A stretch of 49,784 bases of DNA from positions 1 through 49,784 of IMG/VR virus record IMGVR_UViG_3300035660_000378; one strand, 5' to 3'. The notes under the pieces are model-generated. The model saw only the letters and a program-made list of their open reading frames with translations, had not been told where the DNA came from and did not search any database. The position numbers were made by a program, and so were the translations under genes. This DNA is from a virus. Positions 1 to 49,784 of the stretch are shown here, in pieces; position 1 is the stretch's first letter; every line of letters starts with the position of its first letter.

Positions 1-186
1 CAGACACTTTGTAGTAACTTTCTCGACCCGATTTTCCATTCGAGAAAATAATTGTTCTGCCAAAGATTGGTAATGATCCCGGCATCGACCCTGAGGAGGC
101 ATCGCCATTAAGACCATCCCATTACCATAAACAGTTCCATCACCTATCAATGCCCCGCAGAATTGAATAAACTCTCTGCTGGCAGG
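1..186. repeat. Terminal direct repeat, left copy (assembly overlap of a circular genome)
   Basis: Bases 1-186 repeat bases 49599-49784. One difference was seen: position 59 is G here and the matching position 49657 is A. Joining the copies gives a 49,598-bp circle in which the portal/intein reading frame continues without a break. This is therefore best read as the overlap of a circular or circularly permuted genome, not as a biological terminal repeat, although a short exact terminal redundancy cannot be excluded from sequence alone. Confidence 0.93.
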
Positions 187-543
187 ACTTCCGTCTGGTA
201 AATCCAACCCCCCGCTGTCCGGATATGACTTTGGCTGAACAATGTAATCACCAGTTTGCAAGTCATCAATAGTTTTCCAGGCACAAGAAGCATTCCTGTA
301 TAAATTGGATGTTTTGGAATTGCCACATATCCGAACCATCACGGGGTGATTTCCACTTGCCCGTAACGTCCGGTTCTTCGTCCTGACTAGATAAATATCC
401 TTTATCCCGGTTTCTTGTAATCGCTTTACCTGTCTTAGACATAGTTTGCCATTCTCGAAACTCCACACAATAGTTCCGGGTTGAATGTCCACTATACGTA
501 CCGGTCCGCCAATAGTGCTTAGCATTGCCGTCGCAGGCAAGCA
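1..543 (-). mobile_element. Portal intein, N-terminal splicing domain and first LAGLIDADG motif
   Basis: The intein begins at Cys1 (codon 543-541) with CLPATAML. It shows the N-terminal splicing blocks, with a TLRASGNHPV block B at about residues 59-68. The first LAGLIDADG-type motif is FCGALIGDGTV at about residues 128-138. The remainder lies at 49598-48852; the total is 1290 nt or 430 residues, an exact codon multiple across the contig ends. By eye it is more AT-rich than the surrounding portal coding sequence, as expected for an acquired homing element. Homing endonuclease inteins spread by cutting intein-free copies of the same conserved site. Confidence 0.93.
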
Positions 544-1515
544 TCGCATCAGTCCCAATCTGGATCCAATCAGGATTGGCGGCACACGTATTGCCGAAAG
601 TATACGCGACTCGTTTCGCTCATCCAAAGTTGAGAACCCCATCTCGTCAAAGGTCAACCCGATCCTCTGGTATTCGCCGCCCTGGTCAAGCACCCCAGGT
701 TTGTACCAGTTTTCCGCCCCGCCGTAAATTTCAAGCCATCGTTCCCGGATTTCGTTTATGATTTTGGAGTTCAATGGCACATTGAATTTCAGCAACCCTG
801 CTATGATCGCTCCTTTCCGGAAGAACACAGCCAGAAACTTCGTGACCAGGTTGTCCACGTCCACGGACTGTCCCGCAGGTATCAGTGGCGGCATCCCATA
901 GCCCATCCCGTCCAGCGGGTCCGCCGGGTTGGGGAACTTCACGTGCCCCACATCCTCCGCAAGCATGGGAGTGCCGTCGCTCATCCCCTTGCCCTCAGGC
1001 ACATAGACGAATCCGATGATCTTCTTCTTGTCCCTCGAGGGGACAATGTAAGTACGTAGGGGATTCAGGGGCCACATGGCAGAAGGGCATCCCCGTTCCG
1101 CCCCCTGCCGGTCATAGTAGGTATAGGCGTTTCCGGTAAGGTTCAGGTAGATTGTCTGCACCATCATGTACTCCCGCCATGACATCGACGGGTTGGGCCT
1201 CATACAGAGATTGGCGAGCGGGTGGTCGTCTGGCAACCGTTCCGGCTTCTCGGTCTCCCCGATATAGGCCTTGACCGGGACCGACGCCAGCGCCAGCGCT
1301 TTGTACATTACCGCCGAGTAAACCAGGGCGTTGACGTCATAACCCTCGGTAAAATAAGCCTGTTCGTCGATCGCCTTCCAGGCGGGCTGATCCATCCTAT
1401 ACTCAGGCCACACGTAGGGCATCGCCTTCCCGCTCCGGTCGATCCTGACGATCTGGTTCTGGCTTCCAATCCGAAAGGCGGACATTGCCGCCCGCATCCT
1501 GTCGGTAAGTTTCAT
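1..1515 (-). CDS. Portal protein, N-extein plus first part of its intein (continues at 49598)
   Basis: This is the 5' part of the HK97-type portal gene. The portal forms the dodecameric ring at the capsid vertex through which DNA is packaged and to which connector proteins bind. The ATG at 1515 follows a GAGGTGAT-type ribosome binding site, 12 bases after the TerL stop. The N-extein (1515-544) is 324 residues. It ends in the conserved portal motif VPPILIGSRLGLMR, after which Cys1 of an intein begins (543-541). Across the circular junction the frame runs on to 48330, giving a 927-residue precursor. Removing the 430-residue intein leaves a 497-residue portal, a normal size for the family. The order TerS-TerL-portal-gp7-protease-capsid is the classic packaging and head module. 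Confidence 0.93.
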   Translation of the reverse strand, partial: MKLTDRMRAAMSAFRIGSQNQIVRIDRSGKAMPYVWPEYRMDQPAWKAIDEQAYFTEGYDVNALVYSAVMYKALALASVPVKAYIGETEKPERLPDDHPLANLCMRPNPSMSWREYMMVQTIYLNLTGNAYTYYDRQGAERGCPSAMWPLNPLRTYIVPSRDKKKIIGFVYVPEGKGMSDGTPMLAEDVGHVKFPNPADPLDGMGYGMPPLIPAGQSVDVDNLVTKFLAVFFRKGAIIAGLLKFNVPLNSKIINEIRERWLEIYGGAENWYKPGVLDQGGEYQRIGLTFDEMGFSTLDERNESRILSAIRVPPILIGSRLGLMRCLPATAMLSTIGGPVRIVDIQPGTIVWSFENGKLCLRQVKRLQETGIKDIYLVRTKNRTLRASGNHPVMVRICGNSKTSNLYRNASCAWKTIDDLQTGDYIVQPKSYPDSGGLDLPDGSPASREFIQFCGALIGDGTVYGNGMVLMAMPPQGRCRDHYQSLAEQLFSRMENRVEKVTTKCL

Positions 1516-1527
1516 GGCATCACCTCG

Positions 1528-2943
1528 TTACCCGAAGTATACACCCTTTGGCGACCTTGCCGCCCAAACCGCCAGTGCCCACGCCCAGAACTTGTCGGCA
1601 TGGTGCTGCTCGTTCCTGGCCGTATCGAATACCACATTTTTGGCCGGTGTGATCATCTTCTTGATTGAGTGTATTTGGTAAGAAAGGTCGCGTTCCGGGG
1701 GTATCGGGGTGTTGCCCCGCTCCGCCGAAATCTTGGTCTCGGTCGCCCACAAAGCTTTGGTCTCGTTCGTGAACGTCACGCCCTGGGCTATCCCCGTCCG
1801 GCTCAGGTTTTCCGCCAACTGCATCCCTAGCCCCGTCTGGTCGACAAGAACTTGTACAAATGGCAGGGCGGTTATCATCTGGTGAAAACAGGCCTCCTGC
1901 TCGTCGAACTCCACCCTGTCCAGCGACACCATTGCCCGCAGGGGCATGGATCCGGAAGTCGTCAAACCCAGGATAAAGAACTCTGTCAGGTCCTTCTTGC
2001 GACCCACGTCGATTCCACCGTAAAGCGCCGGCTCGACCTTGCCCTGCTTGATTTCGTCCAGGATTTCCAAGATAAGCGCTAGCGCTTCGCCAGTTGAGGC
2101 TACATGCCTGTACCACATCTCCGCGTCGGCGAATGCCTCCTGGTTGCGCTTGATGATCTCCCAGGATATCCAGGCCGTCGCCTCGTCCACGATCTCCGTC
2201 TCGTACTCCTGGCGGAAGTCCTCCTCCAGCATGTTGGCGTAGATCGCCTTCAGTCGGTCGTTCCCGAACGCCTCCACCCTCTCCGCCGTAGGCATCGCGG
2301 GCGCCAGCTTCCTGGCCTCCCTGACGCTGATGCAGAACGAATAAATCTCCCACCACGGCGTAGTCTTGCGAGTATAGCCTGGATATTTCCGCATCTCCTC
2401 CCTGAATATCTCCCAGAACACCCCAGACGCCCCGAACGGGCTCGATCCGATCCGGATCCGCCCACCCTTGCTTATCAGGGGAATTGCCGCTGTGTAAATC
2501 TCTCTGTCCCGCTGCACGTGGGCGAACTCGTCCAGGACGATATTTAATCTTGCCTTGCCGCGGGGCGGGGTGGCGGGGTGGGATATGATCCGCGCCCCGT
2601 TGGAAAATTCCAGGTGGAATACCGAGTCGCGGATCAGCCTGGGGAGTTTCCCGATCTGCAGGCATTCGTAGACCTTGCGGGCGTACCTCACCTTCTCGCT
2701 GGCCTCGTCCAGATTTATGGAAATGATAGCCGTGGACTGCGCCCCGAGCATCGCGTCCGCCACCGCCTCCGCAGCCACCGTAAACGACCAGGCTATCTGA
2801 CGAGACTTCGCCTCGATCCGGAACGGGGAGTCGTCTGACAGGTGCGCCAGTTGGAAGTGCTCCCAGCGCGCCCCGTCCACGCCCGACGCGGTTGGCAAAT
2901 CCAGATTGTCCACCAGGAATTGCGCCCGCTCGGATAACCTCAT
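1528..2943 (-). CDS. terL: Terminase large subunit (Mu gp28-like TerL)
   Basis: TerL is the ATPase and nuclease that cuts concatemeric DNA and drives it into the prohead through the portal. The 471-residue product has a modified Walker A in the segment EAKSRQIAWS (about residues 44-53) and a Walker B LNIVLDEFAHV (about 132-142). The RNase H-like nuclease domain supplies acidic residues in GGIDVGRKKDL, VLVDQTGLG and HHADKFWAWA. The gene overlaps the terS stop by ATGA at 2943-2940, so the two are probably translationally coupled, and portal follows 12 bases later. The DVGRKKDLTEFF pattern recalls the FluMu/Mu gp28 branch. The packaging mode (headful, cos or other) cannot be told from the sequence. 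Confidence 0.93.
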   Translation of the reverse strand: MRLSERAQFLVDNLDLPTASGVDGARWEHFQLAHLSDDSPFRIEAKSRQIAWSFTVAAEAVADAMLGAQSTAIISINLDEASEKVRYARKVYECLQIGKLPRLIRDSVFHLEFSNGARIISHPATPPRGKARLNIVLDEFAHVQRDREIYTAAIPLISKGGRIRIGSSPFGASGVFWEIFREEMRKYPGYTRKTTPWWEIYSFCISVREARKLAPAMPTAERVEAFGNDRLKAIYANMLEEDFRQEYETEIVDEATAWISWEIIKRNQEAFADAEMWYRHVASTGEALALILEILDEIKQGKVEPALYGGIDVGRKKDLTEFFILGLTTSGSMPLRAMVSLDRVEFDEQEACFHQMITALPFVQVLVDQTGLGMQLAENLSRTGIAQGVTFTNETKALWATETKISAERGNTPIPPERDLSYQIHSIKKMITPAKNVVFDTARNEQHHADKFWAWALAVWAARSPKGVYFG

Positions 2944-3497
2944 TCACTGGCATCCCCATTTGCATCTTCCGCAAAGTCGTCCAGTACCTGGTCGGTCTGC
3001 TTCTTGCGTTCGGTTTGCCTGTCTTGCCACTCTTTAAGAGTCATTTCAATCATATCAATAATATGCTCACCCTTGTCAATTAATAATCCATGACGTTTCG
3101 CCAGAGCAAGTAAAGCCGTTTGACCATCATGCAATTCCAGTTTTATTCCTGACTGAGTCGGAGTAATGCTTTTAACTAAATGACCTCGCTTTTGAACTGT
3201 GTCCCAATTAATTCCCGTTATTTCTTTTTTTCCATCTTTTTCTGTGATCTCCAGGAAATCCGATAGTGTTATAGATGCCTGTTCTGTCAAACGTCTTACT
3301 ACTTCATCGGCAGTCATTGCAGTTTCCCTCATGCGCCGTTTGATTGCTGTATCAATATTACCAACTTTTACCAATGTTGGGCCTTGCTTATTTGGATGTT
3401 TATATCCCGCTTGCCGCGCGGCCTCAGTAGCATTCCAGGTCATCAGATATGCTTCAATAAACATTTGTTGTTTGTGGGTTAGTTTTCCTTTTATCAA
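2940..3497 (-). CDS. terS: Terminase small subunit
   Basis: TerS binds phage DNA at the packaging start site and loads TerL. The 185-residue protein begins LTHKQQMFIEAYL and then NATEAARQAGY, the helix-turn-helix pattern of the Terminase_2 family, followed by a central oligomerisation region. The acidic tail ends DDFAEDANGDASE. The start is a TTG at 3497 that overlaps the stop of the preceding small gene (TTGA), with a weak AAGGTGGA ribosome binding site. The 3' end overlaps terL by ATGA. This stretch is visibly more AT-rich than terL, so it may have a different recent history. Confidence 0.85.
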   Translation of the reverse strand: MIKGKLTHKQQMFIEAYLMTWNATEAARQAGYKHPNKQGPTLVKVGNIDTAIKRRMRETAMTADEVVRRLTEQASITLSDFLEITEKDGKKEITGINWDTVQKRGHLVKSITPTQSGIKLELHDGQTALLALAKRHGLLIDKGEHIIDMIEMTLKEWQDRQTERKKQTDQVLDDFAEDANGDASE

Positions 3498-3700
3498 TTC
3501 AATCCACCTTCCGCTCTGATTACACTCTGTAAAGCGCTCTTTACCTGTTTCAATACCTCAATATTAGCGCGTAGTTCTGTATATCTACCGGCAATTTGAG
3601 CAAATTCCAGACGCAAATTAAGTAATTCTGTGGTAAGTTTTTCAAGCAATTTCACTTTACCATCATAATCAAGCGCCAATAGATCAATTTTTTCGTCCAT
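3494..3700 (-). CDS. Small coiled-coil protein upstream of terS, function unknown
   Basis: This 68-residue protein begins MDEKIDLLALDYDGK. It is rich in Leu, Glu and Lys in heptad-like spacing (KLLEKLTTELLNLRLEF), so a coiled coil is likely. Upstream in-frame starts at 3727 and 3769 are possible, but the ATG at 3700 lies just past the end of the preceding gene and has a GAGG four bases before it. The stop overlaps the terS TTG start. Position suggests a structural or packaging accessory role; no family is recognised. Confidence 0.6.
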   Translation of the reverse strand: MDEKIDLLALDYDGKVKLLEKLTTELLNLRLEFAQIAGRYTELRANIEVLKQVKSALQSVIRAEGGLN

Positions 3701-3704
3701 CGCC

Positions 3705-4613
3705 TCAACTAATCGCCCTCCGAACATCCGCCGCGATATCGCACACGCCCTCAGTCTTGGTCTGTACATCTGTAACAGAGAATATGTATTGGATATCCCA
3801 GTGGAGGCCAGCTGCCACGTTCAATAAAGATGTAACCGCCGGATAAAGAGTTATAGTCAGGTTGCCCAGGGCAGGGTCGGTAATGGCAATCAATCCCAGG
3901 GCGGCGCTTGACGGCGCGGCCCCGTTCAGGTAAAGCAGTCCATCATTCAACCCACTGGCGTTCTTGCGGATGCAGATAATCGAAGATGCATCCAGATCTT
4001 CCTTATTCGCCTTCACGGTAAAGTCGATAGATACGTAACCCGCTGTCGTGCCGATGCCGGTCAGATTCACGGTCAACAGGTCTCCGCGGTGAATCAGGAT
4101 CGCGGATCCCGCCAGAGTCGCCGCCACCTGCGCCGCGGTCTGGGTCAAGGTGCGGGAGGCATAAGCCCACACCTTATCTGCCCCCGCCTGAGTAATGCCT
4201 ACATCATCTATCACGCTATCCACTGATCCACCTACATTGCCTGTCACCGAGGATACCGCCCCGCCTGCATAGTCGCTCGTCCCCGCCGCTACCGCCACTT
4301 TGGTGAATATCGTCACCAGCAGGTCTTGCCATTCAGCGCCAGCCACGTCGTGGAAAAGAACATCAACGCGGTTCGCGGTCATCTCGTCGATAGATAGAAC
4401 CACGGGGATGATCCCGCTCGAACCAATGTCCGCGGGCAGGGCGTCGATGTTCCCGTCCAGCACACCGTCCTTGTAGATCACGATGTCGCCATCCGCCAGG
4501 GTCGGATCGGTCTTGAATATGTCCGTATCTGCCTGACTGGTCAGCGCCGCGGAGAACGTGAAGGTTGCACCCCTGACTGGTTCATCGTTGAGATTATAAA
4601 GTGGAACTGTCAT
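3705..4613 (-). CDS. Virion protein with BppU-like domain (putative baseplate or tail protein)
   Basis: The 302-residue protein has two parts. Residues 1 to about 105 form a beta-rich region beginning MTVPLYNLNDEPVRGATFTF. Residues about 175-300 contain HRGDLLTVNLTGIG and then a segment of the form FTVKANKEDLDASSIICIRK. That arrangement resembles the N-terminal domain of BppU-type upper baseplate proteins and related virion proteins. A low-complexity linker with VTGNVGGSVDSV lies between. No signal peptide or membrane segment is present. It is encoded between the LamG-type protein and terS, outside the main tail module. The structural role is inferred from domain resemblance only. Confidence 0.55.
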   Translation of the reverse strand: MTVPLYNLNDEPVRGATFTFSAALTSQADTDIFKTDPTLADGDIVIYKDGVLDGNIDALPADIGSSGIIPVVLSIDEMTANRVDVLFHDVAGAEWQDLLVTIFTKVAVAAGTSDYAGGAVSSVTGNVGGSVDSVIDDVGITQAGADKVWAYASRTLTQTAAQVAATLAGSAILIHRGDLLTVNLTGIGTTAGYVSIDFTVKANKEDLDASSIICIRKNASGLNDGLLYLNGAAPSSAALGLIAITDPALGNLTITLYPAVTSLLNVAAGLHWDIQYIFSVTDVQTKTEGVCDIAADVRRAIS

Positions 4614-4627
4614 AGGTCATCCTGTCC

Positions 4628-5458
4628 TTATGGAATATTCCATTTACTCTTTAGATATGCCTCAACAATCGCTTGATCGACCGCTGACAGAACATTGTTA
4701 TAAATTATCAATTCCCCGCAGTATTGCTTTCCGTAACACGCAGCATAACTGCCTAGTTGCGCAATTGCCAACGGAACTGTGGCGCCAGTTTGAACCGTAG
4801 CGTTAGACGAGGTTGCCGTCGTCGCTTTTGGTATGCTATTAATAAATATATGGTAATGATTATCTCCCGCTGTATAACTATAAGTCACCACCGCAAATAC
4901 TCCCGACGTCAACACTGCTGCATTCGTATGTCCGACACTTGCCACAGCATCGTCGTTAAAAGAATATTTAAGTGCGCCATCCGCCGTGTAATTGGAAATA
5001 CTCGCCCAGGCCTGAGCTGAACCTGCGCCAGCGCATATATAACAATCGCTATTGGTGGCAATATCCAGTGAAGCAAAACAAAGGAATATAGTGCAGTTTG
5101 TAGGCCTTGGGAACGTCGTCAGCGTTAGAAGAAAATCGTTTGAGCCATCAAAGTATCCTGCACTCAGTCCGTTTTGAATAGCCGTTTTATACAACGGCAT
5201 CTTAGTAGTTACGGCATTACTTGCGTCCCATCCATTGTGGCTTTTATCGGCTGCGCACTGAATTTCGTCGTTGTTGGCGGAAACAGGCGTAGTCTTTGCC
5301 AAATCCTTATATAGAGATGCCGGATCGCTAAAATCGATCCACAATTGCAATCCAGGAATGGCTCTTGGCGTCCACGATAGGTTGACGTGAGGCAAAAACT
5401 GTATTCCTCCAAGCCCAATTATTTTATACTTCCTGCCAGCCCTCTGCTGCAAGGTCAT
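4628..5458 (-). CDS. LamG/concanavalin-like virion protein (possible receptor binding)
   Basis: The product is about 276 residues. The ATG at 5458 overlaps the lysozyme stop (ATGA); an upstream in-frame start at 5506 would lie inside the lysozyme gene. The sequence PGLQLWIDFSDPASLYKD, then DKSHNGWDASNA, GYFDGSNDFL and the end segment AYLKSKWNIP is the pattern of LamG/concanavalin A-like jelly-roll domains. Such domains are found in phage tail proteins and bind polysaccharide or cell surface ligands. It lies beside the endolysin and the BppU-like protein, which may together form an adsorption cassette. The ligand is unknown. Confidence 0.65.
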   Translation of the reverse strand: MTLQQRAGRKYKIIGLGGIQFLPHVNLSWTPRAIPGLQLWIDFSDPASLYKDLAKTTPVSANNDEIQCAADKSHNGWDASNAVTTKMPLYKTAIQNGLSAGYFDGSNDFLLTLTTFPRPTNCTIFLCFASLDIATNSDCYICAGAGSAQAWASISNYTADGALKYSFNDDAVASVGHTNAAVLTSGVFAVVTYSYTAGDNHYHIFINSIPKATTATSSNATVQTGATVPLAIAQLGSYAACYGKQYCGELIIYNNVLSAVDQAIVEAYLKSKWNIP

Positions 5459-6402
5459 GTCACCCACTCTGCATATTGCACGCCAAAATAGCGCATGGCG
5501 CACCACTGGAAGTAGCCGATGTTCAGCCAGATGGAATTGTTCGCGCCGGCAACCGCGTTTATTACCGGAAGGATCGTTCCCTTATAAAGTTTTCCAACGC
5601 GCGGGGAAACAGTATCGTCAGAAGATGGGTTCTTCCTGATGTTCAGCGAGTCTGCGGTTATCCTCACTCTAACTGACACAGGAAATTCAGGTATCGCGGT
5701 TATGGTAGGGATTATTGGCGGTATAACCGTTGGAGGAGGGATTATTGGCGGAGTCTGTTCTGGTTCGCCGTCCGGGAATGGGAACCTGTCCATCCAGACG
5801 TCGTGGTCGATATTGCCTCGCTTTAGACCGTGAGGTTGTCCGGTGGATACCTCGTTCTGCCAGATGAATGGTTTCTCGTTCTTCCAAATTGTGGGTATCG
5901 TTGGCTTAGTTCCGCCCCAACTGGCGACCATCAAAAGGTAACGCGACATGATCGGGGAATGGAATACCTGGTTGCCATAGTTCTCGTTAGTGTAAATTGT
6001 AGGGTATTGATAAATGGCAAGTTTCGGCCGGATCGCCATCCATCCCGTTAATTTCATCCCGATAACATCAACGATCGTTTCTGTCGCTATGTGCCACATC
6101 ATACTTTCGTCCTGGTATTTTTCGCAGTCCAGGGCCGGGGGCAAATCGAAATCCATGCCCTCGACACATGTCTTGAACCACTCGTACTGCTCGAGGGCAT
6201 TATCGAGAGTCGGGAAATGGTACGGGCCGACTTTGAATCCGACCGCCCGCGCCGCAGTCAAATTAGCCAGGGCACAATCATCCTGGAAGTGAACGCCCTG
6301 GCTGACCTTATGGTATAAGAATCGGAATCCAGAATTCCACATTTTTTGGAAATCGATATCCGTCCCTTGATGGTGGGAAATGTCGCAGCCGTAAATTGTC
6401 AT
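5455..6402 (-). CDS. Endolysin: GH25 lysozyme with C-terminal SH3-like domain
   Basis: GH25 muramidases hydrolyse the MurNAc-GlcNAc beta-1,4 bond of peptidoglycan. The 315-residue protein starts MTIYGCDISHHQG with the conserved catalytic-site Asp7. It has PPALDCEKY with the Asp/Glu pair near residues 91-94, and PFIWQNE/DHDVWMDRF near the end of the barrel. A proline-rich linker (about residues 213-240) leads to a C-terminal domain with TADSLNIRKNPSS, typical of bacterial SH3 cell-wall binding domains. There is no signal peptide, so release would need a holin; two candidate membrane proteins are encoded just upstream. The ends overlap or abut neighbouring genes, indicating an operon. Confidence 0.92.
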   Translation of the reverse strand: MTIYGCDISHHQGTDIDFQKMWNSGFRFLYHKVSQGVHFQDDCALANLTAARAVGFKVGPYHFPTLDNALEQYEWFKTCVEGMDFDLPPALDCEKYQDESMMWHIATETIVDVIGMKLTGWMAIRPKLAIYQYPTIYTNENYGNQVFHSPIMSRYLLMVASWGGTKPTIPTIWKNEKPFIWQNEVSTGQPHGLKRGNIDHDVWMDRFPFPDGEPEQTPPIIPPPTVIPPIIPTITAIPEFPVSVRVRITADSLNIRKNPSSDDTVSPRVGKLYKGTILPVINAVAGANNSIWLNIGYFQWCAMRYFGVQYAEWVT

Positions 6403-6849
6403 TTACTTGGCATTCGGCTTCGCCCAGTACGGGAAAGTCGCGCCCGACAGCGCCAGTTCTTCGCCCAGCGGATTGTACTTCAGCATACCCGCCTCTCCGG
6501 TAAAATAACCATCGGCGCTGAACACAGGCTTGAGTAATGTCAGTTTGGAATTGTGGGTATAGTCCATCATCCGGAAGTTATTGACATAAATCTCGCCGTT
6601 GCAAAGATAGGTTATTTTGATATTGTACGCGTCCGCCACGATTGTATAAGTTATGGAAATGGGCAGCTCGCGCGTCCCGGCGACCACCGGCAGGTAGTAG
6701 AACTGCCGCGCCTCGATGGCATTCATGGCCATGCTGGCAGGACAGCCACTCTTGTTAGTTAGTTCCAACCTGACCAATCTGATATGGACGGCCGCGACCA
6801 TAGTAAATGCCAATGCTACAACCAAGCAAAACAGTAGTAACTTTTTCAT
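6403..6849 (-). CDS. Secreted or membrane-anchored lysis-cassette protein, unknown function
   Basis: The 148-residue protein begins MKKLLLFCLVVALAFTMVAA, a clear signal peptide or N-terminal anchor. The rest is beta-rich with no recognised motif. The ribosome binding site AAGGAG precedes the ATG. The stop directly abuts the lysozyme start, so it belongs to the lysis cassette. It could be a spanin-like or accessory lysis factor, or a superinfection or envelope protein. Two Cys residues lie outside the signal region. Confidence 0.6.
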   Translation of the reverse strand: MKKLLLFCLVVALAFTMVAAVHIRLVRLELTNKSGCPASMAMNAIEARQFYYLPVVAGTRELPISITYTIVADAYNIKITYLCNGEIYVNNFRMMDYTHNSKLTLLKPVFSADGYFTGEAGMLKYNPLGEELALSGATFPYWAKPNAK

Positions 6850-6912
6850 TTTTTTCTCCTTAGTCTGAATATTTCCTTAATTCCCGAATATATCCTAATT
6901 TCCTGTCCTCTT

Positions 6913-7233
6913 TTATTGTGTCCAGCCTTTGAAACCGATGGCTCCGGCTATGGTGACAAGAATGCCATGAACAATCGAGAGCGCCTTAATGTCCCCCCGG
7001 GTCGATTTTTGTTCGACTACTATATCGACAATGTCGTCCCGAATGTCCTTGACCTGCGTTTTCAGCTCCGCATGACCGACTTCCAGGTCGCCAATCTTCA
7101 AAGAATGCTGCACAATGCAGTCGTTTATCGTGGCCAGTTGTCTTAATTGCGCCTCAGAGTTGGCGACCAGTGTAATGACCATTTCCCTGGTGGTTGCAGA
7201 ACTACCAGGGTTGGATTTTCCGGGGGGCGTCAT
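6913..7233 (-). CDS. Putative XhlA-like lysis accessory protein (coiled coil plus C-terminal membrane segment)
   Basis: This 106-residue protein has a polar N-terminus and a central amphipathic coiled coil (about residues 20-80, including KIGDLEVGHAELKTQVKDIR). It ends with one hydrophobic segment, SIVHGILVTIAGAIGF. This architecture matches XhlA-type hemolysin/holin partner proteins, which cooperate with a holin in lysis. It lies between the probable holin and the secreted protein in a cassette that ends with the lysozyme. Assignment is by topology and position only. Confidence 0.55.
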   Translation of the reverse strand: MTPPGKSNPGSSATTREMVITLVANSEAQLRQLATINDCIVQHSLKIGDLEVGHAELKTQVKDIRDDIVDIVVEQKSTRGDIKALSIVHGILVTIAGAIGFKGWTQ

Positions 7234-7239
7234 AGTCTA

Positions 7240-7548
7240 TCAGGAGCGGGACTTTGACGCGGGCGTCATGGCGAACGTTGCCTGGTTCGCGATCACCGCG
7301 GTAAAGAATAATTTAAGCAGGGCAATCGCCCCGGCCTTGTCGCAGGATACGATAGCGCCGAAGTCGACTCCCAGTCCGCCGCAGTTCAAGGCAAAAATCG
7401 CAATCGCCGCCACCGCCAGCAGGCCAAGCATTATAAGCCGCTTCGCGTCGCCGGACAAAGCGCCGTATTTCGCCGAAAGACCTGGAATGTAAGAGAAACC
7501 AAGGGAAAGGATTACCGCAACCAACGCACTTAGATATTCGGCAGTCAT
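7240..7548 (-). CDS. Putative holin
   Basis: The 102-residue protein starts at the ATG at 7548, which has an ideal GGAGGT eight bases upstream; the in-frame ATG at 7560 precedes that site and is unlikely. It has hydrophobic segments at about residues 4-22 (YLSALVAVILSLGFSYIPG), 38-52 (LIMLGLLAVAAIAIF) and 72-88 (ALLKLFFTAVIANQATF). A short polar tail ends KSRS. Size and multiple membrane spans fit a holin that permeabilises the inner membrane to release endolysin. It is the first gene after a strong promoter at 7587-7615. Confidence 0.65.
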   Translation of the reverse strand: MTAEYLSALVAVILSLGFSYIPGLSAKYGALSGDAKRLIMLGLLAVAAIAIFALNCGGLGVDFGAIVSCDKAGAIALLKLFFTAVIANQATFAMTPASKSRS

Positions 7549-7586
7549 TTTTACCTCCAAAGGCAGCCACTATGCCGCCTGGATTA

Positions 7587-7615
7587 ACTATAGCACGAAA
7601 TCAACTTTCGGTCAA
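7587..7615 (-). promoter_or_regulatory. Sigma70-type promoter for lysis and late genes
   Basis: On the minus strand TTGACC (7615-7610) is separated by exactly 17 bases from TATAGT (7592-7587). A start site near 7580 would give a short leader with the GGAGGT of the holin gene. It lies between the terminator hairpin of the repeat array (7641-7664) and the lysis genes, so it likely restarts transcription into the lysis and structural genes. Confidence 0.65.
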
Positions 7616-7640
7616 TCGACCGCCGAGTGGTTAAATAAAT

Positions 7641-7664
7641 AGAGCCGCCATTTCTGGCGGCTCT
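7641..7664 (-). terminator. Terminator hairpin at the end of the TIGR-like array
   Basis: The hairpin has a 9-bp perfect stem, AGAGCCGCC with GGCGGCTCT, and a 6-base loop. On the minus strand it is followed by ATTTATTT, a reasonable U-rich tail. It closes the Tas-like gene plus array transcription unit just before the late promoter. On the plus strand it is followed only by TTTGC. Confidence 0.65.
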
Positions 7665-7669
7665 TTGCT

Positions 7670-7993
7670 GCTTCGCTTTCGTTCTCCGGGTTGCTCTTTA
7701 AATACGGCTCGCTTTTCGTAACTGGGTTTCTCTTCCCCAATGGCTCGCTTCCGTTTGGTGGGTTGCTCTCAGTTTACGGCTCGCTTCCTGATAACGGGTT
7801 ACTCTGATTGGACGGCTCGCTTATTTACAATGGGTTGCTCTGAGACTGTGGCTCGCTTCCATTTCGTGGGTTACTCTAGTCCAATGGCTCGCTTATTCCT
7901 CTTGGGTTGCTTGATGATAATGGCTCGCTTCCCTAACATGGGTTTCTCGGTGCTCTTGGCTCGCTTATCTCTCCTGGGTTACTTTATCGAAAC
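7670..7993 (-). repeat. TIGR-like array: 36-bp period, two alternating constant 9-mers with unique 9-mer spacers
   Basis: Nine units of 36 bases are built as GGCTCGCTT, 9 variable, GGGTTnCTC, 9 variable (plus strand). GGCTCGCTT is invariant at 7706, 7742, 7778, 7814, 7850, 7886, 7922 and 7958; the first copy at 7670 is degenerate. GGGTTnCTC occurs at 7688, 7724, 7760, 7796, 7832, 7868, 7904, 7940 and 7976, with a variable sixth base. Spacer pairs: tcgttctcc/tttaaatac; ttcgtaact/ttccccaat; ccgtttggt/tcagtttac; cctgataac/tgattggac; atttacaat/tgagactgt; ccatttcgt/tagtccaat; attcctctt/gatgataat; ccctaacat/ggtgctctt; atctctcct/tatcgaaac. All 18 are distinct. This matches the published TIGR design (36-nt guide RNAs with two 9-nt spacers). 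Strand is inferred from the adjacent Tas-like gene and the terminator; the array overlaps the last codons of that gene. Confidence 0.88.
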
Positions 7994-8674
7994 GGCTGAC
8001 CAGCCAAACTCCTCCGGCGTGTATTCATGCTCATGTCCAAGTTTTTCATGGACATACGGCGCACGGACATCCAAACCTTCCGTCTGACGCCAGACCAGCC
8101 ATAGATGGGACAACCAGATTTTGATCATCTTTCGCATGGAAGCATTGTGCTGATGACCCTTTGTCCAATCCGGTCGGTTCGCCTCATAATAGGCACGGGC
8201 GTCGTCATATATGCGCCGATAAGGACTGTCTGACTTCAGGAACGATGAACCAACCAAATAGCAGGTTGTTTTCAGGCGGATATTATAATGCAGTTTTTCG
8301 CCTTTGGCGAGTCTCTCCCGCGTTCCGTCGATGACCGCATACCCTGCATACCGCCAAAGGGCGCTGATGGTATCAGCTTCCCGGATATCAATCATGCAGA
8401 CTACCTTTGCCGCCAGCATGGGGCCAACCCCCTTGACCTCTATCATGCGATCGACAATTTCCAGTCCCTTCACCGCCTGTCGGATATCGCCATCCAACTC
8501 AGCCTCCAGCTCATTGAAACGATGAAGCCAGCGCTCCAGAAGTTCCTGCGATCCATTAGATGGGACATCCACTCCACGTTCAACAGCGCCGATCCGGTTC
8601 GAAAATGCAACCCGGCTCTTCTGAATAGTTCGATCCCTCAAATCAATTAACGATCTCAAAATATTTTCGTCCAT
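7979..8674 (-). CDS. Tas-like (TasA-type) Nop/IS110 C-terminal domain protein
   Basis: The 231-residue protein matches the C-terminal Transposase_20 region of IS110/IS116/IS902 transposases. A coiled-coil helix pair (about residues 45-75) is followed by the helix-hairpin-helix IEVKGVGPMLAAKV, then ALWRYAGYAVIDG and a helical, basic end. The N-terminal DEDD (RuvC-like) half is absent. So is the PSxxxSG-type catalytic serine motif expected after the AGY segment, so it is probably not a transposase. IS110 C-terminal domains and box C/D Nop domains are the relatives of Tas proteins, which bind dual-spacer guide RNAs. The adjoining 36-bp array makes TIGR-Tas the best reading, with no RuvC or HNH nuclease (TasA-like). 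The ATG at 8674 has AAAGGAG upstream. What it does to its target without a nuclease is unknown. Confidence 0.82.
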   Translation of the reverse strand: MDENILRSLIDLRDRTIQKSRVAFSNRIGAVERGVDVPSNGSQELLERWLHRFNELEAELDGDIRQAVKGLEIVDRMIEVKGVGPMLAAKVVCMIDIREADTISALWRYAGYAVIDGTRERLAKGEKLHYNIRLKTTCYLVGSSFLKSDSPYRRIYDDARAYYEANRPDWTKGHQHNASMRKMIKIWLSHLWLVWRQTEGLDVRAPYVHEKLGHEHEYTPEEFGWSAVSIK

Positions 8675-8707
8675 AGCCTCTTATCTCCTTTTGTAAAATT
8701 CTGATTT

Positions 8708-9115
8708 TTACTTCTCCATTACTATCGCATCCACCACCGTGCCGAACGGCACGCGCCTGGTCGGGCTAAGAAGGTCAAGCCAAATCCTGTTCCCTTCCTT
8801 GACTATCGCCCCGCCCCTGTCCCAGCATTCCCATACCTGACCCAGCACATAGAATTTCGTACCGAACAGGTATTCCACCGGGCAGGCGCAAGCCCTGTCT
8901 TTCCACGGCTTCCAGGGCTTACCGCTCGCCATGTTTGATAAGCATTCGCCGTCCACAAACCTGGCGCAGTTGGGGCCTCCCCAGGCGGGCCAGTAATGGC
9001 TTATCCGGGCCTTGATCTTCCTGCCCTCTGGGATAGTCTCAATGATCATTGGAGTTATCGGTTCTGATGCCTGGAATGGTGTCGGAGTAAACGGAAGGAA
9101 TGCCTCAGGCGTCAC
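8708..9115 (-). CDS. 3D-domain-like (double-psi barrel) cell wall-type protein
   Basis: The 135-residue protein starts at a GTG that overlaps the preceding stop (GTGA). After a Pro/Thr-rich N-terminus comes HYWPAWGGPNCARF, then EYLFGTKFYVLGQVWECWDRGGAIV and NRIWLDLL. The order GT-x-FxV...DRGGAI...iDL recalls the 3D domain found in some peptidoglycan-active proteins. It has several Cys residues and no clear signal peptide; the preceding gene encodes a membrane-anchored protein it may act with. Function could be peptidoglycan cleavage or simply cell wall binding. Confidence 0.5.
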   Translation of the reverse strand: MTPEAFLPFTPTPFQASEPITPMIIETIPEGRKIKARISHYWPAWGGPNCARFVDGECLSNMASGKPWKPWKDRACACPVEYLFGTKFYVLGQVWECWDRGGAIVKEGNRIWLDLLSPTRRVPFGTVVDAIVMEK

Positions 9116-9366
9116 GGAAGCGGCATCGTATCCGATAAAGGGGTGGTATTATAGATTGCCTCCCCAGATAAAAGTAAATCTAATTTCCCGTCGCCATTCA
9201 GGTCGATGAACTGATTGTGGATGTTCCGTATCTCCATCCCGTTGACCTCATCGGCTAGCACATTGAAATCGGACACCAATCCCTGTAATTTATCCGTGGC
9301 GACCCCCAGCGCGATAACCGTCAATCCGACCATCACGGCTAGCAGGATTTTCGTCTTTCTATCCAT
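9112..9366 (-). CDS. Small membrane-anchored protein with an EF-hand-like loop
   Basis: The 84-residue protein starts at the ATG at 9366, preceded by GGAGG; the upstream ATG at 9384 lies in the preceding gene's 3' end. Residues 6-24 (KILLAVMVGLTVIALGVAT) form a membrane segment. The outer part contains DLNGDGKLDLL, a dockerin/EF-hand or FG-GAP-like calcium-loop pattern. It overlaps both neighbours by a few bases, so it is co-translated with the 3D-like protein downstream. Function is unknown. Confidence 0.6.
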   Translation of the reverse strand: MDRKTKILLAVMVGLTVIALGVATDKLQGLVSDFNVLADEVNGMEIRNIHNQFIDLNGDGKLDLLLSGEAIYNTTPLSDTMPLP

Positions 9367-10126
9367 TTCGTTCCTCCTTTGCAATTAATCCAATAACTCC
9401 CTCCAGGTTTGCGCCCGTCAGGTCTGCGCCCGTCAGTTTTGCGATCCACAGGTCTGCGCCCCTCAGGTCTGCGTCCGTCAGGTCTGCGCCCCTCAGGTCT
9501 ACGACCCACAGGTTTGCGCCCCTCAGGTCTGCGTCCCTCAGGTTTGCGCCCGTCAGGTTTGCGCCCGGCAGGTATGCGCCCCACAGGTTTGCGCCCGTCA
9601 GGTTTGCGCCCGGCAGATATGCGCCCCTCAGGTTTGCGCCCGTCAGGTTTGCGCCCCTCAGGTTTGCGCCCGGCAGGTATGCGCCCCTCAGGTCTGCGTC
9701 CGTCAGGTCTGCGCCCGTCAGGTTTGCGACCCACAGGTTTGCGTCCCTCAGGTCTGCGCCCGTCAGGTCTGCGCCCGTCAGGTCTGCGCCCACACACCAA
9801 CCCATTCTAATTAATCGCCAAAATACCCTATACCGGATAATCCGCAACCGGAGTCGGCGACAGCCCAATTTTTTATCAGATTCACCTATAAGTCCATCCC
9901 ATTCTACCCACCAAGGATGCCAATTTTCGGGTGCATATTCAGCAGATAATTTTTTCATCACATGCCAACGCCCTGGCCCACAATCTTTTCCATCTGGGTC
10001 TGCAGGATTTGGATGTTCAAACCAGGGTCCCCATTTTTCGCCTGGACGGGGCAACGGATACTGTGTTTCAACACCATTATAAGATGTTGATCCGTAAGCA
10101 TTAAGAAATTTAAATCCTCTGTTCAT
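9359..10126 (-). CDS. Pentapeptide-repeat protein with a distinct N-terminal domain
   Basis: The start is the ATG at 10126 with AAAGGAG nearby. Residues 1 to about 105 form a Trp- and Pro-rich domain (GEKWGPWFEHPNP, NWHPWWVEWDGL) ending in the basic RRLRLRIIRY. Residues about 118-245 are some 25 tandem A(D/N)LxG units, which fold as a right-handed quadrilateral beta-helix. Family members include DNA-gyrase-protecting and DNA-mimic proteins, but many have no known function. At the DNA level the repeat is a 15/30-base tandem array (about 9400-9800), so copy number may drift. Neighbours are small membrane proteins. Confidence 0.8.
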   Translation of the reverse strand: MNRGFKFLNAYGSTSYNGVETQYPLPRPGEKWGPWFEHPNPADPDGKDCGPGRWHVMKKLSAEYAPENWHPWWVEWDGLIGESDKKLGCRRLRLRIIRYRVFWRLIRMGWCVGADLTGADLTGADLRDANLWVANLTGADLTDADLRGAYLPGANLRGANLTGANLRGAYLPGANLTGANLWGAYLPGANLTGANLRDADLRGANLWVVDLRGADLTDADLRGADLWIAKLTGADLTGANLEGVIGLIAKEERNG

Positions 10127-10373
10127 TTTTCGACTCCTTTTCTGCAATTTTTGCAGGTCGGACATCCTCACATGCGTACGCGTGCCTTGGCAAGATGAAT
10201 TTACTGAACTCGACCAGGCAGTTAATCACAAATATTGGTTCATTATCCACCGATGGGTTCAGAATTACCGTTTCCGGTTCTCTGCCGAACTTCTGGCGGA
10301 ATAGTTGCATTGCCTCCTCCACCGCCTGTTGGGTGCTTTTGCCGTTGCACATATAGCCTATCTGGTCAACCAT
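10110..10373 (-). CDS. Conserved-type hypothetical phage protein
   Basis: The 87-residue protein starts MVDQIGYMCNGKST and contains QQAVEEAMQLFRQKFGREPETVILNP, a helix followed by a strand pattern that looks like a small soluble alpha/beta domain. It ends with a Lys/Glu-rich tail overlapping the start region of the pentapeptide-repeat gene. No motif identifies a function. Confidence 0.55.
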   Translation of the reverse strand: MVDQIGYMCNGKSTQQAVEEAMQLFRQKFGREPETVILNPSVDNEPIFVINCLVEFSKFILPRHAYACEDVRPAKIAEKESKNEQRI

Positions 10374-10382
10374 CTTGCCTTC

Positions 10383-10583
10383 TTACGGCGCTGGCGTTTG
10401 AGCCAACGCCGTCATCATTATCCGAAACTGCTCCGCCCCGTAAGTGGCGGTGGCGGAAATCCAGTCCGTCCTCACCCTTGTCGCAATCTCCACATAAAAA
10501 TACATAACAAAGACAATCAGAAGGATAAGGGCGACCTTGAAGAAGAGCCTGACCATCATTCCTTGCTTCTCGAAATCGGTCAT
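10383..10583 (-). CDS. Small single-pass membrane protein
   Basis: The product is a 66-residue protein beginning MTDFEKQGMMVRLF. One membrane segment, VALILLIVFVMYFYVEIA, spans about residues 17-34. The ATG at 10583 overlaps the stop of the 31-residue gene upstream (ATGA), which favours this start over the in-frame ATG at 10649. Function is unknown; the pairing with another tiny membrane protein suggests a two-component membrane role. Confidence 0.6.
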   Translation of the reverse strand: MTDFEKQGMMVRLFFKVALILLIVFVMYFYVEIATRVRTDWISATATYGAEQFRIMMTALAQTPAP

Positions 10584-10675
10584 CGGTATTTCCCCCATTC
10601 CGCCCAGGCCAGGCAGCCCCAACTCAAAATCAGGATTAGAATGTACCATAGCGCTTCGCTCCAGGTATGGGTCAT
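10580..10675 (-). CDS. 31-residue membrane peptide
   Basis: A very small ORF begins at the ATG at 10675, with GGAGG eight bases upstream (shared with the 3' end of the parB-like gene). It starts MTHTWSEALWYILIL and has one hydrophobic, Trp-rich segment before ending EWGKYR. Its start overlaps the parB-like stop (ATGA) and its stop overlaps the next start (ATGA). This double coupling supports a real gene despite the size. Function is unknown. Confidence 0.55.
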   Translation of the reverse strand: MTHTWSEALWYILILILSWGCLAWAEWGKYR

Positions 10676-11484
10676 TTTGCGCCTCCTTTTAGCACCACCT
10701 CAAAATTCATCCATGACTTTTCGCCCAATCCGGGCGTTTTTATAAACGCCTTAAAGATGTCGTCCAGGGAATAAAGCGGATCCGGTTCGCGGTTCAGGAA
10801 ACTACCCATCCCCGCAAATGCCTCCGCCGTGGCTTCGACTGCCCTGGCGGACTTGATTTTGTGGACATCCTCGCCCGTCAGTTTCCCGGTCTGGTTCAGG
10901 ATTGCCGCCGCCTGCTCCTGGCGGGCTTTCGGCTCGTGCGTCAGAGCTTGTAGGGTGTTTAAGGCGACCTTGCCCTCCTGCGCCGCCGTGACCAAGTCGT
11001 CTGGAAGGGTCAAAAGGCGCATCCGCTTCTTGACCGTCCCGACAGGAAGCCCGCAGGTCTCCGCTATCAGGCTCGGGGCAGGCATCTGCCCCTGCTTATC
11101 CATATATTCCTTGACAATATCCGTTATTGCCTTGGTTTCCGCCAGGGGATTGTTCGACCGGGTGTAGTTGGCATCAAGGGTCAGTACAGCGCTTTCCAGC
11201 GATCCCGCCTTGTAGGTTTTAATTGGAACGGTGGGTATTCCTAGTTTCCTGGCGACCGCCAGTCTGCGCCGCCCATCTCGGAGGGTCAGCTTCCCGTCCC
11301 CATTCTGGGTAAACATAATCGCCTCGCGGATGCCAAACAACTTGATCGACCGAACCAAAATCGCCGACGGCTTGGGACAGTTGTCCAGGGCGTGGGGGTC
11401 TTCCTGCAAAATCTGCTCGACCGTCCACCGACCCGTCACGGGCGGGATATCCTTATCGAACTGGATTTCCAATTGCTCACTCAT
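10672..11484 (-). CDS. ParB/Spo0J-like N-terminal domain protein
   Basis: The 270-residue protein begins MSEQLEIQFDKDIPP. Residues about 40-100 hold LVRSIKLFGIREAIMFTQ and LRDGRRRLAVARKLG, with the GxRR box of the ParB/sulfiredoxin fold. A central HTH follows (APSLIAETCGLPVGTVKKRMRLLTL). Phage ParB-like proteins act as DNA-binding CTPases, nucleases or transcription factors. No ParA or obvious parS cluster was seen, so partitioning is not supported. The start at 11484 overlaps the upstream stop by 8 bases. It sits with recT in the early leftward genes. Confidence 0.8.
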   Translation of the reverse strand: MSEQLEIQFDKDIPPVTGRWTVEQILQEDPHALDNCPKPSAILVRSIKLFGIREAIMFTQNGDGKLTLRDGRRRLAVARKLGIPTVPIKTYKAGSLESAVLTLDANYTRSNNPLAETKAITDIVKEYMDKQGQMPAPSLIAETCGLPVGTVKKRMRLLTLPDDLVTAAQEGKVALNTLQALTHEPKARQEQAAAILNQTGKLTGEDVHKIKSARAVEATAEAFAGMGSFLNREPDPLYSLDDIFKAFIKTPGLGEKSWMNFEVVLKGGAK

Positions 11485-12256
11485 CCACCACCTCCACGGG
11501 CAGTTTCGCTCCTGCCAACTTCTTGAGTTTCTTTTCGTGTGTCCCGCCCTTTTCATCCCGAACGACCACCAGTCGGTGGATCGGTAGGCCGATAAAAGCG
11601 CCCGGGAACCAAGTTTCCTCAACCAGATTGTAAAGTCCCGGATTCCATATTGCCTTATAGGCAAACGACGGACATTGAATTTCAACGACGCCACCTAATC
11701 CCATTGTTTCCGGCTTTTGATCTGGCGGCAAAGCCAGTTGCCAGAATATCCCAGGGCATCGTGCTTTCGGGACGTGCGGGTAAGCGCCTGTATAGACCAG
11801 TGGGACCCTCGGATGCTCCTTTGGACACACATCCCATCGATAACCCAATTCACACACCGACCAGAAATTAGTACATTGATCCAAAATTTCCGGGTAACCA
11901 TAATATCCAACTGTGTGAACGGCGATCAACTTCGACTTTATGTCCAGCGTCGCATACTGCTCTTTATTCAGTTCCAGGCGCTGGCTCATCCCAAACCGGC
12001 GAACTTCCTCGATCCAATCCGTCGGGTTGGGGTAGAATTTCGACCCGATCCAGTCGAAAACCATCGTCGTCCCTTGCACTTTATGCAGGACGGACGACCT
12101 GGGCGTCAGCCCAAGCTTTTGGCAGTCGACCTTGACCAGCGGATCGAACAGGTATGCCTCGATGGGCAATTCTTTTAAGGAAAGCCTGCACTCGGCGTAT
12201 ACGCCGCCTTCCTGGCGGGTCCCGCATCCCCTTTCAACTGGTATTGCTCCAAACAT
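11477..12256 (-). CDS. Hypothetical protein between recT and parB-like genes
   Basis: This 259-residue soluble protein begins MFGAIPVERGCGTRQEGG. It contains several Cys residues (for example QCTNFWSVCELGYRWDVCPKE) and aromatic-rich strands. No motif or signal is recognised. The ATG has AAAGGAGG upstream, directly after a strong hairpin (12272-12295), so its translation may be modulated. It overlaps the parB-like gene, and the neighbours suggest a role in DNA metabolism. Confidence 0.6.
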   Translation of the reverse strand: MFGAIPVERGCGTRQEGGVYAECRLSLKELPIEAYLFDPLVKVDCQKLGLTPRSSVLHKVQGTTMVFDWIGSKFYPNPTDWIEEVRRFGMSQRLELNKEQYATLDIKSKLIAVHTVGYYGYPEILDQCTNFWSVCELGYRWDVCPKEHPRVPLVYTGAYPHVPKARCPGIFWQLALPPDQKPETMGLGGVVEIQCPSFAYKAIWNPGLYNLVEETWFPGAFIGLPIHRLVVVRDEKGGTHEKKLKKLAGAKLPVEVVDE

Positions 12257-12271
12257 TTCAAGCCTCCTTTT

Positions 12272-12295
12272 GGGAGGCGGGTTTCCCTGCCTCCC
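12272..12295 (-). promoter_or_regulatory. GC-rich hairpin just upstream of a ribosome binding site
   Basis: On the minus strand GGGAGGC and GCCTCCC form a 7-bp stem around AGGGAAACCC, which itself can pair internally. The next bases are AAAAGGAGGC, the ribosome binding site of the 259-residue gene. The CCTCC of the stem could alternatively pair with that GGAGG. A weak terminator or attenuator after recT is also possible. Confidence 0.4.
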
Positions 12296-12313
12296 TGATG
12301 AATATTGCCTAAA

Positions 12314-13585
12314 TTATAGGGGCAATTCCTGCTGCCCCTGGGCGACGATTGCCTCATCATAAACCTTGACGATTTCCCTGATTGCCATCGCGTCCGCCAG
12401 GTACTCGCCTGACGTTTGTTTGATTGGTTTTAGCCAGTCATTCAGGCAGGCCAGGATCATCCTGTCCGGCACGTCGTTCAGACTTTCCACGCCAAACAGA
12501 TACTTTTGGAAAGCGTGGCGGCGCAATTCAAAATCCTCGGCGGGGGCAAACGCCTCTGTCAGGATCCCGGCCAGCAACCCGCGCTGAGCCTTATTCGCCG
12601 TCTTCATGACGTAGGATAAGCTTTTCTTGTCCAGCGCCTTCCGCAAATCCCCCGTCCCATAAGGGCGCGAGTGATTGTCCGCTGGCGGTGGTTCAACCTT
12701 TTTTGGCTTTGCTTGCGTCTCAGTAACGACAACCGTTTCGCCAACTATCTCGGTAACCGCCGCAGTCGCTTCGCTTTCTGGCTCGGGCACCGCGGGCGCA
12801 AACCCCAACTCAGCCAAAAGTTGATCCTCGCTTTTGTGCTCCTTTTCCTCTTCCGGGGGTTGGGTCGGGATATCGTAACTGTTTATGTCGATGAACTCGT
12901 CCTCCTGCATCTCGTCCAGGACATACGCGTCAGCGGGGTCAATGTAGCCCCACTTCCGCAGGAGTATGCGCAAGACCGTCTTGCGCTCCATTTTTTCAGG
13001 TTCTTTCTGCCAAAGTCCTTTCGGATTATCATAACCTTTGGAATACTTCTCAGCGTGGGCATGGATTTCCTCCACGGTCATGTAGATGACCTTGGCGAAC
13101 CCGTTTATCATTTCGAACGCTGCCAAGTGCCCAACAACTTTGTTAGATTTCTTTCCCCCGCCAATGGAGACAAACCCAGTAATTCGATCCTCGATGATTT
13201 CTTCCCCCTCGTAAATCTTGTTCGTGTTGATATATCGATAGCGGCCCGTCCGGGTAGCCATGTCAACGAGTCCTTTATATCCGATGATCAATGTGGCATG
13301 ATCCCTAAACGGAACGATGTACGCCTGCCCCAGTCCCGGCTCGACTGACAGGCGCAGGGTCGCCGCTCGAAGGGCGCTGATGTAAATGGATGGGACTGTG
13401 CATTTCTGCAAGTCCTCGTTGTCCGCTATCGCAAGTAGGACGCTGGCGATGTAACTCGCTGCGTTCCGGTCGCCTCCGACGATCTCGGCGAACCGGACGC
13501 GGATCGTGTCGGATTTCATATAGTCCGACATCCTTTCCAGGCCAGTCTTTTGTCTAGTCATTGCCAACTTGCCTTGGTCACTCAC
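12314..13585 (-). CDS. recT: RecT-family single-strand annealing protein
   Basis: RecT proteins bind and anneal single-stranded DNA for phage recombination. The 423-residue protein has the family core in residues about 20-240: PSIYISALRAATLRLSVEPG, QAYIVPFRDHATLIIGYKGL, GRYRYINTNKIYEGEE and a WQKEPEKMERKTVLRILLRKW segment. Residues about 265-335 are an acidic, Pro-rich linker. The C-terminal ~90 residues form a separate helical domain, making it longer than typical RecT (~270). The start is a GTG at 13585 with AAAGGAGG upstream. No RecE/exonuclease partner is adjacent; the small nuclease at 20032 is the only candidate. Confidence 0.9.
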   Translation of the reverse strand: MSDQGKLAMTRQKTGLERMSDYMKSDTIRVRFAEIVGGDRNAASYIASVLLAIADNEDLQKCTVPSIYISALRAATLRLSVEPGLGQAYIVPFRDHATLIIGYKGLVDMATRTGRYRYINTNKIYEGEEIIEDRITGFVSIGGGKKSNKVVGHLAAFEMINGFAKVIYMTVEEIHAHAEKYSKGYDNPKGLWQKEPEKMERKTVLRILLRKWGYIDPADAYVLDEMQEDEFIDINSYDIPTQPPEEEKEHKSEDQLLAELGFAPAVPEPESEATAAVTEIVGETVVVTETQAKPKKVEPPPADNHSRPYGTGDLRKALDKKSLSYVMKTANKAQRGLLAGILTEAFAPAEDFELRRHAFQKYLFGVESLNDVPDRMILACLNDWLKPIKQTSGEYLADAMAIREIVKVYDEAIVAQGQQELPL

Positions 13586-13586
13586 T

Positions 13587-13889
13587 TTATGCCTCCTTTT
13601 GCATTTCCTTGGCTATGCAAGCCCGGACGATCACGCCCTGGCTCGCCTTGAATTGAATTTGCCTGGCTTTGATCTGCTCTTCTAGCGCAATGCTACATTG
13701 GGCGTTCGATATGGCGTGGCGCAGGCCGCGGATCCGCTGGCTGTCTATGTCCTCCTGGGTGATCACATCAATATTTTTTTCTATGCAATCGACCACCACG
13801 AATGAACGTGGCCAGCGTTTACGATATGCCAGATAATCGATCCAGCGCAGCATTGCTATCCCGCACGAAAACTGGTAAATATTCTGCAT
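13587..13889 (-). CDS. Hypothetical protein upstream of recT
   Basis: The 100-residue protein begins MQNIYQFSCGIAMLRW, with AAAGGAGG before the ATG and a good promoter upstream (13912-13940). It is helical and contains Arg/Trp-rich and Gln/Ala-rich stretches (KARQIQFKASQG). It is the first gene after that promoter and ends next to recT. No family is recognised. Confidence 0.6.
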   Translation of the reverse strand: MQNIYQFSCGIAMLRWIDYLAYRKRWPRSFVVVDCIEKNIDVITQEDIDSQRIRGLRHAISNAQCSIALEEQIKARQIQFKASQGVIVRACIAKEMQKEA

Positions 13890-13911
13890 CTAACCTCCTT
13901 TCTAAAAACTT

Positions 13912-13940
13912 ATTATAATATAAAATCTATTTTTACGCAA
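13912..13940 (-). promoter_or_regulatory. Sigma70-type promoter for the recT operon
   Basis: On the minus strand TTGCGT (13940-13935) is 17 bases from a perfect TATAAT (13917-13912) in an AT-rich gap. The next gene starts at 13889 after AAAGGAGG. Confidence 0.6.
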
Positions 13941-13945
13941 TACTT

Positions 13946-14314
13946 TCAGCACCGGCAGTGCCGGTCGCAATAACCGCAATCTAGGTGGACAGGTTGCCGT
14001 CCGCACCTCGGGCAATCCTCCCAAAGTTGGCCGCCTCCATTAGAACGGGAATGGCCGGTAACTATATTCATGGGTTCGGTTTCGGTATGGATGTTGTAAT
14101 CGTCCGACCCAATGCCGCCAATGCCGAGGCCGGAATCAATGTCCATGCTCTCCCAAGTTCGCGATTTTGCCGTCGGGGTTGGCTCTGGCCTAGGAGCCGC
14201 ATTCAGGCGGATCAGTTCCTCGCGCGCGGTTTTCCAGTCAGGATACGATCCGTGGCGGTCCGCGCGGGCAACATGTTTTCCTAAACTCTGATTAAACTCA
14301 ATATTGTATTTCAT
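13946..14314 (-). CDS. Small protein with C-terminal zinc-ribbon-like Cys cluster
   Basis: The 122-residue protein starts at the ATG at 14314 with AAAGGAG upstream; longer in-frame extensions lack a ribosome binding site. The N-terminus (MKYNIEFNQSLGKHVAR) is followed by a flexible Pro/Thr/Ser region. The end carries CPRCGRQPVHLDCGYCDRHC, enough Cys and His for one or two zinc sites. It resembles small phage regulators or nucleic acid-binding proteins, but no specific function can be given. Confidence 0.6.
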   Translation of the reverse strand: MKYNIEFNQSLGKHVARADRHGSYPDWKTAREELIRLNAAPRPEPTPTAKSRTWESMDIDSGLGIGGIGSDDYNIHTETEPMNIVTGHSRSNGGGQLWEDCPRCGRQPVHLDCGYCDRHCRC

Positions 14315-14415
14315 GTTTTTCTCCTTTTTGCCTGCTTCGCACAGGCTCAGACAACCGCTTTCCGACCCGCAGTCGCCCGCGTCCGTGGCGGTCTGGCTTC
14401 GCGTTTCACGCCGCG

Positions 14416-14571
14416 CTAGGCGTCCATCATCTCTTGCATCTCTGCCCAACACTCCGGGCAGTACCACCCAGTATCATCACACTCCCACGTATAATCACGT
14501 GGGTTTTCCACCCCACATTTCTCGCAGGGGGAGAAGTCTACGCCGGAATCAGGGTCAATATGGTTTTTCAT
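14416..14571 (-). CDS. 51-residue zinc-ribbon protein, first gene of the leftward early operon
   Basis: A short ORF starts at the ATG at 14571 (MKNHIDPDSGVDFSP) and has CEKC and CPEC pairs about 20 residues apart, a zinc-ribbon pattern, ending EMQEMMDA. No Shine-Dalgarno precedes it. The -10 box of a near-consensus promoter lies only six bases upstream, so the transcript would begin at or next to the ATG (leaderless). The two-CxxC layout and operon position suggest a small early regulator. Confidence 0.6.
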   Translation of the reverse strand: MKNHIDPDSGVDFSPCEKCGVENPRDYTWECDDTGWYCPECWAEMQEMMDA

Positions 14572-14577
14572 TTATAT

Positions 14578-14606
14578 AGTATATATGTAATACTATTTTT
14601 TGTCAA
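14578..14606 (-). promoter_or_regulatory. Near-consensus sigma70 promoter for leftward early genes
   Basis: Minus strand TTGACA (14606-14601), 17 bases, then TATACT (14583-14578). This is the best promoter match found in the window. The ATG of the zinc-ribbon gene lies six bases past the -10, predicting a leaderless mRNA. Confidence 0.75.
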
Positions 14607-14679
14607 TAGGATCAGAGTTATTTTACAAAGATTTTACAATTTGTTCTAGTTTTGTTCTAATTATAATTTAGAATGTATG

Positions 14680-15810
14680 TTATATTTCAGGCGTAAACAT
14701 CTCCACGCCTAAAGGCGGGAGCTTTTGTCCTAACCCGTGAGGGTCGAAGACCATCGGCAGGTTTACGGCTGCCCTGGCGGAGATATTCACCGCCGCAACA
14801 GTATCCGCAGGCGCAGAGTAGCCACAGGATACACAGGAGAACAAACTTTGAGAGACACGATTGGCTTTATCAATACAACCACATTTCGGGCAAGTCCGGG
14901 ACGTGTTACGTGGATCAACCAAAAACACCGGTATCCCAACACGTTCAGCTTTGTAACTGATATATTGGCGAAGTTGATAGAACGACCAATTGGCATGTCT
15001 CGCTCTCTGCTTGCGTCGAACAGGAACCTCGCGGATACCGCTCAAATCTTCCAGAGCGATAGCCCGTCGAGTGTCTTGCGCTTTTTCAACGAGACATTTG
15101 CTGATTGTGTGGTTGGTAATACTTTGAAACCGTGCTTGTCTGCCAGATATTTTCTTAAGCTTACGTTTGGCGGACTTCGAGCCGTTACGCTGAAGATTGC
15201 GGCGGCGATGTTCAAACTTACGACGGTTCACTTCGATAGATGCGCCGCTGAAATTCTCCCCATCAGAATCAGAAGCGATGTTCACGATACCAAGGTCAAT
15301 ACCCAGCACGCCCTCAATGTCAATCGGTTCGGGTGTTTCCACGTCGCAAGTTGTGAGCAAGTAAAACTTCCTTTTGACCAGGCACAAGTCGCTTTCCCCA
15401 CGTTGCCCATTCAGCAATTCCATTTGTCGTTTGGCACAAGTAAAAGGGATATTTTCCCGACCCGTGACTGTCCAGATGGAAACAAACTTCTTTTCGATGT
15501 GCCAAGTCAGAATGCGATTATCAAAAGCGATTGCCCCGTAAGGCTGGAATGTGTGCTTTGTTTTATTATTAAGTTTGTAAGCATCTGCCACTTTGGAGAT
15601 ACAACGGACAATAACCTGTGCAGTAAGTTGAAACATTTCTTTGACCGCATAGTAAGTAAGTTTATGCAAAGGGAATTGTCTAAACGTTTTATTTTCCCAT
15701 CCGCAGGCACTGATGTAATTACAGGCAGCATTCGCCACTTCGAGGGTTTGACGAAGAGCTTGCGCTTGTTCAGGCGTGGGCAGGAGTTTTATTTGAGCAG
15801 TCAATTTCAT
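14680..15810 (-). CDS. tnpB: IS200/IS605-family TnpB, RNA-guided nuclease
   Basis: TnpB is a compact RuvC nuclease guided by an RNA (omega/reRNA) made from the 3' end of its own element; it cuts the empty donor site and so helps the element persist. The 376-residue protein (start MKLTAQIKLLPTP; an in-frame start nine codons upstream is less likely) has RuvC-I GIDLGIVN, RuvC-II ALEDLSGIRE, a zinc ribbon with CPKC and CVSC, and RuvC-III ADTVAAVNISA. The three catalytic acidic positions appear intact. No TnpA is adjacent. A TATACT -10 lies just before the start. Length is within the normal range. Confidence 0.92.
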   Translation of the reverse strand: MKLTAQIKLLPTPEQAQALRQTLEVANAACNYISACGWENKTFRQFPLHKLTYYAVKEMFQLTAQVIVRCISKVADAYKLNNKTKHTFQPYGAIAFDNRILTWHIEKKFVSIWTVTGRENIPFTCAKRQMELLNGQRGESDLCLVKRKFYLLTTCDVETPEPIDIEGVLGIDLGIVNIASDSDGENFSGASIEVNRRKFEHRRRNLQRNGSKSAKRKLKKISGRQARFQSITNHTISKCLVEKAQDTRRAIALEDLSGIREVPVRRKQRARHANWSFYQLRQYISYKAERVGIPVFLVDPRNTSRTCPKCGCIDKANRVSQSLFSCVSCGYSAPADTVAAVNISARAAVNLPMVFDPHGLGQKLPPLGVEMFTPEI

Positions 15811-15890
15811 ATTGTTAGTATAACACAATTTCACCATATTGAAAAGAATGGAGGCAACGCTTCCTCCCCATTGCTAAAGCAAGGGGTATC
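14685..15890 (-). mobile_element. IS605-type element with TnpB only (ends approximate)
   Basis: A hairpin at 15866-15886 (CCCCA/TTGC with GCAA/GGGG) marks the left end upstream of tnpB. A hairpin at 14701-14721 (CTCC-GCC with GGC-GGAG) marks the right end, inside the last tnpB codons. Both have the A/T-loop, GC-stem look of IS605 end hairpins. The omega RNA is expected from the region around 14690-14850, with its guide taken from the bases just outside the right end (below about 14690). Exact cleavage sites cannot be fixed without the empty site. Confidence 0.65.
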
Positions 15891-15905
15891 CGCGCTGAAT
15901 TTTCG

Positions 15906-16145
15906 ATGAACGCATCCCATTCCCCCCAAAAGCGCGGCCAGATAAGCCGGTCGAAAATCCTGGCAGCGATTGTTACCCTGACATCCTGGAAGAACCGGCC
16001 TCCCACAATCCAGGAAATCGGCCAGCATACCGGCCTGGCAAACGTCACCGTCGCCTACCATCTGCAAAAATTGCAGGAGCAGGGATTGGTGACCTGGGAA
16101 ACCGGAAGGCCCCGCACCTTGCGGATCGTGAATAAAGAGGTATAA
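15906..16145 (+). CDS. LexA-type winged-helix DNA-binding protein
   Basis: The 79-residue protein has the LexA N-terminal pattern: SKILAAIVTLTSW, RPPTIQEIGQHTGLANVTVAYHLQKLQEQGLV and then a wing. There is no autocleavage domain. It is the first rightward gene, beginning immediately outside the TnpB element, so its original promoter may have been displaced or separated by that insertion. A role in controlling the divergent early regions is likely from position and is inferred. No clear ribosome binding site precedes the ATG. Confidence 0.75.
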   Translation: MNASHSPQKRGQISRSKILAAIVTLTSWKNRPPTIQEIGQHTGLANVTVAYHLQKLQEQGLVTWETGRPRTLRIVNKEV

Positions 16146-16146
16146 T
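16119..16146 (+). promoter_or_regulatory. Candidate promoter before the structured region
   Basis: TTGCGG (16119-16124), 16 bases, then TATAAT (16141-16146) at the end of the LexA-like gene. It would transcribe the hairpin region and the replication genes. The -10 is perfect, the -35 moderate. Confidence 0.4.
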
Positions 16147-16203
16147 TGGATTGACAACCGAAAGCGGTCCAGAAGCCGCAAGGACTGGAATGAACTTCCA
16201 TCG

Positions 16204-16287
16204 ATTAATCGCCCCCTTTCTGTGTCTATGTAATGCCGAACCGGTCCCGGCACTTCTGAGACATGGACACAGAAACGGGGTGATTAG
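16204..16287 (+). other. Large imperfect inverted repeat (about 25-bp stem) ahead of the replication genes
   Basis: The 183-base gap between genes holds an 84-base structure. ATTAATC/CCCC/TTTCTGTGTC/ATGT on the left pairs with ACAT/GACACAGAAA/GGGG/GATTAGT on the right, with single mismatches at regular breaks. A second hairpin, TGCCG/CGGCA, sits in the loop. Two smaller hairpins precede it: GCGGtccagaagCCGC and TGGAAtgaacTTCCA. It could be a replication origin, an operator region, a structured RNA, or part of the mobile unit carrying the HNH gene. Nothing else was seen in the gap. Confidence 0.6.
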
Positions 16288-16328
16288 TTTTAATCGGAGG
16301 CGGCATAATAACAACAAATTTCACCCCA

Positions 16329-16922
16329 ATGCCAGATGAACTCATAAGAAGGTACGGAATTATAACCGCAGCCGTCTGGGGTAAATTCTGGCGTTATTCT
16401 AATTTGTCTAGATCGAGCAAAATCACTAAAAAAAGAATTGCTGGCGAATTAGGATTATCAGTACAGGCGATTTATCCTCATATCAAAAATCTTATCAATG
16501 ATGGTTATCTTGTCGACATAACTCCTAATGAGAAAGATTCTTCATACATCCTAACTGACAAAATAATTACCAATCTTGATCTTGCAGAATATAAGGGATA
16601 TATCGAAGACGCATTTGTTATTGGGATGTGCCAAAAATGTGGGGTCGCAATTTATAACTGTATCGATCATGTTTGCTTTACCGAATCTAGTAATGGAAAT
16701 TCCCGCTCAAGTTCCTGGGGGAAATACAGTCGTCGCCTAAAGCAATCAAGCCATTGTGAATATTGTCATGTTCTCCTAACCCCGCGGAATCGTACTATAG
16801 ATCATATCGTTCCCGTCAGCAAGAATGGAAACAATAAAATGGACAACCTTGTTGCTTGTTGCAAATCCTGTAATTCCATAAAGCACAACAAAGAACTATT
16901 CCTGCTTGAATGTGGAGGATAA
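16329..16922 (+). CDS. Winged-helix plus HNH endonuclease fusion
   Basis: In this 197-residue protein, residues about 10-75 form a winged helix (RIAGELGLSVQAIYPHIKNLINDGYL) like that of phage replication initiators. The C-terminus is an HNH nuclease: CEYC, then TIDHIVPVSKNGNNKMDNLVACCKSCN, with zinc Cys pairs and the His residues expected for the beta-beta-alpha metal site. By eye it is more AT-rich than its neighbours, which suggests acquisition. It ends at the start of the replication initiator gene (GGAGG inside its last codons). It is probably a free-standing homing endonuclease that captured or replaced an initiator domain; a replication role is possible. Confidence 0.78.
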   Translation: MPDELIRRYGIITAAVWGKFWRYSNLSRSSKITKKRIAGELGLSVQAIYPHIKNLINDGYLVDITPNEKDSSYILTDKIITNLDLAEYKGYIEDAFVIGMCQKCGVAIYNCIDHVCFTESSNGNSRSSSWGKYSRRLKQSSHCEYCHVLLTPRNRTIDHIVPVSKNGNNKMDNLVACCKSCNSIKHNKELFLLECGG

Positions 16923-16923
16923 T

Positions 16924-17682
16924 GTGACTATTATCAAAATTCAAAAACGTGACCCTGGATACGCCATGATCGACAACCGGGTTCTCGCCGATCCCCGTCT
17001 GACGTGGAAGGCGAAGGGTATCCTGGTTTACCTGCTCAGCAAACCCAACAACTGGAAGGTGCAGGTAACCGACATTACCAACCACTCCCCGGACGGCGAA
17101 TGCGCGGTAAGAACTGCCCTGGACGAGTTGCTTAGTCTGGGTTATGCAGAACGCGAAACAATCCGGCGCAACGGGAAATTCGAATCATGGAATTACATCA
17201 TCCACGAAGAACCACTTCGAGGTTTCCCACAAGTGGATAAACCAGATATGGATAATCGCCCCCTTAATAATAAAGAGTCTACTAATAAAGAATCTACTAA
17301 TAAAGAAAAAGAAAAGAGGTCCCCCCAACCCATTAAAGAAAAAGTATTATTTAAAGAGGAGGTAAACAACAATAGAAAGGAGGAGGAATGGTTCTGGCTC
17401 AGGCACGAGCTCAAGCCCCTGGCGCAGGCGTTCATCCTGGCGACCAGCCCGGCGATGATGCCAACCAAGGATGAGCGCCCGCTCTGGCAAAGGGAAACCC
17501 GCAAGTGGCTTGCTATCGGGGCGACTCCCGCCCTTATCCAACAGGCGGTCAAATCGCTACAACGGGACCGCCTGACGATAGGAGGCCCGACGGCGATCAC
17601 CAAGACGCTGCGGTCGATTTTAACGATGTCGTCCAGAACCGACGACGAACACCCGACCTATAAGTCAAAGGAGGTAAAATGA
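16924..17682 (+). CDS. Replication initiator-like helix-turn-helix protein
   Basis: The product is about 252 residues from a GTG at 16924 with GGAGG upstream; a TTG at 16906 is an alternative. The first ~85 residues (YAMIDNRVLADPRLTWKAKG, then ILVYLLSKPNNWKVQVTDI) are the wHTH found in phage replication/DnaD-type proteins. A low-complexity NKESTNKE repeat (about residues 112-130) links to a C-terminal helical domain. Followed by DnaB, it likely loads the helicase at the origin. It overlaps the next gene by ATGA. Confidence 0.75.
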   Translation: MTIIKIQKRDPGYAMIDNRVLADPRLTWKAKGILVYLLSKPNNWKVQVTDITNHSPDGECAVRTALDELLSLGYAERETIRRNGKFESWNYIIHEEPLRGFPQVDKPDMDNRPLNNKESTNKESTNKEKEKRSPQPIKEKVLFKEEVNNNRKEEEWFWLRHELKPLAQAFILATSPAMMPTKDERPLWQRETRKWLAIGATPALIQQAVKSLQRDRLTIGGPTAITKTLRSILTMSSRTDDEHPTYKSKEVK

Positions 17683-17912
17683 TCGATCAGTTTAAACTCG
17701 ATAGTCTATATACAAAGGCCATAAGGGAAAAATGGCCAGATAAAGACTATGCCGCTGTCCTTGCTATAGATTCGAACCTTCCTGGCCGCCAATTCCTGAT
17801 CATTGATTTGAGCAACCAGCGAGTGTCAATGACTTATAATCCCGACGGATCGGCAGTGATCAAGATTGCCGGTTTTTCCAAAAGCATGGAAATAAAAAAG
17901 GAGGCAAAATGA
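17679..17912 (+). CDS. Hypothetical 77-residue protein
   Basis: The protein begins MIDQFKLDSLYTKAIREKWP and is alpha then beta (QFLIIDLSNQRVSMTYNP). GGAGG precedes the ATG, and both ends overlap neighbours by ATGA, so it is co-translated in the replication operon. No family is recognised. Confidence 0.6.
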   Translation: MIDQFKLDSLYTKAIREKWPDKDYAAVLAIDSNLPGRQFLIIDLSNQRVSMTYNPDGSAVIKIAGFSKSMEIKKEAK

Positions 17913-18379
17913 AAGAAATAGAGTTGTCACAAGGAAAGGTTGCGATTGTAGATGATGAGGACTATGACAAATTAATAGCAATGGGCAAGTGGTATGCAAA
18001 ACGGGACGGGCAACGATGGTATGCCACCCGAAATACGGAGAACAGCAAGATAGTTACCAGAAAAACAGTTCGGATGCACAGAATAATTCTTGACGTTACT
18101 AATGGTATGGAGGTCGATCATATCAATGGAAATGGTTTGGATAATCGCAAAACCAATATTAGAATCTGTACCCGCAGACAAAATATGTGGAATAGAAACG
18201 TTTACAGAAATAGTTACTTAGGTATCAGAGGTGTTAGGTCTAACAAAAAAGGATTCATAGCACGCATTACTATTAACGGAATATTAAAATACTTAGGGAC
18301 ATTTAATACACCAGAAGAAGCTCACTCTATGTATATTGCAGAGAGCAAAAAACTGCGTGGAGAGTTTCATCATTCCTGA
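17909..18379 (+). CDS. HNH homing endonuclease with AP2-like DNA-binding domain
   Basis: In this 156-residue protein, residues about 60-92 contain RMHRIILDV and VDHINGNGLDNRKTNIRICT, the HNH motif of phage homing endonucleases. Residues about 105-150 (LGIRGVRSNKKGFIARITI, then LGTFNTPEEAHSMYI) are the AP2/ERF-type DNA-binding fold that usually accompanies it. It is AT-rich and inserted between a small gene and dnaB. GGAGG precedes the start, which overlaps the preceding stop. It acts as a site-specific nickase or endonuclease that spreads its own gene. Confidence 0.88.
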   Translation: MKEIELSQGKVAIVDDEDYDKLIAMGKWYAKRDGQRWYATRNTENSKIVTRKTVRMHRIILDVTNGMEVDHINGNGLDNRKTNIRICTRRQNMWNRNVYRNSYLGIRGVRSNKKGFIARITINGILKYLGTFNTPEEAHSMYIAESKKLRGEFHHS

Positions 18380-18397
18380 TATATCTTGGAGGTTCCA

Positions 18398-19723
18398 ATG
18401 ACAGACAAGCCCCATCTTTACAGCCAGGACGCCGAGGAGGCGTTGGTAGGTTCGGCGATCAAAGACCCGGGCGTCCTGGTCGAATGCCCGCTCCAGGCGT
18501 CCGACTTCTTTGTCCGTTCCTGCGGAACGGTCTGGTGCATCCTCATGGAAATGCAGCGCCAAAAAAAGGCGGTCGACTTCCTGACCGTCGCAGAAAACCT
18601 GAACGCTCAAGGCGAGCTTGCCGGGATTGGAGGCCCGGCGTTCCTGACGAAATGCGTCGACCAGGGGAGCAGTTATAATGCCCTGGAATACACCTCGATC
18701 ATCCACGACTACGCCATCCGGCGCAAAGCGATCCAGTCCGCCAACGATCTGGCGAAAGTCGCCCTGGACATGGACACGCCCGTCATCCAGGGCGTTTCGA
18801 AAATCACCCTCGACCTTGCCAATGCCGGCCTGCAATCCACCGCCACCAAAAAGTTCCTGGATTTTGCGACCGAGGTGGTCGATGAGGCAACCCGGTCAAG
18901 CGAACACCCGCAGAACATCTGGGGTATCCAGACCGGTTTCCACGAGCTCGACGAATGGCTTGGCGGCTGGCAGACCGGGGAAGTCCTGCACCTGGCTGGT
19001 GAGCCCGGGGTAGGCAAGTCACGCATGGCTCTCCAGTTCGCAGCCAACGCTGCCAGCGTCAGATGCGGGTCAGTTCCGACGATCATCTATTCCCTGGAAA
19101 TGTCGGGGATGGCAATGGCGCGGCGGGGCATCTCCGCCATGTCCCAGGTGAACACCCGCTTTTTCCACACCGGGCAGATCAACCCGGAGGAGTGGACAAG
19201 GGTATTCGACAGCCTAGACAAGACTTCGCGGATGCCCCTATGGTTGAATGACAACTCATCCATGACGATCTACGATATCCGTTCCGACCTGGCCTCGATG
19301 GTGGCGCAGTATGGGGTCAAGATGGCGGTGATTGACTACCTTTATCTGGTCAAGGGGATGGATAGTCGGGATGACAACGAAAGGATAGCCAGACTTTCCG
19401 GTGAAATCAAGCGGATCGCCCGCGATCTGAATGTGTTTATCATTTCCGTAGACAGTGTGGTCAAGGCGGGAATGGACGCGGGCGGCAACGGGCGCTCTAT
19501 GAAGTCGCAAATCCGTGGTTCCGGCCAACTCATCCACGACGCGGACCTGATCGCGTTCGTCGAAAAGGAAACTGCCGATCCGTCCCTGATAAAACTGGTG
19601 TTCGTAAAGACCCGCGACGTGGCAGGGACGCAGTACAGCTTCAATCTACATCAGCATTCCGCTTTCCCTCTGATCGAGGAGACGCAGGTTAGGAACGTCA
19701 ACCTTGACGCGATGGTGCCATGA
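18398..19723 (+). CDS. dnaB: Replicative DNA helicase (DnaB family)
   Basis: DnaB unwinds DNA at the fork as a hexamer. The 441-residue protein has an N-terminal domain (LYSQDAEEALVGSAIKDPGV, about residues 3-110) and a RecA-like ATPase domain. The ATPase carries Walker A GEPGVGKS (about residue 205), MAVIDYLYLV as Walker B and a KSQIRGSGQLIHDADLI segment. The ATG at 18398 has GGAGG upstream; an in-frame TTG four codons earlier is less likely. Length is typical. No primase or polymerase is encoded in the window, so the phage probably recruits host enzymes. Confidence 0.92.
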   Translation: MTDKPHLYSQDAEEALVGSAIKDPGVLVECPLQASDFFVRSCGTVWCILMEMQRQKKAVDFLTVAENLNAQGELAGIGGPAFLTKCVDQGSSYNALEYTSIIHDYAIRRKAIQSANDLAKVALDMDTPVIQGVSKITLDLANAGLQSTATKKFLDFATEVVDEATRSSEHPQNIWGIQTGFHELDEWLGGWQTGEVLHLAGEPGVGKSRMALQFAANAASVRCGSVPTIIYSLEMSGMAMARRGISAMSQVNTRFFHTGQINPEEWTRVFDSLDKTSRMPLWLNDNSSMTIYDIRSDLASMVAQYGVKMAVIDYLYLVKGMDSRDDNERIARLSGEIKRIARDLNVFIISVDSVVKAGMDAGGNGRSMKSQIRGSGQLIHDADLIAFVEKETADPSLIKLVFVKTRDVAGTQYSFNLHQHSAFPLIEETQVRNVNLDAMVP

Positions 19724-19742
19724 AAAGATTGCAGGAGGCAAC

Positions 19743-20048
19743 ATGTACTCAGGACGATACAACAACTATGTGGGAAGGGCCGAAGCCGTGACGTTCTTCC
19801 AGGTCGAGGGTCACAGAGGCTGGCAGATGGCGACCCTCTACCAACCCGTCATGCAACATAAGGAAAGCGAAAAGAACTTCGTCATGGTCAGCGACCCCAC
19901 CGGTGACTTCCGGCCAGGCGACCGGTTCTCCCGTTGGACGTTCGCCAAGACCCTGGTAAAAGATTTTTTTGCCGACGGCACGGTGGTAGAATCGGACGGA
20001 GTAAGGTTTCGGATCCAGGAAAGGAGGCTTTATGAAATCAAAACTTGA
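19743..20048 (+). CDS. Hypothetical protein downstream of dnaB
   Basis: The 101-residue protein begins MYSGRYNNYVGRAEAVTFF; the ATG has GGAGG upstream, which decides the start. It is beta-rich with many aromatic and basic residues (FSRWTFAKTLVKDFF), suggesting a small nucleic acid-binding or OB/SH3-like fold. That is a guess from composition. It overlaps the nuclease-like gene that follows. Confidence 0.6.
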   Translation: MYSGRYNNYVGRAEAVTFFQVEGHRGWQMATLYQPVMQHKESEKNFVMVSDPTGDFRPGDRFSRWTFAKTLVKDFFADGTVVESDGVRFRIQERRLYEIKT

Positions 20049-20415
20049 GGAAATGTTTGCCCAGCAAATCGCCTGGACAAACTTGCCCCGACCAGAACGG
20101 GAGTACCGATTTCATCCAAAGCGAAAATGGCGTCTGGATTTTGCATGGCCTTCCCAAAAGCTGGCGCTTGAAGTCGAGGGCGGAATCTGGATCAAGGGCC
20201 GGCATACCCATCCAGTCGGATTCACCAAGGATAAAGAAAAATACAACGCGGCTACCATCCTGGGTTGGCGTCTGCTCCGTGTGGACAACCATGACATCGA
20301 AAATGGGGTTGCTCTTGACTTGATCATAACTGCTCTGCAAATCGATATTAATGCCATTAGAATAGTCCCGGAAGTACCTTTGGTTGCCTTCAAGCGACCA
20401 CCACAGCCCCCGTAG
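20032..20415 (+). CDS. Small PD-(D/E)xK-type endonuclease (DUF559/VRR-like)
   Basis: The 127-residue protein contains PEREYRFHPKRKWRLDFAWP, then LALEVEGGIW, HPVGFTKDKEKYNAA and GWRLLRVDNHDI. The D...ExEG arrangement followed by a conserved Lys region is that of the PD-(D/E)xK nuclease fold found in phage resolvase-like proteins. It probably processes branched replication or recombination intermediates and could partner RecT. The ATG follows AAAGGAGG. Exact substrate is unknown. Confidence 0.72.
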   Translation: MKSKLEEMFAQQIAWTNLPRPEREYRFHPKRKWRLDFAWPSQKLALEVEGGIWIKGRHTHPVGFTKDKEKYNAATILGWRLLRVDNHDIENGVALDLIITALQIDINAIRIVPEVPLVAFKRPPQPP

Positions 20416-20509
20416 GAACAGAAATTGTATATCCTTCACAAATGCCAACGCCGCCGCCCACAACCGTTCCTGGGCCGAATCCGTATCCGGCCCCCGCGAT
20501 GTTTCGGCG

Positions 20510-20620
20510 ATGAACGATCCTCTCGACTACGGTTCTGGTGCAAGACTTATTCTGGCAGGCATCGCCTTTGTCATTCTGATGATGGCGATCGCAGGCATCA
20601 TCCAATCGCTTGGAAACTGA
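20510..20620 (+). CDS. Small membrane protein
   Basis: The protein is 36 residues, MNDPLDYGSGARLIL, with one membrane segment (LAGIAFVILMMAIAGII). Its ATG overlaps the stop of a 23-codon Pro-rich ORF (20443-20514, beginning MPTPPPTTVPG), which could be a leader peptide or a tiny protein. No good ribosome binding site is present for either. The region 20416-20633 contains nothing else recognisable. Confidence 0.4.
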   Translation: MNDPLDYGSGARLILAGIAFVILMMAIAGIIQSLGN

Positions 20621-20633
20621 AAGGGAAACCACA

Positions 20634-21263
20634 ATGAATGAAACAATTGGAGTGACAAACATACTGAAATCCGCCCCCGAGGAGCTGATTAATATCTTTC
20701 TGCAGGCGGGCGCTGAAACAGGGCGCAACCGCTGGATCATCGGGGATGCGGTCGTCCTGCTTGGCGAGGCGGTCCGGGAAAAGAGGATCGACGCTACTGT
20801 CATGGATTGCTATATTGCCGCCTCGATCTGGCTCAACCGGGAAGTGTCCCCCCGCACCGTGGCATACTACTCGATGGTCGCGGGTTTCTTCCCCCAGGGC
20901 GTCCGGCTTGAATTTGATGGACTTCCCTTCTCCCACTTCGCCCTGGCGCATTCCCTGGGCGACCGCTGGCGCGAGTGCCTGCAACTGTCGTCCGACTACG
21001 CCGCCGAAAAAGGATACCCGCCCTCCGCCGCCTGGCTAAAGTACCAGATGAATATTACCACTAAAGAAGCCGAGGAAGAACTTGACGAGTGCTGGAATCG
21101 GCAGACCGAGGCAACGATCCGCAGCATGGCGTCCGACCTGCGCCGGATGATCGCCGACTTTTCACTTCCTGACTCTCTAAAGGGCCGGGTTCTCGACGCC
21201 CTGGATGAACTGATCGAAAGCCTTAAATTCGAATCTGTACTTGACAAGATCGAAAGGGAGTAA
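20634..21263 (+). CDS. Hypothetical helical protein ending the rightward operon
   Basis: The 209-residue protein begins MNETIGVTNILKSAPEEL and is mostly alpha-helical, with charged C-terminal helices that may form a coiled coil. A central segment, DCYIAASIWLNREVSPRTVAYYSMVAGFFPQG, looks like an HTH-type helical bundle. The in-frame start eight codons upstream is possible. Its position as last gene of the replication block suggests a DNA metabolism or regulatory role. Not recognised. Confidence 0.6.
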   Translation: MNETIGVTNILKSAPEELINIFLQAGAETGRNRWIIGDAVVLLGEAVREKRIDATVMDCYIAASIWLNREVSPRTVAYYSMVAGFFPQGVRLEFDGLPFSHFALAHSLGDRWRECLQLSSDYAAEKGYPPSAAWLKYQMNITTKEAEEELDECWNRQTEATIRSMASDLRRMIADFSLPDSLKGRVLDALDELIESLKFESVLDKIERE

Positions 21264-21310
21264 TAAAATTTATCTACTCATGTTTCCTCCTTATATGGGT
21301 ACGGTAGGAT

Positions 21311-21347
21311 AAACCCGCCGGGCGAGGCAATCAGTCCCGGCGGGTTT
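21311..21347. terminator. Terminator-like hairpin between convergent blocks
   Basis: AAACCCGCCGGG and CCCGGCGGGTTT form a perfect 12-bp stem with a 13-base loop in the 89-base gap between the rightward and leftward genes. Neither side has a strong T-run beyond the stem's own TTT/AAA ends, but position and stem strength fit a bidirectional terminator. Confidence 0.75.
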
Positions 21348-21352
21348 AGTTG

Positions 21353-21616
21353 TCATAGAACCGTTATGATATTCAGCAAATTCCAAACTACTACCAGCAG
21401 CATTAGTCCCGACGGTATCCAGACCAGCCAGCGCAGTCGCTTGGCATAGACATTCATCAGATGGACAACTGCCAATGTCAGGGCAATCTTCGCCAAGATC
21501 ATGCCCCAGGTAAATCCCAGAGGATTGCACTCCCTTATCCCCAGCGATGCGCCAACCGAGGTGGTCAACAAGTCGGCAAGTTGGGTTAGGATAAGAAAGG
21601 AGGAGGCGTAGGTCAT
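21353..21616 (-). CDS. DUF5658-like membrane protein
   Basis: The 87-residue protein has three to four hydrophobic segments. The LILTQLADLLTTSVG...ECNPLGF motif is the pattern of DUF5658 small membrane proteins (helix ending in a T/A-rich turn, then xNPL). It is the last leftward gene, and its ATG overlaps the stop of the preceding fibre-type gene. Function is unknown. Confidence 0.65.
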   Translation of the reverse strand: MTYASSFLILTQLADLLTTSVGASLGIRECNPLGFTWGMILAKIALTLAVVHLMNVYAKRLRWLVWIPSGLMLLVVVWNLLNIITVL

Positions 21617-22057
21617 TTATCCTATAAATAATACTTGTATTCCTGTCCAAACAGCGATAGTTGCTGGTGTCCCAGAAGCCGTTATACCATGAACATAAAA
21701 GTAATTACCAGTATACAGATACCCAAACCACGCACCTTTTATAGAATTCCACGTACCAGAAGAACCTTGATGGTAAGTAACAGGTTCTTGTTGAGCATTA
21801 TCAACATAAAAGGTACAGAATAATTCAGTACCCGCATTTATGCCAACTTGCCACCACACAGAATAAACCCCGTTTCTAGGAACATTAAATCTCCATATTG
21901 ATGCTCCAGGCACAATACATCTTTCGTTGTCCAAAATGATATTGTCAAAATTAACTCGTATACCTGGGATTGTCGCTAGATTATGGGTAGTTGTTTGGGC
22001 TGCTCGTACAACACTTTTATTTATAGATGGTGTAAATCCCAAAAAACCATTATTCAT
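21617..22057 (-). CDS. C1q/TNF-like tail fibre or decoration protein
   Basis: The 146-residue protein is beta-rich. Segments IPGIRVNFDN, WRFNVPRNGVYSVWWQVGIN, ELFCTFYVDN and a final GIQVLFIG are spaced as in C1q/TNF jelly-roll domains used by phage fibres to bind cell surfaces. By eye it has lower GC than the tail genes upstream, shared with the next gene, which fits recent exchange of receptor-binding modules. Confidence 0.6.
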   Translation of the reverse strand: MNNGFLGFTPSINKSVVRAAQTTTHNLATIPGIRVNFDNIILDNERCIVPGASIWRFNVPRNGVYSVWWQVGINAGTELFCTFYVDNAQQEPVTYHQGSSGTWNSIKGAWFGYLYTGNYFYVHGITASGTPATIAVWTGIQVLFIG

Positions 22058-22476
22058 TAAAAGTTTCCTCCTTCTGCCACATAATGCATAAGGTCTTGCA
22101 CTCCAGCATATACAGATTGGACAACTAAAATGAGTTGCCCAGAAGCGATTGCAAGCCCATTTGCGAATTCGTACAAACTGCCCGCACCAATAACAGATGT
22201 TGATCTAGTTGCAGCAACAAGAGCAACTTCAACTAGCAATCTTGGGTTGATACCACCTGTATCAGTCAAGAAAAATCGAATGACATTTGCACTACTGGCT
22301 GCCGCTGAAGATTGGGCATTACAATACCTTATTCTGAAAACCAAACTTCCATTTGCTCCTGCTGTAAATAGAGTATCTGTTGCACCCGTTCCATCTGATT
22401 CCGTGTTAGCACTATCAACCTCCGCCATGCCAACATTCGGTGTAAGGGTAAATATAGGATTTGTATTTGCTGTCAT
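22057..22476 (-). CDS. Virion or fibre-associated structural protein
   Basis: The 139-residue protein starts MTANTNPIFTLTPNVG and is rich in Ala, Ser, Thr and Val in alternating strands with no charged clusters. This is typical of small fibre or spike-associated proteins. It overlaps the next gene by one base (the two are likely co-translated) and lies in the low-GC end of the tail module. Role inferred from position. Confidence 0.55.
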   Translation of the reverse strand: MTANTNPIFTLTPNVGMAEVDSANTESDGTGATDTLFTAGANGSLVFRIRYCNAQSSAAASSANVIRFFLTDTGGINPRLLVEVALVAATRSTSVIGAGSLYEFANGLAIASGQLILVVQSVYAGVQDLMHYVAEGGNF

Positions 22477-22488
22477 ATTATAAACCTT

Positions 22489-23787
22489 TCATCTGAATGC
22501 TTGTCTTAAGTAAATATTTAGTGCAGGAGCAGTACTTAATGCACCCCCATCTTTCAATAGTTTCCCTGTTGCTCCATCAAATACAGCAGCGTGACCATCC
22601 GTTGCACCCGCAGGCCCAAGCACATCGCCGCCGCCTGCTGGCGCTGTCCAAACCAAATCATCCCGCAGGAACTTGGCACCTGATGGTGCGCCCGTTCCGA
22701 TGTCAGCGGCCACCAGCGCCCGAAAATCCGGTTCGTCTGCTGCGCCTGTAGTCGGGCCAGCCAAAATCTGATTGGCGGCTTTGGTATCAAACCCGATCTC
22801 CTGACCGGATAGACTCAGAAGTTTATCGGCGTCGGCGTCCAGGGTTACCGCTGCATGAGCAGCAGTTACAGCAAGGTTAATAGTAGTCCGATCTTGCCCT
22901 TTACTGTCTGTCGGCGTGACTGTGACGTTCGTCCCGGTAATGTTCAGCCTGCCCCTCTGGTTCTGCGCTACCCCTTCCGCGAGTATCTTGTGGCCGGGAT
23001 TGGTCGCCCCCGGCTTCACTGCCAGGCGCAGGTCGACGATGTCCGACATGTAACCGCCTGCATCATCGATCACGGTCTGACCCTGATAAAGGCGGATCGC
23101 TGCCAGCGGCTCGATGTTCGTTGGCGGGATTGGGATGTCGGAATGATAGAGCGCCGAAACGCTGTCTTTCTCCGCAGATTTCAGGTAGTAGAGTTTCCCC
23201 TCATGCTCATCCCAGCCGATCAGCACCCAGCAGGCGTATCCCGCCGTGGTGGGCTGGTAGCTCAGCAGACTCAGCGAGTACGGCATCCCGCCCAGGCTCC
23301 ACCCGTCATAGTCCAGGATCATCCCAGGCCAGAAATAGACCGAAATCCCCGTTCCCGCCCCGACCCGGAGGGGCATGATCTGGCGAATATCACTGTAAAC
23401 CACATCGTCCCCGCCCTGAAGGTTGCCGTACTCGTGTCGCCAGTGGTGGCGGCTGACCCGCCCATAGTACCCCGAAAGGTCAACGCCTTCATGCTTCCGC
23501 GTATCGAGTACCTGGAACAGGTCGGGGTTTACGTCGTCGTAGCCGACCATGAGCATCTGGTTATCATACGCGTCCCCGATCCGGTCATTGTAGACGACCG
23601 TCTTGATCCCCTGGATGCGGACGTAAATATATTCGGGACGACCTGGCACCTGGACGGTCCCCGCCCCGTCCCCCGCCTCGGCGTAGCGCAGGCGATACTT
23701 CTTAGAATCGCGCCTGTCCAGAGCGCGGTTCAGCGCCCCTTTCAACTTCCTGCTCGTCCGGTGTCTCAGATGCGATCCTATCGGCAT
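22489..23787 (-). CDS. Tail fibre/appendage protein
   Basis: In this 432-residue protein the N-terminal ~250 residues form a compact domain with basic start KGALNRALDRRDSKKYRL, perhaps the tail-attachment part. The C-terminal part has the fibre-type segment ANQILAGPTTGAADEPDFRALVAADI, a repeat unit common in phage fibre shafts, then a Gly-rich end. The ATG has GAGGTAAGATA upstream and follows the hub gene closely. It likely mediates host contact together with the two small proteins downstream. Confidence 0.65.
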   Translation of the reverse strand: MPIGSHLRHRTSRKLKGALNRALDRRDSKKYRLRYAEAGDGAGTVQVPGRPEYIYVRIQGIKTVVYNDRIGDAYDNQMLMVGYDDVNPDLFQVLDTRKHEGVDLSGYYGRVSRHHWRHEYGNLQGGDDVVYSDIRQIMPLRVGAGTGISVYFWPGMILDYDGWSLGGMPYSLSLLSYQPTTAGYACWVLIGWDEHEGKLYYLKSAEKDSVSALYHSDIPIPPTNIEPLAAIRLYQGQTVIDDAGGYMSDIVDLRLAVKPGATNPGHKILAEGVAQNQRGRLNITGTNVTVTPTDSKGQDRTTINLAVTAAHAAVTLDADADKLLSLSGQEIGFDTKAANQILAGPTTGAADEPDFRALVAADIGTGAPSGAKFLRDDLVWTAPAGGGDVLGPAGATDGHAAVFDGATGKLLKDGGALSTAPALNIYLRQAFR

Positions 23788-23791
23788 TATC

Positions 23792-26700
23792 TTACCTCAG
23801 CGGGTTTACGACCTCCCCGTCGGCATAGACTCCTGCCCATCCGCCGGTTTCGTCCTTCCAGGCAATCGTGTCGGTCGAGTACCATATCTTTGTGGTGTCG
23901 CAGTAGTAAAGGTGCTCTTCAGTAAGCTGCGTGCCGTGGATGAACTTCAGCGACCTTGCCCGGCTGATTCCGGCCACCCTGGTATAGACTGAGCTTCCCA
24001 GCACGGTCGTTGGGATGTAGACCAGATCATATGTTTCCAACGCGGTGCATTTAAATGCCATGATCGGGAGCACGGTCACGGGATCACTGGCAATCCGCCC
24101 GAACTGCCTACACTCGACCGCATCCTGTAAAAGTTGCGCCGCGGCGATCGCCGTCCGGAAACTGCGTTTCAAATACTGGTCGGTAGCCCAGAACGTGATA
24201 TCCTGGTCGGTCGTGTCCTGTCCGACGTGGCACTCGATGTCCCAGGCTCCTACGGAAGTAATATAGTCCGTCCAGGTGATGCCGCCATCGTTCGATTGGA
24301 TTATCTTCGTCTTCAACCCGATGTAGACCACGTTGGCGGTATGCTTCCCGCAGTCCAGGGCACTCGGGAAATCGGGGGACGGAATGTTATAGAAAACATA
24401 AGCATAAACATTCCATGTACAAGATTCTGTGGTTGGATAGCCATAACCTTGTCCGCCAAGATCGAATGTAAATTTTGTGCGACCAACCTCTTTTGGCATA
24501 TCCGAATAATCGTTAACTACCTTATAGAAAGTTCCAAAATAATCTGTTAAAAACCCCCATGCAACTATCTTATTCCCTCCACTTAATAAATTATTAACTA
24601 TTCCACAAGGTTGAATCGGATAGGGATACCCTGGAGGATTAACTCCACGTCCAGTTACAATATAATGGTCTGATGCTCCAATTGTTGCTGCGGCAACACC
24701 TAACCATCCACCAGAAGCAGGCCATGAGCCACCATGACTCGCTGTATAACTCCATGCAACTGCCCAAGGACTCTGAGCATTCCCAGCATCAGCAAGCCTT
24801 GGGATGTCTATCTCTGGGAGATGAGCAAGTGAAAAATCCAATACCTCGGTATGAGTGCCATACTTTTTGACAACCGTATAAGCCTTGAACGCATCCGTCA
24901 CCGTCTCGACCGGGTATTCCGTCCATATCCCACCCATGTTGTCGGAGCGATAGAGAACAATATCCGCGTCGTCCGAATCGACCGCATTCACGTTGTATGC
25001 CAGTACGTACACCCGCCCGTTCGACGGCGCGCACTTCACACGCAGGACAGTCCGGCCCGCCGCATTTGCATCCAGAGACTTCACCCAGGTCGGGGTGGCG
25101 ATATCCGCCGTCTTCCAGATCGCGTCCGCCGTGGCCACATAAACATAGTTGATATCCCTGGCCTCGTCGTACCAGGCGTCGGAGTCGATGATCGTCCCCG
25201 TGATCGTGCCGGTCTTGTCCGTCCAGGTCGGACTCGCTATATCGAAGTCGGGCGTCGTCCTAACCTCGGCCGGGACGCAGACGTAGGCGTCGGCATTGCT
25301 CGAAAGAGGTGGGCCGTCATGGGGCGGGGTAATACCATCGCCGTCCCCATCCGGTATAATAGGTGGCCCCCCGCCCCCTCCTGGAAATTTCCACTCTATC
25401 GCGGGCAACTTGAACGTCTCCTTCTCGGTCACGATCCGGGTAGTCAGGAGCCCCGAATCCGAATCGTATTCATGGCTCACCTGTCTGGGGATGAATCTGG
25501 CGTCAGTCCAGGCGATCCCCCGCTCGTTGTCCGCCGCCAGGAGCGTATTCTCGACATATTGCAGGGGCGCGATGTCAATGAACTTATTGTTCTGATTCAA
25601 CTTCCAACCCACGGAAGGGTACTCATTGTTCATCCAGCCCGCCATGTAGCCTGCCATGAGCTCGCAGTTCGCCAACCCGCCGGTAATGACGTTGGATATC
25701 CGCTCGATCTTCCCATACCTGGCAATGGCCGTACCGGGGGAGCGCGCCCCGTAAGCCGTCAGCACTCCGTCCTTGTATTCCTGCGCCGACAGCTCAACGG
25801 CGCACTTCTCATAGACCGTCCAGCGCTCGATCTCGACGTCTTCCTGCCAGTCTCCCTTTTCCAAGTCGATGACTGTTGGCAAGAGGGGGGCAACCCGGTC
25901 ACCTACAAACTGTAGTTGAGCATCCAACTGATTAAACATCCGCCCGTACCGATCGCAGCATGTGGAGTACAGGATCATGCCAGTCGTGTCGCAGAACTGA
26001 TCCCACAGCGTAGTGACCGAAGTGGGAGCTTTTGGGATCTGGAAACTGCACTTACTGGGATAGATGTCCATGCACCGGCTCGCAGTCGAGCGCCACCGGG
26101 CGAGGTCAAAGATGATCTTGTCGACTGTCATGTCGGCAAACTTCATCCAGGGCGAAAGTTTCGCCGCCCCGTCCGTGGCGAACTGGCTGTCAACCTGCCC
26201 GGCGGCGACGTTCGTGATCTGGTCGAGCCACCACTGCGGCCCGTTGATCTCAAAACTGACCTCGCCCTGGTCGGGATCGACTGCTATGGATTCCCCGTCG
26301 ATCCTGCCGACCATCAGGATGTTCTCCCGATCCTCGACCGGCCCCAGGCTACCCTCAACGCCCTCGTACCAGTCTCTGGAGAAGATAATGCAACGCGCCC
26401 GGTCCCTGACCGTCGTCCTCGCCGCCTCGCCCTTCAGAATCACCTTGGCGAACCAACTGCCGTCGTCATAGTCGCCTGTGCAGTCGTCCATTTCGAACTG
26501 GACAACCGGAAGGTGGTTGGCGTCATAGACGAATACGTAGCGGTAGGCCGTGAAGGTCACGCCGTTCGACATGATGGCGCACGAGACCCGGTAAGTCCCG
26601 GCGCTGGTGAACGTGATCGTGGGCGCGGGAATCGTGTCATCGTCAAAGGAAGCCCCAACGCATGTCCAATCCGTAGAGGCGATGGCCTCCCCATCCGCCG

Positions 26701-27268
26701 CCCATGAATCGCTGGCGTCGAACTTCACGTGCCCCGTCCCACCCTGCAACCAAACCACCGCGTCCGGCCCCAGGATCGGCACCGGGCCCGTCACGGAATG
26801 CTCGTCAACATAATCAACGTTGTAATCGGCGAACTCCTCCGCGGCCGTCGCGCGGGGCAGGCGCGCCCACAGGTCGAAATCATCCACGACCGTCAGGTAC
26901 TGGTCGTTGGCGAACTCAACATTGGAAGTCTCGGAAATATAAAGCTTCGTCGCAGTAGCCGCCATGTCATGATCGCTGCCCAGATCGCCGCGCATCCTGA
27001 CCACGCCGATGTCATATCCCCTTGGCGCGGAGCCGATCCAGAGAGTCTGGTCGGGAAGGACGTCCCCGTAATCCCCCACGTCCGTGTCCCCGCCGTGCCG
27101 GTTCCAGGTAAGTTCGGCAACCGAATCGTAGGTATCGAAACCTGCCGGCTGGTTGATCCGCGCCGTAAACACAATGGCCGGGTCGTGGATCGCCATGTAA
27201 AGCTTCGAGTGGAACCCAGGGTAGCGGAGCTTCGGGAGTTCCGTCACCGGATCAATCGCCCTTGCCAT
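23792..27268 (-). CDS. Large tail tip/hub protein with PKD-like and beta-propeller regions
   Basis: This is a 1158-residue protein. Residues about 150-250 contain a PKD-like domain (VKFDASDSWAADGEAIASTDW, FTSAGTYRVS). Residues about 250-640 form a central hub-type region. A Gly/Pro-Asp hinge follows near 640-665 (PGGGGGPPIIPDGDGDG). The remainder has BNR/propeller-like blades, for example SNDGGITWTDY and YRSDNMGGIWTEYP. The segment encoded at about 24380-24870 is visibly AT-richer than both sides and interrupts the blades. Length and place after the tape measure fit a tail tip or central fibre protein that contacts the host. Exact homology is not assigned. Confidence 0.7.
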   Translation of the reverse strand: MARAIDPVTELPKLRYPGFHSKLYMAIHDPAIVFTARINQPAGFDTYDSVAELTWNRHGGDTDVGDYGDVLPDQTLWIGSAPRGYDIGVVRMRGDLGSDHDMAATATKLYISETSNVEFANDQYLTVVDDFDLWARLPRATAAEEFADYNVDYVDEHSVTGPVPILGPDAVVWLQGGTGHVKFDASDSWAADGEAIASTDWTCVGASFDDDTIPAPTITFTSAGTYRVSCAIMSNGVTFTAYRYVFVYDANHLPVVQFEMDDCTGDYDDGSWFAKVILKGEAARTTVRDRARCIIFSRDWYEGVEGSLGPVEDRENILMVGRIDGESIAVDPDQGEVSFEINGPQWWLDQITNVAAGQVDSQFATDGAAKLSPWMKFADMTVDKIIFDLARWRSTASRCMDIYPSKCSFQIPKAPTSVTTLWDQFCDTTGMILYSTCCDRYGRMFNQLDAQLQFVGDRVAPLLPTVIDLEKGDWQEDVEIERWTVYEKCAVELSAQEYKDGVLTAYGARSPGTAIARYGKIERISNVITGGLANCELMAGYMAGWMNNEYPSVGWKLNQNNKFIDIAPLQYVENTLLAADNERGIAWTDARFIPRQVSHEYDSDSGLLTTRIVTEKETFKLPAIEWKFPGGGGGPPIIPDGDGDGITPPHDGPPLSSNADAYVCVPAEVRTTPDFDIASPTWTDKTGTITGTIIDSDAWYDEARDINYVYVATADAIWKTADIATPTWVKSLDANAAGRTVLRVKCAPSNGRVYVLAYNVNAVDSDDADIVLYRSDNMGGIWTEYPVETVTDAFKAYTVVKKYGTHTEVLDFSLAHLPEIDIPRLADAGNAQSPWAVAWSYTASHGGSWPASGGWLGVAAATIGASDHYIVTGRGVNPPGYPYPIQPCGIVNNLLSGGNKIVAWGFLTDYFGTFYKVVNDYSDMPKEVGRTKFTFDLGGQGYGYPTTESCTWNVYAYVFYNIPSPDFPSALDCGKHTANVVYIGLKTKIIQSNDGGITWTDYITSVGAWDIECHVGQDTTDQDITFWATDQYLKRSFRTAIAAAQLLQDAVECRQFGRIASDPVTVLPIMAFKCTALETYDLVYIPTTVLGSSVYTRVAGISRARSLKFIHGTQLTEEHLYYCDTTKIWYSTDTIAWKDETGGWAGVYADGEVVNPLR

Positions 27269-27648
27269 TAGGTCGCCGCCTCCTGCAGGTCCCGAAACTC
27301 GATCACGAAGTCCTCATAGGTATCGCCCTCGTAGGCCGGCTCGGTCTGCGGCCAGACCATGATCGCGGAATATACCCCGAATCCGCCCGTGGTTTTCACG
27401 GTCTTGACGTAAACCGTCCGGGAGGCGTAGGGTTCAGGGCAGTAGACCCGCAGCGCCCTAACCTCGTCTATGGTGATGTAAGCCCAGCGCCACTCCGCAC
27501 GCAGCCAGCCCGCGCCCAGCACCGTCCCGTCGCCGCAGTCCAGGTATTGGCTGTACTGCACCGGGACGGGGTCGGGGTCGACCACGATCAGGGTGGAAAG
27601 GGCAATCATGTTGCCGACGGTCGTGCCAATCCGGTAATCGTTAGCCAC
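27268..27648 (-). CDS. Minor tail protein (distal tail type, tentative)
   Basis: The 126-residue protein starts at a GTG (27648) overlapping the tape measure stop and ends one base into the hub gene. It is beta-rich (MIALSTLIVVDPDPVPVQYSQ, WRWAYITIDEVRAL). A small protein between the tape measure and the hub is usually a distal tail or tail-tip component, but no specific motif supports that here. Confidence 0.5.
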   Translation of the reverse strand: MANDYRIGTTVGNMIALSTLIVVDPDPVPVQYSQYLDCGDGTVLGAGWLRAEWRWAYITIDEVRALRVYCPEPYASRTVYVKTVKTTGGFGVYSAIMVWPQTEPAYEGDTYEDFVIEFRDLQEAAT

Positions 27649-29263
27649 CCAGAGCCTCCATGATCGACGCCTCGGTAACCTTTTTGGTCATCCTGCCCAG
27701 GCGCTTCATCTCGCCCGCGCTGAACGCCCCGTGGTACTCCACCCTCCCCACGTTCATGCCATACGAGCGCGCCCCCGCGCCCGCACCTGCAAAGGCAAAC
27801 TGCGGACTAAAACCCTTCATCCCCTGCTGAAAGCCGAGCATCACGCCCTGCGCCATCGGGATCCCGACCTCGCGCGCCAGTAACTTTGAAGGCGATGATG
27901 CTTCCAATATCAGATTGAATTTGGCGAGCAATTCGTCAATTAGTTTCTGGATGTTGGCGATCAGAGCGTCCCATCCGGACAGTATCCCTTCCCAAATGCC
28001 GTTGACAAGATTCTTTCCTGCCTGAATCGCCATGTCCCAAATTCCCTTTACCCAATTCTTAAGCGCTTCCCATATGTTGCTCACCCAATCCCTGATAACC
28101 TTCCACGCGTTACCAAAGCCGGTTTGTATATTCTTGGCGAAGGTCATCATAGCTTGCCCAAGTTTCACTACTAGCCAATCCCAAATGATTTTCAGGTTGG
28201 CGACTATGCCCACTATCGCATTCCAAATTCCCGGCCCAAGCAGGACGAACGCTGCGACAAGTCCGGCGATTGCAGCAATCAATAGCCAAACAGGAGCTGT
28301 TATTGCTGCCAAAGCCCCACCAACCGCGGTCAACGCGCCCATAAGCGCACCGCTGATTGTTGAAGCAATCCCGGCAAGAGCCGTCCCGACTCCGGCGAAC
28401 ATACCGCCAGCGCCAAATAAGCCAACTAAAGTTATGATTATGGGCGTTAACGCGCCAAGTATTATAATCAGACCCCCAATGACTGTGACGAACATCTTCA
28501 CACCCTCCGGGCTTTTGTCGAACGCCTCAAGTAAACTCTCGATGATCGGAATGACATCATCGGCAATGAAATTGACGATCTTGATCAGGGACGGGCCGAT
28601 GGCGTCCATCAGCCGGATTTTCATTCCCATCCAGGCGTCGTTCATTTTATCTACCGACAGGCGCAACGCTTCCTGTTTCGCAATCATCTCGTCAGTCAGA
28701 ATAAGGTTGTCTTCGACTGCCGCGCCCATTTCGCGGATCTTCGCCCCGCCCTGTTCCATCATCTTGCCCATCGCCATACCGCCACGCCCGAAATTATCAA
28801 CTAGGAAATTCGTGCGCGCTACGCCGGGTTGGAGAGCCAAATAAGCATCTGACAATCTGGCAATCTGGTCGATTGAAATATCCGTCACACCTCCGGCTTC
28901 GGCTTGCTTGGTCGAGTAGATGCGCAAGGCGCTGGACAATTCCCCGACTCCGATGCGCATGTCATCGGCAACCTGGATCATCCGCGAGCTTTCCTCGACC
29001 CCGATCCCGGTCTGGCGCGCCATGTCCTCGACCTGTATCGCATACTCCTGGCCTGCCGCAATGAGGTCTTTCCCAAACTGCTTCAGGGCCTGGCTCATCT
29101 GCTGCAAACCCTGCGCAACGACCATGCCAAACGCCGTAGACATTCCCTCGGCGACTTTGTTGGTCGTATCCCCCATCTGGTTTATCTCGCCACTCACCTG
29201 CTTGATAACCGCCGAGGCATTGTCCTGTCCGGTTATAACCGCCTTAAGCGTGAAATCAGCCAT
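27641..29263 (-). CDS. Tape measure protein
   Basis: The 540-residue protein has the usual plan: N-terminal coiled coil (GQDNASAVIKQVSGEINQM), a long helical region, hydrophobic stretches at about residues 260-360 (FVTVIGGLIIILGALTPIIITLVG, then a second Ala/Gly/Leu-rich segment), Trp-rich repeats (WKVIRDWVSNIWEALKNWVKGIW) and an MKGFSP-type C-terminus. It sets tail length and probably helps DNA cross the membrane. At about 1.5 Å per residue it would give a tail near 80 nm, short for a siphovirus. It overlaps the frameshifted chaperone ORF by 8 bases. Confidence 0.88.
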   Translation of the reverse strand: MADFTLKAVITGQDNASAVIKQVSGEINQMGDTTNKVAEGMSTAFGMVVAQGLQQMSQALKQFGKDLIAAGQEYAIQVEDMARQTGIGVEESSRMIQVADDMRIGVGELSSALRIYSTKQAEAGGVTDISIDQIARLSDAYLALQPGVARTNFLVDNFGRGGMAMGKMMEQGGAKIREMGAAVEDNLILTDEMIAKQEALRLSVDKMNDAWMGMKIRLMDAIGPSLIKIVNFIADDVIPIIESLLEAFDKSPEGVKMFVTVIGGLIIILGALTPIIITLVGLFGAGGMFAGVGTALAGIASTISGALMGALTAVGGALAAITAPVWLLIAAIAGLVAAFVLLGPGIWNAIVGIVANLKIIWDWLVVKLGQAMMTFAKNIQTGFGNAWKVIRDWVSNIWEALKNWVKGIWDMAIQAGKNLVNGIWEGILSGWDALIANIQKLIDELLAKFNLILEASSPSKLLAREVGIPMAQGVMLGFQQGMKGFSPQFAFAGAGAGARSYGMNVGRVEYHGAFSAGEMKRLGRMTKKVTEASIMEALGG

Positions 29264-29779
29264 AGTTTTCCTTGTCCATCGACCAGGTTATCAGTTCCAT
29301 TTCGCCCTTGCCCAACTTTCCTCCCCCCCGCTTCGACGCCCATGCCTGGCGCGCGGATTGCGCCCGCTCCCAGGCAAGCCAGCGCATGAACCATACAGTA
29401 TGCACTTTCATCACGTCCTCGGGGTGGCAACCGAATTTCTCAGCATAGGCGACTATTATTACCCAGACTGGAGGCGATTCCTTCGCGGATCCGGGCTCGA
29501 AACGCGCCCAATTCTTCAGTTGGACGACTTCGCTAAAGGGACGGCGGCAACCTGCAAGGCCTCCGCGATGATTGGAGCGATCTGCTTTAATTCCTTAAAC
29601 TTGATGTGGTCAACCTCCGCCCGCGTCCAATTACTGTACTTGATTAGGAACAGACGCATGGCATTGACCCATGCCATCGGGTTTTCCTTTGCCTGCTCAA
29701 TGTCAAACATCGGCAGGTCACCCAACTCCATATCGTCTAACGCGACCTTGATTTCCAGTTTCGTCTCGGGAATCGCCAT
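29256..29779 (-). CDS. Tail assembly chaperone GT (product of -1 frameshift)
   Basis: The 87-codon upstream frame (29779-29516) and an overlapping -1 frame (to 29256) together encode a 174-residue fusion. The T part reads VVQLKNWARFEPG, then CHPEDVMKVHTVWFMRWLAW, and is open until inside the tape measure start. This G/GT arrangement is a conserved feature of long-tailed phages: the two proteins bind the tape measure and bring tail tube subunits to it. The slippery heptamer at 29540-29534 explains the frame change. Confidence 0.85.
29516..29779 (-). CDS. Tail assembly chaperone G
   Basis: The 87-residue protein starts MAIPETKLEIKVALDD, with AAGGAGG upstream of the ATG at 29779, and ends VPLAKSSN. 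It is acidic then helical (FKELKQIAPIIAEALQV). It lies between major tail protein and tape measure, the standard position of the G-type chaperone. Most ribosomes should terminate here and a fraction should shift to GT. It is not part of the finished virion in related phages. Confidence 0.85.
   Translation of the reverse strand: MAIPETKLEIKVALDDMELGDLPMFDIEQAKENPMAWVNAMRLFLIKYSNWTRAEVDHIKFKELKQIAPIIAEALQVAAVPLAKSSN
29534..29540 (-). promoter_or_regulatory. Slippery heptamer CCCTTTA for -1 frameshift
   Basis: On the minus strand the zero-frame codons are C CCT TTA, an exact X XXY YYZ pattern. Slipping back one base re-reads CCC TTT, and the next codon AGC enters the long open T frame. It lies six codons before the G stop codon. 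Confidence 0.85.
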
Positions 29780-29799
29780 CAGCCCTCCTTGCGCCACCG

Positions 29800-30249
29800 T
29801 TACGTGGCGTTCGTGACCCAGTTGAACGTACCATCCAGGGCCAGGGTGAGGTCGGCCTGCGCCGGCTTGCCTTCGCCAGCCGCCCCGCCAAACGAGGCGT
29901 CCTGGAGGACGAACTCGCCATAGAACTTGTCCGACCCGACGTTCTTGTCGGGTGCAAACAATTCAAAAGTGCGCGGGTGGCTGTCCTGATCAAACCACCA
30001 GTGTTTCATCAGGTCAAAGGCTTCCAACTGCGCCTCTGAGCAGATGATGACCAGGGAAATGATGGCGTCCTTGCCGCAGAACTTCCGCCGCGGCCACTGG
30101 TTCTGGAACGTGTGCAGAATGCCTACGTTCCCGCTCAGTTTCACCTGGACACTGTTCGACGATCCCGAGATGTCTCTTAGCACCCCGGTGTCATCGTCCA
30201 GCCAAAGTGATACGTCGCAATAGTTGTAATCCGTTGTCGTTTGTGGCAT
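29800..30249 (-). CDS. Major tail (tube) protein
   Basis: The 149-residue protein begins MPQTTTDYNYCDVSLWLDD, with an ideal GGAGGT before the ATG. It has the beta-sandwich character of siphovirus tube proteins (VSLWLDDDTG, KFYGEFVLQDASFGG and ADLTLALDGTFNW at the end). It sits directly before the tail chaperone and after the tail completion genes, the conserved place for the tube subunit. Many copies stack to form the tail. Confidence 0.82.
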   Translation of the reverse strand: MPQTTTDYNYCDVSLWLDDDTGVLRDISGSSNSVQVKLSGNVGILHTFQNQWPRRKFCGKDAIISLVIICSEAQLEAFDLMKHWWFDQDSHPRTFELFAPDKNVGSDKFYGEFVLQDASFGGAAGEGKPAQADLTLALDGTFNWVTNAT

Positions 30250-30279
30250 TTCTACCTCCGGTAGAACCTAGCATTTTTC

Positions 30280-30618
30280 TCATCCGCCCGCCCGCGCGGG
30301 CGCTTCGAGTTTCTTCCGCGCTTCGGCAATCCACGACTGGATGATGACCTTGCTGGTCTTCATTTCTTTCGCCAGTTTTTCAATGTCCCCGCATTCCAGC
30401 AGTTGTTCGATTGTGGATATCCCCGAAGCCTCCAACTTCTTTGCTCTGGTTTTCCAGTTTGGCAGAACCGAGAGCGGCGGACTTGCCACCGGAGCGATCT
30501 TGCCTTTCCTCAGAAGCGCGTCGAGCGCCTCTATCGCAAACTCGGAAGGGTCGATAAGCGACCCCGCCGGAATTACCCGTTCCTTCTTCCCCAAATTAGT
30601 CAGCGCCCGATAAAGCAT
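30280..30618 (-). CDS. Small protein with helix-hairpin-helix repeat
   Basis: The 112-residue protein begins MLYRALTNLGKKERV. Residues about 55-105 (LPNWKTRAKKLEASGISTIE, then QLLECGDIEKLAKE) form a helix-hairpin-helix-like segment. The ATG at 30618 shares one base with the preceding stop (TGATG). It lies between tail terminator and tail tube genes; similar small HhH proteins occur in phage connector modules. DNA contact at the connector is possible but unproven. Confidence 0.6.
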   Translation of the reverse strand: MLYRALTNLGKKERVIPAGSLIDPSEFAIEALDALLRKGKIAPVASPPLSVLPNWKTRAKKLEASGISTIEQLLECGDIEKLAKEMKTSKVIIQSWIAEARKKLEAPARAGG

Positions 30619-31067
30619 CAAAATACCCGCACCGTGAACACGAACCTGGCTCCCACGTACTTCGCCTCGGGTTCGCCATACGTGAATATGACCCGTGACC
30701 AGCGCCACGAGAACGCCTTGATTCCGTCCAGCCCAAAATATGGTTTAGTGTCCTGCTGTTCGATAACATTCTGGATCGCGTCGATCAGCGGGAACAGGGC
30801 GGCCATGTCCTCGCCGATATGCGCCCGCATCTTGGCGTATAGATCGGCATGGATCGTGATTAATGTCTGCCTGACCACGGCTCGGAATGAAGACCGGTCG
30901 GCGTTCCCGCTGTCGTCCTGTCCGCCGTCTTCCGGATATACCTGCAGGAGTGGCCAGTCATGCATACCCTCGGTTAGTTTGTCCGGGGCTTGGGTGAAAG
31001 TCAGCCCCGTCGCTGCGGCAAGAGTTGTCTGGATGGCGTTGCAGATTTCTAAATATGTAATTGCCAT
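30618..31067 (-). CDS. Tail terminator/completion protein
   Basis: The 149-residue protein begins MAITYLEICNAIQTTLAAATG, followed by a compact alpha/beta pattern (WPLLQVYPEDGG, RQTLITIHADLYAK). Size, order and fold pattern fit gpU-like tail terminators that cap the tube and join it to the head. It starts with TGATG overlap with the gp10-like gene and ends with TGATG overlap with the HhH gene. Assignment rests on synteny. Confidence 0.6.
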   Translation of the reverse strand: MAITYLEICNAIQTTLAAATGLTFTQAPDKLTEGMHDWPLLQVYPEDGGQDDSGNADRSSFRAVVRQTLITIHADLYAKMRAHIGEDMAALFPLIDAIQNVIEQQDTKPYFGLDGIKAFSWRWSRVIFTYGEPEAKYVGARFVFTVRVF

Positions 31068-31558
31068 CAGGACTTGAATACCTCCCCCCAAGCACGCTCG
31101 AACCTGGCCTTGATATAATCCACCGACTTCTCCCAGGCCCTTGTGAGGAATTTCTTACCAATCGTCCCCCGCCGATGGATCGCCATTTTCACTACGTAAG
31201 GGTTTACTCCATGCCGGTCAGCCCAAACCTGGAGATTCTTGACCGATGTCCAGTGAGGACGGGTTGTCCATTCAACATAGGGTGCATATTCGACGTTCGA
31301 CCCCACCACGCCCTGTACCGTACTGCCCATCATACTCACTTCCGGGGTAATCGAAGCCCGAAGCCTGCCCGTGTCCACCCCTCCGACTTCCAGACTCTGG
31401 TATCCGACCAGGTTCAGCTTCGCCTCACGCTCCAGTTTCAAAGTGCTGTCGCGCATGGCGTTCAGCACCGGCGCACCGTGGAGGCCCGCGATCATCCTTT
31501 CCGCGTTCCTCTGCGCCTCGATCAGTCCCTGGACTTCGATGTCGATTTTTATGCCCAT
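31067..31558 (-). CDS. HK97 gp10-like head-tail joining protein
   Basis: The 163-residue protein starts MGIKIDIEVQGLIEAQRNA. It continues with GGVDTGRLRASITPE and VVGSNVEYAPYVEW, the hallmark DTGxLxxSI...YAxYvE pattern of the HK97 gp10/tail-component family. The family forms part of the neck. Upstream in-frame extension to 31795 would overlap the previous gene by 200 bases and is rejected. It lies in order between the connector and tail terminator. Confidence 0.85.
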   Translation of the reverse strand: MGIKIDIEVQGLIEAQRNAERMIAGLHGAPVLNAMRDSTLKLEREAKLNLVGYQSLEVGGVDTGRLRASITPEVSMMGSTVQGVVGSNVEYAPYVEWTTRPHWTSVKNLQVWADRHGVNPYVVKMAIHRRGTIGKKFLTRAWEKSVDYIKARFERAWGEVFKS

Positions 31559-31593
31559 GTCATCATCATAGCACAAAAGACGACTTGGGTCAA

Positions 31594-32271
31594 TTATCCC
31601 ACCGTGGGTCGAATAAACCTGCCCGATTCCAACATCCAGCGGATATCGGCATTTTCCCTGCGATAGATAAGCGTCGCCAGCTCGGGCGACGCCAGCGTAT
31701 CTGCCCATGCACTCTGCCCCTGCTTCATCCAGCGGGACGACAGGGCAATAGCAGTCTCCTTGATCACCGGCGGCACGGTCAGAGCATAGCCCCACCGGGA
31801 GGTCGCCCTCACGGTAGGCACGGCATGTGAATAACCCTCCCCGCTAGGCCTGAAACCGCGCAGTCCGGTATAGACGCTCGAGGTAAAGACGGAATAATCC
31901 CCGTTCGGGTCGCACATGATTCCGGTATAGGGAAGGCGGTTGAAGTCGGGGTTTTCCACATCCCCGCTGAATGGGATCCAGTCCGTCCCCGCCCAGGCAA
32001 CATAAGTCGTATCCGACGGGCTGTCCTTCACCTCAACCAGGGAAATCGCGGCGCATTCGTCGATCCTCTGCCAGGCTTTCCCGCTTCCAGAAAATATCCT
32101 GGCAACCCCGACAGCGGGCGCAAGGAATCCATCCGGGCGGTTACAGAAGTTGTCGATCCCCTGGCTCACCGCCTCGATTAAAACCGTCAGGGCAGCGTCG
32201 GATCCCGAACCCGTTACCCCAGTCTTGTCGATCTGTGTCCTAAGTTCAATAGGACTGCAATATTGCGTCAT
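31594..32271 (-). CDS. Head-tail connector (gp6-like adaptor)
   Basis: The 225-residue protein begins MTQYCSPIELRTQIDKTG. The N-terminal helices (ALTVLIEAVSQGIDNFCNR) followed by a beta region with CxPNG-type turns fit the gp6/gp15 adaptor that docks under the portal. GGAG precedes the ATG. It is the first structural gene after the glycan island and resumes the head-to-tail gene order interrupted at 42.7 kb. Confidence 0.7.
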   Translation of the reverse strand: MTQYCSPIELRTQIDKTGVTGSGSDAALTVLIEAVSQGIDNFCNRPDGFLAPAVGVARIFSGSGKAWQRIDECAAISLVEVKDSPSDTTYVAWAGTDWIPFSGDVENPDFNRLPYTGIMCDPNGDYSVFTSSVYTGLRGFRPSGEGYSHAVPTVRATSRWGYALTVPPVIKETAIALSSRWMKQGQSAWADTLASPELATLIYRRENADIRWMLESGRFIRPTVG

Positions 32272-32274
32272 GAT

Positions 32275-32886
32275 TTACTCCTTCCTCCAAGTCGAACATG
32301 TTGGTATCCCGTTGGCTTTCTGGAACTCATCCACTGCCAGCCTGCAACCCGGCCATGCATCGTAGTCGTCCACGATTACTATGCCGCCTGGGACGACCAG
32401 CGGGTAAAGCCATTTCAGGGTGTCCATTGTCGGCCGGTACCAATCAACGTCAACATGCAAAACGGCGATGTATTTGATGTTCGGGATGCAGGTCGGAAGC
32501 GTCTCGGAGATCCAACCCGGGATAATATGAATATTTTTTCCCGGAACCTGGGCCAGGTTTAATACTTCCTTGACCATCTTGAAGCTTCCCTTACACCAAC
32601 CGTCAGGCGCGACATGCCTGGAAACCCACTGCGACATTGCCCGACCTCCATCCTCGGCAGTCGGTTCAGGCAACCCCTCGAAACTGTCGAACATCCACAG
32701 GTGGCGCTTCTTCCCGGCCGCGTGCCAGAGGACGGCCGCGCTTCCCCCGTTCGCCACGCCGCACTCCACCACCGCGCCGGGGATCGTTTGCATTCCACGA
32801 CAATTCTCAAACAGACTTTCCAGCCCCAGCCGCGAAATCCCGGAATACTTTCTGCAAATCCCGATTACCTGGTCTCTGGTAAGCAC
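32275..32886 (-). CDS. TylF/macrocin O-methyltransferase-like protein
   Basis: The 203-residue protein has VECGVANGGSAAVLWHAAG (SAM-binding loop), MFDSFEGLPEPT, LHVDVDWYRPTMDTL and VIVDDYDAWPGC. That is the TylF family pattern, which methylates sugar hydroxyls in a metal-dependent way. The start is a GTG at 32886 with AGGAGAG upstream, overlapping the preceding methyltransferase by 22 bases. It is the last gene of the glycan island, so its substrate is probably a sugar made or attached by the neighbouring enzymes. Confidence 0.85.
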   Translation of the reverse strand: MLTRDQVIGICRKYSGISRLGLESLFENCRGMQTIPGAVVECGVANGGSAAVLWHAAGKKRHLWMFDSFEGLPEPTAEDGGRAMSQWVSRHVAPDGWCKGSFKMVKEVLNLAQVPGKNIHIIPGWISETLPTCIPNIKYIAVLHVDVDWYRPTMDTLKWLYPLVVPGGIVIVDDYDAWPGCRLAVDEFQKANGIPTCSTWRKE

Positions 32887-33530
32887 AGTTTCTCTCCTGC
32901 CTTCTTCCGCCAGCCGATCATCCCGATCAGTTCGTCGTCCACCACCAATATATCGGGTTCGCGCGCCGATTTCAAGACTTCCATCACCCGGTAGACCGGC
33001 GGGCAGGCACGGGCGGCCTCGCTGGGCGAGTAGTCGTGGAAAAGCATAACCCCGCCCGGCTCCAGTCTATCCCACCAGGGCAAATCCCTTGCCACTTGCT
33101 TGTGATCGCCGTCAACGAAGATGAAGCAGAACGGCGGGCCGGCATACACTTCCAGATAATCCCATGATGAGGCGCATTTTACCTCAATGTTCGGATAGGT
33201 TTTCAGGTTTTCGACCGCCTTGTCGTACTCCCAGGCGGTCGAGTTGAGGGTCAGGATATGCGCCTGCGGAGCGGCCTCGGCCATCACCGCCGCCGTGTAG
33301 CCGTAGTACGTCCCGATCTCCAGGATGTTTGACCCGGGAAAGTCGTAGCCCCGGATCAGGAGGTATAGCACCGTCGCCTGGTACTCGAACACGCTCCCCT
33401 TCCATCTCAGCGGATGCAATTTTTGCAGGATGCCATTGACGTCCGGGTAATGCGCCTCTACCCACACCAGGATTTCAGCTTTGGGAACGCCGGTTATAGC
33501 GATCCGGTTTGCCATCACTTCTATAGCCAT
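32865..33530 (-). CDS. Class I SAM-dependent methyltransferase
   Basis: The protein is about 221 residues from the ATG at 33530 (a GTG at 33551 is possible). It shows ILEIGTYYGYTAAVMAEAAP (motif I), FIFVDGDHKQVARDL and PGGVMLFHDYSP, the Methyltransf_24 pattern. It overlaps both neighbours. With the TylF-like gene it gives the island two methyltransferases in tandem, suggesting a multiply methylated sugar. Confidence 0.85.
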   Translation of the reverse strand: MAIEVMANRIAITGVPKAEILVWVEAHYPDVNGILQKLHPLRWKGSVFEYQATVLYLLIRGYDFPGSNILEIGTYYGYTAAVMAEAAPQAHILTLNSTAWEYDKAVENLKTYPNIEVKCASSWDYLEVYAGPPFCFIFVDGDHKQVARDLPWWDRLEPGGVMLFHDYSPSEAARACPPVYRVMEVLKSAREPDILVVDDELIGMIGWRKKAGEKLCLPETR

Positions 33531-33718
33531 AATCTCATCATGTCTTTCCACTTCACATTGATTTCATACGATCTATAGTAGGAATCCCGCCATCTGTTGG
33601 ACGTCTTGCGCCACTCGCCAATTATCACTTTGCAGGATTTTAGGGTAATTAGTGCGGCGAATATGAAGCCCAACAGAAATGCGCACAGGGCGATCAGGAC
33701 AATATATTCTATCCCCAT
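33521..33718 (-). CDS. Small single-pass membrane protein in glycan island
   Basis: The 65-residue protein, MGIEYIVLIALCAFLLGF, has an N-terminal membrane segment (about residues 5-27) and a basic cytoplasmic tail rich in Arg, Lys, Tyr and Trp. It overlaps the large glycosyltransferase upstream and the methyltransferase downstream, so it is translated with them and could tether a complex to the membrane. Not recognised. Confidence 0.55.
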   Translation of the reverse strand: MGIEYIVLIALCAFLLGFIFAALITLKSCKVIIGEWRKTSNRWRDSYYRSYEINVKWKDMMRLWL

Positions 33719-35958
33719 AGCACGCCCGCCCTTCTCATCTCCTTGATCATCTTTCCTGGCACCCGCTTGGGATCGAGTTGCCCCGGATTTCGTCCCTCCC
33801 CGCCCACGGCGTTCACGTACTGGATGACCGGCGTCTCCGTCCCCAGGATCAGTCCGGTAAACTTCCCCGCCTGGCGGTCGGCGATAACCCTGGCACTGCC
33901 ATGCTTCTCGAACTCCCAGGCGCTTTCGCTTTCGTTCAGGTAAGTCAGCATGAAGTCCCGCCTCCAGATTGCCGCCTGGATCGAGGTCTGGTAAAGCGAA
34001 TCGGGATCGGCAATGATAAAATTATCTTTATCGTCAGGCAATTTATTGACGATCAACTCCATGTGCGGACGTTTCGCCACATCGCCTGACAGGTCGATCT
34101 TCACAATTCGGGGATCTTCTAGCATCAATTCCCATGCCAACTCGAACCTCGCCAAGTCAACCCTGGCGGTCAGGAGATAATCGTCGAGCATAAAGACGAA
34201 CTGTTCCGGCGCATAAATGTCAACCCAGGCCCTGATCCCGCCCGACCAGGAATAATCCGCCTGGTAGCCGATGGAATTATTCGAAAAGTTTCCAGGGAGT
34301 CCCGGCGGCCTTACATCGTACCGCAAGACCTTTACCGGCACCTTATCGCCCCAGTTTTTATTAAAGAAATACGAAAATGCAGGCAACACTTTCACATAAA
34401 GGTTGGAAGTAGCTACGATGATAAGTTCCGCTTCCTTTTGCCCCAGGACGGCCGCCTTTGCCTCTGGCGGGACAGCCATGATCACGTCCTCCATCTGGGT
34501 GATATAGTAATCTGGGAAACCCTCGCGGATCTTGGCAAATACTTGTTCAGCGGTAGGCCACTGTTTCTTATCGCTCCCCTGATTCAATTGACCCATAAAC
34601 AGGTGGTAATCATCAATCATAATATAGTGCCGGATTCCACATCTATTAACCGCCTCGAGTTCGTCCATGATCGGGCATTCGCCAGAGGTTCCGCCGCTCT
34701 TAACCGAATCGCCCAGGTAGTGAGCATCCAGCCAGAGAAGGGCTGGCTTGTCCAACATTTTCAAAATTTCAGGCAACTGTTTCCGGGAATCGCCAAAGAT
34801 GAAGTTGATGTTCGGTTTGTCCTGGTGGATTGCCGAAGTGCGGTCGTAATATTCCTTCCATCCCTCGATCGTATAAACTTTTTTGAAGTTGGCATTCGCC
34901 CAGACTGAGCTCCAACCCTTGTATGTCCCCGTTTCAACGAACGTGTCTAACTTTGCAAAGTCTCGCAAGGTAATTGCTAATTTCGGCGGTATCCATCTAT
35001 AAATATTTCCCATTTTCAGACTCCATTCTGGCAAGGCCATTACCATATTCCATCCATGCCGTCTGACCACATTATACCCAAAATAATCGTTTTGCAAAGT
35101 TTCTGCATCGCGGGCGCCTTGCCAAATAATTATAGTATCTTTAGCATACCCGTAGTATTCATACATTTCATCGAGGAATTTCTTATCAAGCTCGGCATGA
35201 TGTTCTCCTGGCTTCCATCCTCCCCACATCGCCTGGAGCAGGAAGCCATCATGCAGGCTCCGCTCCTTCGCAAACGGGACGATCCAACCCGAACCCCTGA
35301 CCGCGTTGTTTGCCCGCTTATGCTCGCAGGCGGCCCCGGAGCAGGGCAACGGCTCGATCCGCAGCCCCATTTCCTGGACTGCCAGGCACAGGGCGCTGTC
35401 ACCGTGGTAGTGGTACATGCAAGCCGGAAACCAACCTGCCTTGTCTCCAGTATCTTTTCGCAGTACTCCGAACGAAGCCATCGGGTATCGGTCCTCGTGA
35501 TTGGGCGAAGTCTCGGGCATCCTGACCACAGCCCCGCTCGGGTTGCGATAGGGAAGCGATATGATCCCTATGTCAGGGTTTGTCCTTAGCAAAATGACCG
35601 CCTCTTCCAGAATATCCCGTTTCAATTCCAGATCATCGTTGATGTAGGCGACAAACTCGCCCAGGGCGGCGTGGAAGGCGTCGTTATAAGCAGCGACTGG
35701 ACCTCGCAGTTCGCCATGCCGGATCGTCTTTATGTCGGATTGAAGCGCCAGCCATTTCAAAGTCCCGTCCGTCGATCCGCCGTCCGTGATGACGATCTCG
35801 TAGGAAAGTTTCCCGACCGCCTTGCGGATGCTACCGACGCAGTCCATGAGCATCTGCAATCTATTAAACGTTCCCAAAACTATACTTAAATCAGGCATAG
35901 GTATTGCCACCAAATTTAAAAACGCTCTGTCAGGACTGTCATAAAGCGCGCCATCCAT
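33709..35958 (-). CDS. Three-domain glycosyltransferase (GT2, methyltransferase-like, second GT)
   Basis: This is a 749-residue protein; an ATG at 35898 (start MPDLSIVLGTFNRL) is an alternative start. Residues about 21-260 are a GT2 domain with SIVLGTFNR, DGGSTDGTLKW and the metal-binding YINDDLEL. Residues about 330-490 look like a SAM methyltransferase (FVETGTYKGWSSVWA, IFGDSRKQLPEIL, LLWLDAHYLGD). Residues about 515-749 contain a further transferase-like region with FVFMLDDYLLTARVD. Fusions of this kind build and cap glycans. It is the largest protein of the island. Donor and acceptor are unknown. Confidence 0.78.
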   Translation of the reverse strand: MDGALYDSPDRAFLNLVAIPMPDLSIVLGTFNRLQMLMDCVGSIRKAVGKLSYEIVITDGGSTDGTLKWLALQSDIKTIRHGELRGPVAAYNDAFHAALGEFVAYINDDLELKRDILEEAVILLRTNPDIGIISLPYRNPSGAVVRMPETSPNHEDRYPMASFGVLRKDTGDKAGWFPACMYHYHGDSALCLAVQEMGLRIEPLPCSGAACEHKRANNAVRGSGWIVPFAKERSLHDGFLLQAMWGGWKPGEHHAELDKKFLDEMYEYYGYAKDTIIIWQGARDAETLQNDYFGYNVVRRHGWNMVMALPEWSLKMGNIYRWIPPKLAITLRDFAKLDTFVETGTYKGWSSVWANANFKKVYTIEGWKEYYDRTSAIHQDKPNINFIFGDSRKQLPEILKMLDKPALLWLDAHYLGDSVKSGGTSGECPIMDELEAVNRCGIRHYIMIDDYHLFMGQLNQGSDKKQWPTAEQVFAKIREGFPDYYITQMEDVIMAVPPEAKAAVLGQKEAELIIVATSNLYVKVLPAFSYFFNKNWGDKVPVKVLRYDVRPPGLPGNFSNNSIGYQADYSWSGGIRAWVDIYAPEQFVFMLDDYLLTARVDLARFELAWELMLEDPRIVKIDLSGDVAKRPHMELIVNKLPDDKDNFIIADPDSLYQTSIQAAIWRRDFMLTYLNESESAWEFEKHGSARVIADRQAGKFTGLILGTETPVIQYVNAVGGEGRNPGQLDPKRVPGKMIKEMRRAGVLWG

Positions 35959-35983
35959 TTATGTATTCTGTTCAGGAAAAACT

Positions 35984-36973
35984 TCATATAGAATAAGTAT
36001 CACGCCACCACTGGACAACTTGCGGTATTCCTTCATTTAGTCGAATGAATTTGTGGATCCCAAATTCTGCCATATATCGGGAATTACTTAAGGTTAGATT
36101 TTCCGGTGTCCCTGCAACGCCCTTATTCTCCTCTGGTATTATCACATCCACGCCAGCAGCTTTACCGATTTCTTCCGCAACACCCCGGATAGTCGTTACT
36201 TCATCACTGGTGACATTGTAGACTTCTTGCCTGCCATAAAGCATGATTTTCAACAATAAAGTAATTCCATCCTGCATGGCGGTAAATGATCGTATCACGT
36301 TCCCGGCGTCCATTAGGCGGATAACCCCGTCCCTGACAGCCCGCTCGATGAACGATGCCCAGGAACGCCGGTCGCCAGGGCGCACTCCAGCCCCATAGAT
36401 GATCCCCGGCCTGACCGCGACGGTCGAAATCCCTCGTTGGCGGTAAAGGTAGGTGATTGCCTCCCCAAACATCTTGCCCTGGATGTAACAGGCGCGCGGA
36501 TGGTAAGGCGTGATCTGCCCGATGCTCTCCTCGGTCAACGGAAGCTCGTCTTTGCAGCCGCAATAGACCTCCGAGGATGAAATATACATAAACCTTCCCC
36601 CAGGATTGACCCGTTCCAAAAGAGCCATGACCCCGTAAGCCGATGACCGCAATGCCATCAGTGGCTCGGCCATAAAGCGCATCGGCTGGGCGTAACTCGC
36701 CGCGCTGATCACGAAATCGGCGTAGGGAAGGCGGGCGCAATCCCCAGGATTAGCAAGATCGGCGTAAACCAAATCTCCCCTTTCTAGGTAGGTTTCCGGC
36801 GCCCGGGTATGTACCACTGCCGTCACCTTTTCAATGATACCAAATTTCATCGCTTGCTCCAATGCCCTTAGGAGGTTAGAACCCAAAAGACCACTCGCTC
36901 CCGTCAGCATCACCGACCGGCCTCGCAGTGGCTCGAAATTGACGACCTCGAAAGTATCCATTATGCTATTCAT
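35984..36973 (-). CDS. NAD-dependent nucleotide-sugar epimerase/dehydratase
   Basis: The 329-residue extended SDR protein has GASGLLGSNLL (NAD-binding GxxGxxG), ISSSEVY, the YxxxK catalytic pair in CYIQGKMFGEA, and RPGIIYGAG. Enzymes of this type interconvert or dehydrate NDP-sugars. Its ATG overlaps the stop of the transketolase C-terminal gene (ATGA). Together they suggest on-site synthesis of an unusual sugar nucleotide. Confidence 0.88.
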   Translation of the reverse strand: MNSIMDTFEVVNFEPLRGRSVMLTGASGLLGSNLLRALEQAMKFGIIEKVTAVVHTRAPETYLERGDLVYADLANPGDCARLPYADFVISAASYAQPMRFMAEPLMALRSSAYGVMALLERVNPGGRFMYISSSEVYCGCKDELPLTEESIGQITPYHPRACYIQGKMFGEAITYLYRQRGISTVAVRPGIIYGAGVRPGDRRSWASFIERAVRDGVIRLMDAGNVIRSFTAMQDGITLLLKIMLYGRQEVYNVTSDEVTTIRGVAEEIGKAAGVDVIIPEENKGVAGTPENLTLSNSRYMAEFGIHKFIRLNEGIPQVVQWWRDTYSI

Positions 36974-37830
36974 TTCGCAAACTCCTCACATCTTTCCCGG
37001 ATCGCCTGGGCGCTTATCCCGGCCTCCGTTTCAAGTTTCTCTAGACTCCCGCTCTCATGCAAAATTTTCCGACTTACTCCAATCGAGACTAGGCGCGTCC
37101 CTTCTGGCAGGAATCGCAATACTTCCTCGGTCAGGACTGGGTAATACGGCTCGATCAGTACCGCTGTTTTCGTCCTTATTCTTGCCAGACGCAACCCATC
37201 GAACGGGACAACTGTATCGTAGTGGATGAAATCTAATGGCCAACCCGCGAAAGCCTGCTGCGCCGCTAGGACGATCGGCCCGACCGTGATCACCGTGAAC
37301 CAGGGCTCCTTGTCCGCATGGATCTCGTCGAACCAGACATGCCAATTACCGGATGAGAGGCGGATGTAATGGCTATTACCATCTGGCTCGTTTACCGCGC
37401 CCGCCAGGATATGGTGCAGGCGGTACTTGTCCGCGGGCAAATGGATCCGCATTCCTGGCACCTGGTACATCAGGGCTACATCCGCCGGGCAGTGGTGGGT
37501 AACGCCTTCGGCGTGATAGTCGAACGATGCCCCGACGCTGACCAGGATCGCCTTCAGCCCATTATGCCCCAGGTCGAGTTTTATCTGCTCGTATGCCCGC
37601 TCGACCAGGAACGGTGCGATGGAATGGACGATCGGGACCATGCCCGCCTTCGCCAGGCCCGCCGCCATCCCGACCATCGCCTGCTCTGATATCCCGCAGT
37701 TGAGTACATGCCCCGGGTATTTCTCAGCGGCATGCCTGAATTGCCAGACGCCGATGTCACCGAGCAAGACCATAATCCGGTCGTCCTTTGTCATCAGTTC
37801 GGCAACCGTGGAAACAAACTGGTTTCTCAT
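36970..37830 (-). CDS. Transketolase, C-terminal (PYR and C) subunit
   Basis: The 286-residue protein has the pyrimidine-binding domain of transketolase-like enzymes: LNCGISEQAMVGMAAGLAKAG (the catalytic Glu in SEQ), HSIAPFLVERAYEQIK and GASFDYHAEGVTHH. A C-terminal domain follows. The ATG overlaps the upstream N-terminal subunit gene (ATGA), so the two halves are made together and should form one enzyme. Split transketolases are common in bacterial sugar pathways but unexpected in a phage structural operon. Confidence 0.9.
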   Translation of the reverse strand: MRNQFVSTVAELMTKDDRIMVLLGDIGVWQFRHAAEKYPGHVLNCGISEQAMVGMAAGLAKAGMVPIVHSIAPFLVERAYEQIKLDLGHNGLKAILVSVGASFDYHAEGVTHHCPADVALMYQVPGMRIHLPADKYRLHHILAGAVNEPDGNSHYIRLSSGNWHVWFDEIHADKEPWFTVITVGPIVLAAQQAFAGWPLDFIHYDTVVPFDGLRLARIRTKTAVLIEPYYPVLTEEVLRFLPEGTRLVSIGVSRKILHESGSLEKLETEAGISAQAIRERCEEFAK

Positions 37831-38516
37831 CTCAGTTCCTGCATGATCTCCTGGTATTCCTGATCATTCGGCTGGCGGTGGTGCCACGCGCCAGGGTCTT
37901 TCTCCATCCGTTTCACACCTTTGCCCTTCACGGTATCCATGACCACGATCAGTGGCAGGTCATAAAGCCCGATATTCTGCGTTAGTAAACCCTGCTTCCA
38001 GCCTAAGATTTCGAACTGCGAACCATAAAATCCCTGGTGGGTAAGGTTGTTATCAACAACTGCCACTACCGGCAATTCAAGCCTCGCGGCAAGCCTTGCT
38101 GCCTCCCAGACGCTTCCCTCCTGGCACTCCCCGTCGCCCATCAGGACGTAAACGATCCCCGGCTCCTTTTTCAATCTCATCCCAAGGGCGAGACCGGCGG
38201 CGAACGCCAATCCATGCCCCAGCGATCCGCTTGAAAACTCGACGCCTTCGCAAAGAAGTCGGTCTGGGTGACCAGGCAGCCCGCCCTCCCCGAATCTATC
38301 CAGCGTCCCCTTTGATAAGATGCCCTGCTTTTCCAGAACCGCGTAAAGCGCAAGCGCGGCGTGACCCTTGCTCAGAATGAACCGGTCTTCTGGTTTCTTA
38401 TGGGCATAAACCCATTGGATGATGTCCACGCATGATAGCGAGCTGGCAATGTGACCCGCCTGTACCTTGTAAGCCACTTCGACGATCCTTCTCCGCAGAT
38501 CAAGGTTTTCGGTCAA
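37827..38516 (-). CDS. Transketolase, N-terminal (thiamine diphosphate-binding) subunit
   Basis: The 229-residue protein contains VQAGHIASSLSCVDI, FILSKGHAALALYAVLE, SGSLGHGLAFAAG and the TPP motif VLMGDGECQEGSVWEAARLA...DNN. Start appears to be TTG at 38516, overlapping the preceding stop (TTGA). The enzyme moves two-carbon units between sugars. In surface-glycan clusters such pairs can make branched or altered sugars. Here it probably feeds the adjacent epimerase and transferases. Confidence 0.9.
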   Translation of the reverse strand: MTENLDLRRRIVEVAYKVQAGHIASSLSCVDIIQWVYAHKKPEDRFILSKGHAALALYAVLEKQGILSKGTLDRFGEGGLPGHPDRLLCEGVEFSSGSLGHGLAFAAGLALGMRLKKEPGIVYVLMGDGECQEGSVWEAARLAARLELPVVAVVDNNLTHQGFYGSQFEILGWKQGLLTQNIGLYDLPLIVVMDTVKGKGVKRMEKDPGAWHHRQPNDQEYQEIMQELR

Positions 38517-39379
38517 AACCCAAACTCCTCTCGGATAATCCCTCTCAGCTGCGCCGCCCGGATCTCCCAGGTGTGGTTTTCCATGACCAGTTTATGCCCG
38601 GCATCGGCGTACCTCTCCCAACCATCGCCCCCTAGAAGTCCCCGCAGGATGTCAGGCAGTTCCGCCTTATCCCTGTATTCGACATAATGTGCGCCCAACA
38701 CCAGACCGTCGCCTGGCACTTTCGGGATAGGCGCGGTCACGATGCAGCATCGGCAGGCCATCGCGTCGAATATCCGATGTGGACGGTTGATCGGCGTCCG
38801 CGGCCAGTTAACCACGACCTTGCTCAACCCCATGTCAATGGCATAAAGGTCAAGCCCAGTTGTCCCGCTCACGTACGACCAGCCGCTGTTGGCGCAGAGT
38901 CCACTTAGATAACCACGCAGGGCGTCCCTTTCAAGGCCCCCGGCATAACCCTTGTGCGCCCCGCTACTGCACCGAAAATTGACATCGATGGATTTCCCGC
39001 TAGGGACAAATATATGGTCGTTCACGCAATAGTTCCATTGCCTAACCTTCCTGCATCCGGGAAAACGGGTCTCGCTGTCATGGTCAAGCAGAACCAGGTC
39101 AGCCCGCCGCGCCTTGTCAATCCTGGTCCTGTAGTGCAGTTCGTCCAAGGTGGAGTCAATGCTCATAAAGATCGACGGAAGCCCCCGACTGTCAGGGAAC
39201 GGCGCGCCGTCCTCCACAAACATTAGGTCATACTTGGTCGCCTGGAAATTGACCCCCGGCGTCAGGCAATCCCACGAAAATTCAGGGACTTGATAAGACC
39301 AATAACCCATATTTCGCTTGTCCCGCTCCAAGGTGGCAGGCGTCCCCTTTACCAGCAAAGCAACTTGTAAAGGTGTCAT
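38513..39379 (-). CDS. Glycosyltransferase, group 1-like
   Basis: The protein is about 288 residues from the ATG at 39379 (start MTPLQVALLVKG, AGGATGAG upstream); an ATG at 39424 is possible. The C-terminal part has NWPRTPINRPHRIFDAMACR and HTWEIRAAQL, matching Glyco_trans_1_2 proteins; the N-terminal part has FVEDGAPFPDSRGLPSIFM. It lies immediately downstream of a TnpB remnant right-end hairpin, so its upstream region was altered by that element. Substrate is unknown. Confidence 0.75.
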   Translation of the reverse strand: MTPLQVALLVKGTPATLERDKRNMGYWSYQVPEFSWDCLTPGVNFQATKYDLMFVEDGAPFPDSRGLPSIFMSIDSTLDELHYRTRIDKARRADLVLLDHDSETRFPGCRKVRQWNYCVNDHIFVPSGKSIDVNFRCSSGAHKGYAGGLERDALRGYLSGLCANSGWSYVSGTTGLDLYAIDMGLSKVVVNWPRTPINRPHRIFDAMACRCCIVTAPIPKVPGDGLVLGAHYVEYRDKAELPDILRGLLGGDGWERYADAGHKLVMENHTWEIRAAQLRGIIREEFGF

Positions 39380-39444
39380 AATCTCATCCTGATCAATTCC
39401 AAGTCCAACCATCCACGCGCGCATAAGTAAAAATCTTATGGATG

Positions 39445-39462
39445 CAGCCGGTAACCCGGCTG
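39445..39462 (-). other. IS605-type right-end hairpin of a TnpB remnant
   Basis: CAGCCGG and CCGGCTG form a perfect 7-bp stem with a TAAC loop, just downstream of the TnpB C-terminal remnant. The position and form match right-end hairpins of IS605 elements, whose transcripts form the scaffold of TnpB guide RNA. Confidence 0.55.
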
Positions 39463-39471
39463 ATGCAGGAT

Positions 39472-39747
39472 TTATACATTTCTGATACCTGCTTCCTGGT
39501 TCACAGTGAGCACTAATCTACTCAACTCCCCAGGCAATCCCCGCTTGTTTAGCGGTTTAATATATTGCGCCAAGTTTCTAGCGGCATTCAGGTCTCGATT
39601 AATTATCAACCCACATTTATCGCATTTATATGTGCGTTCATCTAACCCCAATTCATCTTTCTTGTTCCCACACTTCGGGCAAGTCCATCCAGAGCAATTG
39701 GTAATAATTTCTGGCTTTGCCGGTGGTGTCCTTTCAGGCCTATTCAT
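39472..39747 (-). pseudogene. TnpB C-terminal remnant (zinc ribbon and RuvC-III), possibly still translated
   Basis: A 91-residue ORF carries only the end of TnpB: CPKC, CDKC and NRDLNAARNLAQY (the third catalytic Asp), then LTVNQEAGIRNV. The first ~300 residues of a TnpB, with two catalytic acids, are missing, so no nuclease activity is expected. Its ATG overlaps the stop of the upstream glycosyltransferase (ATGA), giving it a coupled start. It belongs to a different TnpB subgroup from the intact copy at 14680, so it records a second insertion. It may be plain debris or a kept zinc-ribbon protein. Confidence 0.8.
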
Positions 39748-41420
39748 CTGTGTTTCTCCGCAAACTTCTTTACCGCCTGCCACGCCTCAGGACTGTCGCT
39801 CCGGGGATGCACCACGCCCTCCCAGCGCCTCGCCGTAGTCGGGTAGTGTAGCAGCCACGCGGCGCGATCTGCGGAATCATACCTCGTCACCGTATTCCAC
39901 TCGTTTCCCAGGACGTACAGTTTAAGCGGGCAGGCCCACATCGCCCGGATAAGGGCAGACTGGTCGCGCTTCCCGTACCGATTCCACTCCACCACCCAGG
40001 TGTCAAAAAACATCTTCGTCCGCTCGTTTCTCTGGAAACTCAACACTCCACCGTTCCATTGGATGATGTTGTCAGTCCCCGTGATCCGGAAAGTCTCGTC
40101 ACAGTCGCCCTGGTTATCAGGCCTACGCATGTTCGTGGCGACGTGGAAGCGGGTCGGGTTCTTGCAGATCGCCATGTCCCAACCGTCCTCGACCACCTGC
40201 CAAAGAAGCTCATTACGGGCGATTATCTCCGTATCGGCGTCTAGATAGACGACATGGCTCCAGGACGCCGGAGTAAGATCGAACATCATCACCTTCGCCA
40301 GCCTGGCCCCGATGTCCACGTCCGGGCGCTGAATGAAATAATCCTCAATCCCGAGCGGACTGTCACTGGCAAGAGCCACCGGGATCTCAGGGAAGTAGCG
40401 CTTAAAACTGTCAATTGCGGCTATAGCGCAGTCCCGCGCCTGCTTCCCGAACGCCACGTAGAATACGCCCCTCTTGTTTTCCTTCGGGAAAGTCGTAGGC
40501 TTCCTAGACTTCTTTTCAACTGAAGCCATCGTGGGGGTTCTAGTTTCCTCGACCAGATGCACCGCCTTCCAGTGGGAGTTGACCGCCTGCTGGTGGTCCT
40601 TCGCCCAGTTCTCCGGCGTGTATTCCCGCACCGCATTCCGCAATGCCTGCCGGTCAACCATGTTTATCTCCTCCAGCGCCTGCCCGATGGCAGTCCGCAG
40701 GCCCGGTATGCTCCCCCTCTCATACTTGTAAATTCCTTTAATCTCTGGCAACTCATCCATGATCCCCAAGTCTTTAGGTATCACGACAGGGATGCCGCAG
40801 GCAAGCGCTTCAAGCGGAGGCATTGGCACGCCCTCCATCAGCGACGAACAGACGAACAGGTCGAGCGAGTTGTACCAGGCGGGAAGCTCGGAGATTCTGT
40901 GTTCCCGAGTCTCAAATGGCCATCCCCCGCCCGTCCCGATCCATTTTGCCTTGAAAAACCCCGTGACGGAAGCCAGCACCTGCTCCCCTTTGCGCCTCGA
41001 CCGCGGATCGACGAACCCGCTCACCCCGACCACCGGAGTATCAGACTTTGTCCGTTCCATGATCTTGAATATGGGATCGACCGGCGGCCTGACTTTTGCC
41101 CTAGGCGACCCCAGGATGGCCAAGTACTTGTCGGACGAGCACAGGCGCAATCCCACGTCCCTGTCGGCGATCTTCCAGAACATCTCCTTGAACGGCGTCC
41201 CGACTTCGTAATGGGTGAAGTAGGCCATCGTCTTTGTCTTGTCCCGCCAGTCGGCGAACTTCTCCGAATATTCGATATAACAAAAGTAGTAGTTTATATG
41301 GGCGTTAGGCGACGGCCTGTCCCCCGCCGTGCAGCCGAAGTAGTCAGCCAAGAACCGGGCCTTGCGGGGGAGGATCTTCTCGGTGTCGAAATCGCGGCAG
41401 ACGATGTGGACTGTTTTCAT
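39744..41420 (-). CDS. Two-domain glycosyltransferase (GT4-like plus GT8-like)
   Basis: The product is about 558 residues from the ATG at 41420, which overlaps the preceding stop (ATGA). The N-terminal half has the GT-B pattern with SSLMEGVPMPPLEALACGIPVV (the conserved EGxPxxxLEAxAxGxPVV site). The C-terminal ~210 residues are a GT-A nucleotide-sugar transferase domain with HVVYLDADTEI (DxD), NGGVLSFQRN and DQSALIRAMW. Two transfer steps may thus be joined in one protein. It neighbours a single-domain paralogue of its C-terminal half. Confidence 0.82.
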   Translation of the reverse strand: MKTVHIVCRDFDTEKILPRKARFLADYFGCTAGDRPSPNAHINYYFCYIEYSEKFADWRDKTKTMAYFTHYEVGTPFKEMFWKIADRDVGLRLCSSDKYLAILGSPRAKVRPPVDPIFKIMERTKSDTPVVGVSGFVDPRSRRKGEQVLASVTGFFKAKWIGTGGGWPFETREHRISELPAWYNSLDLFVCSSLMEGVPMPPLEALACGIPVVIPKDLGIMDELPEIKGIYKYERGSIPGLRTAIGQALEEINMVDRQALRNAVREYTPENWAKDHQQAVNSHWKAVHLVEETRTPTMASVEKKSRKPTTFPKENKRGVFYVAFGKQARDCAIAAIDSFKRYFPEIPVALASDSPLGIEDYFIQRPDVDIGARLAKVMMFDLTPASWSHVVYLDADTEIIARNELLWQVVEDGWDMAICKNPTRFHVATNMRRPDNQGDCDETFRITGTDNIIQWNGGVLSFQRNERTKMFFDTWVVEWNRYGKRDQSALIRAMWACPLKLYVLGNEWNTVTRYDSADRAAWLLHYPTTARRWEGVVHPRSDSPEAWQAVKKFAEKHR

Positions 41421-42013
41421 CTCAAAAAGCCAAACTTGTGCTGTACGATTATACCATTGTTCCATGCCTTGCCAAGACACCAAATCTTAAGCGGGCATCG
41501 CGCCAGCGCCCGCGCGAATGCCCCTTGGTCTTGCCCCTGCCAGCGCTCCCATTCTTCGCGCCAGAAATTCCAAAGCCTCTCGACCCGGTTGTTCTTCTGG
41601 AAGAACATGACCCCGCATTGCCACTGCAGCCCCGCCCAGGCAATCCGCGTCTCCAACTTCTCATCGCCAGACAAATGCCAGTAAGAATCATCACCCTGGT
41701 GGTCACTGAATGCCATCGCTATGTCCCACCCGCCGTCAAGGATTTTGAATCCGGCGGAAATGTCTCCCAGAACACGGGTGTCCGCGTCCAGGTAAAGGGT
41801 CTGGTCAAACGGCGTCAGCCAATACAGTTTGGTTTTCAATGCCCTCGATCCCCAAACGAAATCCGTTTTACCAAGCGGAGGATAGCCCGATAATTTGATT
41901 GAAGGATCAGTCAATATTTTTACCGGCAAATCCAATCCTTTGGCGCTCAGCCTTTGCTCTGCCTGCGCCTTTTCCCCCAGAGCAATATAAACCACGCCCC
42001 GACTACATGACAT
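41417..42013 (-). CDS. GT8-like nucleotide-sugar transferase, single domain
   Basis: The 198-residue protein resembles the C-terminal half of its neighbour: GVVYIALGEKAQ, TLYLDADTRVLG (DxD metal site), CGVMFFQKNN, DQGAFARALARCPLK and a C-terminal KAWNNG. Tandem duplication and fusion are likely. It overlaps the next gene by 4 bases and the preceding one by 11. Substrate is unknown. Confidence 0.78.
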   Translation of the reverse strand: MSCSRGVVYIALGEKAQAEQRLSAKGLDLPVKILTDPSIKLSGYPPLGKTDFVWGSRALKTKLYWLTPFDQTLYLDADTRVLGDISAGFKILDGGWDIAMAFSDHQGDDSYWHLSGDEKLETRIAWAGLQWQCGVMFFQKNNRVERLWNFWREEWERWQGQDQGAFARALARCPLKIWCLGKAWNNGIIVQHKFGFLR

Positions 42014-42623
42014 TCTGGCCAGTCCAGGTGATCGGCAACGCCAGGATAAGCGGCTTGACCTGGTAAAGCGCCCGCAGGAAGGCCAGGCATTGGTTCCCCT
42101 CCTCTTTCCGCCAGATGTCGATCAGCGCCCGCGTGTTCTCGCAGTCCCTGGCAAAGATCATCCGTATGTCGTAGACCGGGACGCGCAGATCATGGATCAC
42201 CGCCTTCGTCTTCTCCCTGTCCGCCTCGCTCCCGATGTGAAGGGCGAGTGTCTCGTAGCTCAACAACGGCACGGCAATCTCCCATGTCCCGAGCAGGGCA
42301 AGACCGGTCATACAGAACCGTTTGGAGAACCCTAGTTCCCCTGACCACCAGATGTTGTATTTCGTTTTCATCACCAGAGGGCTGTTAATGACCGGCATCT
42401 GAACCCCCATCACGTTCTGGATCGCCAGCGGAGAATCGGCGAAGATTGTCGTATCCGCGAACGACAGGGCGTTCATCACCGTCTCGTCCGGGAACATCGC
42501 CTTCCCCTCGCGCACCAGCATCATCGCGTACTGCTTGCCAACGTCGACCCAATCCCCCGCGTTATAGTTCTTGCGCTCCCCGCGCGTGTCGATTACGACA
42601 GGCAAGAGAATCTGAATCCACAT
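42003..42623 (-). CDS. Hypothetical protein, first gene of the glycan island
   Basis: The 206-residue protein begins MWIQILLPVVIDTRGERKNY, then NAGDWVDVGKQYAMMLVREGKA. That N-terminus resembles a small domain common in phage head proteins (expects a value, then GDxVxV...A..LV..GxA). The rest (FCMTGLALLGTWEIAVPLLSYETLALHIG) is not recognised but its DIRMIFARD...IDIWRKEEGNQCLAFLRAL end recalls the neighbouring transferases. It could link the virion surface to glycosylation. GGAGG precedes the start. Confidence 0.5.
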   Translation of the reverse strand: MWIQILLPVVIDTRGERKNYNAGDWVDVGKQYAMMLVREGKAMFPDETVMNALSFADTTIFADSPLAIQNVMGVQMPVINSPLVMKTKYNIWWSGELGFSKRFCMTGLALLGTWEIAVPLLSYETLALHIGSEADREKTKAVIHDLRVPVYDIRMIFARDCENTRALIDIWRKEEGNQCLAFLRALYQVKPLILALPITWTGQNVM

Positions 42624-42639
42624 CCTTCATCCTCCTTTT

Positions 42640-42676
42640 GCCCGGCAGAGGGAAAGGAGGTTAACCTCCGCCGGGC
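42640..42676 (-). promoter_or_regulatory. Nested hairpin between decoration gene and glycan island
   Basis: GCCCGGC and GCCGGGC enclose a perfect 14-base palindrome, GGAGGTTAACCTCC (42656-42669). It lies in the 94-base gap after the highly expressed capsid and decoration genes. It may reduce read-through into the island, stabilise the capsid mRNA 3' end, or control translation, because it contains GGAGG/CCTCC pairs. No T-run follows. Confidence 0.45.
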
Positions 42677-42717
42677 ATCTCTAAGAGGCGCGGAACGCGC
42701 ACCTCGTCCCGCTGTGA

Positions 42718-43152
42718 TTAGTCGGTTATGGTGTCCACCAACGTAGTAGGCACTGGGGCGAACCGAGGCTCGAGGCCAAAGATTGCCGCGCAGAAGATGC
42801 AGGACGCCTGTCCAGCGGGCGTCATCTCCAGGTTCAGGCAGTCGAACCCACCCGCCACGTCGAACTCGGACGACTTGATCTCGATGATGGAAAGAGTGTT
42901 GTTGTCCGTGGTGGCGGTCAGGGTGATGTCCTTGCCGTAAGCGTCAAATACCTTGCCGTCAGTTCCGGCGGTCGTGGTCGCCTGCTCCACATCCACATCG
43001 ACGTTCCCCGCCAGCGTGCCAGTCGCAATCAGGATCACGCCGCGATGGTAATTCGCGAATGAAACGTAACCCGTATTTTGCTCCGTGGTGTAGGCGGCGG
43101 GGGCAATCGACGCAAGATAGGCATGTACTTCGCTAAATCTTTCTGTATACAT
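42718..43152 (-). CDS. Capsid decoration-like protein
   Basis: The 144-residue protein begins MYTERFSEVHAYLASIAPAAY; the ATG at 43152 has GGAGG upstream. It is beta-rich (YVSFANYHRGVILIATGTLAG, ITLTATTDNNTLSIIEIKSS). A small beta-rich protein directly after the major capsid gene is the usual position of capsid cement or head fibre proteins. It is a plausible acceptor for the glycans made by the island that follows. No sequence family is recognised. Confidence 0.6.
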   Translation of the reverse strand: MYTERFSEVHAYLASIAPAAYTTEQNTGYVSFANYHRGVILIATGTLAGNVDVDVEQATTTAGTDGKVFDAYGKDITLTATTDNNTLSIIEIKSSEFDVAGGFDCLNLEMTPAGQASCIFCAAIFGLEPRFAPVPTTLVDTITD

Positions 43153-43167
43153 TTTTGTTACCTCCAT

Positions 43168-43275
43168 AAATACTTCCTGTAGTATTCCCTGAAAATCCTG
43201 CGGCGGTCAGGCGGTCAGGATTCCGCTTTTCGGGAGCGACCCTATGCCGCCGCAATTAGGACAATTATTGTCCGG
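43168..43275 (-). promoter_or_regulatory. Structured leader between capsid and decoration genes
   Basis: This 108-base stretch holds three inverted repeats: GGACAAT-A-ATTGTCC (43259-43273), GCGGCGG/CCGCCGC flanking about 40 bases, and AATACT/AGTATT near the next start. Together they could form an RNA that terminates, processes or protects the capsid transcript. No promoter of good quality was seen here. Confidence 0.4.
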
Positions 43276-44607
43276 TTACGTGCTCTTGGCCCCGAGGACC
43301 ACAAAAGGAGAAACAGTTGTTACCCCATCTTCCAGAGTGAGGGGGGTCGAAAGCCATGGCTGGCCATCCACGCGGTGAACGGCGCGCCACGAGGTTTCGT
43401 CGTAGCGGAAACGCTCGATGTTCGTGCTATCAATCGTGGTAGCCTGGCGATCCCCGATCAGGTAATAGCGCGGGTCGGCAAGCAGGATCGATCCGGCTGT
43501 TCCAGGCGGGGGCAGTTTTTCGGTAAAGATAAACGGGTAGCCCAGTAAGTTCGGGGGCATCCCCGCCTGTGCGTTGCCCCAGACATATGAGGCATTGCCA
43601 GCGGGACCGTTCATCAGCCAGAGGTCGCTCATGTGGCGCTGATTGATAAACCAAACTCCGTTAGCCCCAGGCAGGAAGGACTCGACCATCGACACAAGGT
43701 CGGTATAGATATTCGCCGGGATCGGAGGACTAGTTGTCGGGGTTACCGCGATGGTAGCCCCAGCGTTAATCACACCCAGGGGTTGGCCAGCCCCAGTGCC
43801 GCGCAAGAAAGCGTATTCTTCGTACCAGCGGATTGCTCCGGCAAATCCGAGAGGACCGCGCAGGAATGCGTCCAAGCCAATCGCGCTGTCATCCAGAAGC
43901 TCATCGGTAGTGCGGGTGTAGCAGATGAGTTTGTGTGCGACGAGCTCGATCTGGCGGAATTTTGCGTCTGCCTGGGATTTGGTGCCACCTTCCTCAGTCC
44001 AGTAGGCCTGGATGCCGCCGAACCAGTGGGCGATGCCCGCGGTCGTGGTCGTCTGGTCCAGGACGGGGATATTAATCTGGCGTCGGCGCATCGGAATGAC
44101 CGTCGCCCGGGCACGCCAGGGATTATCTGCGGGCGTCACTGCCTGCAACTGGGCAAGGAACTCGGTCGGGATCAGGAACCCGCCATAGGCCCCCACTCCG
44201 CCTTGCATGGTAACTTTCTGCTCCCATTCGGTCTTGCCGGTATGCTTTACCTCGGTAGGCGCTTCACCCTCGTCGCCCTTCCAGTTGAAAAGGCGCGGGT
44301 CAAGCGGGCCGCGGTATTTGACGTTTCCCGCCAGCGCGATTGCGCTCCAGAACTCGCGTAACTCGTTCCACTTCATGGGAGTATTGGGATCGGGCGGGAG
44401 AGTGTCTTTGATGTGGGGGGCAATGTCATCCACTGCCCCAAGGATTTCACTCAGCTTCGCGGCGCGCACTTGAAGCGCCTTCGCATCAGCCATTTTCTTT
44501 TCGGCGTTCTGCTGGTCTTCCGCAGTAGCCTGGTCGTTGGCATAAACTGCCTTGACCTCTTCGAACATGATACTGGCACGCGCCAGCAGTTCTTTTATCT
44601 CGGACAT
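43276..44607 (-). CDS. Major capsid protein, HK97 fold
   Basis: In this 443-residue protein the N-terminal ~75 residues are a coiled-coil delta/scaffold domain (EVKAVYANDQATAEDQQNAEKKM) probably removed by the protease. The capsid domain shows GGFLIPTEFLAQLQ, RRQINIPVLDQT, AHWFGGIQAYWTEEGG, IELVAHKLICYTRTTDELL, LRGTGAGQPLGV and PFIFTEKLPPPGTAGSILLADPRYYLIGDR, the standard Phage_capsid sequence order. It follows the protease gene by three bases. Hundreds of copies build the icosahedral head. Confidence 0.95.
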   Translation of the reverse strand: MSEIKELLARASIMFEEVKAVYANDQATAEDQQNAEKKMADAKALQVRAAKLSEILGAVDDIAPHIKDTLPPDPNTPMKWNELREFWSAIALAGNVKYRGPLDPRLFNWKGDEGEAPTEVKHTGKTEWEQKVTMQGGVGAYGGFLIPTEFLAQLQAVTPADNPWRARATVIPMRRRQINIPVLDQTTTTAGIAHWFGGIQAYWTEEGGTKSQADAKFRQIELVAHKLICYTRTTDELLDDSAIGLDAFLRGPLGFAGAIRWYEEYAFLRGTGAGQPLGVINAGATIAVTPTTSPPIPANIYTDLVSMVESFLPGANGVWFINQRHMSDLWLMNGPAGNASYVWGNAQAGMPPNLLGYPFIFTEKLPPPGTAGSILLADPRYYLIGDRQATTIDSTNIERFRYDETSWRAVHRVDGQPWLSTPLTLEDGVTTVSPFVVLGAKST

Positions 44608-44610
44608 TTT

Positions 44611-46116
44611 TTACCTCGCTAATATATTTTCGATCTGCAACTGCTCGATCTCGAGCATCCGCAGTTTCCGTTCAACCTCTGTTAACGAGGTGGGTTGTGT
44701 CGGCTTATCGCCTTCAGGCCCGGCCTTCCCATCGGTAGCGATATGTTCTTCCGGCATTGGAGCCGGCTTGGCAGGCTTGGGCATCTCGAAATCGACGCCC
44801 GCGTCCTGTAATGCTTCAACAAGAGAGGTCACTGCCCTGGTGATTCTTTCCACATTCCGTCCGGCCAGGACGCGGCCCTCCTTGGATTGAACTTCTTCGT
44901 TGTCGCCCTTCTCATTTTCCTTCTCGAGCAGGCTCCGGGCGCGCTCCTGCAAGGATTCCTTCTTCGCATCGTCCAGACCTGGCGCGTTGCTTTGGGGTAT
45001 CCGGGCGATGGCGTTCCGCAGATGGGGCAGATCAACCGCCCCGCCAGAGTCCCTGTAGGGGAAATGGCGCATCGAACGCGGCTTAGTCTTGCCCTCGTCA
45101 TCCTTCTCCCCGCCCGGTTCGATGTAAAGGAACGCGGAGTCGGGAAGATCATTAATGTAGGCGATGTCCCAAGTCGCCTTAAACGACTTCGCCGTAAATT
45201 CGTATATCCCTGGCTTCCATTCCGGCATTGCCGCGAACGTGACAACGTCATCGGCAATTATATAGGGAACGCTGTAATATTCTTCGCCGTTCGCCCCCTG
45301 CTTGGAAATGACAATGCTGTCGTCGTAAACCGTCCGCACCCAGTAAATCCAGGGACCTTGCGGGGGATTGTATTGGCTCATAAATGACTGTTCTACTTTT
45401 CGCACTTCCTCGGATAAGTTGACGGATTTCTTATGGCTTTCCACCCAGGCGACCGCCTCTTCCTTGCTCCACTTATCCTTGTCGAAGATGTAGGTCTGGA
45501 TCGTGGTCGTGGTCTCCCCGGAGAGTTTGCCGATCACCGCCTGGATGCCGTCAGATTCCTTGCCAATAGTAATCGTCCTGAAAGTTCCCTCCTGAAAATC
45601 GCCGGGGTCTTTGACTCTTACCCTAACGCTGTTCTCGGTAACATCCACGGCCTTCACCCCCAAAATAGAGGCTTCCTCATTCATGGCAAACGTCACTGGC
45701 GAAACCTCATAAAGCCGTATCTCGCGCAGGTTACGAACCGTCTCGCCGGAATCGGACTTGGAATAGTCCGTCCCGCCCTTCACGGCGTCATAACCAAACG
45801 ACAGTTCCCCGACCGCCCCGTCTTTCATCAGTGCCAGGGCATCGTTCCCGCGCCGGGTCTCGCTCACCCGCGCCCTGATAAACAATCCCTTGTCGTCTTC
45901 CTGCAGAAACAGGACTTTGCCAATCGGCTCAGACGGATCGTGCTGCCAAAGGAATTTGACCTTGTTGCCCCGCTCTGCCAGTGTCTTCTTGAAAGCGCCG
46001 GGGTGGACAACATCCCCGCCCAGATCAACGTTGCCAAAAACGGCGGCGTGGCCTTCAATAACCCGCCCGTCCCCGTCTGCCTTGCTCAACTCAAATGGAA
46101 TTACTTTTCGTTCCAT
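44611..46116 (-). CDS. Prohead protease with long C-terminal extension
   Basis: This is a 501-residue protein. Residues 1 to about 165 are the HK97 prohead protease (S78): VIEGHAAVFGNVD, VVHPGAFKKTL with KVKFLWQHD (His region), GELSFGYD (Ser), and LYEVSPVTFAMN. The remaining ~330 residues are unusual: a segment that reads PWIYWVRTVYDDSIVISKQG, then SVPYIIADDVVTFAA (about 250-300), followed by helices and a final coiled coil LTEVERKLRMLEIEQLQIE. The extension may serve as scaffold. GAGGTG precedes the ATG. Confidence 0.88.
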   Translation of the reverse strand: MERKVIPFELSKADGDGRVIEGHAAVFGNVDLGGDVVHPGAFKKTLAERGNKVKFLWQHDPSEPIGKVLFLQEDDKGLFIRARVSETRRGNDALALMKDGAVGELSFGYDAVKGGTDYSKSDSGETVRNLREIRLYEVSPVTFAMNEEASILGVKAVDVTENSVRVRVKDPGDFQEGTFRTITIGKESDGIQAVIGKLSGETTTTIQTYIFDKDKWSKEEAVAWVESHKKSVNLSEEVRKVEQSFMSQYNPPQGPWIYWVRTVYDDSIVISKQGANGEEYYSVPYIIADDVVTFAAMPEWKPGIYEFTAKSFKATWDIAYINDLPDSAFLYIEPGGEKDDEGKTKPRSMRHFPYRDSGGAVDLPHLRNAIARIPQSNAPGLDDAKKESLQERARSLLEKENEKGDNEEVQSKEGRVLAGRNVERITRAVTSLVEALQDAGVDFEMPKPAKPAPMPEEHIATDGKAGPEGDKPTQPTSLTEVERKLRMLEIEQLQIENILAR

Positions 46117-46164
46117 CTTTTCACCTCATCATGAAACGCCTTGATCGGAAGCGTCCGCGGGCGA

Positions 46165-46365
46165 TCATCGAGGCGTAACCCTCTCGACAGTACTCTTGTC
46201 ATCATAGCACACTTCGCCCTTTGCGTCAATCGGCGTATCGGGATTTTTCAGCGCCTCGAGCATCCGGTCGCAGGCCGCTACGATCCCCAGGTAGTGCCGC
46301 CTTTGCTCCAGGATGAAGGCGATCCAAATCTCGCGTTCAGTCCTAGTCATCGGGGGAATGGTCAT
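46165..46365 (-). CDS. Small hypothetical protein in head module
   Basis: The 66-residue protein starts MTIPPMTRTEREIW and is helical (IAFILEQRRHYLGIVAACDRM). The ATG has GGAG upstream and overlaps the preceding stop (ATGA). No function is recognised; it is co-translated with head genes. Confidence 0.55.
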   Translation of the reverse strand: MTIPPMTRTEREIWIAFILEQRRHYLGIVAACDRMLEALKNPDTPIDAKGEVCYDDKSTVERVTPR

Positions 46366-46583
46366 TTGAACTCCGACGGGTGCCCGGGGCGTGGCCTACC
46401 CAACTCGATTACCTTATGGGGCGTGGCCAGCAGGATCGCGATAGCCGCATCATGGCACATCGCAAGGTAGTCCCGGATCGCCTGCTCATCCTGCTCATTT
46501 TGCAGGCGGTCGGCGATCGCTGACGCCACCTGGTTGTTAGGGAGTAGTGGTTTCAACTCGTCCAGTAGACTTTGCTTGGTCAT
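46362..46583 (-). CDS. Small hypothetical protein following gp7-like gene
   Basis: The 73-residue protein starts MTKQSLLDELKPLL and is helical (ASAIADRLQNEQDEQAIRDYL). The start overlaps the gp7-like stop and the stop overlaps the next gene (ATGA), so it is part of the head operon. Not recognised. Confidence 0.55.
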   Translation of the reverse strand: MTKQSLLDELKPLLPNNQVASAIADRLQNEQDEQAIRDYLAMCHDAAIAILLATPHKVIELGRPRPGHPSEFK

Positions 46584-48349
46584 TCTATTGTCCTTCCCGT
46601 TGCCTGGTCTATTTCAGGAGGTAGTACAGGCAAAATCGAACATCTGCAATTGTGTAATATAATTCCATTTGCAAGATAAAATCCCGATTCGGTTTGGAGG
46701 TTATAAACATGACCCGCAAAAGAATAGATATCAATATTGGTAATCTGGTCAGCCTGTACCTTTCTGGAATTTCGGAGAAGGAATTGTCGAATCGCTTTCA
46801 TGTCGCCCGGACCGCCATTCATCCCCGTCTGATTTCCGCCGGCATCAAACCCCGTAACCGGAGTGAGGCTAACTTTATCAAGATGGCCAAAATGACGCCA
46901 GAACAGCGAAAGGCAAATGCCCAAAATGCCCATATTGCCCGCCACGCCAAAGGTGATTCCCTTGAATCCATTGAAATGCGTAATATTTCCCGTGCCATCA
47001 ATGCCCAAAATAAAACCTGGATGATTGGCAAATACGAAACTGAGGTTATTAGTATGTTTTCGCGGGCCGGAATTATTTATATTCCCCAATTTCCTATTTA
47101 CCATTACAACATTGACATAGCCTGCCATCCCGTCGCCGTGGAAGTCTGGAATAGCGGAAACCATCCTTTTACTAATGCCCACAATCTTGAGCGTACGAAA
47201 TATCTCCTCGACCATGATTGGCATGTTACCTATATCTGGATTACCCATCTTCATCCTCTTACCCAGGATTCCTGTAATCAGGTAATCCAATTTATTCAGT
47301 TTGCCCGCCGCAACCCATCCATCCCTCGTGAGTATCGGGTGGTTCGGGGTGACGGTGAGTCGGTAGCCTTGGGCAGTGGTAATATCAATGACATTGCCAT
47401 AGTAGTAGCGACGCGTTGCCGCAAGCACGTTTCCAGCAGGTAAAACTTCCGTTCCTTTAATTACACAATTAATCGCCTCCTCGGGTGGCAAAGCAGGGTC
47501 ACCAGGACAATCAGCAGGATAACCGCCAATATCAAATTTCTCGTCTATTCCTACTACCTGTCCATTAGCTTCTGCATGAGTATCTCTAGTCCGACCATCT
47601 CCCATTGTTGCCAGCCATTCCTTTTTCTGCACATTCCAATCTCTGAATATCTCCATACTACCGGCTGCGGAAGCCCTTATAGTTTCCGTTCTCGCGATTA
47701 ATTCCGTCCGGTAAGCCGGCGTCCGGTCAGTGAACCACTGCCAATCAGGATCATCAGGAGTGGTGCCGGATATATACCTTTCAAACAATGAATCCAGTTG
47801 ATCCTGGATCGCCGGAATTGACGACCCCTCTGCCTGCGCCCTGGCCATGATCTGGGCGATATTGTCTCGCGTCGTTTCGTTCACCTTCTGGGCGAATACC
47901 AGTAGATATTTATTAAACCAATTCCTGGCGTAAAGGTTCTGGATATTGAAAGCAATCCCCGTCTCAAGGCTCCACTGTTCCCCTTGGTCGGTCACGATCC
48001 CGACCACGGCGGGGAGAAACAATTCGCGCCAGGCCTCTTCGCCATTTTCCTGCAAATATGCCAGGGTGTCATCAATCAGGTTTGCCCAGTCCACCGACGC
48101 CTTTCGCTCCAATGCATCCCGATATCCTTTGTGTAGCAGTCCCAAAATATCCCGTTTCTGCTTCTCAAAAGCCTTTATCGCCAATTTCTTGAACGTCGGC
48201 TGCCACTTTTGGGAAATCTTGTCGTGGTTGCGCCAGGCGCGCGCCTTGGCCTCCTTCGACCAGCCCTTTGATTCAATCCATCCCAGGGCGACCGAGACCT
48301 TGATGATCTGCTTTACCGCAAAGACAAGGTTATTTCGGGCTTCCAGCAT
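46580..48349 (-). CDS. SPP1 gp7/Mu gpF-like head morphogenesis protein containing an intein
   Basis: This is a 589-residue precursor. The N-extein (294 residues) includes GTTPDDPDWQWF, RTELIARTETIRASAAGSMEIF and WLATMGDGRTRDTHAEANGQ, ending at PPEEAIN. The C-extein is only 22 residues (CRCSILPVLPPEID...). Joined, they restore the family motif PxEAINCRC, giving a 316-residue mature protein. The family is packaged in or attached to the portal and helps head assembly. The start overlaps the portal 3' end by 20 bases. Confidence 0.9.
   Translation of the reverse strand: MLEARNNLVFAVKQIIKVSVALGWIESKGWSKEAKARAWRNHDKISQKWQPTFKKLAIKAFEKQKRDILGLLHKGYRDALERKASVDWANLIDDTLAYLQENGEEAWRELFLPAVVGIVTDQGEQWSLETGIAFNIQNLYARNWFNKYLLVFAQKVNETTRDNIAQIMARAQAEGSSIPAIQDQLDSLFERYISGTTPDDPDWQWFTDRTPAYRTELIARTETIRASAAGSMEIFRDWNVQKKEWLATMGDGRTRDTHAEANGQVVGIDEKFDIGGYPADCPGDPALPPEEAINCVIKGTEVLPAGNVLAATRRYYYGNVIDITTAQGYRLTVTPNHPILTRDGWVAAGKLNKLDYLITGILGKRMKMGNPDIGNMPIMVEEIFRTLKIVGISKRMVSAIPDFHGDGMAGYVNVVMVNRKLGNINNSGPRKHTNNLSFVFANHPGFILGIDGTGNITHFNGFKGITFGVAGNMGILGICLSLFWRHFGHLDKVSLTPVTGFDAGGNQTGMNGGPGDMKAIRQFLLRNSRKVQADQITNIDIYSFAGHVYNLQTESGFYLANGIILHNCRCSILPVLPPEIDQATGRTIE
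46658..46663 (+). promoter_or_regulatory. Candidate -10 box for the antisense endonuclease gene
   Basis: A perfect TATAAT on the plus strand lies about 50 bases before the endonuclease ATG at 46709. The expected -35 position shows no good match. On the minus strand these bases encode part of the intein end block (GIIL). Confidence 0.35.
46709..47443 (+). CDS. Vsr/EDxHD-type homing endonuclease encoded antisense inside the intein
   Basis: The 244-residue protein starts at the ATG at 46709 with a perfect GGAGGT seven bases upstream (46696-46701). Residues about 10-45 form an HTH (LYLSGISEKELSNRFHVART) followed by a basic arm (PEQRKANAQNAHIARHAKG). Residues about 108-180 carry the nuclease core: KYETEV (E), YNIDIA (D), PVAVEVW and HNLERTKYLLDHDWHVTYIWIT, the pattern of the Vsr-like EDxHD homing endonuclease family. 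It covers about 90% of the intein on the other strand, so both strands are open. The last ~55 residues lie opposite the intein N-terminal splicing block and may be constrained only by it. Confidence 0.85.
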   Translation: MTRKRIDINIGNLVSLYLSGISEKELSNRFHVARTAIHPRLISAGIKPRNRSEANFIKMAKMTPEQRKANAQNAHIARHAKGDSLESIEMRNISRAINAQNKTWMIGKYETEVISMFSRAGIIYIPQFPIYHYNIDIACHPVAVEVWNSGNHPFTNAHNLERTKYLLDHDWHVTYIWITHLHPLTQDSCNQVIQFIQFARRNPSIPREYRVVRGDGESVALGSGNINDIAIVVATRCRKHVSSR

Positions 48350-49784
48350 CCTTTGCCTCCAAAAGCAAATCGGTCGCCCGCTTCAACTCGTTGGCCAAGG
48401 CCATGATCGCCTTACCGGTTGTCCCCGCCTGTTCTGCTTCCTGCCCGGCTTCAGGGATATTGCCTTCTTCTGGCGTCGGTGCGGGTTTCTCAGTCGTCAC
48501 TGTTTCGCCTGGGATTCCCGTTTCAATTTCCTCTTCCCCGACTTTACCGACCGGAATGAGGTTCATCGGCATGTAAATCATGTCGCCGTCTGGCAATTGC
48601 CCCACTTCCAGTCCAGTGATTACCGCTGCCTGATACTTACTTACCCCGTATCCGACTAGAGACGTGAATGCCGTCACCAGGGCCGGCGTGTCCTGGCGCA
48701 GGGCGGGGATGTCCGAATAGTCGTTCTTTACCCAGCCCCCGTCGTCGCTCTGCATGTAGTATTGGTGGTCGGTCTCGAACAGACTGGCCTCGCCCAGGGC
48801 GACGTCCTCCCAGAAGGCTTTCCTTGCCTCCTGGTAATTGGCGTAGGTCGAATTGTGAACCAGTATCCCATCAGCAATAAAGGAGTGTCCACCTTCTACT
48901 TCAATATCATAAACCGTTTCAACTGATTGTTTTTCTATGGAAACAACCTTATAAAAACCAAGATCGTCAGACAAGTCAGCCTTCTTTGCATCAAAGCTAT
49001 CTGGCTTATAACGTCCCAAGTTGGCATTAACTCTCTCGCGATACAGGGTATCTGCAAATGGGATTTGTGCTACTTGCCTTGCACTAGACGCCACAAAACT
49101 GTAATTGTGGTAAATCTCTTTTATCCCTCTTTGCGGCAAAACACTTGGGGAAAGTTGATCGTGCCGAATGTTACTGCATTGAATACCAGCAGATATCAAC
49201 AATTCGCGAACATCATAGGTAAGTAATTCATTACAAAATGCAAACTTGAGTACACCCCGTTTATCTATGCTCCCGTCGGTGTCCACCAATCCTGCGAGAA
49301 AATTCAACCGGAGCTCCCGCGAAAGACCATAAATCCAGTGTGGAATACGTTTAGTGTGTGCCCGTTCCCCAAGACCCAATGCCCTGAGATACTCCGCATT
49401 CTCGGACACTCTAAAATTAAAACTTCGAGGGCAATCTGTTATATGAACCGATCTGGAAACCGGAAGTAAGGTATCAACTTCTATCACTGGTAGATAAGAT
49501 AATTTGTAGGACGATTCATATTTGCATTCCTTACTGCAATAACGCCCGCGCCCATCTTCTACCCTGATCCTCCGAGTATGAATATCTTTACCGCAATGCA
49601 GACACTTTGTAGTAACTTTCTCGACCCGATTTTCCATTCGAGAAAATAATTGTTCTACCAAAGATTGGTAATGATCCCGGCATCGACCCTGAGGAGGCAT
49701 CGCCATTAAGACCATCCCATTACCATAAACAGTTCCATCACCTATCAATGCCCCGCAGAATTGAATAAACTCTCTGCTGGCAGG
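48330..49784 (-). CDS. Portal protein, rest of intein and C-extein (continues from position 1)
   Basis: This is the 3' part of the portal gene described at 1-1515. After the intein end (Asn codon at 48854-48852) the C-extein of 173 residues starts STYANYQEARKAFWEDV, the segment that in HK97-type portals directly follows the PPxLIG motif. The C-terminus is Glu/Pro/Thr-rich and likely flexible. The stop at 48330 lies within the start of the gp7-like gene. Bases 49599-49784 duplicate 1-186. Confidence 0.92.
   Translation of the reverse strand, partial: PASREFIQFCGALIGDGTVYGNGMVLMAMPPQGRCRDHYQSLVEQLFSRMENRVEKVTTKCLHCGKDIHTRRIRVEDGRGRYCSKECKYESSYKLSYLPVIEVDTLLPVSRSVHITDCPRSFNFRVSENAEYLRALGLGERAHTKRIPHWIYGLSRELRLNFLAGLVDTDGSIDKRGVLKFAFCNELLTYDVRELLISAGIQCSNIRHDQLSPSVLPQRGIKEIYHNYSFVASSARQVAQIPFADTLYRERVNANLGRYKPDSFDAKKADLSDDLGFYKVVSIEKQSVETVYDIEVEGGHSFIADGILVHNSTYANYQEARKAFWEDVALGEASLFETDHQYYMQSDDGGWVKNDYSDIPALRQDTPALVTAFTSLVGYGVSKYQAAVITGLEVGQLPDGDMIYMPMNLIPVGKVGEEEIETGIPGETVTTEKPAPTPEEGNIPEAGQEAEQAGTTGKAIMALANELKRATDLLLEAKDAGSPK
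48852..49784 (-). mobile_element. Portal intein, endonuclease and C-terminal splicing domain
   Basis: Here the LAGLIDADG endonuclease continues. Four Cys residues at about intein positions 180, 183, 202 and 206 (CLHC...CSKEC) form a zinc finger between the two LAGLIDADG motifs. The second motif is FLAGLVDTDGS near residues 281-291. C-terminal splicing blocks are VYDIEVEGGHSFIADGILVHN, with penultimate His and terminal Asn, before Ser+1. Both LAGLIDADG acidic residues are kept (ALIGDG and GLVDTDG), so the nuclease looks active. Confidence 0.92.
49599..49784. repeat. Terminal direct repeat, right copy
   Basis: This matches bases 1-186 except at 49657 (A here, G at 59). On the minus strand the difference changes one codon of the intein between GCA (Ala) and GTA (Val). 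It indicates two sequence variants or an assembly error at the join. Confidence 0.93.

What the first reader, a model, noticed from the sequence alone, without database searches (positions are those of the whole stretch)
7670..8674. TIGR-Tas-like RNA-guided locus without a nuclease domain
A 36-bp-period array (9 units, 18 distinct 9-nt spacers, two alternating 9-nt constant blocks) directly follows a 231-residue protein that corresponds only to the Nop-like C-terminal half of IS110 transposases. Seen: exact 9/9/9/9 spacing, adjacency, same probable strand, missing DEDD half and missing serine motif. Known: TIGR-Tas systems use about 36-nt RNAs with two 9-nt spacers that read both strands of a DNA target, and Tas proteins are related to IS110 and box C/D Nop proteins. 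Inferred: a TasA-type, nuclease-less version that may bind and silence DNA of rival phages, mobile elements or the host, or recruit another nuclease.
Basis: partly seen in the sequence, partly recalled or inferred. Interest (0 to 1): 0.96.

Follow-up and report, generated by a model that had tools for sequence, protein, structure and literature searches.

The report
Phage TIGR-TasA RNA-guided DNA-binding locus
This phage carries a nuclease-free member of the TIGR-Tas family of RNA-guided DNA-binding systems, a kind described in 2025; comparing its relatives shows that their guide arrays are replaced much faster than the surrounding phage DNA, a lead on how these systems evolve and what they are for.

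Summary
On the minus strand a 231-aa gene (7979-8674) runs into a 36-nt-period array (7673-7999): nine guides, 18 different 9-nt spacers, alternating 9-nt repeats (edge AAGCGAGCC, loop RAGNAACCC), truncated terminal edge repeats and an intrinsic terminator. The protein is a Tas: sequence and AlphaFold/Foldseek comparisons put solved TasH and TasR structures first, IS110-family recombinases far behind. It begins at the coiled coil and has no nuclease. This is TIGR-TasA, reported by Faure et al. (2025) as the commonest Tas, so a new member of a known kind.

Three additions. (1) The tasA stop codon lies inside the first tigRNA unit; in many relatives it overlaps or abuts the first edge repeat, so maturation of tigRNA 1 may clip the tas mRNA (inferred). 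(2) Between phages about 96% identical in flanking DNA fewer than half of the guides are retained, and at 85-93% 0-9 of 12-26; most retained guides differ by 0-1 base of 18, so arrays change by whole units. (3) No guide matched a paired target above permuted controls in related phages, 1.7 Mb of sibling phages or 1.5 Mb of a lysogenic host. RNA-guided blocking of DNA remains inferred.

The parts
7979..8674 (-). tasA, 231 aa, coiled coil plus Nop-like RNA-binding domain, no nuclease
   Evidence: phmmer to TasR 9mty 5.9e-26 and TasH 21kl 6.2e-24; AlphaFold2 pLDDT 92.6; Foldseek TasH 9w04 E 1.5e-12, TMq 0.87
7673..7999 (-). TIGR array: nine guides of 36 nt, alternating edge (AAGCGAGCC) and loop (RAGNAACCC) repeats with 18 distinct 9-nt spacers
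7994..7999 (-). 5' truncated edge repeat (TCAGCC) inside the tasA reading frame
   Evidence: same position in relatives
7976..7984 (-). first loop repeat AAGTAACCC, containing the tasA stop codon (7979-7981)
7641..7664 (-). intrinsic terminator (10-bp stem, then ATTTATTT) directly after the 3' truncated edge repeat
8686..8692 (-). ribosome binding site (AAAGGAG) of tasA
   Evidence: sequence

Best explanation
A phage-borne TIGR-TasA system. tasA and the array are transcribed together from the minus strand and end at the terminator at 7664-7641. The transcript is cut inside each edge repeat into nine 36-nt tigRNAs. A TasA dimer holds each tigRNA by its edge and loop repeats, and spacers A and B pair with opposite strands of one 18-bp DNA site. 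With no nuclease, the complex most likely bends and occupies the target and so blocks transcription or replication of a competing mobile element or a host gene. Shown: the gene, the array, the predicted fold, the truncated repeats and terminator, the lack of a nuclease, and fast guide turnover among relatives. Inferred from the published family: RNA processing, dimer, DNA binding. Inferred here: the blocking role, and that maturation of tigRNA 1 removes the tasA stop codon from its message and so limits TasA synthesis.
For: Closest solved structures by sequence and by fold are TasR and TasH complexes. Dual 9-nt repeats with 9-nt spacers, truncated end repeats and terminator match the published array anatomy. 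Box D and box C (AG...CC) are the same in edge and loop, and AG or TG agree between edge and loop across arrays (a set partly selected for AG). TasA plus a same-strand array recurs in many phages. Guides are renewed faster than flanking DNA, as expected if target choice is under selection. No nuclease recurs nearby. FpTasA binds 36-nt tigRNAs (PMC12045711).
Against: No natural target was found in any searched set. The published study saw no protection from phage or plasmid entry with TasR in E. coli and calls TasA function unclear. No RNA data exist for this phage.
Confidence: 0.62

Rival explanations
1. TasA is an RNA-guided DNA-bending or architectural factor for the phage itself, for example helping recombination, integration or segregation, and not a weapon against other DNA.
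For: Faure et al. propose that TasA may aid integrases and note TasA-ParB operons. The window has a ParB-like gene about 2 kb upstream (10672-11694) and RecT upstream, as do L002 and L005.
Against: No guide matches its own phage above control. Fast guide turnover is not expected for a fixed architectural site. ParB-like and RecT genes do not recur in most loci.
Confidence: 0.15
2. TasA guides a nuclease encoded elsewhere in the phage or host to the target, which is then cut.
For: The phage encodes an HNH protein (16329-16922) and a TnpB-like protein (14680-15837).
Against: In 33 neighbourhoods no nuclease recurs with tasA.
Confidence: 0.07
3. The system regulates host or phage RNA rather than DNA, as box C/D ribonucleoproteins do.
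For: Nop-domain proteins of box C/D particles act on RNA (established knowledge; PMC12045711).
Against: Closest relatives TasR and TasH bind DNA, and TasR had no activity on RNA substrates. No fibrillarin-like partner is seen.
Confidence: 0.08
4. The protein is a decayed IS110-family transposase and the array an unrelated tandem repeat.
For: Sub-threshold Transposase_20 match (E 0.21); PHROGs label the family transposase.
Against: Tas structures beat IS110-family structures by many orders of magnitude. Intact frames with 12 invariant residues across 28 relatives and recurrent same-strand arrays.
Confidence: 0.01

Closest known systems
TIGR-TasA (for example Flavonifractor plautii FpTIGR; Faure et al. 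2025, PMC12045711)
   Same: Solo Nop-domain protein, dual-repeat array with 9-nt spacers, 36-nt period, truncated end repeats, terminator, phage context
   Different: Repeat sequences; tasA stop codon inside the first guide unit (not described in the text read); not shown to be an operon with tasParB
TIGR-TasH (Salicola phage CGphi29) and TasR (Thermoproteota)
   Same: Homologous Nop and coiled-coil part (phmmer E 6e-24 and 6e-26; Foldseek E 1.5e-12 and 5e-10)
   Different: They carry HNH or RuvC nuclease domains; the window protein has none
IS110-family bridge-RNA recombinases (IS621, ISCro4)
   Same: Related Nop-like RNA-binding fold (best Foldseek E 6.5e-3)
   Different: No DEDD/RuvC domain, no transposase signature above cut-off, guide array instead of one bridge RNA
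Type IV and V-M CRISPR systems
   Same: Works like them if it blocks DNA without cutting (inference)
   Different: Unrelated proteins and guides; two 9-nt spacers per guide on opposite strands

Membership tests
TIGR-Tas | Nop-domain protein homologous to Tas | tested here: met
TIGR-Tas | Adjacent array of two alternating 8-12-nt repeats with 9-nt spacers | tested here: met
TIGR-Tas | Truncated edge repeats at both ends, then a rho-independent terminator | tested here: met
[quoted passage not shown]
   AG...CC in all window edge and loop repeats except the truncated last edge; AG/AG or TG/TG across most arrays
TIGR-Tas | Processing to 36-nt tigRNAs bound by the protein | not testable with these tools
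   needs small-RNA sequencing
TIGR-Tas | tigRNA-guided DNA binding by both spacers | not testable with these tools
   no natural target found; needs binding assay
TasA subtype | No HNH or RuvC domain | tested here: met
   the phmmer match to TasH starts at its residue 71, after the HNH part; no Pfam nuclease
TasA-TasParB operon variant | tasParB in one operon with tasA | tested here: inconclusive
   ParB-like gene on the same strand but about 2 kb upstream with other genes between; not recurrent in relatives
IS110 transposase | N-terminal DEDD domain and Transposase_20 domain above cut-off | tested here: not met

The most novel reading that the evidence does not exclude
TIGR-TasA is a nuclease-free silencing system whose guide repertoire is renewed by gain, loss and exchange of whole tigRNA units between phages, driven by changing targets, and whose expression is self-limited because maturation of tigRNA 1 cuts the tasA message at or before its stop codon.
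Probability: 0.3. Interest if true: 0.78.

Novelty: new member of a known kind. Interest (0 to 1): 0.45.

Why it matters
The original study left open how TIGR arrays arise and change and what TasA targets. The relatives gathered here give a first quantitative picture: arrays turn over as whole units within phages only 4-15% diverged, most retained guides stay nearly unchanged, and guides do not match sibling phages. That argues for selection on guide content and against sibling phages as direct targets, and it names close phage pairs in which acquisition can be studied. The recurring fusion of the tas stop codon with the first guide unit gives a simple, testable regulatory hypothesis.

Tried and rejected
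Target search for the parsed guides, both strand orders, gaps up to 7 nt, against the phage itself and related contigs, 1.47 Mb of the Ornatilinea apprima genome and 1.74 Mb of sibling phages: no excess over permuted spacer pairs. In one search the loci L170-L249 had been fetched by the pattern of one window guide, so their hits were set aside. One search was spoiled by short spacers in the guide list and was replaced.

Whole-collection scan for one window guide: 81 stretches with hits spread evenly over gaps 0, 1 and 2, almost none in contigs resembling this phage, so chance. Whole-collection scan for a guide retained in three phages: excess at gap 1, but the hits read as common coding strings in unrelated contexts, so most likely codon bias rather than a target.

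Conserved partner gene or nuclease near tasA: none. Known defence family for TasA: none in PADLOC. Rfam match for the array: none. TasA relative in plasmids: none.

Full report
OBSERVATION. On the minus strand the gene 7979-8674 (231 aa) runs into a 36-nt-period array. Written 5' to 3' on that strand, the array starts with a truncated edge repeat (TCAGCC), continues with nine units of spacer A, loop repeat, spacer B and edge repeat, and ends with a truncated edge repeat (AAGCGA) followed by a 10-bp terminator-like hairpin. All 18 nine-nt spacers differ. One refinement: the array begins inside the gene. The codons GTT TCG ATA are spacer A of guide 1, and the stop codon TAA is part of the first loop repeat AAG-TAA-CCC.

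PROTEIN. Pfam sees only a sub-threshold Transposase_20 match (E 0.21). phmmer against the PDB finds TasR 9mty (5.9e-26) and TasH 21kl (6.2e-24). An AlphaFold2 model from 28 natural sequences has mean pLDDT 92.6, and Foldseek ranks TasH complexes first (9w04, E 1.5e-12, TM 0.87 over the query), with TasR at 5e-10 and IS621 and ISCro4 recombinases at 6.5e-3 and worse. The phmmer match to TasH starts at its residue 71, so the HNH part has no counterpart. It is a Tas protein without a nuclease, i.e. TasA. Faure et al. 2025 define TasA, call it the effector most commonly found, and show that FpTasA binds 36-nt tigRNAs (PMC12045711).

RELATIVES. Viral contigs gave 15 relatives with the single protein and 35 with a profile, most with a 36-nt array next to tasA. 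The closest shares 70% of TasA residues. The genomes around them share little else with the window, and the four longer terminase-relative records checked lack TasA, so the locus behaves as an exchangeable cassette. A cellular genome, Ornatilinea apprima (Chloroflexota, Anaerolineae by general knowledge), holds a 59% identical TasA with array and terminator; 3 of 396 genomes of its class have a strong match, so the window phage may infect a similar host (inference).

PARTNERS. In 33 neighbourhoods only tasA and the array recur broadly. RecT appears in three, including the window, and a DnaB-like protein in four; no nuclease recurs. This speaks against a recruited neighbour nuclease.

STOP CODON AND FIRST GUIDE. 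In the wider set all 110 arrays parsed in loci with a tas gene lie on the tas strand. In the window, L072 and L083 the stop codon lies in the first loop repeat; in L002, L004, L006, L008 and L058 the first box C lies inside the tas frame; in L010, L016, L017, L067, L069, L075 and L085 the stop abuts or forms the truncated edge repeat (read by eye). In the wider set 13 of 40 downstream arrays have the stop codon directly followed by GCC or a variant, as in TGAGCC and TAAGCC (six of these 13 belong to one phage family). [quoted passage not shown] Maturation of guide 1 should therefore cut the tas message at or before its stop codon. Autoregulation is an inference; simple compaction is the alternative.

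ARRAY TURNOVER. With arrays masked, flanking DNA of related loci was compared. At 99-100% flank identity essentially all guides in the shared stretch are the same. At 95.8% (L296/L326) 6 of 20 guides are exact, 3 near, 2 intermediate, and 9 differ from every guide of the other array at 7 or more of 18 bases, the level seen between unrelated arrays. At 93.2% (L290/L350) none of 15 is exact and 2 are near. At 85-92% 0-9 of 12-26 are retained. Retained guides mostly differ by 0-1 base even where flanks differ by 12% (L296/L346). They are scattered through the array, mostly in the same order, with occasional relocation. L013/L014 (tasA 92% identical) share about 5 guides of 12 and 19, and L006/L008 keep one spacer B with a changed spacer A. 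Arrays therefore change mainly by whole-unit gain, loss or exchange and not at one end only as in CRISPR. Caveats: flank identities rest on 1.6-6 kb, some contigs are fragments, and local recombination could import whole arrays.

TARGETS. With the published rule (spacers A and B pair with opposite strands of adjacent DNA) both orders and several gaps were tested. There was no excess over permuted spacer pairs in related contigs, in 1.47 Mb of Ornatilinea apprima, or for 138 guides against 1.74 Mb of sibling phages (no exact match; one-mismatch counts within control). Two whole-collection scans gave hits explained by chance and by codon bias. Metagenomes, where targets most likely lie, could not be searched.

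MECHANISM AND VERDICT. The best-supported reading is RNA-guided, nuclease-free binding of 18-bp DNA sites, probably to block transcription or replication of foreign DNA; the target class is open. The window locus is a new member of a known kind. What is new here is the turnover pattern and the gene-array fusion, both testable.

Noticed in passing
window 14680-15837 (-): Lone TnpB-like protein (Cas12f1-like TNB domain) with an apparently intact D-E-D set by eye, so the phage carries two kinds of potentially RNA-guided protein.
   Followed up: partly
window 46580-49784 and 1-1515 (-): Intein-splicing domains in two neighbouring head genes: a Mu F-like protein and the reading frame that runs off the right end; that frame may join the portal gene running off the left end if the genome is circular.
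   Followed up: no
window 9359-10171 (-): Pentapeptide-repeat protein encoded by about 26 copies of a 15-bp repeat, upstream of tasA on the same strand.
   Followed up: no
window 43187-43252 (-): Rfam int-alpA RNA above its gathering score.
   Followed up: no
L013 2801-3477 and L014 10751-11173: Several of the guides shared by these two close phages have irregular loop repeats, as if unusable units persist while regular ones are replaced; one pair only.
   Followed up: partly
L320, L346 arrays: Some arrays hold two guides that differ at only 1-3 of 18 bases (e.g. ATCGACGTT with ACTTTGGAT or ACTTGGGAT), suggesting unit duplication with divergence or tracking of target variants.
   Followed up: no
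L017 4950-6200 (Microcystis phage Mvi-JY20): A named phage with host Microcystis viridis carries a TasA annotated only as hypothetical protein, with a TIGR array directly after it: a tractable system for experiments.
   Followed up: partly

Follow-up and report, generated by a model that had tools for sequence, protein, structure and literature searches.

The window analysed here is the whole 49,784-nucleotide stretch of a viral record, the first 186 positions of which recur at its end (1–186 = 49599–49784, 99%), indicating that the genome is complete, with terminal redundancy, and measures about 49.6 kb. Positions 32275–42623 of the minus strand hold an island of sugar and glycosyltransferase (GT) genes that spans 10.35 kb, or 21% of the genome, close to the one fifth given in the original prediction. 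On one border lie portal, MuF, protease, major capsid protein (MCP) and decoration-like genes, and on the other a head-tail adaptor and neck genes. By descending coordinate, the features are:

43276–44607, minus strand: MCP, HK97-type (phrog_10 major head protein, E = 2e-46)
42718–43167, minus strand: decoration-like protein, a predicted beta-sandwich and possible acceptor
42003–42623, minus strand: GTa, a small N-terminal beta domain and a GT-A-like domain without DxD (hhalign to GTb, AF2 model)
41417–42013, minus strand: GTb, GT8-like glycosyltransferase with DxD (Pfam Glyco_transf_8, weak)
39744–41483, minus strand: GTc, two-domain glycosyltransferase with a GT4-like N half and a GT8-like C half (Pfam)
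39472–39783, minus strand: TnpB/IS605 OrfB C-terminus remnant, between GTc and GTd (Pfam Cas12f1-like_TNB, E = 5e-11)
38513–39424, minus strand: GTd, Glyco_trans_1_2 family glycosyltransferase (Pfam, E = 1e-8)
37827–38516, minus strand: split transketolase, N-terminal TPP-binding subunit (Pfam Transketolase_N, E = 1e-16)
36970–37830, minus strand: split transketolase, C-terminal pyrimidine-binding subunit (Pfam Transket_pyr, E = 3e-26; GISEQ Glu motif)
35984–36973, minus strand: NAD-dependent NDP-sugar epimerase/dehydratase-type SDR (Pfam Epimerase, E = 1e-26)
33709–35958, minus strand: GTe, a 749-residue fusion of GT2, methyltransferase-like and third (possibly GT-like) domains (Pfam)
32865–33551, minus strand: SAM methyltransferase (Pfam Methyltransf_24, E = 1e-13)
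32275–32886, minus strand: TylF-like sugar O-methyltransferase (Pfam TylF, E = 5e-36)
31594–32271, minus strand: head-tail adaptor, downstream border of the island (phrog_442, E = 1e-7)
31067–31795: neck gene, beyond the island on the adaptor side

The island genes are co-directional and overlap or abut, with the largest gap, at 39425–39743, occupied by the TnpB remnant, and a simple scan found no terminator-like site between the decoration gene and GTa, in keeping with the predicted location in a late structural operon. The gene content that had been listed (two methyltransferases, an epimerase, a transketolase pair and five GT-like genes) is all present at the predicted place. The count of four to five glycosyltransferase genes needs qualification: five are GT-like, but GTa is without DxD and the 749-residue protein is a multidomain GT/methyltransferase fusion. 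The island had also been said to split a normally continuous head module. This is a fair description, as Caulobacter phage W2, whose MCP is related to that of the window (37% over the matched part), has a single hypothetical gene between its MCP and connector. A nucleotide search with the island region against phage records gave no match.

The three genes nearest the capsid genes form the core of the island. GTa and the adjacent GTb are homologues (hhalign 98.3%, E = 1e-14, 122 columns), and a YLDADT-type DxD is present in 88 of 88 GTb rows and in none of the 88 GTa rows at the aligned position. The AF2 model of GTa (pLDDT 87) matches GT-A-type enzymes at VIA Z scores of 8.5–9.2, the top match being the capsid glycosyltransferase A064R-D1 of chlorovirus PBCV-1 (Z 9.2), tied with blood-group transferases. 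A separate, conserved small N-terminal domain is also present. A Pfam search gave no match for the window GTa and nothing useful for 12 GTa homologues. GTb matches Glyco_transf_8 at E = 0.001, below the curated cut-off, and retains its DxD. GTc is conserved across eight diverse relatives, with the DxD conserved in its GT8-like half, and the tested catalytic motifs of both GTb and GTc are intact. None of the three proteins had a tblastn match in 50,697 phage records.

Since its homologue GTb keeps the DxD in every row and GTa in none, we read GTa as a pseudo-glycosyltransferase: judged from sequence, it is probably inactive, with an adaptor or binding role. Inactivity is something we infer, because loss of the DxD is compatible with activity where no cation is needed, as in A064R-D2 of PBCV-1, which is an active, cation-independent glycosyltransferase (PMC9614988).

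Behind GTc lies a set of sugar enzymes. The N-terminal transketolase subunit has as its best PDB match a split-chain transketolase (6yak, E = 1e-36) and an intact GDG...NN motif, so that TPP binding and pyrimidine binding fall to two separate subunits, each with its catalytic motif. The nearest PDB entry to the epimerase is a UDP-glucuronate decarboxylase (E = 1e-17), and its GxxGxxG and YxxxK motifs are intact. GTe matches Glycos_transf_2 (E = 2e-18) and Methyltransf_24 (E = 0.0016). The TnpB remnant between GTc and GTd is an insertion outside the functional island; it is absent from a relative, L133, in which GTc and GTd overlap.

The transketolase pair raises the possibility that the sugar genes are auxiliary metabolic genes, serving pentose phosphate or nucleotide-sugar supply with no virion target. 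We consider this highly improbable, given that the pair is accompanied by five GT-like genes and methyltransferases, and that split transketolases in other viral contigs have an epimerase-type gene within 4 kb in 21 of 26 cases, a nucleotide-sugar rather than a central-carbon context. This proximity suggests that the two recur together as a probable sugar-making unit. The Pfam phage-capsid family had no match in these 26 contigs, no further carriers of the window epimerase were found in viral contigs, and the literature yielded nothing pertinent on split transketolases in nucleotide-sugar synthesis.

To place the island among relatives, we fetched 158 loci by MCP and GT-gene searches, of which 119 were distinct after removal of duplicates; all are from metagenomic contigs. 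The GTb and GTc profiles each confirmed more than 200 viral-contig stretches, and the best 80 per search were examined. Decoration genes were taken from the loci fetched by MCP or GT similarity, the whole-family decoration profile being too diverged for searching. Among the best 80 of more than 200 stretches per GT search, the order (MCP)–decoration–GTa–GTb–GTc is kept, with rare exceptions, in the 81 distinct loci that carry decoration, GTa and GTb genes. GTa stands immediately upstream of GTb in 75 of 82 loci, with genes inserted between them in six and the order swapped in one. An MCP-like gene lies no more than 3.5 kb upstream of the first core GT (median 549 nt) in 72 of the 73 distinct loci with at least 3 kb of sequence upstream of that gene, again from the best 80 of more than 200 per GT search. 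As most of these 73 loci were retrieved by their GT genes, the sampling itself does not account for the capsid link. With the tested catalytic motifs intact and the layout recurring in dozens of contigs, a chance arrangement can be ruled out.

Distances between the MCPs of 55 phages were compared with those of the neighbouring proteins: r is 0.46 for GTa, 0.39 for GTc, 0.37 for the decoration protein and 0.25 for GTb, each value being equalled by at most one of 999 permutations (Mantel), and the highest correlation is between GTa and GTc distances (0.57). All are of moderate strength and in part a consequence of common ancestry.

Beyond the core, the cargo between GTc and the head-tail adaptor varies from phage to phage and includes, in relatives, methyltransferases, GT2 enzymes, epimerases, sulfotransferases, radical SAM/SPASM proteins, GDP-mannose dehydratase, UDP-glucose dehydrogenase and GT47. 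The 19 complete islands measure 3.3–9.2 kb, against about 10.4 kb in the window. From the best 80 of more than 200 stretches kept per GTb or GTc search, GTd homologues occur in 24 of the 119 distinct loci and homologues of the Methyltransf_24 gene in 41, often at the 3′ end of the island directly before the adaptor gene. One relative, L133, keeps the full window order MCP–decoration–GTa–GTb–GTc–GTd–transketolase N–transketolase C–epimerase–GTe–methyltransferase. Its cassette genes from GTd onwards are 36–52% identical to those of the window (MCP, 48%), and in each of the five genes tested, codon changes peak at the third position. The shared order, the divergence and the third-position changes together argue that the transketolase–epimerase cassette is old and under selection, and not a recent passenger.

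A second capsid clade was reached through GTc. In 22 of 23 further loci with enough upstream sequence, a distantly related MCP lies upstream, and in 21 of the 23 GTc starts within 170 nt of the matched MCP end with no decoration gene between them (both counts from the best 80 of more than 200 GTc stretches). Some way downstream of GTc there is usually a GTa homologue that lacks the N-terminal domain, and GTb was not seen in these 23 loci. This layout reduces the minimal conserved set to MCP, GTc and GTa.

The turnover of cargo and the TnpB remnant indicate a site that accepts insertions, and phage glycosyltransferases can have other targets: those of mycobacteriophages act on the tail tube as well (PMC12619734). 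GTa, GTb and GTc might thus act on another virion part (tail tube or fibre) or on a host protein, the place beside MCP being merely a tolerated insertion hot spot. We judge this unlikely, in that the core itself shows no turnover, stays beside MCP in two capsid clades and diverges in step with MCP.

The capsid itself offers two candidate acceptors. The decoration protein, which the original prediction had put forward, is modelled by AF2 (pLDDT 82) as a beta-sandwich with top VIA matches to the phage-derived proteins XepA and YomS (Z 10.4 and 9.7) and to a capsid chain of phage Carin1 (8cjz_A, Z 8.2); in the fold search, PDB matches were common beta-sandwiches and BFVD matches mostly uncharacterised phage proteins. 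Its C-terminal tail is conserved and rich in Thr and Ser (S/T fraction 0.229, against 0.149 in the body, across 81 homologues), which makes the tail a candidate glycosylation site. The second clade counts against this choice: as it has no decoration gene between MCP and GTc, MCP or some other virion protein is a more probable acceptor than the decoration protein by itself. Given this clade, MCP is at least as good a candidate as the decoration protein.

The wider proposal, that a virion protein is the target, is favoured by the location in the structural operon, the recurrent MCP link, the soluble nature of the enzymes and the lack of a thymidylate-synthase-type gene. The island proteins (maximum KD19 of 1.59) have no TM-like segment, nor do GTa and GTb of the 88 rows or the 59 cargo proteins examined in relatives; the window island has no flippase or membrane GT. 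Thymidylate-synthase family PF00303 is absent from the window and was positive in 9 of 14 control genomes. GtrABC-type O-antigen conversion, characterised by a membrane flippase GtrA and a membrane-anchored GtrB, was rejected on the lack of any TM-like segment, and T4-type DNA glucosylation, which involves a hydroxymethylase, on the absence of PF00303.

These observations also bear on two broader alternatives. The TylF, GT2, epimerase and transketolase genes resemble those of bacterial polysaccharide loci, and the PHROG matches include GtrB-like and GT morons, as would be expected if, during infection, the island remodelled a polysaccharide of the host surface (LPS, capsule or teichoic acid), perhaps shutting out rival phages or altering the receptor. 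With the island and the 59 cargo proteins devoid of TM segments, flippases and membrane GTs, a GtrB similarity limited to the GT2 domain, and a position inside the head operon with a capsid gene nearby in nearly every locus, we find this explanation distinctly unlikely. Glycosylation of phage DNA (base hypermodification) against restriction and CRISPR has precedent in the known, diverse glycosyltransferases of hypermodifying phages (Pyle et al. 2024, as cited in PMC12619734), and for one of the island methyltransferases PHROG gives a weak match to a DNA methyltransferase. A DNA target is nonetheless very unlikely, as there is no thymidylate-synthase-family gene to supply hydroxymethyl pyrimidines, the genes sit among head rather than replication genes, and the island families are of surface-sugar type.

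As to the host, about 390 genomes from each of two phyla were screened with the GTb profile, and a single one, a Phycisphaerae MAG, matched clearly. The contig concerned (L020), with matches to GTa, GTb and GTc, also bears phage head genes. This hints at a host among the Planctomycetota.

Virion glycosylation is, in our view, the best explanation of this capsid-linked modular island, and we hold it with somewhat better than even confidence; adjacency and correlation are insufficient as proof of the target, and virion glycosylation itself is unproven. The fixed core GTa–GTb–GTc, expressed with the head genes, would initiate, inside the host cytoplasm, the glycosylation of an abundant virion protein, most likely MCP and next the decoration protein. 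GTa, its catalysis probably lost, would hold the acceptor protein for GTb and GTc as an adaptor, and GTd and GTe would extend the glycan. The epimerase and split transketolase may produce an unusual activated sugar or contribute to its supply, and O-methylation of this sugar would fall to the two methyltransferases and the methyltransferase-like domain of GTe. Cargo behind GTc would be exchanged among phages, so that each would carry its own surface sugar. Late expression and a benefit through evasion of recognition, as the original prediction had it, would be putative features of this scheme. A bolder version, which we offer tentatively, is that of a widespread and as yet undescribed ‘serotype locus’, in which GTa, a conserved pseudo-enzyme, is a capsid-docking adaptor that steers GT8-type enzymes to MCP and the exchangeable cassette sets the glycan, allowing coats to be switched in the manner of O-antigens.

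To our knowledge, virion glycosylation has been demonstrated in very few tailed phages. The present analysis predicts it for a wide range of uncultured phages in two capsid clades, with a fixed order of genes, and puts forward a pair open to testing (one GT that is apparently inactive beside one that is presumably active) together with defined candidate acceptors. If the prediction is true, the genomes of many environmental phages would encode interchangeable sugar coats that affect adsorption, particle stability and recognition, and the glycosyltransferases could serve as tools for glycosylating protein shells. No description of a capsid-linked GT island was found in the literature searched, which lay mostly outside subscription titles. 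The kind of function proposed, phage-encoded virion glycosylation, is known; what is new are the enzymes, the fixed capsid-linked core, the probable pseudo-enzyme partner and the exchangeable cargo.

The nearest phage precedent is in mycobacteriophages such as Che8, Corndog and Myrna, whose encoded glycosyltransferases add sugars to the capsid and the tail tube (Freeman et al. 2023, as cited in PMC12363180 and PMC12619734). The two systems share phage-encoded glycosyltransferases with capsid or other virion proteins as their presumed targets; the glycans are shown there and inferred from genes here, and the window differs in its conserved multi-gene core tied to MCP and its variable sugar-synthesis cargo. 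Homology to the glycosyltransferases of isolated phages, which GTa, GTb and GTc are without (50,697 records), is typical of known cases and not strictly defining. The GtrABC systems of temperate phages are likewise phage GT clusters, and the GT2 domain of GTe is weakly GtrB-like, but the window has no membrane GtrA or GtrB and the island is not at a lysogenic-conversion position.

The capsid of chlorovirus PBCV-1 is glycosylated by soluble virus-encoded GT/methyltransferase fusions (A064R, A061L; PMC9614988), and the likeness extends to mostly soluble virus-encoded glycosyltransferases, multidomain GT/GT/methyltransferase proteins and O-methylated capsid glycans (PMC9614988). GTe, with its GT2, methyltransferase-like and third domains, resembles these fusions in plan, with no sequence homology shown. 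PBCV-1 differs in being a eukaryotic virus with dispersed genes. We know of no conserved DxD-less partner or MCP-linked operon in PBCV-1. By analogy, the best functional parallel for GTa may be streptococcal GtfB, a chaperone that holds the acceptor for the active glycosyltransferase GtfA (PMC6973325). On this reading, a conserved priming pair with variable downstream glycosyltransferases would be common to both systems; GtfA and GtfB share DUF1975 and modify serine-rich adhesins (PMC6973325), whereas the window pair is viral and GT8-like, Pfam giving no match for GTa and no DUF1975-type domain for GTb.

The record is bounded by a direct terminal repeat of 186 nt (positions 1-186 and 49599-49784, 99% identity), and is therefore a complete genome. 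Repeat, TnpB-type and insert-bearing genes were located along it as follows.

9359-10171: pentapeptide-repeat protein gene, with a 15-nt unit in 24 copies
14680-15837: full-length TnpB-like gene, distinct from the remnant in the island
39472-39783: TnpB/IS605 OrfB C-terminal remnant, within the island
46580-48349: MuF-like head protein gene, with an intein-like insert bordered by Cys...His-Asn/Cys
48330-49784, running on across the record ends: portal gene, with an intein-like insert; the gene has an HNH/helicase-intein-like stretch

Intein-like inserts occur in two head genes, MuF-like and portal. At the position of the TnpB remnant, L133, a relative carrying the whole transketolase-epimerase cassette in the same order, is without an insert.

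An array with a 36-nt period spans positions 7667-7966, in which the conserved 9-mers GGCTCGCTT and GGGTTGCTC take turns with variable 9-mers between them, reading on the + strand as MARFxxxGYS repeats. The same spaced pattern is present in 55 viral-contig stretches, one of which (L213) holds 15 copies, and it occurs twice (L224) in the contig of the island relative L059.

The sole clear match in the cellular genomes searched was L020 (LJUF01000001.1), a Phycisphaerae MAG contig with homologues of the major capsid protein, the decoration-like protein, the probable pseudo-glycosyltransferase GTa and the GT8-like glycosyltransferase GTb, which weakly hints at a planctomycete host.

Split transketolase pairs near an epimerase-type gene are found again in many other viral contigs, the two lying at most 4 kb apart in 21 of the 26 loci L026-L051. 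The pairing of split transketolase with an epimerase-type gene may represent a nucleotide-sugar unit that has not been described previously.
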